IMG/VR virus record: IMGVR_UViG_3300008516_000123
Span: 1 to 27,542 of that record
DNA: 27,542 nt
Strand: one strand, 5' to 3'
Source: a virus
Shown piece by piece: positions 1-27,542 of this stretch; positions within the stretch are counted from its first letter, which is position 1; each line of letters begins with the position of its first letter. A program made the translations under genes and the position numbers. Under the pieces are notes generated by a model that had not been told where the DNA came from, did not search any database, and saw only the letters and a list, made by a program, of their open reading frames with translations.

Positions 1-2
1 GG

Positions 3-62
3 ACAATAGTGTTCGTAGGTGGTGCTGCACTGGTAGGTAGATGGGCGTGGAGGAAGGTATGA
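3..62 (+). CDS. 3' end of an upstream gene, C-terminal hydrophobic tail (partial)
   Basis: Only the last 19 codons are visible; the gene begins outside the window. The reading frame gives a hydrophobic stretch rich in Val, Gly and Ala followed by the basic end RWAWRKV and a TGA stop. This looks like a C-terminal membrane anchor. The stop overlaps the start of the next gene as ATGA (59-62), a junction type used repeatedly in this block, which supports it being a real coding end. The next protein ends in the same style, so the two may be related or work together. No function can be given from so short a piece. Confidence 0.45.
   Translation, partial: TIVFVGGAALVGRWAWRKV
49..53 (+). promoter_or_regulatory. 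Ribosome binding site that sets the start at 59
   Basis: GGAGG lies 5 bases before the ATG at 59. The alternative in-frame ATG at 41 has no such site, and an in-frame stop at 38-40 excludes anything longer. The start at 59 is therefore preferred. Confidence 0.6.
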
Positions 63-463
63 CAAGATTTATGACGTGCCAAGACTATGGACATGAGAGT
101 GGATGCAACGTGGACTCCCCAACGTACGGGGTATCGTTCATCCAGTGTGAAGAGAAGGTCATCAAGCAGTTCGTCTACAACTATGGTGACGTGTTGACCT
201 TCGAGCTACAGGGTGACACCGTTGATGCAGTGTACGTCACCAACAGTACAGGGCAGGACATCAACGAGTACATCTATGAGGAACCAGTCAGTGAAGGACA
301 TGTCAAGACACTGACCGAAGGAGATCCCATCGGTTCGATAGCGTACTGCTGGGACCCGCACGCTGGACCGCCAGATCCAGTACCGACCATGCCCGGTGGT
401 GGTATGCTCATGCTGGTCATGGCCCTGATAACGGGAGGATGGTATGTCGCTAGGCGTTTGTAA
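59..463 (+). CDS. Small protein with C-terminal membrane anchor, sorting-signal-like tail
   Basis: This 134-residue protein is not a family I recognise. The body is acidic, contains several cysteines (near residues 7, 16 and 30, plus one later) and has no N-terminal signal peptide. The last 27 residues are striking: the motif VPTMPGGGM, a hydrophobic stretch, then the basic end YVARRL. This resembles the layout of IPTL-CTERM and PEP-CTERM sorting tails (short proline motif, transmembrane helix, arginine cluster). It could equally be a simple tail anchor that fixes the protein to the inner membrane, which I think more likely because no export signal is seen. The start at 59 overlaps the upstream stop by 4 bases. 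The 3' end overlaps the polymerase gene by 20 bases, so the genes are probably translated together. Confidence 0.7.
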   Translation: MTRFMTCQDYGHESGCNVDSPTYGVSFIQCEEKVIKQFVYNYGDVLTFELQGDTVDAVYVTNSTGQDINEYIYEEPVSEGHVKTLTEGDPIGSIAYCWDPHAGPPDPVPTMPGGGMLMLVMALITGGWYVARRL

Positions 464-2828
464 TCCTGAGTGCCGTGACTGTCCACTAGGGGAGGCCCAG
501 CTACACAACGTCTGCCTTCCCGCACGTACGCTTCACATGAGCGAGGTAACGAAGGATGATCGAATTCATATTCTCATGGTGGGAGAGGCACCGCTTCAGA
601 GTGACATGGATGTGGGACTCCCACTTCAAGGGGGTGCTGGTGGCCTACTGGGTAAAGCACTCGAAATACTGGCAACTGACGAAGGGCTGGACCTTGAACA
701 TGTGGCCGTTACCTCCACGGTGCGTTGCGCTGCACCGGAAGGGAAGAAGCCAAGCATAGTTTCGAAGCGCGAATGTTTGAAGTACCTTGAGGCGGAGGTG
801 GATAACCTGGATCCAGATGTGATAGTTGCACTGGGTTCGCAGTCTATTGCTGCCCTCACCGATGGGAAGATTACTAGTGTCGGACCCAACCGCCTCAAGG
901 TTTTTGAGTTTCATGGCCGGCCACTGGTCGTGACGTTTCACCCCGCAGCGATGCTGTACGACAGGCGTAAGACGCAGGACTTCCTCGACGACCTCCATGC
1001 GTACCTCATTCGGAGGACATGGGAAGAGACGATTGAGGATGAGATCCCCGTCCGGCTTGTCAACAGCATGGAGGGATTCGCCAAGCTGAGAGCGCACTTA
1101 GCTGGGCAGATGGAAGTAGGGCTAGACATAGAAACGCAGGGATTCACCCCGCATGTCCTGACCATTGCAACTCGCGTTCACTCTGGTCCGGCCTATGTTC
1201 TACCTGTCTACCATCCTGAATCCAATCTCAAGGCAGAGGAGGTAAAGAGATGGGTAGTTGATACCTTCCTGCTTGATCCGGAACGAACAGTGGTCGGTCA
1301 GAATATCAAGTACGACATCAGCATGTTGATGAGATCAGTCGGACAGGGTGACACGATGGCCCTGTGTAAGACTAAGGACTCGATGCTCTTCCATCATATG
1401 CTGAATGAGCACAGCACCAGTCGCAACCTCGACTACCTGAGCCGGGCATACTCTAAGCTCGGGGGGTACAAGGAGGATGTGAATCATGGGGACCTAGCCG
1501 CTGAGCCACTGGCTTCACTGGCTAAGTACAATGGCCGGGATGCAGGCATCTGTCTCCCCATCATTGAGCAGATCACCAAGAAACTGAATGGGTATGGATA
1601 CAGGTCCCGCCAGATGGAGGAGTTCTATTCTCGACTCACTCCCTTTGTGGCCTGTATGGAATCGGCGGGAGTGAAGGTTGACCTCCCTCAACTGGACGCC
1701 GTAGAGGATGGGCTGAAGGGAGAGATAGAGAACCAACGAGAGACAGTAGAGACGATGGCACCGGGGATCAACCTCGACTCACCGAAGCAACTGAGTGCCT
1801 TCATCTATGACGAATTGAAACTGGAGGTACCGGATGTCAAGGACGCAATTACTCCTGCGGGTCAGCGCTCTACAAGAGAGGATGTTATATCACATCTTCG
1901 CCACCCCTTCATTGACGCCCTTCTTGAGTACCGTGGAACTGCCAAGCTCCTTCGGACCTATGTCGGTGGCATCAGAGACAACCTACAACCGAACGGTTAT
2001 GTGCACCCACAATTCTTCATTGCTAAGACTGACTTTGGAGGGACCGTTACCGGAAGACTTAGCTGCAAGCGTCCAGCAATGCAGACGATTCCGAGGGGCA
2101 GTAGCATCCGCAGTGTGTTCGTTCCGAGATCGCCCAACGGGTCTCTTCTGGAGTTCGACGCCAGTCAAGCGGAGCTTCGGGTCGCTGCTCACTTTAGTGG
2201 AGATACCCACCTGCTTGATACATTCAATTCCGGTACAGACATACATCAAGCGACAGCGGACCTGTGCGGAGTTGATCGACAGGTGGGAAAGACAGTTAAC
2301 TTTGCCGCTATCTATGGAGTCTCCGAGTGGGGACTGGTAGAGAAGGCAGGCTTATCACCAGCTCTTGCCAAACGAGTTGCTAAGACCTTGAAGCGCGAGT
2401 GGGCCACACTGTATGGCTACTTCGACAAGATCAAGCAACAGGCTACCTTGACTGGTGAGATCAGTACGGAGTATGGGCGATGGCGAAGGGTGCCCGGTGC
2501 CACGCCGACCTCTCCTCGTGGGAGGATGCTGCTACGTGAGGCAGCCAACTTCGTGATTCAATCTGCAGCGAGTGACTTCGTTCAGATGTTCGGGCATCAC
2601 GTAACGCAACGTCTCGATGGCCTTGCAGTTCCGGTACTCTCCAATCACGATGGCCTCTACTATGATGTGTTCGAGAAAGATAGGACACAAGATGTAGTGG
2701 ACATCCTATTGACAGAGTTCGAGAACTTCGGTAAGGTTGTTGAAGACGTATTCAAAGTTGACCTGACAGTACCCTTTGCATGGGATCTTAAGGTTGGCCC
2801 CAATCTGTTGGACATGAAGGAGATCTAA
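444..2828 (+). CDS. Family A DNA polymerase with N-terminal uracil-DNA-glycosylase-like domain
   Basis: This is the replicative DNA polymerase (794 residues), with three parts in order. Residues 1-190 resemble family 4 uracil-DNA glycosylase: cysteines C10, C13, C95 and C111 suit a 4Fe-4S cluster, GEAP is at 47-50 and HPAAML at 166-171. Residues about 200-385 are a 3'-5' proofreading exonuclease with DIE at 228-230, N287 with KYD at 289-291, and Y362/D366. Residues about 395-794 are the polymerase: motif A DASQAELR at 572-579, motif B with R612, K616, F620 and Y624, and motif C H735-D736-G737. Motif C normally reads HDE, so the Gly is odd. The phenylalanine at 620 matches E. coli F762. In the glycosylase part, the usual uracil-stacking Phe and uracil-binding Asn appear as L61 and S91, so glycosylase activity is doubtful. 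The ATG has GGGAGG just upstream. It heads the replication operon. Confidence 0.95.
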   Translation: MSLGVCNPECRDCPLGEAQLHNVCLPARTLHMSEVTKDDRIHILMVGEAPLQSDMDVGLPLQGGAGGLLGKALEILATDEGLDLEHVAVTSTVRCAAPEGKKPSIVSKRECLKYLEAEVDNLDPDVIVALGSQSIAALTDGKITSVGPNRLKVFEFHGRPLVVTFHPAAMLYDRRKTQDFLDDLHAYLIRRTWEETIEDEIPVRLVNSMEGFAKLRAHLAGQMEVGLDIETQGFTPHVLTIATRVHSGPAYVLPVYHPESNLKAEEVKRWVVDTFLLDPERTVVGQNIKYDISMLMRSVGQGDTMALCKTKDSMLFHHMLNEHSTSRNLDYLSRAYSKLGGYKEDVNHGDLAAEPLASLAKYNGRDAGICLPIIEQITKKLNGYGYRSRQMEEFYSRLTPFVACMESAGVKVDLPQLDAVEDGLKGEIENQRETVETMAPGINLDSPKQLSAFIYDELKLEVPDVKDAITPAGQRSTREDVISHLRHPFIDALLEYRGTAKLLRTYVGGIRDNLQPNGYVHPQFFIAKTDFGGTVTGRLSCKRPAMQTIPRGSSIRSVFVPRSPNGSLLEFDASQAELRVAAHFSGDTHLLDTFNSGTDIHQATADLCGVDRQVGKTVNFAAIYGVSEWGLVEKAGLSPALAKRVAKTLKREWATLYGYFDKIKQQATLTGEISTEYGRWRRVPGATPTSPRGRMLLREAANFVIQSAASDFVQMFGHHVTQRLDGLAVPVLSNHDGLYYDVFEKDRTQDVVDILLTEFENFGKVVEDVFKVDLTVPFAWDLKVGPNLLDMKEI

Positions 2829-2830
2829 TT

Positions 2831-3097
2831 ATGAAACTGTATGCTGCTACAATTTGCAACCGCGGTGCCGCTGAGAGTCGTGAAGTCCGTCGTGCAGCCG
2901 TCCGTTCTTTCTTCGACTGGGATGGTGCTGTCCCCCTGCCGTGGCAGACCATCATCTTCCCGGCCAAGAACGAGAAGGATGCGAAGGCCCGAGCCAAGTC
3001 CATGCTGAACCGGACCAGTGGTTCTTCGTTGGTCTACGTGGCCGAACTCGGCAGCGCTTTCACCGTCGAGAAGTCCCTTACCGTAACTGACAGCTAA
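2831..3097 (+). CDS. Hypothetical small protein in replication operon
   Basis: This 88-residue protein matches no family I know. It is basic in its first half, with several arginines, and has no transmembrane segment or signal peptide. The segment WQTIIFPAKNEKDAKARAKSML looks like a strand followed by an amphipathic helix. AAGGAG lies 8 bases before the ATG. It sits 2 bases after the polymerase stop and 9 bases before the single-stranded DNA binding protein, so a small accessory role in replication is possible, but this rests on position alone. Confidence 0.75.
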   Translation: MKLYAATICNRGAAESREVRRAAVRSFFDWDGAVPLPWQTIIFPAKNEKDAKARAKSMLNRTSGSSLVYVAELGSAFTVEKSLTVTDS

Positions 3098-3106
3098 GGA
3101 GGAACA

Positions 3107-3868
3107 ATGAGCCTGAACTACAAAGCCTTGAAGGAGTACAAGATTGGGGGGTCCTCCGGAGGGGGGGACTGGTTCCGACCGAAGCCCAATGAGGATGGGT
3201 CAAGTCGGCGCTATACCTTCCGGCTCCTTGCAACGCCGGGGTATGAGCTACCCTTCTTCGACACTACCATTCACTACTTCCGAGCGGAAGGTAGCTTCAC
3301 ATCGGGGGCCTGCCCTCGTGTGACCGGCGACTTCTGCATAGCATGCGACATGTTCTTCAAGCTCCGGTTGCTGCACCCGTTCAAGGGTGACAACAACAAG
3401 AACATGAAGATCCTTCGCAAGATCAACCCCACTACCCGAGTGTATGCCAACGTGATTCCTCGGGGTGTGGATAGGGTGCAGGTCTGGTCGATGCCGTACA
3501 CCGTGGCCAATGACCTGCGTAACGCACTGCTCACCTACCTCGAAGATGAGATCGACCTGACTGATCCTGAGAACGGTCGAGATCTGGTGCTTCCGGTTGG
3601 CAAGCAGGGTGCAGTCACTAAGTACGAAGGTGTTACTGTCCGGCCCAAGGCCAGCGAGGTTGGCGTTGAGGACTGGGAAGCACAGTGCCACGACCTGAAG
3701 GAAAAGGCACATGGCCGGATGTTCTCCACTGACGAAGTGGAAGAGCATGTCGGTGCCTGCCTTGGCGACTCCGCTGCTGACTTCTTCAACCTGTACAAGT
3801 CTGCTACCGAAGTGGACAAGGCCAGCAAGAAGGAGAAAGACGACGGAGAGATTGGGGAAGAGGTATGA
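3107..3868 (+). CDS. Single-stranded DNA binding protein, T4 gp32-like
   Basis: This 253-residue protein probably coats single-stranded DNA during replication and recombination. The candidate zinc ligands are H56, C69, C77 and C80. The H-x12-C spacing equals that of T4 gp32 (H64, C77, C87, C90), and the final C-x2-C is the same. Around the site are aromatic and basic residues typical of an OB fold. The N-terminus is basic and flexible, with a Gly/Ser-rich stretch at 14-20, as in gp32. The last 15 residues are strongly acidic (KKEKDDGEIGEEV), the usual tail by which such proteins recruit partners. TAAGGAGG precedes the start. The stop overlaps the nuclease gene as ATGA, so the two are probably co-translated. 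Assignment rests on this layout rather than close sequence identity. Confidence 0.75.
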   Translation: MSLNYKALKEYKIGGSSGGGDWFRPKPNEDGSSRRYTFRLLATPGYELPFFDTTIHYFRAEGSFTSGACPRVTGDFCIACDMFFKLRLLHPFKGDNNKNMKILRKINPTTRVYANVIPRGVDRVQVWSMPYTVANDLRNALLTYLEDEIDLTDPENGRDLVLPVGKQGAVTKYEGVTVRPKASEVGVEDWEAQCHDLKEKAHGRMFSTDEVEEHVGACLGDSAADFFNLYKSATEVDKASKKEKDDGEIGEEV

Positions 3869-4755
3869 TTTCGTTTCGAGGAAGTAGCGCCGGGTACTGC
3901 AGTCGGTCGATTGTAGCCAAGTACTTGGACCCCGCACTGCGGGAAGTCGACCCGGCCAAGCGGCCCTTCCTCGACGCAGGTCACTACCTGCAGGAGCAGG
4001 TGGAGGATTTCCTTTTGGAAGTCCTCCCCTCCTCCTTCTCACTCCTGAAGCAGTGGAGAGAGAGCGAGGGTGTGCATGACTGCGGTGACTACAAGATCGT
4101 TGGTCACGTAGATGGGGTGTTACTGGATAGAGCTGGCGTCCACAAGAACAACACGTTGGGCGGCCACTACTACTTACTGGAAGTCAAGGCGATCAAAGAC
4201 AAGAGCTACAAGAGATTACAGAAATCCCTGAACTGGAGAGAAGTGTATCCTTCCTACCAGTTCCAAGCCCAAACGTACCTACACTTTCCTAAACTGATGG
4301 TGAATGATCTTGCTCTCGGTAAGGAATTCCATGGCACTCACTTCGTGTACATGAACAGAGATACATCCATGATGATGACCTCACTACCAATCAAGCACCC
4401 TGCCGTAGAGATCCGAGAGGATATGTACGAGCCGAAGGATGCTGAGTGGTGGCAAAGGCTCAAGGCTAAGTTTGAATTCTGCGCTGAGCACATCGAGGCA
4501 AGGGATGTACCGGATACATGTGATGCCATAGGGTACTGCTTCTTCTGCGGTACTCCGGGTACTGGCTTCAGCCATGTTCCGAAACGTCGGAAGGTAAGCC
4601 TAGAAGGTGGCGATCCGGAACAACAGGAGATCGAGTTCCACTTGGATGACTTGGCAGTAGCGCAGGAGAGTATCGCTTGCTACTTCAAGGAGTTCAGTGC
4701 CGATGACATTGAGTTGGAGTCGGGCGTCGTGATCTCCAAGGAGGATTTCTGTTGA
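3865..4755 (+). CDS. PD-(D/E)XK nuclease with four-cysteine (Cas4/RecB-like) site
   Basis: This 296-residue protein has the full set of RecB/Cas4-type nuclease motifs: H40, D83 in GHVDG, E106 and K108 in LLEVKA, and Q132/Q136 with Y138. Four cysteines frame the domain: C12 near the N-terminus, then C219, C225 and C228 (C-x5-C-x2-C). One early and three late cysteines are what Cas4 and AddB use to hold a 4Fe-4S cluster. It probably trims DNA ends for recombination or replication repair. There is no CRISPR array or cas1/cas2 gene nearby, so an adaptation role is not supported. It overlaps the upstream binding protein by 4 bases and the downstream resolvase by 4 bases, which suggests coordinated production of a recombination set. 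Confidence 0.85.
   Translation: MISFRGSSAGYCSRSIVAKYLDPALREVDPAKRPFLDAGHYLQEQVEDFLLEVLPSSFSLLKQWRESEGVHDCGDYKIVGHVDGVLLDRAGVHKNNTLGGHYYLLEVKAIKDKSYKRLQKSLNWREVYPSYQFQAQTYLHFPKLMVNDLALGKEFHGTHFVYMNRDTSMMMTSLPIKHPAVEIREDMYEPKDAEWWQRLKAKFEFCAEHIEARDVPDTCDAIGYCFFCGTPGTGFSHVPKRRKVSLEGGDPEQQEIEFHLDDLAVAQESIACYFKEFSADDIELESGVVISKEDFC
4738..4744 (+). promoter_or_regulatory. Ribosome binding site that sets a TTG start
   Basis: AAGGAGG lies 7 bases before the TTG at 4752. No ATG or GTG in that frame gives as good a fit, and the TTG comes six codons before the catalytic IDPG motif, exactly where RuvC-like proteins begin. Confidence 0.65.
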
Positions 4756-5294
4756 GAAGCATAGTAGCCATTGACCCCGGTACCATCCACACTGGCATCG
4801 TCAAGTGCGATGTGAGTGAGGAGGGCGGGATCGTTCGAGTGACAGACTCGTCAGTGCTAGAGGTACCCAAGGGGGTGGCTGCCCCGAAACGGATCAATGC
4901 CATTCTTGAGCAGGTGGTCCAATGGGTAGATAACGTACCCTTCGCAGATGAGGTATGGATAGAGCAGTTCATGTTCTACGGTGCCCGTAAGGGTGCCATG
5001 CACAACGCTGCTCTGGTTGGTGCTCTAGCCTACCTTCCAGCCACGAGGCAGAGGGATGACCTGACTACGTTTGTGGTGCCACCAGTCACCTGGAAGTCGT
5101 GGTACTACAAGCCATTCAGGGAGAGGCAGGTATCTGAGTGTGAGGTAATCAGAGAACGGCTTGAAGAGTTCGGGCTGCTTGATACTGACCTCTACTCCAG
5201 TATGCTTCACAGCCAGCACATAGCTGACGCTGTAGGCATCGCCCTCTACTCACAATATGGAGATCCGAATGTCGACCAAACTAGTCCAGCGTAA
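4752..5294 (+). CDS. RuvC-like Holliday junction resolvase
   Basis: This 180-residue RNase H-fold nuclease probably cuts four-way junctions made during phage recombination and before packaging. Visible motifs are IDPGTIHTGI with D8, WIEQF with E71, and the C-terminal HIADA with H156 and D159; together these give the expected acidic metal-binding set. Length fits bacterial RuvC (about 170 residues). The start is TTG with a strong ribosome binding site, and it overlaps the upstream nuclease stop as TTGA. It sits between the nuclease and the phosphoesterase. No gene symbol is given because phage RuvC-like proteins vary widely. Confidence 0.85.
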   Translation: MRSIVAIDPGTIHTGIVKCDVSEEGGIVRVTDSSVLEVPKGVAAPKRINAILEQVVQWVDNVPFADEVWIEQFMFYGARKGAMHNAALVGALAYLPATRQRDDLTTFVVPPVTWKSWYYKPFRERQVSECEVIRERLEEFGLLDTDLYSSMLHSQHIADAVGIALYSQYGDPNVDQTSPA

Positions 5295-6015
5295 GTTCAT
5301 AGGGGCCAAGCACTATGTCCTCCCTTGGGGGGACGTGCACTGGGGTCATCCCTCGTGCGATAGGCAGACCGCTGTGGACTACCTTGACTGGGCGGAGAGT
5401 GAGGATGCCAGCATCATCCTGATGGGTGATCTGATAGAGAACTCTACTCGACGCTCAGTAGGAGCAGGAGTCTATGAGCAAATCCAAAACCCGGATGACC
5501 AGATAAATGAAATGCTTGATGTGCTGTCCCCTTATCGGGATAGAATCTTGGGCCTCCTCACCGGTAATCACGAGGAGCGAACGTTTAAGGATTCCGGTGT
5601 CGACCCGTCTCGCTACATGGCAAGAGTTCTTGGAGTGCCCTACATGCGATACGGTGGTTTCTTTCGACTGTACCTACATGGCACTGGGTACACCATTTAC
5701 GCGACTCACGGTGCGGCGGGTGCTGCCACCAGCGCAGGGAAACTCAACGCCATCAAGAAACTTGCGAACGTGGCTGAAGCGGACATATATCTCATGGGGC
5801 ATGTACATGACCTTGTTACCGAGACTTCCATCCGGCAAGTCGTGGACACTCGTAACAAGACAGTCCGAAATCTCCGAAGGCACTTTGTCATTACAGGCAA
5901 TTTCCTTACCTACGAAGACAGCTACGGACAGATGAAGTGCTATGAGCCAGCTAAGATTGGCGCACCTAGAATCCGACTGGGTTCAGAACCCGGCGACGTA
6001 CACGTATCAGTGTAA
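5269..6015 (+). CDS. Calcineurin-like metallophosphoesterase
   Basis: This 248-residue protein carries every motif of the superfamily: GDVH at 21-24 (D22, H24), GDL at 53-55, GNHEE at 99-103, H147, and GHVH at 177-180. These bind two metal ions and hydrolyse phosphoesters. The substrate cannot be told from sequence: nucleic acid ends, as in SbcD/Mre11, or cyclic or capped nucleotides are all possible. No partner ATPase like SbcC is visible. I chose the ATG at 5269 because GGAG lies 6 bases upstream; the ATG four codons earlier has no ribosome binding site. The gene starts inside the last 26 bases of the resolvase gene. Its company with a binding protein, nuclease and resolvase favours DNA metabolism. 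Confidence 0.88.
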   Translation: MSTKLVQRKFIGAKHYVLPWGDVHWGHPSCDRQTAVDYLDWAESEDASIILMGDLIENSTRRSVGAGVYEQIQNPDDQINEMLDVLSPYRDRILGLLTGNHEERTFKDSGVDPSRYMARVLGVPYMRYGGFFRLYLHGTGYTIYATHGAAGAATSAGKLNAIKKLANVAEADIYLMGHVHDLVTETSIRQVVDTRNKTVRNLRRHFVITGNFLTYEDSYGQMKCYEPAKIGAPRIRLGSEPGDVHVSV

Positions 6016-6024
6016 GGAGGAGCA

Positions 6025-6633
6025 ATGAGCGAACGAGATTGTGGTAAGTGGTATTGCCAGAAGGCCAAGTTCCGCTACCTGAAATTCGACACAGATGTTA
6101 GGATCTTTCCCTTCCCCCGAGCAGATGACGATGATCGGCAGGGGCTGGATAGGGAAAGGGAGAAGGTGAGGCAGTGGATGGAAGCGCAGCGTTTCACTGG
6201 TGGCTATGACAAATGGCTAGCTGGCCCCGGCCATGGGAGTGGCGCTGCCCAACACTACTGGGTATGGGACCCGGATAGCAGAGAGAAGTACATGGAGTTC
6301 CGTGGCCCCTACCACCCCGGTGACTTGCCGGCAGACTTCGGTGCACTGCATAGGGGAATGGGCTGGCAGCTTCCGCTGTTGGCTGTCTTCTACTCTCACC
6401 CTTCAGCCGACGACCTTTACACCTTGAAGAAGAACAAGGTGGCCTACACTATCATGTTGGAGGAAGAGGAAGAGGATGAGCCGGAAGTTATCCCGCCTGT
6501 GGTGGTCGACGATACAAAAGAGGAACTCTTGGCAGAGTTTGACCACGAGTACACCAATGCCCAAACGAATACCCAGCGGCTTGGTACCCTCTATGAGATG
6601 CTGTATCGACTGCTTGAGGTTGTACTCCCATGA
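6025..6633 (+). CDS. Hypothetical protein with acidic stretch
   Basis: This 202-residue protein is not a family I recognise. The N-terminal half is rich in aromatic and charged residues, with C6 and C11 near the start. Around residue 146 comes a run of glutamates and aspartates (EEEEEDEPE), then a Pro/Val linker and a probable helical C-terminus from about residue 163. No signal peptide or membrane segment is seen. TAAGGAGGAGCA before the ATG is a strong ribosome binding site. It follows the phosphoesterase by 9 bases and overlaps the next small gene as ATGA. Confidence 0.8.
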   Translation: MSERDCGKWYCQKAKFRYLKFDTDVRIFPFPRADDDDRQGLDREREKVRQWMEAQRFTGGYDKWLAGPGHGSGAAQHYWVWDPDSREKYMEFRGPYHPGDLPADFGALHRGMGWQLPLLAVFYSHPSADDLYTLKKNKVAYTIMLEEEEEDEPEVIPPVVVDDTKEELLAEFDHEYTNAQTNTQRLGTLYEMLYRLLEVVLP

Positions 6634-6764
6634 TCTTCGAAGTGATCCGGGATATTATCTTCGACAACTTAGGGCCGAAGGTAACAGGCGAAGAAGTCGA
6701 GCGGTTGACAGAGGAAATCATCACCGCTCTCAAGAATGAACTAACAGAGTTCTTGGAGGACTGA
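6630..6764 (+). CDS. Small acidic helical protein, last gene of the left operon
   Basis: A 44-residue open frame begins at ATG 6630, overlapping the upstream stop as ATGA, with GAGGT 9 bases before it. The product is acidic and looks like one or two amphipathic helices (for example EEVERLTEEIITALKNEL). No known family comes to mind. The overlap and ribosome binding site argue that it is translated. Its last 24 bases overlap the end of the small lipoprotein gene on the other strand. Confidence 0.55.
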   Translation: MIFEVIRDIIFDNLGPKVTGEEVERLTEEIITALKNELTEFLED

Positions 6765-6941
6765 GGGAGAAGGAGAGCGAGCAAAAATAGGCAGCTTCCT
6801 CGGGGGTTGCGGTACAATCGGTATGATGATGATCTTCTGGTCCACCGGTATGGGGATCGTGAAGGTCGGAGCCGATGCTGTACTGGCGCACCCGAAGGCG
6901 GCCAGCACGATACAACAGCAAGCAGCAGCCTCCCGTATCAT
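6741..6941 (-). CDS. Small lipoprotein, candidate o-spanin (Rz1-like)
   Basis: The 66-residue product begins MIRE, then a hydrophobic stretch rich in Ala and Cys ending AAFGC, a probable lipoprotein signal with C18 as the lipidated residue. The lipobox is imperfect because Phe sits at position -2. The mature part is about 49 residues and proline-rich (for example IIPIVPQPPRKLP), as in Rz1-type outer membrane spanins. The start overlaps the transglycosylase stop as ATGA, as is usual for coupled lysis genes. In Gram-negative phages such a protein helps fuse or disrupt the outer membrane at the end of lysis. The 3' end overlaps the convergent 44-residue gene by 24 bases. An alternative is an unrelated small phage lipoprotein. 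Confidence 0.6.
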   Translation of the reverse strand: MIREAAACCCIVLAAFGCASTASAPTFTIPIPVDQKIIIIPIVPQPPRKLPIFARSPSPSVLQELC

Positions 6942-7429
6942 GGCCCTTTCAAATCATCCAGTGCTACATAGAACTTGTCAACGTGCCACTGATTCACGAA
7001 CTGTCCAGTACCGTCACGATGCCGGGCAGAGCCAGCGTTGTACGCTGCTACTGCCTTACCTAGATCTTCATTGTACCTATTGAGGTTGTACCTGAGATAT
7101 GCCCCAATCAAATACACCCCTGTCCTTGGAGTCATTAGAGTCACTGCTAGACGCTTTGGGCCATGTTCAATCCCCTGTTCAGCGGCGTCTAGTAGATTGG
7201 ATCGTACGTCGGGAGGAAGAGCAAATACTGTACGGGACCGGGCGACCCACAGTGCCGTCGATGGCAGAAACTGTCCTACTCCATACGAATGCTCATGGAG
7301 ATGTGGTTCCCACCGAGGCTCAGCATCCTCGTTGGCCCTACTCTCGATCTGGGCTACCGCTCTGAGCCAGTCGGGGTCAAGCTCGTAGTACTCAGCTACC
7401 TCGTCGAAGAGGGGATCTCTGATGTACAC
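6938..7429 (-). CDS. Lytic transglycosylase (SLT fold), probable endolysin
   Basis: This 163-residue protein shows the soluble lytic transglycosylase pattern: catalytic E29 in AQIES, then SYGVGQFLPSTA near residues 48-59, and AVAAYNAGS near 127-135. It cleaves the glycan strands of peptidoglycan. There is no signal peptide, so it would need a holin or release by another route to reach the cell wall. Its place between a single-TM coiled-coil protein and a small lipoprotein argues for a lysis role rather than a virion-bound one. The start codon is GTG, 3 bases after the stop of the upstream gene, with GGGAG about 9 bases before it. Confidence 0.85.
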   Translation of the reverse strand: MYIRDPLFDEVAEYYELDPDWLRAVAQIESRANEDAEPRWEPHLHEHSYGVGQFLPSTALWVARSRTVFALPPDVRSNLLDAAEQGIEHGPKRLAVTLMTPRTGVYLIGAYLRYNLNRYNEDLGKAVAAYNAGSARHRDGTGQFVNQWHVDKFYVALDDLKGP

Positions 7430-7432
7430 CTT

Positions 7433-7705
7433 TCAATTCTCCCGAACTAGTTGGTCGAGCTTCTTCTCCATTCGAGTAAGCTGCTCTCTCAGGTTCCTCT
7501 GGTCAGCCTCGTACACATCCTTCTGCACGTAGTCTTCCTTCACTGTCTGCTCGATAGCGTGACCATCCTCCGGTGTGAACCGATCTCCTGTCTCCATGAA
7601 GGCATACACCCTCATGCCGAAGAAGAGTATGGCTATCAGTACTGCGGTCCCCACCCCTGTTATGATCTTCAGCATAACGTCATCCACTTTTTTGAACTCA
7701 CACAT
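7433..7705 (-). CDS. Single-TM coiled-coil protein, i-spanin- or holin-like
   Basis: The 90-residue protein has a short charged N-terminus, one transmembrane helix at about residues 12-34, and a hydrophilic region ending in a likely coiled coil (about 64-90, with leucines spaced in heptads). This is the layout of inner-membrane spanins such as Rz, although the outer part is shorter than usual. A single-TM holin is the other option. A second in-frame Met at residue 11 lies just before the helix and could give a shorter form. The start overlaps the upstream stop as TAATG. Next to a transglycosylase and a small lipoprotein, it probably belongs to the lysis cassette. Confidence 0.65.
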   Translation of the reverse strand: MCEFKKVDDVMLKIITGVGTAVLIAILFFGMRVYAFMETGDRFTPEDGHAIEQTVKEDYVQKDVYEADQRNLREQLTRMEKKLDQLVREN

Positions 7706-8031
7706 TAGACCCCCAGCGCTCTCGCTCCTCTGGTGGGTTTTGGTTTCGATTTACCACTCACCTGAGTCTTCTTCGCTTGGTCTACAAAGATCTTGTCTGA
7801 CTTGTAGGTGATGGGGTTCACTTTGTCCACGTCCTCTAGTGGTGTACCTTCCCAGACATCGCCGGAGTCATTCACCACTGGGACCCAGCCTAGTCTGAAG
7901 CTCGGTTTGCCGAACTGCCTCTTCGCTGCCTCCCCACATGGACACTCCATTGCACTGGGAGAATCGTCGAAGCGAAGGAACACTTCCTCCTGCCTATGGC
8001 CGTTCGAACAAATGTATTCGTACAAGGGCAT
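7705..8031 (-). CDS. FmdB-like zinc ribbon protein
   Basis: The first 40 residues match the FmdB-type zinc ribbon (MPLYEYICSNGH ... CPCG). Candidate ligands are C8, H12, C30 and C32, so the usual C-x2-C pairs are here replaced by C-x3-H and C-x-C. The rest is a lysine-rich tail ending ARALGV, with no known domain. Such short proteins are common in phages and their role is not established; a regulatory or nucleic acid binding role is only a guess. TAAGGAGTAGCA precedes the ATG. The stop overlaps the next gene as TAATG. Confidence 0.75.
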   Translation of the reverse strand: MPLYEYICSNGHRQEEVFLRFDDSPSAMECPCGEAAKRQFGKPSFRLGWVPVVNDSGDVWEGTPLEDVDKVNPITYKSDKIFVDQAKKTQVSGKSKPKPTRGARALGV

Positions 8032-8040
8032 TGCTACTCC

Positions 8041-11000
8041 TTAGTCCAACAGTTTCCGGAGGGGGCTAGGCTTCGGTGCCAGTGTCCCTTCCTTCTCTGG
8101 TGTCTGAGGTACTGCATTCAACTTGTTGTAGGCCTCATTCACTAGCTCAGATGCCTTGTCCTGCCCTCGACTCTCAGCTATGGCCGTTGCCATCTCAGTG
8201 AACTGCCCTCGGTCCCCTGCTCGGAGCCGCATGATTAGCTGCTGAACCAGCCAGCTATCGTTCTTACCTCTTGATGCCGGAAGTACAGCCGCCGCCGCTC
8301 GGGTTGCTATGCCACTGCCCTCGAACGGTACGTCTTCCAGTGCTGTGTTGCCCAAGGCCCCGCCGATTGAGAAGGGCATGAAGCCTTCACCGAACTGTTG
8401 GAATGCGAACTGCACGCTGTCACTCAGGCCCAGCTCCTTCCCGTCCCGCTCAAACTCCTTGGTCAACATCCAGAACTCTTCCGGTGCAGTGATGAATGAC
8501 TGCACCCAAGGCATCGTCTTCCTGCTCAGGAACAGACCGGTACCCGCCAGAGGATTGAACTCCACCCTCATGCCGGAAGGCTTACGCTTGCCGGGTAGGG
8601 GGAGATTACTTCCCCGCTCTGTATCCATCTGAAGCTCGACACCCATGAAGCCGGGAAGTTCTCGGAACTGCTTGCCCACGTTGAGGTAGATGGGCTTGCC
8701 TTTGTCATCCCGCTCACCGGTGTCCATATGGAAGATGCGTTTGCCCGGCTCGTTCTCGTAGATGTAGTGGCCGGACAATGCCTTGTTCATTAGATTGGCG
8801 TAGAAGAGATACCCCATCGAAGCGTTCCGCCAGTGCTTGATGCCGAGGAACCCCTTCACTGCGTTACTGGACTTCAGCCCCGGTACTGCCTGCATGAAGC
8901 CTAGCCCCGCCTTGATCGAGGAGACGTTCCAGTCCACCGACGTGAAGATGGCCGCCAACATCCGGAGGTTCTTGGGCTTGGACAGTACGTTCTCTGCCCA
9001 CCCTTGGGTTGCGATCTCCCAGTTCTGCCCTCCGAACTCATCGTTGATGTACTTGGCAACCTGCTCTGACAGCATCTCATCATCCATCTCAGCGATCCCC
9101 TTCTTCAAGGGATTGAATACCTTCTTACCACTGAGTACCCCGTCCTTCACTGCCTTCAACTGATTGTAGATCAAGTCGTAGGCTATGACCTTCATCGGTG
9201 TATGGTACTTCTCCCAGACCAGCTCATCGAACTTGTGCTGGACACCGAAGATCTTCTCTAGGTTCTCCATCGCCTTGGGGTTGCCCTTGGTGCCTCGCTG
9301 TACCCCTTCCCGCATGGCCCTCTCGAACTGGTCACGCATCACGTCATGCATGGGCACGCCCACCTTGACGCCAGCGTAGGCCGCCTGCTCAAACGCATCC
9401 CTGAAGGAGTCGGCATTGACCAGAGAGTTGAAGGCATCCCCGGTGTACCAGTCCTTCCGGAACATGTTCTGTGCAATCTTGGCGTTGACCTTCATGCCCC
9501 GCACTGGGTTCAGCAGAGCGATGCTCGACTCCCCTAGCGAGTACATGTGGAAGAAGGCGAACATGAAGTTGGCACGCTTCGCCATGGCCGACAGCTTGTA
9601 GAAAGCGTTCAGGTCTTCTGGCTGCTCAAGGATGTTGCGAAGGTGCTTGGCCCCATCCTCATGGACGACAACCTCACTGTTCTTGATGATGGACTCAGGC
9701 AGCCCATCCCTTGCGATGCGGTCGGTGAATGCTGACCGGAACCGGACATACCCTTTAGGTACTGCCGCCCCGTCCATCACTCGCAGGAAGATCCTCTCCC
9801 CGCTGTCAGAGATAGCCAGCTCGTTCAGGTCCTTGATGAGCTTCTTGGTAGCCATGGCCCTAGAATACTGCGCCTCAACCAAGGCGTAGGTTTCTGCGAT
9901 GTCCATGCTTCGGGGAGTGAGGCCACCCTCCAGCATACCATCACGAACCGACTCGAAGTACCGGTGCTTCTCCAGCTTGGCCGTGACCGGTAGCTGTCGG
10001 TTCCTGATGCGCCCAATCTTCTCCTGCGCCTCCTGCACTGGCTCGATCCACATGTGATGCAGCCAGTCGTCAGCGTAGTCGACAGCCTTGTCACCGATCT
10101 CGGCGTTCAGTTCGTTGATCTCTTTCCACATGGCATCGAACCGGGTGCGGAGATGCTTCTTCCACTCCACCGCTCTGGCCATGTACTCAGTGCCCTTCAG
10201 CCTAGCGACTACGTCTTGGTAGGTATCGTCGGCACCCTTCCAGCCGTTGCCCGTCTCTTCGAGGAAGGCGATCATGTCCTGCCTCACTGCCCGGTCCGGG
10301 ATGTCCTGCTTCATCCGCTGGTAGTTGATGGCCGCATCGAGCATGCCCGAGTCACGGTTGGCCACGTAATGCTTGGCTACCCTGTGTGCCTCAGCCGCTA
10401 CGCCCGTCTTCTGCCAGATGGGGTCAGTGACGCTGGCGATCCACCGCTTGATGGTGCCGGGTGCCTTGCCCTCTGCCTTAGCTGTCTTGTCGATCTCCTG
10501 CCCAGCCTTGACCAGTAGCTTACCCGTGGGGGTGTCAGCGATGGCCTCGTTGCTGGTGATCTCGTCCACTACCTTCTTCGCAGCCTTGGCCTTATCCGCG
10601 GTGGAAGCGGGAACGTCGATCCGCGAAGCGATGCGCTTGGCTTCGAGGTAGAGGTTGGTAGTTATGGTCGGGGGGTGCATGGCCGGGGGTAGCCCACTCA
10701 GTGCACGCTGGTCATCCAGCTCCGCCTTCCTCAATGACACCATATCCTCTTTGCTCAGGTACTTGACCCGAGGCGTGTCAGCAGGCGTCTTGTTGAAGAT
10801 GTGTGCCGGTGCGAGAGCTGGCAGGTTGGGGAGTATCTCAGTGGCCTCCCTACTTGCCCTCTCCTCTATCTGCCGGGTCAACCGGAAGTCAGTCATTATC
10901 TTGTTGATGCGCATGGTGTCTGGTGCCAGGTTCGACCCCTGCTGGATCATGGCCAGCCGCTTACCCTGTGCTTCAGCGATGCTGTTAGCCACCTGTGCCC

Positions 11001-11892
11001 CGTCTACTACCGGGTTGCCTCGACCTACCCCTGCCATCAAGTCCCATGACTTACCGAGAGAGGTAACTGCCTTGGCGTCCCCCTTCAGGGACTTACCCAG
11101 TACCTTTCGCAAAGCCTTAGAGCCGACGAACGCAGTGGTTCCCCAGATCAGGCCTCGGGCGGTTACTCCTAGTGCCTTGGAGCCGATCTTCGCTACCTTA
11201 CCCGCCGGGTTAGCTACTCCTGTGGCTATGTTAGCCCCAGTGTGCCCAACCGCAGCAGAGATCCCCGGCACGAGTAGCCCCGTCTCTTCGCCCTCCGACT
11301 CGTAGAGCTTCTGCGTAGCTATCATCAGGTCGGCCTCTGCATCCACCATCTCGTCGTAGATCCGGTAGTAAGGCATCAGTATTTTGTAGGATAGGGGGAG
11401 ATCATCGGTCCCGCCATCGGGGGACTTCAGCTCTTCCTCCTTCGGAGGGTCGATGCGGTGCATCGTCCACTCCGCCATGCCGGTGCCACCGGGGAGATAC
11501 TTCAGGCCCTTAAATACCGTCTCTCCTGCCAGCATCACCATACCGGGAAGGAGCAACCCCTCAGCCGCCAGTGCCTCCTTCGTGATGGAGCCAAGGTAGC
11601 GATTCCTTGCCGCCTCGTGCTGCTGCTTGAGGTAGTCCTGCGTATTCTCCCGCATGTGACTCTGGCCATCAGGCCCAGTGATGGGCTTGAGATAGCGCTG
11701 TGTGCGGAGCAGGTACTCCTCGTAGGCAGGTATCTCCGTAGCCCCAGCGATCTGCTGAGCCATGCTATCGAGCATACCGGTGTCGATAGGCTCAGGCTGA
11801 TAGGTGTCTATCTGCTGCCCTTGGGAGATAGCGATGTTCCGCGCCCACTGGTCAAGGTGGTCGGACTGTAGCTGGATTGATGTAGTCGTCAT
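8041..11892 (-). CDS. Very large putative internal virion (ejection) protein
   Basis: At 1283 residues this is the longest gene in the window. It has no enzyme motif I recognise. Near the N-terminus are hydrophobic, glycine-containing stretches (about residues 111-122, 205-225 and 245-259) that could enter membranes. The middle is long and helical with many charged residues, and a later segment near FMFAFFHMYSLGESS is again hydrophobic. Size, helical content and position after the tail genes fit the large internal proteins that short-tailed phages eject to carry DNA through the cell envelope. Large polyvalent phage proteins share this look. The ATG at 11892 overlaps the upstream stop as ATGA; an in-frame ATG 32 codons earlier would lie inside the upstream gene and is rejected. 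Confidence 0.65.
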   Translation of the reverse strand: MTTTSIQLQSDHLDQWARNIAISQGQQIDTYQPEPIDTGMLDSMAQQIAGATEIPAYEEYLLRTQRYLKPITGPDGQSHMRENTQDYLKQQHEAARNRYLGSITKEALAAEGLLLPGMVMLAGETVFKGLKYLPGGTGMAEWTMHRIDPPKEEELKSPDGGTDDLPLSYKILMPYYRIYDEMVDAEADLMIATQKLYESEGEETGLLVPGISAAVGHTGANIATGVANPAGKVAKIGSKALGVTARGLIWGTTAFVGSKALRKVLGKSLKGDAKAVTSLGKSWDLMAGVGRGNPVVDGAQVANSIAEAQGKRLAMIQQGSNLAPDTMRINKIMTDFRLTRQIEERASREATEILPNLPALAPAHIFNKTPADTPRVKYLSKEDMVSLRKAELDDQRALSGLPPAMHPPTITTNLYLEAKRIASRIDVPASTADKAKAAKKVVDEITSNEAIADTPTGKLLVKAGQEIDKTAKAEGKAPGTIKRWIASVTDPIWQKTGVAAEAHRVAKHYVANRDSGMLDAAINYQRMKQDIPDRAVRQDMIAFLEETGNGWKGADDTYQDVVARLKGTEYMARAVEWKKHLRTRFDAMWKEINELNAEIGDKAVDYADDWLHHMWIEPVQEAQEKIGRIRNRQLPVTAKLEKHRYFESVRDGMLEGGLTPRSMDIAETYALVEAQYSRAMATKKLIKDLNELAISDSGERIFLRVMDGAAVPKGYVRFRSAFTDRIARDGLPESIIKNSEVVVHEDGAKHLRNILEQPEDLNAFYKLSAMAKRANFMFAFFHMYSLGESSIALLNPVRGMKVNAKIAQNMFRKDWYTGDAFNSLVNADSFRDAFEQAAYAGVKVGVPMHDVMRDQFERAMREGVQRGTKGNPKAMENLEKIFGVQHKFDELVWEKYHTPMKVIAYDLIYNQLKAVKDGVLSGKKVFNPLKKGIAEMDDEMLSEQVAKYINDEFGGQNWEIATQGWAENVLSKPKNLRMLAAIFTSVDWNVSSIKAGLGFMQAVPGLKSSNAVKGFLGIKHWRNASMGYLFYANLMNKALSGHYIYENEPGKRIFHMDTGERDDKGKPIYLNVGKQFRELPGFMGVELQMDTERGSNLPLPGKRKPSGMRVEFNPLAGTGLFLSRKTMPWVQSFITAPEEFWMLTKEFERDGKELGLSDSVQFAFQQFGEGFMPFSIGGALGNTALEDVPFEGSGIATRAAAAVLPASRGKNDSWLVQQLIMRLRAGDRGQFTEMATAIAESRGQDKASELVNEAYNKLNAVPQTPEKEGTLAPKPSPLRKLLD

Positions 11893-13214
11893 TGCGTTAC
11901 CGGAACCTCTCCTTGTGGTGGGGGGTTCTCCATGTAGTACTCGACGCGAGATCGGAGGTAGCCCATGGCTGCGTAGGCGATGCCCCACTGCCCTCGGGAT
12001 GACCCAATGATCTGCTGATACATGGTCTGCAACTCAGGCATGCCGTCCGCCTCAAGGTACATCTTCTGGATGTCCTGTGGCATCTCCTCCATTGAGATGT
12101 ATGGAGATGGGACGGTGGACAGTTCAGTCGGGGGGATCTGCGATGTCAGCTCGGGGAACTCTACCCCGAAGTGCTCCGCCATCGCCTCAGAGACGCCAGC
12201 CGCTGCATCGTTCAGCTCAGGCCTACGCCGGTCAGCCTCTATCTCCCTCAACCGCGATGATGTGCCCTCAATCAACTGGAGGTTGAGTGGAGCGATGTCA
12301 TCTCGCGCCAGCATGGAACGCTGCAAGTCCTCGTTCTGCATGGTGAGGGCTGCGTTCTCCTTGGCCCGTTCCCACTCCTCGCCGTACTGCTGTCGGAAGG
12401 CCTGCGGGTTGTTGCTGAGTTGGCCGTACAGGATCGCCGTTCCCGGTGACTTGGGTCCAGCTCCAATCCCCCATATGCCATCGTCTTCGTTCAGTACCCG
12501 GTCAAGCTCTGCCACCTGTAGCAGTTGACTCTGGCCGGAACGGAGCCGCTCCATCTCTAGGTCCACCAACTGCTGACTGGCTTCCTCTGCACCCGGTGTC
12601 ATGGGTGGGGTGTTGGTCAGCTTCTGGCCGGCAGCTACGATGCTCCCGACTCCCTTGATGGCCCCTCCGATGATCCCACCTGTGACTTGAGCCTTGGTGC
12701 GCTCGATTTCTAGCCGATTGCGGTGGTCCAAGCCCTTCATGTAGATCTCGTTGGAGAGATCAAATGCCGCTTGGTCCTGAGCTTCAGCCTTCAGCACTTC
12801 CTTCTTGCCTTCAGAGATCTCTCCGAGGTAGCTCAGCAGGTCGTCTCGTGGGGTCTCGCCGGGTTCAATGGCATTGACGATTGCATCCATTCCGGGGAGG
12901 CCAGCTTGAGCCGCCTCCATTTCAATTTGATTACCAAGTTGCAGGTCGAGTTCCGCCTTCTGACCGTCTAGTTTCGCCTTCAGGTCTGCGAGTTGCTGCC
13001 CTCGCCTAGCTTCCTTCAGCTTGGACAGGGCAGATGGGATGCCGGGGTTGAACTGAAAGGCCTTCCCTAGCGCCCCGGCAACCTCCGGGTTATCCATGAG
13101 TTCCGGGACCTGAGTCACCAGCTCCAACAGAACGCTCTGCTCTTGCGCAGATCTCTGCTGGTTCTGCTGGTGTACCGCACTCAGCCCGGTCATTGAATCT
13201 TGAAGTAGGCCCAT
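11889..13214 (-). CDS. Putative internal virion protein with glycine-zipper segment
   Basis: This 441-residue protein is mostly helical, rich in Gln, Glu and Leu, with long likely coiled regions in the first 170 residues. A short hydrophobic glycine-zipper-like stretch, GGIIGGAIKGVGSIVAAG, lies near residues 180-197 and could span or disturb a membrane. No catalytic motif is seen. It lies 3 bases after the glycine-rich protein and overlaps the 1283-residue protein as ATGA, so these genes are probably made together. By position and composition it may be part of an ejected internal protein set, but I cannot assign a family. Confidence 0.6.
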   Translation of the reverse strand: MGLLQDSMTGLSAVHQQNQQRSAQEQSVLLELVTQVPELMDNPEVAGALGKAFQFNPGIPSALSKLKEARRGQQLADLKAKLDGQKAELDLQLGNQIEMEAAQAGLPGMDAIVNAIEPGETPRDDLLSYLGEISEGKKEVLKAEAQDQAAFDLSNEIYMKGLDHRNRLEIERTKAQVTGGIIGGAIKGVGSIVAAGQKLTNTPPMTPGAEEASQQLVDLEMERLRSGQSQLLQVAELDRVLNEDDGIWGIGAGPKSPGTAILYGQLSNNPQAFRQQYGEEWERAKENAALTMQNEDLQRSMLARDDIAPLNLQLIEGTSSRLREIEADRRRPELNDAAAGVSEAMAEHFGVEFPELTSQIPPTELSTVPSPYISMEEMPQDIQKMYLEADGMPELQTMYQQIIGSSRGQWGIAYAAMGYLRSRVEYYMENPPPQGEVPVTQ

Positions 13215-13217
13215 ATC

Positions 13218-14330
13218 TTAATTCCCGTAGTAGCCCTGCAACTGCAGATTCATGAGAAACTCCTGCATCGCCCGGTCCTGAGCTAGCTGCTGTCCCTGTA
13301 GCCCGAGGCTTCCGCGCCTGATGTCAAGGTCTCCCAGTCCAAGCTGTCGCTGCAGACCGATGTTTGCGAAGCCAAGATCACGTTCTACATCCAAGCCGGC
13401 ATAGCCTAGGTCAATGTTCTTCAGCCCTAGCATGCGCTGGATGTTCGATTCCTTGTTCCGCAGGTTGGCGTTCGCTATGTTGTTCGCCCCGCCGAATGCA
13501 ATGCCGAGAGACTGATTAGCCATCTGTGCATTGTTCAGGTCGAGGTTGGTGAGAGCACCGGCGAGTTGGTCTAGACCCGCAGCTTCGATACCGGCCAAAC
13601 CCTGTTGGGTAATTCCAGAATCGAATAGAGACTTAGCCGACCCTTGACCCGCCCGTCGCAGGAGCTGATCCCGCATGGCGTTCTTGTTGGTCGCCATCAA
13701 CTGCCGGCGTGAGTCCTCCAAGATCTCGGTGGGCATGCCGGGGTTCTCGAACATGTCCATGAGGCGAGCTTTCATGGGGCCGAAGATGTCTTGGCCAAGC
13801 CCAGCCATACCGGACCTGCCTCCCCCACCGCCACCGCCGCCGCCTCCTCCGCCTCCTCCGCCTCCTCCTGATCCGCCTCCGAGAGCTGCGCCTGCCGCGC
13901 CACCGGTTGCACCTGCACTACCATCCTGCCCTGCACCTACACCCCCTCCTCCACCGCCACCTGCTCCACCCCCCGCGTTTGGGTTGTAGTTCAGGATTCG
14001 ATTGAGGAAGTGGTCAGCAGTGGCCCCGTTGCCGAGGAGTCTGTTGAGCAAGGTAGAGTCGATGTTGGTCTTCTTGCCCTTGTACGCCCCTTTGTTGAAG
14101 AGCTGGGAAAGGACTGTCTGCATCCGGGCTTTCCCACCCTTGAGTCCCTGCATCGCCTCCATTACAGCCGGATCGAATGTCAGGTCCCCATAGTTGAAGC
14201 CCCCTGCCACAGCGTCCTCACGCTGCTTGTCTCTCCTTCTCTTATCCTTCTGGGCCTCATCGCTCACCCGACTATCGTTCTGGTTCGGGCGATTCGGGTT
14301 CGGTCCCGGATTACGTTCATCTTGTGGCAT
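13218..14330 (-). CDS. Glycine-rich structural candidate with C-terminal leucine repeats
   Basis: This 370-residue protein has three parts. Residues 1-118 are polar and basic at first (KRRRDKQRED), then helical. Residues 119-178 are almost pure Gly/Ala/Ser, including 17 glycines in a row at 155-171. Residues 180-370 are helical with short repeats of the type LGL-x2-(I/L)-x-L, 11 to 12 residues long, between 301 and 353. The build suggests two folded parts joined by a flexible linker. No family is recognised. It sits among putative internal virion proteins and shares a start overlap (TAATG) with the upstream gene. The start region (MPQ, ribosome binding site AGGAGGTTTC) closely resembles that of its upstream neighbour. 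Confidence 0.7.
   Translation of the reverse strand: MPQDERNPGPNPNRPNQNDSRVSDEAQKDKRRRDKQREDAVAGGFNYGDLTFDPAVMEAMQGLKGGKARMQTVLSQLFNKGAYKGKKTNIDSTLLNRLLGNGATADHFLNRILNYNPNAGGGAGGGGGGGVGAGQDGSAGATGGAAGAALGGGSGGGGGGGGGGGGGGGGGRSGMAGLGQDIFGPMKARLMDMFENPGMPTEILEDSRRQLMATNKNAMRDQLLRRAGQGSAKSLFDSGITQQGLAGIEAAGLDQLAGALTNLDLNNAQMANQSLGIAFGGANNIANANLRNKESNIQRMLGLKNIDLGYAGLDVERDLGFANIGLQRQLGLGDLDIRRGSLGLQGQQLAQDRAMQEFLMNLQLQGYYGN
13818..13868 (-). repeat. 17-glycine codon run with 9-base tandem repeat
   Basis: These 51 bases encode 17 consecutive glycines. Inside, at 13840-13866, the + strand unit CCGCCTCCT occurs three times in a row. The repeat keeps the reading frame, so gain or loss of units would change linker length only. 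Confidence 0.85.
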
Positions 14331-15001
14331 TAGAAACCTCCTAGCCCGAGGCTAGAGAATAGTCGCTGCAGGGGGTTAGTTGGCCGCACCATCTGAGGCT
14401 GGAACAACCGCATGAGCTGCGCGATAGGGTATGGGTCCGAGATCTGCGGCCTCTGATCTAGCACCGGGCGCTCTCGACTGATCTCATCGAAGAGTCGAGG
14501 GGGTGGCCGGAAGTCGGCACCGGGGTATGGTTGTGGTGTGCCTCGACGCTGGGCCGGTGGAGGTGGGCCTCCTTGGAAGACTCTGTCCCGATCCCGAGAT
14601 AGCTGGTCCTGCACGTCGCTGGGGTCTCTCCGCCCTACTGTGCCGGGGTCGCGCCTTCGGGTATCCTCAGTCCTTCGAGCTGGGCCGGGGCCGGGCATAC
14701 CTAGTCTTCCAACTCCGCCAAGAGTGTCCGACCGCAGGCCGTTACGCCATGCGTTGTACTGGTCCCATGAGGCAAAGCCTCCGGGTGCTGGCCGGGTAGT
14801 CTCTGCACCGGTGAAGTCGTAGGACGGGGTCCTCGGAGGAGGCGGGGAAACCGGGTCGTCCGGTACCGGATCAGCCGGAGCCGGGGTATTGGGCACCCAC
14901 CTGTAAGGCCGCCACTGTCCTCCTCCAGTCCACCGCCCATCCGGATCTGCTCCGGGGGGAGGGCCGGGATAGCCGTCAGGGTAGTCTTGGCCTTGGGGCA
15001 T
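14330..15001 (-). CDS. Proline-rich hypothetical protein
   Basis: This 223-residue protein is very rich in Pro, Gly, Arg and Asp and is probably disordered for most of its length. Proline clusters occur near residues 12-17, 53-57 and 146-150. The C-terminal 50 residues (from about 174) look more ordered, with a hydrophobic end LFSSLGLGGF. No domain is recognised. Both its start and its stop use TAATG overlaps, and it lies among structural genes, so a virion or assembly role is plausible but unproven. Confidence 0.7.
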   Translation of the reverse strand: MPQGQDYPDGYPGPPPGADPDGRWTGGGQWRPYRWVPNTPAPADPVPDDPVSPPPPRTPSYDFTGAETTRPAPGGFASWDQYNAWRNGLRSDTLGGVGRLGMPGPGPARRTEDTRRRDPGTVGRRDPSDVQDQLSRDRDRVFQGGPPPPAQRRGTPQPYPGADFRPPPRLFDEISRERPVLDQRPQISDPYPIAQLMRLFQPQMVRPTNPLQRLFSSLGLGGF

Positions 15002-15717
15002 TAGAAGCCTCCTTCTTGTAGGGCTGCGAATTCAGGCGTACCCTGTATCAGCGAGAAGTTGGGGATCTGCCCTTCCGGTACTGGCATCGGAGCTGACTGC
15101 TGCATCGCTGCTGCCAGAAGTTCAGGTGTCATCCCCTCCGTCAAGGAGGGAGCTGCGATAGGCTGGATACCTGCGGATTGGCCGGGGACCTGTACAGGTG
15201 TGGGGCGATTTGTGAACTTATCGTACAGGCTGGTCCCTAGGTCACTGAGGAAGCCAGCAGTACCGCCGATAGCGTTCTGTCGTTGGCCTGACATCTGCTG
15301 GGCAAGGCCTGCGCCTGCGCCAATGGAGTTGCTCCCAGCGCTCATTTGTGGTAGGAGCTGCATGCCGGCTTCCCATGCTCGCTTGCCGCCGAAGTCGATA
15401 GCGCCCATGGCTTGATTGAGTTGCTTGGCCCACTGCTCGTCGCTGATCCCACCCACTCCGGGCAGGCGCATGACGATGGGTTGGCCCTTCTTGTCGAGAA
15501 TGGCTTTCCTGAAGTCCTCCCTCTCACCCAACAGGGTGTCGAGGAACTCCTGCCGCATACCGAGGATCTCATTCTCCAGACCGATCTTCTCAGCCGTCGC
15601 CCCGGTCAGAGCTTGCTCTGCGCCAGAAGGTTTGTTCAGGAGTCCACTCAAGAAACTGCCGCCCACCTGAATCAGTGAGGGCATAGCCGCTGCTAGGAGT
15701 GGTGCGATTAGTACCAT
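15001..15717 (-). CDS. Putative virion protein with hydrophobic N-terminus
   Basis: The 238-residue product begins with a hydrophobic segment (MVLIAPLLAAAMPSL, then a Gly/Ser/Leu stretch to about residue 28). A charged helical region follows at about 40-75, then Gly/Ala/Gln-rich regions and a proline-rich C-terminal third. Hydrophobic N-termini of this sort occur in small ejected phage proteins that act in membranes. The ATG at 15717 is chosen because GAGGAG precedes it and it overlaps the upstream stop as TAATG; a start nine codons earlier would lie inside the acetyltransferase gene. I cannot place it in a family. Confidence 0.65.
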   Translation of the reverse strand: MVLIAPLLAAAMPSLIQVGGSFLSGLLNKPSGAEQALTGATAEKIGLENEILGMRQEFLDTLLGEREDFRKAILDKKGQPIVMRLPGVGGISDEQWAKQLNQAMGAIDFGGKRAWEAGMQLLPQMSAGSNSIGAGAGLAQQMSGQRQNAIGGTAGFLSDLGTSLYDKFTNRPTPVQVPGQSAGIQPIAAPSLTEGMTPELLAAAMQQSAPMPVPEGQIPNFSLIQGTPEFAALQEGGF

Positions 15718-16271
15718 TACTTCTCCTCTTGGAGCTTCACCCAACTAGGCCTGAGCAGTCGGAGATGCGCCACGTCGAATACGTTCTTGTCCATCCAGTA
15801 AGCGGACTTCTTTGTGGACTCCCAAGTAAAGCCTCTGTCCCGCAGGAACTCTAGACCCGTCTTGTTGATCCTCAAGATGTCGACTTGCACACGATACATC
15901 CCACCATCGTACACCTTCTGGAGAATGTAGTCCAGCACCGCAGTGCCGTACCCCTTCTTCCTCTGGGTGGGGGAGATGTAGAAATACACGTCCGCAATGC
16001 GGTGTTCGGAATTCAGGTCAATCCCGACAAACCCTACTGGATGGTCCTCGAAGTAGATTCCGATTAGGCCGAAGTCCTGTTCGAGATCCTCGCGCTCCAG
16101 AAGCTGAAGCAGTCCGATGCGTGCGTGTTCACGTCCTTCAAATCCTTTGCCGTAACCCTGCTGTCGGTTCTCGGTCTCGTCGTCAAGCCAGTGCTCGTCA
16201 CTGACTGCACAGACGAACTGCTCTGTGACTGGACCAAGTGTGAGGCCTTCGACCTCGCTGATCGGTAGCAT
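15717..16271 (-). CDS. GNAT-family N-acetyltransferase
   Basis: This 184-residue protein shows the GNAT fold pattern. The strand ADVYFYISPTQ runs into the acetyl-CoA pyrophosphate loop QRKKGYG at 103-109, followed by a helix (TAVLDYILQKV) and the later region RVQVDILRINKTGLEFLRDRGF, typical of this family. It would transfer an acetyl group from acetyl-CoA to an amine. The substrate is unknown; it could be a host protein, a virion protein or a small molecule. Its place inside the structural gene block is unusual but seen for other phage accessory enzymes. It starts directly after the preceding stop codon and ends in a TAATG overlap. Confidence 0.8.
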   Translation of the reverse strand: MLPISEVEGLTLGPVTEQFVCAVSDEHWLDDETENRQQGYGKGFEGREHARIGLLQLLEREDLEQDFGLIGIYFEDHPVGFVGIDLNSEHRIADVYFYISPTQRKKGYGTAVLDYILQKVYDGGMYRVQVDILRINKTGLEFLRDRGFTWESTKKSAYWMDKNVFDVAHLRLLRPSWVKLQEEK

Positions 16272-16520
16272 TTACATTCCTTCCTGTTGGTTGATGTCGG
16301 GGAGAATCCTGCTGTCTACCCAGCTCTTGAGCTGCTGGATAGTGGTCCCCCCGAGAGTGACGCGGTAATCCCCCGTGTGGTGGAGTACCCCGTTCTCTTG
16401 GCGAACTTCGTATGTGAACTCAGCGACGACTTGACCGTCGACGTCTTTGTAGATCCACATGTCCGTGATGTCCTGCATGACGACATCATTGACTGTGACT
16501 GCGGGTATGACTTTTGGCAT
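16272..16520 (-). CDS. Hypothetical small structural-block protein
   Basis: This 82-residue protein is probably beta-rich in its first two thirds (alternating hydrophobic residues around MWIYKDVDGQVVAEFTYEV), with a short helix near TIQQLKSWVDSRIL. No family is recognised. It overlaps the upstream gene as TAATG and is immediately followed by the acetyltransferase gene. A small virion component is possible from position only. Confidence 0.7.
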   Translation of the reverse strand: MPKVIPAVTVNDVVMQDITDMWIYKDVDGQVVAEFTYEVRQENGVLHHTGDYRVTLGGTTIQQLKSWVDSRILPDINQQEGM

Positions 16521-17368
16521 TACGCGATCTCCAGTTTTGCGCCGAACCAGTGGACGCTGCCGGCGAAGTTATCTACTGCCCCTGACCCATACCTCTCTAT
16601 GTATGTGGCGACCATGCCATTGGGCAGGTACAGGTTGCTGGCAGTCTGTATGGCACTCGTGAGACGGAAGCTCGTCAAGGTGGCCACAACAGACTGGGTT
16701 GATAGGGGTAGGGGGTAGGTATTCTGCCCAACCTCCGCTATCACCCCCATCTTTGTAGCCGCTTGAATTGTCTCTGTGCCGGTGACTGACCCATAGACGA
16801 AGTAGTGTGTCAGGGTGGCCACTGAGTAGGTCGTGTTCTGCGCCCACTCGGGGATGATGGCGGATGTTCGTACCCAGTCTGTATTCGCATCTCGCAGGAT
16901 GAGGGAGGGGTAGTCCCAGATGTTTGAAGCCCCTCCACTCCCTCGCGCCCCGTTGCCTTGCTCGAACCAGATCGTACCGGAGAGAGTATTGATCTCCTTT
17001 TGCAGCCTGTTCAACTCATCTTGGATGTACGTGCCACTCAGGAACTTCTGATTCCGCGTGTCCCAGATCCGAGCTACCCGCCCGTACTGATCGAGGGACT
17101 GAGGGAGCCGGAAGTCCGGGAGTTCTAGGTCCCTGTTGCCTCCGCGGAGTTGCCGCCAGAGCTGGCCGGTCTCCTCGTCCACGTAGTCTACGATGTGGTC
17201 GCGGACCTCGCGTATGCGCTGGAGATCGTACACGCCCTCTTTGTATTCGAGGGGGTCTGTCAGCTCGTTGGGCTTCCGGTTCCTCCGGGTGGAGATCTGC
17301 TTCTGGGAACCGTGGCGAGCGCCTCGGGTACCTTGGGGTGCGAACCTGCCCTGTCTAGTCTGCGCCAT
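16520..17368 (-). CDS. Putative tail or virion structural protein
   Basis: The 282-residue protein begins with a basic, probably disordered tail (many Arg and Gln in the first 33 residues). A helical region with likely coiled coil follows at about 44-130, then a Gly-rich hinge (GNGARGSGGAS) and a beta-rich C-terminal half full of Thr, Ser and aromatic residues. This order, helix followed by beta-rich head, is often seen in phage fibre or fibre-attachment proteins, but I see no specific motif. It directly follows the nozzle-like protein with a TAATG overlap, which favours a tail component. Confidence 0.6.
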   Translation of the reverse strand: MAQTRQGRFAPQGTRGARHGSQKQISTRRNRKPNELTDPLEYKEGVYDLQRIREVRDHIVDYVDEETGQLWRQLRGGNRDLELPDFRLPQSLDQYGRVARIWDTRNQKFLSGTYIQDELNRLQKEINTLSGTIWFEQGNGARGSGGASNIWDYPSLILRDANTDWVRTSAIIPEWAQNTTYSVATLTHYFVYGSVTGTETIQAATKMGVIAEVGQNTYPLPLSTQSVVATLTSFRLTSAIQTASNLYLPNGMVATYIERYGSGAVDNFAGSVHWFGAKLEIA

Positions 17369-20229
17369 TACATCGGTGCCGAGCTAAGCCCCTGCTGGGA
17401 CGTGAAGTTGTTGGCCCGGTCCTTGCCGAGATTCTGCCAAGTGGCAGCGTACTCAAACAGCCGGATGACCTCATGGTGGCGAGTGGTCTGCTTGAAGTCT
17501 ACCTTCGGTTCGACCTCTGCTCCTACGTCCCCACTCACATGCCGCAAACGATCGGCGTATATATGTCCAGAAGTGATGGACAAAGTATCCGTGTCTCCAG
17601 TCGTACCCCCATCGAGGTACAGGGTAGAGACGACATCTCCTGTCGCTGCAAAGTTCTTTGGCCGGATTGAATCTGCGAGGTAGTCAATCCAGAGGAATCG
17701 CTTCGAAATGAAGGGGCCAAGGTTGCCGATGATTGGCCGGAACTTCACTGATGCCTCATCCCTCGGGATGTTTGTCTCGCCTACGATCTCGGTGCCGAAG
17801 CGGAGTACCTGACAAGGAGACTCCACCCCCTCATGGTCGTAGGGGAACAATGCCCTCTTATCTCTCCGGGTGCGTACTCCCCCGAGGAGGGTGTCACCCC
17901 AGCCTAGCGTCTGTACGTTCACGTCCCAGTAGTTCACAACTGGTACCTTGTATCGCCGGATGAAGTTGAAGGGCGCGTCCAACTGCCCCACCCAGATACC
18001 ATTGCTGGCATCGAAGATGAGGGTCTGACCGACCTTGTTCTCGTACGGGTACCCTAGGGGGTAGATGTATTCGTAGGAGAAGAACAGACGATTGTGCTTG
18101 GGGTCGAAGCTCAGGTCTACTGAGTTGGCATCCACCCCTCTACTGTTCGGCCAGTTGTAGGTCGGGAAGACTGAGAAGCCCTTCTCGTTACCCTTGAGCA
18201 GTGGACTTATCGCCTTCGATATGTCGACTGCGCCGCCGTCAGTGTACAGGTACACCGCGCCGTTCCAGTAGAAGAAGGTCCCCTTGTCAGTGGCTATCGC
18301 CGCGTTCGGATGGGGACAACCAATGCCGGTATCCGAGTCTTCGACCGTGACCTCAACGAACGTAATGTCTTCGGGGTTCCTTCCCACCATGCGGTACGTG
18401 TGGTTGTTCTTGAAGATGATGAGTCCCGAACGGTCTCGCACCAGAGCAGTTGCTTCGTCCCCGTCTTCGGCGTATACCGCCGCGTAATTACCATCCCAGA
18501 AGAAAGACTCTGGAGCATTGACATCGGTCCAAAACAGATAGGTTCTCTTCGAATCAGCAACGCCCTGTCGAGTCCCGAGTCCCCATATTCTGTCGTAATA
18601 GACGACAGGCGAGAAGAAAGTGGTAGGGGGCGGATCACCATGCGTAAAGGGTAGGTCGCCCAGATCCAGATCCGAGAGCGTGTCCATAAGCGTAATAGTC
18701 GGTGTAGCATAGTCGATGTCCGCCACGAAGTAGGGTGAACCCCGATCCTTCATGGTCCGGTAGAAGCGGACCTTGGATACGGTGGCTGGAGTGCCTGATA
18801 GGACTACTTGGACTCGCGTTCCTGTGCCGGCATCCCACCCTTGAGCCTTGTTCGCTTCAGTGACTGTGGCACTATAGATCCCTCCGGTGTAGTTTGGAAA
18901 GTATGGAGAGAGAGGGCCTTCGTCAAGCTCATCATCCAGATATGCAATGAAGTACCGGACGACACCTTCGACGTTGTTCTCACTGGCTGTACTTGAGGCG
19001 GTGTTAGAGACCGCCACGTTAGGGGTAGGTCTGTCCATCCCCACGGTCTTTGAGTAGGTGGTCGAGGCTTCAAATGGGTCGTCCTCTCTCAGTCGGAAGG
19101 GAGTGCTGATGCCATCGTAGAAGTACGAGAAGCCATTCATTCCCGCCGACTTCCAGATACCGTAGGGAGTGGTCTCAGCCTGAACTACGTTCGAAGCTGT
19201 CCAGATGTGCTTCATCGCTGCCGACGCAGGCTTCCTTCCCGGTACGCCATAGACGTGCATGATCCCAGTCCACGTACCTGATACCGTATTGCAGATTTGG
19301 GAGAAGGTACTCGAAGCGTTGAAGAAGTTGTCTGTGATCTTTTCAGACTGGGTGCCTAGGGGTGATTGCGAGGCGATGAACGGAGCGATGGTCCCGCCCC
19401 CACCCATGTACATGAACCGCCCCATCGAGTCGGCCCCCACCGTTGAGGCTGCCGTGGTCGGATAGCCCACGATCCGGTCGTGGCCGGCAGCCGAATCTGC
19501 GTATGAGTAGGTCCCGAGGAACAGCTCGTTGTTGTACCAATTCGACTGGGGTAGCATCCAGATGTTCGGGAGAGACCCAGTGGCCGCGGTGTAGTTCAGC
19601 CGAAAGGAGATTGTATTGACCTCTGCCGTATCGTTGTGAGTGAAGACGAGGGAGATCGTCTCACTGACACCAATGGCCGGGGCCTCTATCCTCAAGCCGC
19701 CATCTGTGATGCTAGTAACGATAGCGTTACTAGCGCCACTCAGAGTCATGGTGATGTTGTCGTGGGCGTTCTGCTCGTTGGGAATCCAGCACCAGTCGTA
19801 GGGGTACACCAGCATCGCTAGGCCACGGGTCATCGTGGTGGCCATGGTGTTCCCCCACGGGAAGTTCATCTTGATCGTGCTGGTGTCTGGAGGAGCGAGC
19901 AGGTAGAAGTGTGCACTGGTGATGGTCCCGACTGTCCGCATCACGCCGACTGTGATCTCGTCGTAGTTACCGTAGTCCGCTTCTTTCAGTCGGGATATGT
20001 GACAGATGCCGGGGTAGCGCCCAGCAGCATCGGATGCCGAGTACTCGTTGATCGTACCAGTCGACGCGAAGATGTCCACGCCGTAAGCCGGGCGTAGTGC
20101 GCCGTGTGCCAGCGGGTCAAGCATGGCATTCACCATCTCACCGATGGCTCCGGGCCGGGCGTACCGATTGACTGCGATGTTCCAGCCATCTCGGAAGTCC
20201 TGCCGGGTGGTGTATGACCTATTGGCCAT
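17368..20229 (-). CDS. Large tail nozzle / stabilisation-like protein
   Basis: This 953-residue protein is almost wholly beta-rich, with frequent Tyr, Trp, Gly and Thr. The middle and C-terminal parts contain repeated blade-like segments, for example YLFWTDVNAPESFFWDG, LIIFKNNHTYRMVG and GTFFYWNGAVYLYTDGGAV, spaced as in a beta-propeller. This is the look of the podovirus tail tube or nozzle protein (T7 gp12 and P22 gp10 types). It would form the distal part of the short tail through which DNA leaves. The preceding gene looks like an adaptor, as expected in that order. The start overlaps the upstream stop as TAATG, with GGAGG close before it. Confidence 0.7.
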   Translation of the reverse strand: MANRSYTTRQDFRDGWNIAVNRYARPGAIGEMVNAMLDPLAHGALRPAYGVDIFASTGTINEYSASDAAGRYPGICHISRLKEADYGNYDEITVGVMRTVGTITSAHFYLLAPPDTSTIKMNFPWGNTMATTMTRGLAMLVYPYDWCWIPNEQNAHDNITMTLSGASNAIVTSITDGGLRIEAPAIGVSETISLVFTHNDTAEVNTISFRLNYTAATGSLPNIWMLPQSNWYNNELFLGTYSYADSAAGHDRIVGYPTTAASTVGADSMGRFMYMGGGGTIAPFIASQSPLGTQSEKITDNFFNASSTFSQICNTVSGTWTGIMHVYGVPGRKPASAAMKHIWTASNVVQAETTPYGIWKSAGMNGFSYFYDGISTPFRLREDDPFEASTTYSKTVGMDRPTPNVAVSNTASSTASENNVEGVVRYFIAYLDDELDEGPLSPYFPNYTGGIYSATVTEANKAQGWDAGTGTRVQVVLSGTPATVSKVRFYRTMKDRGSPYFVADIDYATPTITLMDTLSDLDLGDLPFTHGDPPPTTFFSPVVYYDRIWGLGTRQGVADSKRTYLFWTDVNAPESFFWDGNYAAVYAEDGDEATALVRDRSGLIIFKNNHTYRMVGRNPEDITFVEVTVEDSDTGIGCPHPNAAIATDKGTFFYWNGAVYLYTDGGAVDISKAISPLLKGNEKGFSVFPTYNWPNSRGVDANSVDLSFDPKHNRLFFSYEYIYPLGYPYENKVGQTLIFDASNGIWVGQLDAPFNFIRRYKVPVVNYWDVNVQTLGWGDTLLGGVRTRRDKRALFPYDHEGVESPCQVLRFGTEIVGETNIPRDEASVKFRPIIGNLGPFISKRFLWIDYLADSIRPKNFAATGDVVSTLYLDGGTTGDTDTLSITSGHIYADRLRHVSGDVGAEVEPKVDFKQTTRHHEVIRLFEYAATWQNLGKDRANNFTSQQGLSSAPM

Positions 20230-21008
20230 TAGTACCTCCGAATCCAGCCGGCCTTGGTTGCGTACTTGGTGCGGAAGTTCATCCGCCCCGCTGCAGGGAT
20301 CTGGTAGTCGTTCTCCACTTTGGGTTCGTGAGCCGCCTGCATGAGACGCATCTCAAGAGGGACTATCTTGGTGAGTAGGTCGTTCAGCTCCAGATCCTTC
20401 ATGAGCCGGAGATAGTGAGCTGTCTTCAGGGCCAGCAGCACGTCGAACTCAGTGGGGAAGCAGGGCGCGTTCTTCGTATCGCTCCACTTCTCAATCCCGT
20501 AGTGGATCACCCGGACTGAGTTGGTGCCCCCGGTCGTGGGGGTAGTGGCCATCCACATCTCCATGTTCATGCCGGAGAAGGTGGAGACCTGTGCTCTGAG
20601 AGTGTAGTAGCTCGGAACGGAATAGGTTGATCCGCCGTACAGGGCGTTCTGCATGAACTCCCAGTCTCGGGGCCTCACAACATAGGGGGTGCCCCCGGAT
20701 GATAGGTCCACTCCACCGTCGTCTACCTCTACCATCTCAATATCCGATAGGGGGTAGACGGTGGGGTCGTACGTAACCACCGGGTTTGACGCAGCCGAGT
20801 CTAGAAAGGTGACTTGCCGGGTACACGGGTGCCGCTTATGGAGGAGCTGGGTACAGATCTCCTCGTAGGCGCGGGTGAACGCATACTCCGACTCAGTAGT
20901 CGACCAGAGGGACGATACCGTCCCGTCTGAGTCACCCGCTAGAAACTTCGCTTCCGTCTCGAACCGCGCTCGGGTCCGGGTCGGAGGCGTCAGGCTGGTC
21001 TTCGCCAT
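20229..21008 (-). CDS. Head-tail adaptor-like protein
   Basis: The 259-residue protein starts with a basic stretch, then helices (SEYAFTRAYEEICTQLLH), a beta-rich middle and a C-terminal helical part (VLLALKTAHYLRLMKDLELNDLL). Length and mixed helix-beta layout fit the adaptor ring that joins portal to nozzle in short-tailed phages, and the neighbour downstream is the nozzle-like protein. The call is by position and general shape; no motif is decisive. The ATG lies inside the end of the glycosyltransferase gene, 77 bases of overlap, with AAGGAG 7 bases upstream, so the start is well supported. Confidence 0.55.
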   Translation of the reverse strand: MAKTSLTPPTRTRARFETEAKFLAGDSDGTVSSLWSTTESEYAFTRAYEEICTQLLHKRHPCTRQVTFLDSAASNPVVTYDPTVYPLSDIEMVEVDDGGVDLSSGGTPYVVRPRDWEFMQNALYGGSTYSVPSYYTLRAQVSTFSGMNMEMWMATTPTTGGTNSVRVIHYGIEKWSDTKNAPCFPTEFDVLLALKTAHYLRLMKDLELNDLLTKIVPLEMRLMQAAHEPKVENDYQIPAAGRMNFRTKYATKAGWIRRY

Positions 21009-21699
21009 TCATGTGCTCCTTGATGATTCGTTCCGGGGGACGAGGGACGTAGACCTTCTTACCAATGTGTCCGACGTGTACTCCGAAATGTACGCTTGGG
21101 TCAAAGCCTTTGGCCTTGAGCTGCTTCATGAGATCTGAGTCCTCCCCAAAGAACAGGAAGGAATCCTTCTCTGCATCGGCTCCTTCGTGTACCCACCGGG
21201 GATGGAAGTAGGGCTTCTTGAGCTTCTTGAGAACTGCGGTGTCCATCAGAGTGAAGGCTAGGCCGGTCACGTCCACTGACTTACAGACTTCCGCCTCAGT
21301 GTGCTTCCTGACCTTCTCTAGCATCTCTTCCTGTGAGCACCAGTCCTTCTTACCCTTGCGCCAGTTGACACAGGGCATGTTCGACCCATCCCGTCGCACT
21401 GCTAGTCCTGACACCAGCCCCATCTGTGGACTCTCTTGGAGCGCCTCGAACAGCATGAAGAAGTGCTGGGGAGCAAACACCATGTCGGCATCTACCCATA
21501 GGATGTAGTCAACCTTGTCTGGATCAATTCGGTCCATCAGCATGGTGCGTGAAACCGCAACCTCTGCTACTCCGATCATGTCCAGTGTGAATGGGACGTG
21601 TTGCCTCAGCTCGAACAACGAGTGGACCGTCATAGGGTCGATGTCGTCGTAGGCTGGGAGGCACACATGCAGCCGCGGGGCTATCCCTTTGTCACTCAT
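20932..21699 (-). CDS. GT-A glycosyltransferase
   Basis: This 255-residue protein has the glycosyltransferase family 2-like pattern: a first strand HVCLPAYDD at 11-19, the metal-binding DAD at 70-72 in ILWVDADM, then GEDSD at 185-189 and a histidine-containing end HFGVHVGHIGKK at 204-215. It would move a sugar from a nucleotide-sugar donor to an unknown acceptor. Phage proteins of this kind may modify DNA, virion proteins or host envelope sugars. The C-terminal 30 residues are acidic and probably disordered, and overlap the adaptor gene. It is the first gene after a terminator, and AGGAG precedes its ATG. Confidence 0.85.
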   Translation of the reverse strand: MSDKGIAPRLHVCLPAYDDIDPMTVHSLFELRQHVPFTLDMIGVAEVAVSRTMLMDRIDPDKVDYILWVDADMVFAPQHFFMLFEALQESPQMGLVSGLAVRRDGSNMPCVNWRKGKKDWCSQEEMLEKVRKHTEAEVCKSVDVTGLAFTLMDTAVLKKLKKPYFHPRWVHEGADAEKDSFLFFGEDSDLMKQLKAKGFDPSVHFGVHVGHIGKKVYVPRPPERIIKEHMNGEDQPDASDPDPSAVRDGSEVSSG

Positions 21700-21710
21700 G
21701 TAGTCTCCTG

Positions 21711-21744
21711 AAAAAGTGGGGGGCAGGGCGAACCATACCCCCCA
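21711..21744 (-). terminator. Rho-independent terminator between head and tail genes
   Basis: On the minus strand TGGGGGG (21744-21738) pairs with CCCCCCA (21723-21717) to form a 7-base-pair stem with a 14-base loop. One base later comes a run of five T (21715-21711). It follows the decoration-like gene by 7 bases and sits just before the ribosome binding site of the glycosyltransferase. It probably lowers transcription past the abundant head genes. Confidence 0.75.
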
Positions 21745-21751
21745 GAGTTGA

Positions 21752-22192
21752 TTACGGAACTCGCTGTGCGAACTTCCGGCCAGTCAAGTACGCGCTAACG
21801 GACACGAAATCGTTATCCGCATTAGCGTAGGTGAATGCCCAACGGTACAGGGCATTGACCCCAGTTCCCGTCTCCACGACAGGTACCTCAGACTGAATAG
21901 CCAGAGGGCCACTCGCAGAGAGAGCACCAGTCGAGATTGCAGTGACCCCGCCCTTGTGTGCAACAGGGACGAAAGTCGTACCACCGTCGTACGACACCTG
22001 AAGGGCCGCAGCGATAGTGGGAGTAGTACCGGTAGCCGTCGCACCCGGATCAAGGACGATGCCAATGGCATCCATCCCGCCCGGAGCGAAGGTCTCGGAG
22101 TAGTTGAGGTCAGCATTGGTAACAGTCCTTGCGGAAATGTCGTCACTACCGAGCGCAACCGACTCCTTCAGTACACGAAAAATAGAGAGCAT
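21752..22192 (-). CDS. Beta-rich protein, possible capsid decoration protein
   Basis: The 146-residue protein is rich in Thr, Ala, Gly and Val with alternating hydrophobic residues. The segment ALQVSYDGGTTFVPV, near residues 62-76, resembles a strand-turn-strand of an Ig-like or jelly-roll domain. No cysteine or catalytic motif is visible. It is two genes downstream of the major capsid gene and just before a terminator, where decoration or head-fibre proteins are often found. GAGGAG lies 5 bases before the ATG. The role is inferred. Confidence 0.65.
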   Translation of the reverse strand: MLSIFRVLKESVALGSDDISARTVTNADLNYSETFAPGGMDAIGIVLDPGATATGTTPTIAAALQVSYDGGTTFVPVAHKGGVTAISTGALSASGPLAIQSEVPVVETGTGVNALYRWAFTYANADNDFVSVSAYLTGRKFAQRVP

Positions 22193-22219
22193 CTTATCTC
22201 CTCTTTCTTGGTTGAAGGG

Positions 22220-22708
22220 TTATGCTGCGACGATCTTCTCTCGAAGTAGGCGAACGGCCAGATCGACTTTCTCCTGATGGGCCTTCGAACCGGTGTGACC
22301 GGCCTTGGCTTGTCCATTCTGGAGGTGCTGCTCACACAGCTTGCAAAAGTAGCCGCCCTCTCCTTCGGGAACGAAGAATCGCTCTTCATCGGTAATCTCG
22401 TCACCGTCTTCTGAAACTCCCACGAACTCGACGCCGTGGCTTGGGTGGTTCAGCAAGAAGTCGATGACTTCCTGTTCTTCCACACCCAGCTTCCGGGCCG
22501 CTTCGTCTGTCTTGAGGTATCCCCAAGCCTTCTTGGAATGCCCCTGAGTCGGAAGACCCGGTGCCTCGAAAGGCCTAGTCGACGCATTGAAGCGCAACCA
22601 GATGGGCTTCTTGACTTGAGGGATATTGCCATGAATGGTCTGGACAATCTCCTCGTAACCGGGAACCATCAACAGTGATGGAGATTTTCCCCTTGAGAGA
22701 AATATCAT
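22220..22708 (-). CDS. Head-block protein with matrin/U1-type C2H2 zinc finger
   Basis: The 162-residue protein has two visible parts. Residues 1-110 contain a beta-rich start and a helix (TDEAARKLGVEEQEVIDFLL) and match nothing I know. Residues 120-146 carry a C2H2 finger with ligands C122, C125, H138 and H144: the spacing C-x2-C-x12-H-x5-H and the ending GSKAHQEKV match the matrin/U1 or JAZ type known mainly from eukaryotic RNA- or double-stranded-RNA-binding proteins. Zinc binding is inferred. It lies 9 bases after the major capsid gene. It may be a small capsid component, or a nucleic acid binding protein made with the head. AAGGAG precedes the ATG. Confidence 0.75.
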   Translation of the reverse strand: MIFLSRGKSPSLLMVPGYEEIVQTIHGNIPQVKKPIWLRFNASTRPFEAPGLPTQGHSKKAWGYLKTDEAARKLGVEEQEVIDFLLNHPSHGVEFVGVSEDGDEITDEERFFVPEGEGGYFCKLCEQHLQNGQAKAGHTGSKAHQEKVDLAVRLLREKIVAA

Positions 22709-22717
22709 GGTTACTCC

Positions 22718-23878
22718 TTACGCAGCGTTCTTGATTCGCCCGTGAGTCTTCTCCAACCTGCGGACCATACCCATATCGGTGCGGTACTCGTCCTTCCGAG
22801 CGTCCTTGTCGTTCGCTTGGATGTTGGTGAAGAGCTTGGTGTCTCGTCCCCGGAGGAAGCGGTAGCCAACGTTTTCGAGATCGACAACGTAGGCGCGTTT
22901 CCCATAGGTGTCACCCTCGAACAGATTGTGCTTGACAACCATCAGGTCGCCATGAGGGGTGATGAGACGCTGGACATTCAGGCCGAGGGACTGATCGGTC
23001 GGCACGAGTTCGAGGTACTTGGTACCTTCCAACGAGATGTTGGAGACGACGCTCGGAGCCGCGAACATGACCTTCTTGCCGCTGCCATAGCGGAACACAT
23101 CCTCGGCAAAGCCGAAGAACGTGACCATATTAAAGATACCACCGAAGTCGGCGTCGTTGGTCGAGATGACCTCGTCAACCCCACCGGTGGTTCGGATACG
23201 TGGTGAAGCCGCGCCGGACAGAGTATCGCTAGAGCCATACTCGCCAAACCACAGCTTGTTCTCGATGTCGACAGCGTGCTCGACGCCGACTTTCTTCTGC
23301 TGGTAAGCAAGGTCATCCGGGCCGTACAGCTCGGTTGCCAGCTCAGTGTTGGTGAACTCGAAAGGCGACCGGATGATCTCGGTGCTATTCGTCTTCACGA
23401 CCTTCTGAGTCGTCTTGCTCAGACCAGAGGTTGCGCCCTCAGCCGCAGCGCCACCGAGGATGGTGATCTGGTCATTGTCCAGAATCGCAGCCGCGGCAGT
23501 TCCGCCAAAGCTACGGATGCACTGGAACTGATTCGCGGAGTCCTTGGACTCTACATACAGTACCTCACCAGTGCGCTGGATACGAAAGACACTGCCGATA
23601 CGGTAGTAAGCACCGTTGTCGACCGTGATGGTTGTGTGAGTGACGGTAGAAAGCGCACCATTGATACGATCAAGGGTGGGGATTCTCTCGTCTTCTTGCC
23701 AGTGATAGTCCGGAGCCATGACCGCCTTCTTGCTGACCTTAGCAGTCAACAGAGCGAGCGGGGCCTTTTCGCTATCCAGCCAAAAAATCTCGTCATCCAT
23801 CTGGATGACTTTGGATGCGGCAAGGATAGCACCGGAACCAGCATTGGCTCTCATCAGTTGATTGATGGTTGGAGCCAC
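22718..23878 (-). CDS. Major capsid protein, SU10-like (DUF5309)
   Basis: At 386 residues, this fits the HK97-fold capsid proteins of the SU10/DUF5309 group. Features in common include the N-terminal helical part, the segment near residue 60 (WQEDERIPTLD), the E-loop-like beta region (YRIGSVFRIQRTGEVLYVES near 91-110), the middle VEHAVDIENKLWFGEYG, and the C-terminal P-domain and basic tail with many Arg and Lys. It forms the icosahedral shell. It follows a scaffold-like gene as expected. The start codon is GTG with AGGAGG 8 bases upstream. The family call is from memory of the pattern and is good but not certain. Confidence 0.8.
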   Translation of the reverse strand: MAPTINQLMRANAGSGAILAASKVIQMDDEIFWLDSEKAPLALLTAKVSKKAVMAPDYHWQEDERIPTLDRINGALSTVTHTTITVDNGAYYRIGSVFRIQRTGEVLYVESKDSANQFQCIRSFGGTAAAAILDNDQITILGGAAAEGATSGLSKTTQKVVKTNSTEIIRSPFEFTNTELATELYGPDDLAYQQKKVGVEHAVDIENKLWFGEYGSSDTLSGAASPRIRTTGGVDEVISTNDADFGGIFNMVTFFGFAEDVFRYGSGKKVMFAAPSVVSNISLEGTKYLELVPTDQSLGLNVQRLITPHGDLMVVKHNLFEGDTYGKRAYVVDLENVGYRFLRGRDTKLFTNIQANDKDARKDEYRTDMGMVRRLEKTHGRIKNAA

Positions 23879-23886
23879 TTTATTAT

Positions 23887-23892
23887 CCTCCT
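23887..23892 (-). promoter_or_regulatory. Ribosome binding site of the capsid gene (sets a GTG start)
   Basis: AGGAGG on the minus strand lies 8 bases before the GTG at 23878. The next in-frame ATG is at codon 9 and has no such site, so GTG is the likely start of the most abundant virion protein. Confidence 0.65.
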
Positions 23893-23902
23893 AGCAGAAA
23901 TC

Positions 23903-24928
23903 TCACTGCATGAAGGGGATTGCGCTGATCTGTTTCTTGGTGCCAACGATCCGGCGCTTCTCCTCTTCTTCAGGAGAGACCTTCTGTTTGGGTTTATTGA
24001 GTTCCCGTCCCCGCTTCGATGCAGGGGAGGAACGCTTCGCTGATGATACAGGTGCTGGAGCGCTCTCGGTGTCAGTGTTGTCTCCGGGACTTTCGGCGTC
24101 GGCCCTTTCGACAGCGCGTGCGACCGCGAGAACTGCAGTCATGATACCTTGGGGTGTCGTGGCGAGACTCTGGTTGCCGTTCCCAATGTACTGAAACAGT
24201 AGGGAGTTGTCTTGCAACTCGTGTGCCTCTTTCACGATGGCGGCTTCTAGCCCACCCATCTTGTATGCTGCCTGCAATCCTGCTGTGATCCCCGCGTTGA
24301 CTTTATCGCGTTCCTGCCTATCGGTCTCGACCGCTTGGGCTTTTTTGAGGCTTTCCTTTACCCCACCGACTTCGCTCTCAATGAGCGCCTCGGCTTCCTT
24401 ACGTGCGAGAACTGCGATAGTCGGACCCAGTTTTGCCGGATCTTCGATTGCTTCCGCTAGTGCGGCCTGAATCGCTGGGTCCTGATAGTTGATCCCCGCG
24501 CCCTTGGGCTTGGGGGCCTCCTCCTCCGGGATGGCCGGGGTAGCTGCTCGCGCTCGAATCTGTTCTTCGAGGGCTTCCAACTTCCCCTGCTGGTAAGCCA
24601 GCCGCTCTGCCATCTGGCCGTCCGAAACCTCTTCCGTGGTCTGCTCGGGTTCCGTTCGGAATCTGGCAAGCGTCTGATCGAATTCGTTTCCTTCTAGTTC
24701 TTCATCGTCCCCGTCGGCTTCGGTCGAATCTTCCACGGAAATGTCCATCTCCGGGGGACCGGCTTGATAGACGGGAGTGTCTCCACCCCAGCCGTCTCCT
24801 TCGTCGGGAACGTCTTCTGGGAGTCTTGCATGTTGCTCCTGCTCAATGGCGTCGAGACTTGAGTCTGACTCGTGCACCTGTTGGTCGGTTCCAAAAACGC
24901 TGATGTCACCTTTAGGTTCTTCAGGCAT
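23903..24928 (-). CDS. Scaffold-like protein
   Basis: The 341-residue protein is very acidic in its first 110 residues, helical in the middle with likely coiled regions (QQGKLEALEEQIRARA and on), and basic at the C-terminus (KRGRELNKPKQK ... KKQISAIPFMQ). An acidic, helical protein with a basic end, encoded directly upstream of the major capsid gene, is the classic shape of a scaffold that guides procapsid assembly and then leaves. No protease domain is visible. I chose ATG 24928 because AGGAGG lies before it and it overlaps the upstream stop; the longer start would lie well inside the preceding gene. Confidence 0.75.
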   Translation of the reverse strand: MPEEPKGDISVFGTDQQVHESDSSLDAIEQEQHARLPEDVPDEGDGWGGDTPVYQAGPPEMDISVEDSTEADGDDEELEGNEFDQTLARFRTEPEQTTEEVSDGQMAERLAYQQGKLEALEEQIRARAATPAIPEEEAPKPKGAGINYQDPAIQAALAEAIEDPAKLGPTIAVLARKEAEALIESEVGGVKESLKKAQAVETDRQERDKVNAGITAGLQAAYKMGGLEAAIVKEAHELQDNSLLFQYIGNGNQSLATTPQGIMTAVLAVARAVERADAESPGDNTDTESAPAPVSSAKRSSPASKRGRELNKPKQKVSPEEEEKRRIVGTKKQISAIPFMQ

Positions 24929-25202
24929 TCTCTTCCTCCTCTTCATCGTTGTAGGCATCTGGGTCTACCGTGATGAGTGCCCGAAGCTGACCTGAAGCGT
25001 CAATCCTCGCTTGGAGCTGGGCGATTGCAGCGGGTTCAGCCGGGCTGATCCGCATGAGGGAGTCTAGGTCGCGCTTGATGGTAGCCTCCAAGTAACCCAC
25101 CAACGCCTTACCTGCCGGGGTATGCTGTAGCAATGCGATCTGCTGGAAGTCTTCTCCCGAGATCGGTTCGGCCTCCCCAAGTATGTCTAGATATTTGCTC
25201 AA
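24921..25202 (-). CDS. Hypothetical small acidic head-block protein
   Basis: This 93-residue protein is mostly helical and ends in a string of glutamates (NDEEEEENA). The middle, GKALVGYLEATIKRDLDSL, looks amphipathic. No family is recognised. It lies between portal and scaffold, so a role in head assembly is possible. The start is TTG with AGGAGG a few bases upstream; no ATG in frame gives a reasonable start. The 3' end overlaps the scaffold start by 8 bases. Confidence 0.7.
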   Translation of the reverse strand: MSKYLDILGEAEPISGEDFQQIALLQHTPAGKALVGYLEATIKRDLDSLMRISPAEPAAIAQLQARIDASGQLRALITVDPDAYNDEEEEENA

Positions 25203-25206
25203 GTCT

Positions 25207-25212
25207 CCTCCT
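25207..25212 (-). promoter_or_regulatory. Ribosome binding site that sets a TTG start
   Basis: AGGAGG on the minus strand lies 4 bases before the TTG at 25202, directly after the portal stop codon. It supports translation from TTG. Confidence 0.6.
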
Positions 25213-27068
25213 TACGCTAGTGGTACCCCGCCCTGCGCCGCAGCCTGAGCTGCGAATTCGGCATCAGTGGGTACCTGTTCGTTTCCGGGGGCTTGACTCT
25301 GCTGTGCAGCTAGCTCTGCTGCTCGCTGAGCTTCGATGATCTTCCGTCCCTCAGTGATGAGGAACTGAGCGTTATCGAAGCCGAAGCCCTCCGCTAGATC
25401 GAGCATGGTGCGTTCCATCAGGGGGTGGTCAAGGGGCATGCCCATGTTCCCGAAGGTGGAGAGAGCGCCATTGGCTCGTTGCAACTTAGCACCGCGGTTG
25501 CCCGGCTCAGCCGAAGCAACGTCGATGGTAAAGTCTAGATCGAGGCCCGTACGGTTGGCCAGATCTTCTGGCGCGACGGTCTCGAAAGCATCCTCGGTGA
25601 ACATGTCACCGGTGACGCGAAGCTGCTGTTCTTCAGACATGTAGATCTCATTCAGGAGGATGAACATCTTCCCGAGATCGTGCAAGGCTCCTTCGGAGAG
25701 GAGTTTGAACATGAGTCCAGCTCGTGTCCCTGAAGCCTCCGCAAGAAGGTTAGCCTCAGTGGCTGTGCCTCCTGTAAGCTGCGAACTAAGACCTGCGAAG
25801 GTGTCAGTTGCTCCGCCAGCCTTTTGCTCCCATCGTTGTAGCTCATCTGATTCCCTGTACAGGGAGAAGTCGAGGGGTGCTGTCTGTAGCTCCTCGATGT
25901 CCCTCATGTCGTCAACGTATAGCGCACCACCCGGACGGAACCGGAGTTGATTCGGGTTCAGGTTAGAGGTACGCAGGATCTTGAACATCCGGTGGGCCGC
26001 GTACAGGAGATTGTCCAGTCGGGCGCTGTGGAGGATGTTCAGCTCAATGGCCAGCGAGAAGAGGATCTCTACCAGAGAGATTCCGTAGAACTCTTTGGGC
26101 AGGGGGATCGGGCAGAACTTGATGAAGGGCTTCAGCCCCAGAGGATTGGCCCGGTACTGGATTGGGTCCAGCTTCGGGTTCTCTTTGACGATGCTGACGA
26201 CCTTGCCGTCGTACCAGCACTCGATCTCGGTGAACTCCCGCTTGTTGGAGTCGATCCCCACCACCATGTCGCCAAAGGTCTCCTTGCGGGACTCCTCTAG
26301 CGTCTGGGTGTCCTTGTCCTTCTGGTTCCCCTTCTTCATCCACTCGATCAGCTTGCGGACAGCCGGCTCGTCGTAGATGCCCTCGTCTGCTTCGAGGCTG
26401 GCTATTACATTCTGGATGTTCTGGTCGCGTTCGTGGATGATCCACTCGCAGCTGTCTACGCTCCAGCCATCGGGGTCCGGGATGATCTCGTCAAGGTCGC
26501 ACTGCTCGACATAGGGGCCGTCCCATACCGTCATGGGCTGCATCTCTACCTTGTCGGTCTCCTTGAACTCGCCGGTGGGGAAGTAGCCGCTGAGGAGGGT
26601 GATCTCCTCCTGATCCACCGTCCGGGTCATCCGGTTCCGCACGTCCTTGCGGTGGCCGACCTTCCAGATAGAGGTGCCGTAGATCTTGGCAGCCTTCACG
26701 TAGTCCACCAGCTCGATGCTCAGCTTGAGAGCGTCCCACTGGTACGTGATAAGGACTCGGTGCTTGCCGGCGCGGTCTCTGTCGTCCTCACTGCGGGGAC
26801 CGACGAAGATCTCGGGCTTATTGGCTGCGAGGCGAGGCATGTAGGCCTCGACATCCGAGAAGATCATGGGGATGGCCAGCTCAGACGTGGAGAAGTCTTC
26901 CGGCATCTCAAAGTAGGACCGGTACGCCTTGTACCACTCGTCCCACTTGTCCCGCATGGACTCGATTACGTCCTTGCCACGTTCGTAGTGTTCCCAGACA
27001 ATCGCCGCCTGCTCATCCTTCGGGAGCAGCTCGTCAGTCCAGTCGATCTTGTTCACATGTTCTGGCAT
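25212..27068 (-). CDS. Portal protein
   Basis: The 618-residue protein fits podovirus-type portals of the P22-like group. It has an N-terminal helical region with many aromatic residues (WDEWYKAYRSYFEMPEDF), the wing and stem domains in the middle, a likely long helix near LVEILFSLAIELNILHSARLDN, and a Gln/Ala-rich helical C-terminus like a barrel. It forms the dodecameric ring at one capsid vertex through which DNA is packed and released. It sits directly after the terminase gene, with its start touching the terminase stop, the standard order. No catalytic motif is expected. The size is within the usual range for portals. Confidence 0.85.
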   Translation of the reverse strand: MPEHVNKIDWTDELLPKDEQAAIVWEHYERGKDVIESMRDKWDEWYKAYRSYFEMPEDFSTSELAIPMIFSDVEAYMPRLAANKPEIFVGPRSEDDRDRAGKHRVLITYQWDALKLSIELVDYVKAAKIYGTSIWKVGHRKDVRNRMTRTVDQEEITLLSGYFPTGEFKETDKVEMQPMTVWDGPYVEQCDLDEIIPDPDGWSVDSCEWIIHERDQNIQNVIASLEADEGIYDEPAVRKLIEWMKKGNQKDKDTQTLEESRKETFGDMVVGIDSNKREFTEIECWYDGKVVSIVKENPKLDPIQYRANPLGLKPFIKFCPIPLPKEFYGISLVEILFSLAIELNILHSARLDNLLYAAHRMFKILRTSNLNPNQLRFRPGGALYVDDMRDIEELQTAPLDFSLYRESDELQRWEQKAGGATDTFAGLSSQLTGGTATEANLLAEASGTRAGLMFKLLSEGALHDLGKMFILLNEIYMSEEQQLRVTGDMFTEDAFETVAPEDLANRTGLDLDFTIDVASAEPGNRGAKLQRANGALSTFGNMGMPLDHPLMERTMLDLAEGFGFDNAQFLITEGRKIIEAQRAAELAAQQSQAPGNEQVPTDAEFAAQAAAQGGVPLA

Positions 27069-27542
27069 TTAGTCCCACCCGTGAATCTTTGGCATGCCGG
27101 ATGCTTTCTCGTTCATGACTGGTGCCCTTCTCGTGTAGGCCGCTCCCTCATCGCCATAGTGCTCGATGATACTCTGATCCACGAACCCGAGATGGGAGTT
27201 CTGGTTCAGATACCGCGGTCGGGCTGTCAGCATGTACCGGAGTGCGTCAGGCAAGTGATCGTCCTTCTTTCTCGGTTTGTCCGGCTGATCCAACTCGGTA
27301 CGATTGTTGACCTCTGCAAACTGGTAGGTCTCCAACGTCTTTATCAGCTTCGGACACGCGACACTGATGAACAGTTTCGGATGATCGGGGTTCTTTTCTA
27401 GCGTAGCCCGGAGGTAGCGACTGACTACACTGAGTCCGGGGTTGATCTGGTCGTCTGCTGGTCGCGCGTAAATTCCTCCAGCTCGATATACAGCCATTGG
27501 GGAGTTTCTATCGGATGCTGCGTTAGTACCGAACTTACGCGC
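27069..27542 (-). CDS. Terminase large subunit, C-terminal nuclease part (partial)
   Basis: The frame is open to the window edge, giving 157 visible residues; the start and the ATPase domain lie outside. The sequence INPGLSVVSRYLRATLEK, then LFISVACPKLIKTLETYQF and KKDDHLPDALRYML match the end of phage terminase nuclease domains, in which the last Asp of DDHxxDALRY helps hold the catalytic metal. The enzyme cuts concatemeric DNA and drives packaging into the head. It is followed at once by the portal gene. An internal ATG at 27497 is not the true start. Confidence 0.88.
   Translation of the reverse strand, partial: ARKFGTNAASDRNSPMAVYRAGGIYARPADDQINPGLSVVSRYLRATLEKNPDHPKLFISVACPKLIKTLETYQFAEVNNRTELDQPDKPRKKDDHLPDALRYMLTARPRYLNQNSHLGFVDQSIIEHYGDEGAAYTRRAPVMNEKASGMPKIHGWD

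What the first reader, a model, noticed from the sequence alone, without database searches (positions are those of the whole stretch)
22277..22345. Eukaryote-like matrin/U1 zinc finger next to the capsid gene
The spacing C-x2-C-x12-H-x5-H and the ending SKAHQEKV match a finger class found mostly in eukaryotic RNA-binding proteins. Finding it directly downstream of the major capsid gene is unexpected and may mark a packaging, RNA-binding or capsid-stabilising role.
Basis: partly seen in the sequence, partly recalled or inferred. Interest (0 to 1): 0.6.

Follow-up and report, generated by a model that had tools for sequence, protein, structure and literature searches.

The report
Zinc finger on a capsid-neighbour protein
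The gene just after the coat-protein gene of this uncultured phage encodes a small protein that ends in one matrin-like zinc finger; related phages, including one lineage with a different coat-protein family, carry similar fingers on the matching gene, so this looks like a recurrent phage capsid accessory (perhaps one that ties DNA to the shell) rather than something borrowed from eukaryotes.

Summary
Nucleotides 22277-22345 (minus strand) encode C122-x2-C125-x12-H138-x5-H144 in a 162-aa protein whose gene (22220-22708) starts 9 nt after the SU10-type major capsid gene. Shuffling gives 0.03 such motifs per window. Two orthologues in the same locus keep all four ligands, and one passes the Pfam zf-C2H2_jaz cut-off. 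AlphaFold gives the finger pLDDT ~94, and the best PDB matches are matrin-type fingers (SF3A2, TUT1, TUT4, JAZ). "Eukaryote-like" is right for spacing and predicted fold only. Six of 79 SU10-type capsid loci carry a C-terminal finger on the gene after the capsid gene. In a second capsid lineage (phrog_267), 10 of 11 loci do, and there the His-His spacing drifts between x3, x4 and x5 among orthologues. The matrin-like spacing is therefore a local variant of a phage C2H2 finger. Fingerless relatives share the N-terminal domain; two Vibrio phages end in a short Lys-rich tail instead. Most likely function (inferred, not shown): a capsid-bound accessory whose basic finger contacts DNA during packaging, working like lambda gpFI. 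Zinc binding, nucleic-acid binding and virion presence are untested. I found no published precedent in the open papers I could search.

The parts
22277..22345 (-). Matrin/JAZ-type zinc finger core, C122-x2-C125-x12-H138-x5-H144
   Evidence: Exact codon positions; ligands invariant in 3 orthologues; zf-U1 13.6 bits, below the cut-off of 22; orthologue L002 zf-C2H2_jaz 24.7 bits, above the cut-off of 22.6; AF2 hairpin 119-122/127-129 and helix 132-139, pLDDT ~94; PDB matches Z 7.9 and 7.5
22220..22708 (-). Gene of the 162-aa finger protein (P0001)
   Evidence: Open ATG ORF; orthologues at the same place in L001 (59%) and L002 (45%)
22364..22708 (-). N-terminal domain (aa 1-115), mostly beta with two helices (H67-74, H78-87); carries the family motif 'G-Y-L-x-T ... 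EVIDFL..H..(H/Y)GVEF'
   Evidence: AF2 pLDDT 81-94 over most of it; profile match to fingerless capsid-neighbour proteins A8 (88%, E 3.1e-6) and to the finger-bearing L016/L017/L024 (87%, E 4.1e-6) with the finger removed
22223..22276 (-). C-terminal basic helix/tail (helix 142-161), poorly conserved
   Evidence: AF2 helix; identity 19% and 6% to the two orthologues versus 60% and 57% for the finger
22709..22722 (-). Junction MCP stop / ribosome-binding site: GCGTAAGGAG, the TAA stop overlapping AAGGAG
   Evidence: Same overlap in L001 and L002 (gaps of 14 and 9 nt); suggests coupled late expression
22718..23878 (-). SU10-type major capsid protein
   Evidence: PF17236 E 7.5e-36; phrog_1328 major head protein E 4.6e-26
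21752..22192 (-). 146-aa protein next to the finger gene; possible minor capsid/decoration protein
   Evidence: Syntenic in L001 (62%) and L002 (32%); only a chance-level PHROG match to a minor head protein (E 0.45)
23903..24958 (-). 351-aa acidic protein upstream of the MCP, scaffold-like by position
   Evidence: Position and synteny only; no family match
25212..27068 (-). Portal protein
   Evidence: PF23899 SU10_portal E 1.7e-24
20229..21008 (-). 259-aa protein, head-tail adaptor candidate by position
   Evidence: Synteny in L001 (44%) and L002 (46%); no family match

Best explanation
The finger is a real zinc-binding module at the C-terminus of a late-expressed capsid accessory protein. Shown by computation: conserved ligands, predicted beta-hairpin/alpha finger fold, coupling to the capsid gene, and recurrence of C-terminal fingers on the capsid-neighbour gene in two capsid lineages. 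Inferred: the N-terminal domain docks on the capsid or procapsid lattice, and the positively charged finger (net +3 to +4 in this clade) contacts DNA, helping the DNA-terminase complex meet the procapsid or tethering packaged DNA to the shell. That would work like the lambda packaging chaperone gpFI, with a zinc finger as the DNA-contacting part. Step likelihoods: zinc finger real ~0.95; acts on the capsid ~0.7; finger contacts nucleic acid ~0.6; packaging or DNA tethering ~0.4.
For: Ligands invariant in three orthologues, and the finger (60%/57%) better conserved than the linker (44%/33%) and tail (19%/6%) around it. AF2 pLDDT ~94 for the finger; VIA Z 7.9 to SF3A2-type chains and 7.5 (0.9 A over 45 residues) to the TUT1 finger, with JAZ and other matrin-type fingers below. 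The gene abuts the MCP with its RBS overlapping the MCP stop in all three genomes, and portal-scaffold-MCP-finger-146aa-GT-adaptor order is kept. Fingers sit within 21 residues of the C-terminus of the gene following the MCP in 6 of 79 SU10-MCP loci and nowhere else on that strand within 1.6 kb. In the phrog_267 capsid lineage 10 of 11 loci long enough to judge carry one, two genes after the MCP. All 15 finger-plus-tail segments examined have zero or positive net charge, +3/+4 here, on a core that is acidic in this clade. Two fingerless Vibrio phage relatives end in a Lys-rich tail. [quoted passage not shown]).
Against: No direct evidence of zinc, DNA or capsid binding. Many relatives of the N-terminal domain have neither a finger nor a clearly basic tail (L018, L020, L026, L030), so nucleic-acid contact is not essential to the family. 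A single finger usually binds DNA weakly. Matrin-type fingers are best known for RNA. No detectable sequence relation to gpFI was found (searches list none).
Confidence: 0.42

Rival explanations
1. It is a virion cement/decoration or minor capsid protein, and the zinc finger only stabilises the fold or makes protein-protein contacts on the shell; nucleic acid is not involved.
For: Position between the MCP and a possible minor-head protein; SU10 gp10, the product numbered next after the MCP gp9, is predicted Ig-like and similar to minor capsid proteins (PMC9509320). In herpesvirus ORF68 the zinc fingers serve stability (PMC7889075). Fingerless relatives exist.
Against: The finger lies at the extreme C-terminus on a poorly conserved linker, is basic, and is present or absent among relatives, more like an appended contact module than a core stabiliser.
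Confidence: 0.27
2. It is a late RNA-binding regulator (Com-like in principle) that binds phage mRNA through the matrin-type finger.
For: Closest solved fingers are RNA-complex proteins: SF3A2, TUT1, TUT4, JAZ.
Against: Spacing drifts freely to classical C2H2 (H-x3-H, H-x4-H) in the phrog_267 set, so an RNA-specific architecture is not maintained; the fixed neighbour is a capsid gene.
Confidence: 0.14
3. The finger was captured recently from a eukaryote or a eukaryotic virus and kept as a lineage-specific oddity.
For: zf-met/jaz/U1 families are described mainly from eukaryotes; PDB hits are eukaryotic.
Against: Recurrence at the same position in other phages with diverse finger sequences and spacings, and drift of spacing within one orthologue group.
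Confidence: 0.04
4. Chance arrangement of Cys and His that binds no metal.
For: The window protein itself is below every Pfam cut-off (zf-U1 13.6 bits versus 22).
Against: Shuffles, orthologue conservation, an orthologue above the jaz cut-off, predicted fold.
Confidence: 0.03

Closest known systems
Matrin-type C2H2 fingers (Pfam zf-C2H2_jaz PF12171, zf-met PF12874, zf-U1 PF06220; SF3A2, TUT1, JAZ)
   Same: C-x2-C-x12-H-x5-H spacing; predicted beta-hairpin, helix, break and second helix; alignment with ZMAT2 keeps all four ligands; VIA Z up to 7.9
   Different: Single finger at the C-terminus of a phage protein; window sequence below Pfam cut-offs; spacing not fixed among related phage fingers
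Phage lambda gpFI (packaging chaperone)
   Same: Small phage protein proposed to bind the prohead capsid lattice and DNA (PMC4856287); encoded next to the capsid gene E (own knowledge)
   Different: No detectable sequence relation; gpFI is not known to me to have a zinc finger
SU10 gp10 (product numbered next after the MCP gp9)
   Same: Corresponding position in an SU10-type head module
   Different: Predicted Ig-like fold, no finger, not seen in the virion map (PMC9509320)
phrog_34377 (71-aa phage family, function unknown)
   Same: Matched by finger-bearing and fingerless capsid neighbours at the 'FeNGeYeTdD' motif (E 5e-6 to 2e-4)
   Different: No match by the window protein itself
Ros/MucR prokaryotic zinc fingers
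   Same: C2H2 ligands in a prokaryotic protein
   Different: 9-residue Cys-His spacer and a larger fold (PMC9779718); here 12

Membership tests
Matrin-type C2H2 finger (jaz/met/U1) | C-x2-C-x12-H-x5-H spacing | tested here: met
Matrin-type C2H2 finger (jaz/met/U1) | Pfam curated cut-off reached by this protein | tested here: not met
   zf-U1 13.6 bits versus 22, no jaz/met row for the window protein; orthologue L002 does reach jaz (24.7 versus 22.6)
Matrin-type C2H2 finger (jaz/met/U1) | Beta-hairpin/alpha fold with helix break between the two His | tested here: met
   AF2 elements 119-122, 127-129, H132-139, H142-161, pLDDT ~94; Z 7.9, 1.4 A over 52 residues (8i0r_v) and Z 7.5, 0.9 A over 45 residues (9j8p_A)
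Matrin-type C2H2 finger (jaz/met/U1) | Zinc and double-stranded nucleic acid binding | not testable with these tools
   Needs protein
Ros/MucR prokaryotic zinc finger | 9-residue Cys-His spacer | tested here: not met
   12 residues here; definition from PMC9779718
gpFI-like capsid chaperone | Gene adjacent to the MCP, co-expressed | tested here: met
   9-nt gap, RBS overlapping the MCP stop
gpFI-like capsid chaperone | Sequence or structural homology to gpFI | tested here: inconclusive
   Not among sequence hits or structure rows, which tested mainly the finger
gpFI-like capsid chaperone | Binds the MCP lattice and DNA | not testable with these tools
   Needs experiment
SU10-type head module | SU10 MCP and SU10 portal | tested here: met
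   PF17236 E 7.5e-36 and PF23899 E 1.7e-24
MCP-neighbour 'GeYeTdD' domain family | Profile match of the N-terminal domain, finger removed | tested here: met
   A7 versus A8 88%, E 3.1e-6; A7 versus A9 87%, E 4.1e-6; moderate, pairwise E-values
MCP-neighbour 'GeYeTdD' domain family | Same domain in the phrog_267 capsid lineage | tested here: inconclusive
   A10 versus fingerless A8 only 19%, E 0.0012; with fingers included 97.6%

The most novel reading that the evidence does not exclude
Tailed phages have a widespread, so far unnamed class of capsid-neighbour adaptors: a small capsid-docking domain with an exchangeable C-terminal nucleic-acid-binding tail (matrin-type finger, classical C2H2 finger, CxC..HxxxC finger or Lys-rich tail), gained or swapped repeatedly and linking the genome to the capsid lattice during packaging or inside the head.
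Probability: 0.33. Interest if true: 0.7.

Novelty: new variant of a known kind. Interest (0 to 1): 0.5.

Why it matters
C2H2-type fingers in tailed-phage head modules are not described in the open literature I could search. Their recurrence on the capsid-neighbour gene in two capsid lineages, with drifting His-His spacing, gives a testable way to ask how accessory head proteins contact DNA, and a natural series for how matrin-like and classical C2H2 spacings interconvert outside eukaryotes.

Tried and rejected
Relatives by the protein alone in viral contigs: none. The orthologues came from an MCP search, and a family profile then found only the same two. Phage collection by tblastn: only E 0.5 hits to Bruynoghevirus-type phages, not followed. 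Genome contigs: none for A1 or for the L100 protein. PHROGs: no match for the window protein. DNA-pattern hits L096 and L099: L096 is out of frame with stops, and the matching stretch of L099 lies in a homologous ORF, so both were treated as chance; L099 was not translated separately. Methanosarcina virus MetMV finger protein: a different protein near the terminase gene. SPbeta L3 hit near E 0.2: not in an annotated head context. The N-terminal domain alone gave no solved relative by sequence, and only weak structure rows such as 8b9x (Z 3.8); it was not predicted alone, so its fold is not called new. Common origin of the N-terminal domain in both capsid lineages: considered, but evidence too weak. 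Literature searches for phage capsid zinc fingers returned nothing specific. The gpFI primary paper is not held.

Full report
OBSERVATION. The window is a 27,542-base IMG/VR virus record. On the minus strand, ORF 22220-22708 encodes 162 aa. Cys122, Cys125, His138 and His144 are encoded at 22345-22277, exactly the coordinates given. The next ORF upstream on the coding strand, 22718-23878, is an SU10-type major capsid protein (PF17236 E 7.5e-36) and 25212-27068 an SU10-type portal (PF23899 E 1.7e-24). The finger gene starts 9 nt after the MCP; the MCP stop overlaps the ribosome-binding site (GCGTAAGGAG), as in both orthologous genomes.

CHANCE. Shuffling all six-frame ORFs of the window gives 0.0345 strict motifs on average; 4 of 200,000 shuffles of the protein contain it. 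Among 841,611 aa of six-frame ORFs from all loci, the strict motif occurs only in capsid-neighbour proteins (L100 was fetched with a similar pattern and is not independent). The window protein itself is below every Pfam cut-off (zf-U1 13.6 bits), but its orthologue in L002 passes zf-C2H2_jaz (24.7 versus 22.6) and nearly zf-met (20.7 versus 21.2).

CONSERVATION. A capsid-protein search found L001 (MCP 70%) and L002 (58%). Both carry the orthologue in the same place (59% and 45%) within the same order: portal, small protein, scaffold-like protein, MCP, finger protein, 146-aa protein, glycosyltransferase-like protein, adaptor candidate, ~950-aa protein. All four ligands are invariant. Finger identity (60%, 57%) exceeds that of the linker (44%, 33%) and of the C-terminal tail (19%, 6%).

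STRUCTURE. AlphaFold2 with 17 sequences: mean pLDDT 85, finger 94-95, hairpin 119-122/127-129, helix 132-139, helix 142-161. Foldseek top rows are U2 snRNP/spliceosome matrin fingers and TUT1. VIA-align: 8i0r_v Z 7.9, 1.4 A over 52 residues; TUT1 9j8p_A Z 7.5, 0.9 A over 45 residues; TUT4, JAZ and others below. Z under 8 can be a common arrangement, but nearly all rows above Z 4 are matrin-type fingers. Ligand distances were not measured.

NOT A ONE-OFF. An MCP-profile scan gave 80 capsid loci. In nearer relatives the gene after the MCP is a small protein with the motif 'F.nGeYeTdD...IdFl..H..fG'; phrog_34377, of unknown function, covers that motif. The N-terminal domain of the window clade matches these by profile with the finger removed (88%, E 3.1e-6; 87%, E 4.1e-6). 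Of 79 loci with enough downstream DNA, six carry a finger within 1.6 kb on the coding strand, each in the gene following the MCP and each within 21 residues of its C-terminus: L001, L002, L016 (H-x3-H), L017 (C-x-C...H-x3-C), L024 (H-x3-H; zf-C2H2 28.3 bits, above cut-off), L032 (H-x4-H). Many of the 79 loci are near-duplicates, so the fraction is only rough.

SECOND CAPSID LINEAGE. A pattern scan of IMG/VR for [FY][FY]CKxC-x12-H-x2-[ST]K-x-H gave five hits: L001, L002, two treated as chance (L096 shown out of frame; L099 its homologue) and L100. L100's MCP belongs to phrog_267 (E 7.9e-42), another family, and the finger gene is two genes after the MCP. Eleven more loci of that MCP show MCP, ~130-aa protein, finger protein; 10 of the 11 long enough to judge carry a C-terminal finger (L108 and L109 are identical; L114 has a degenerate CxxC...C). 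Among these orthologues the His-His spacing is x5 (L106), x4 (L107, L110, L113, L115-L117) or x3 (L108/L109, L112). So matrin-like spacing is a local variant, which argues against recent capture from a eukaryote. Whether the N-terminal domains of the two capsid lineages are homologous is open: 19% without fingers, 97.6% with.

FINGERLESS RELATIVES. Vibrio phages 1.284.A and BUCT006 have, directly after their MCPs, 58-61-aa proteins with the same motif and a Lys-rich C-terminus (profile match 95%, E 4.1e-8; tail net +3). Other fingerless members have no basic tail.

MECHANISM. The finger plus tail is basic (+3, pI 9.2) on an acidic core (-7). Together with the position and coupling to the MCP, I infer a capsid-docked accessory whose finger contacts DNA, helping the terminase-DNA complex meet the procapsid or tethering DNA. 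Lambda gpFI is proposed to do this by binding the gpE lattice and DNA non-specifically (PMC4856287). This is analogy, not homology. The main rival is a structural cement protein; the next, an RNA regulator.

KNOWN OR NEW. Matrin fingers are known, and so are capsid-neighbour chaperones. I found no report of a C2H2-type finger on an MCP-neighbour protein, within an open-access library only. It is not Ros/MucR (9-residue spacer; PMC9779718). I rate it a new variant of a known kind, interest 0.5.

Noticed in passing
window 444-2828 (+): One 794-aa ORF fuses a uracil-DNA glycosylase superfamily domain (PF03167, E 9.6e-17) to a 3'-5' exonuclease and family A DNA polymerase (PF00476, E 1.4e-64).
   Followed up: partly
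window 20932-21699 (-): Glycosyltransferase-like gene inside the head/tail module (phrog_34859 E 1.4e-10), conserved in L001 and L002.
   Followed up: no
window 7705-8031 (-): Small protein starting with an FmdB-type zinc ribbon (PF09723, E 3.3e-7, below cut-off).
   Followed up: no
window 8041-11988 (-): 1315-aa protein without a Pfam match at E 0.01, possibly an internal virion protein by size and position.
   Followed up: no
window 13218-14330 (-): Protein with long uninterrupted glycine runs.
   Followed up: no
L033:6252-6467: Two genes after the MCP, a short ORF with a zinc-ribbon-like CxxC...CxxC pattern.
   Followed up: no
L095:4749-5093 (Methanosarcina virus MetMV): A different protein next to the terminase gene also ends in a C2H2 finger (CDVCGKECKSELGLNSHKRSH).
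   Followed up: partly
L106-L117, gene directly after the MCP: A ~130-aa protein sits between MCP and finger gene in this lineage; possibly the counterpart of the window's 146-aa protein, with order swapped.
   Followed up: partly
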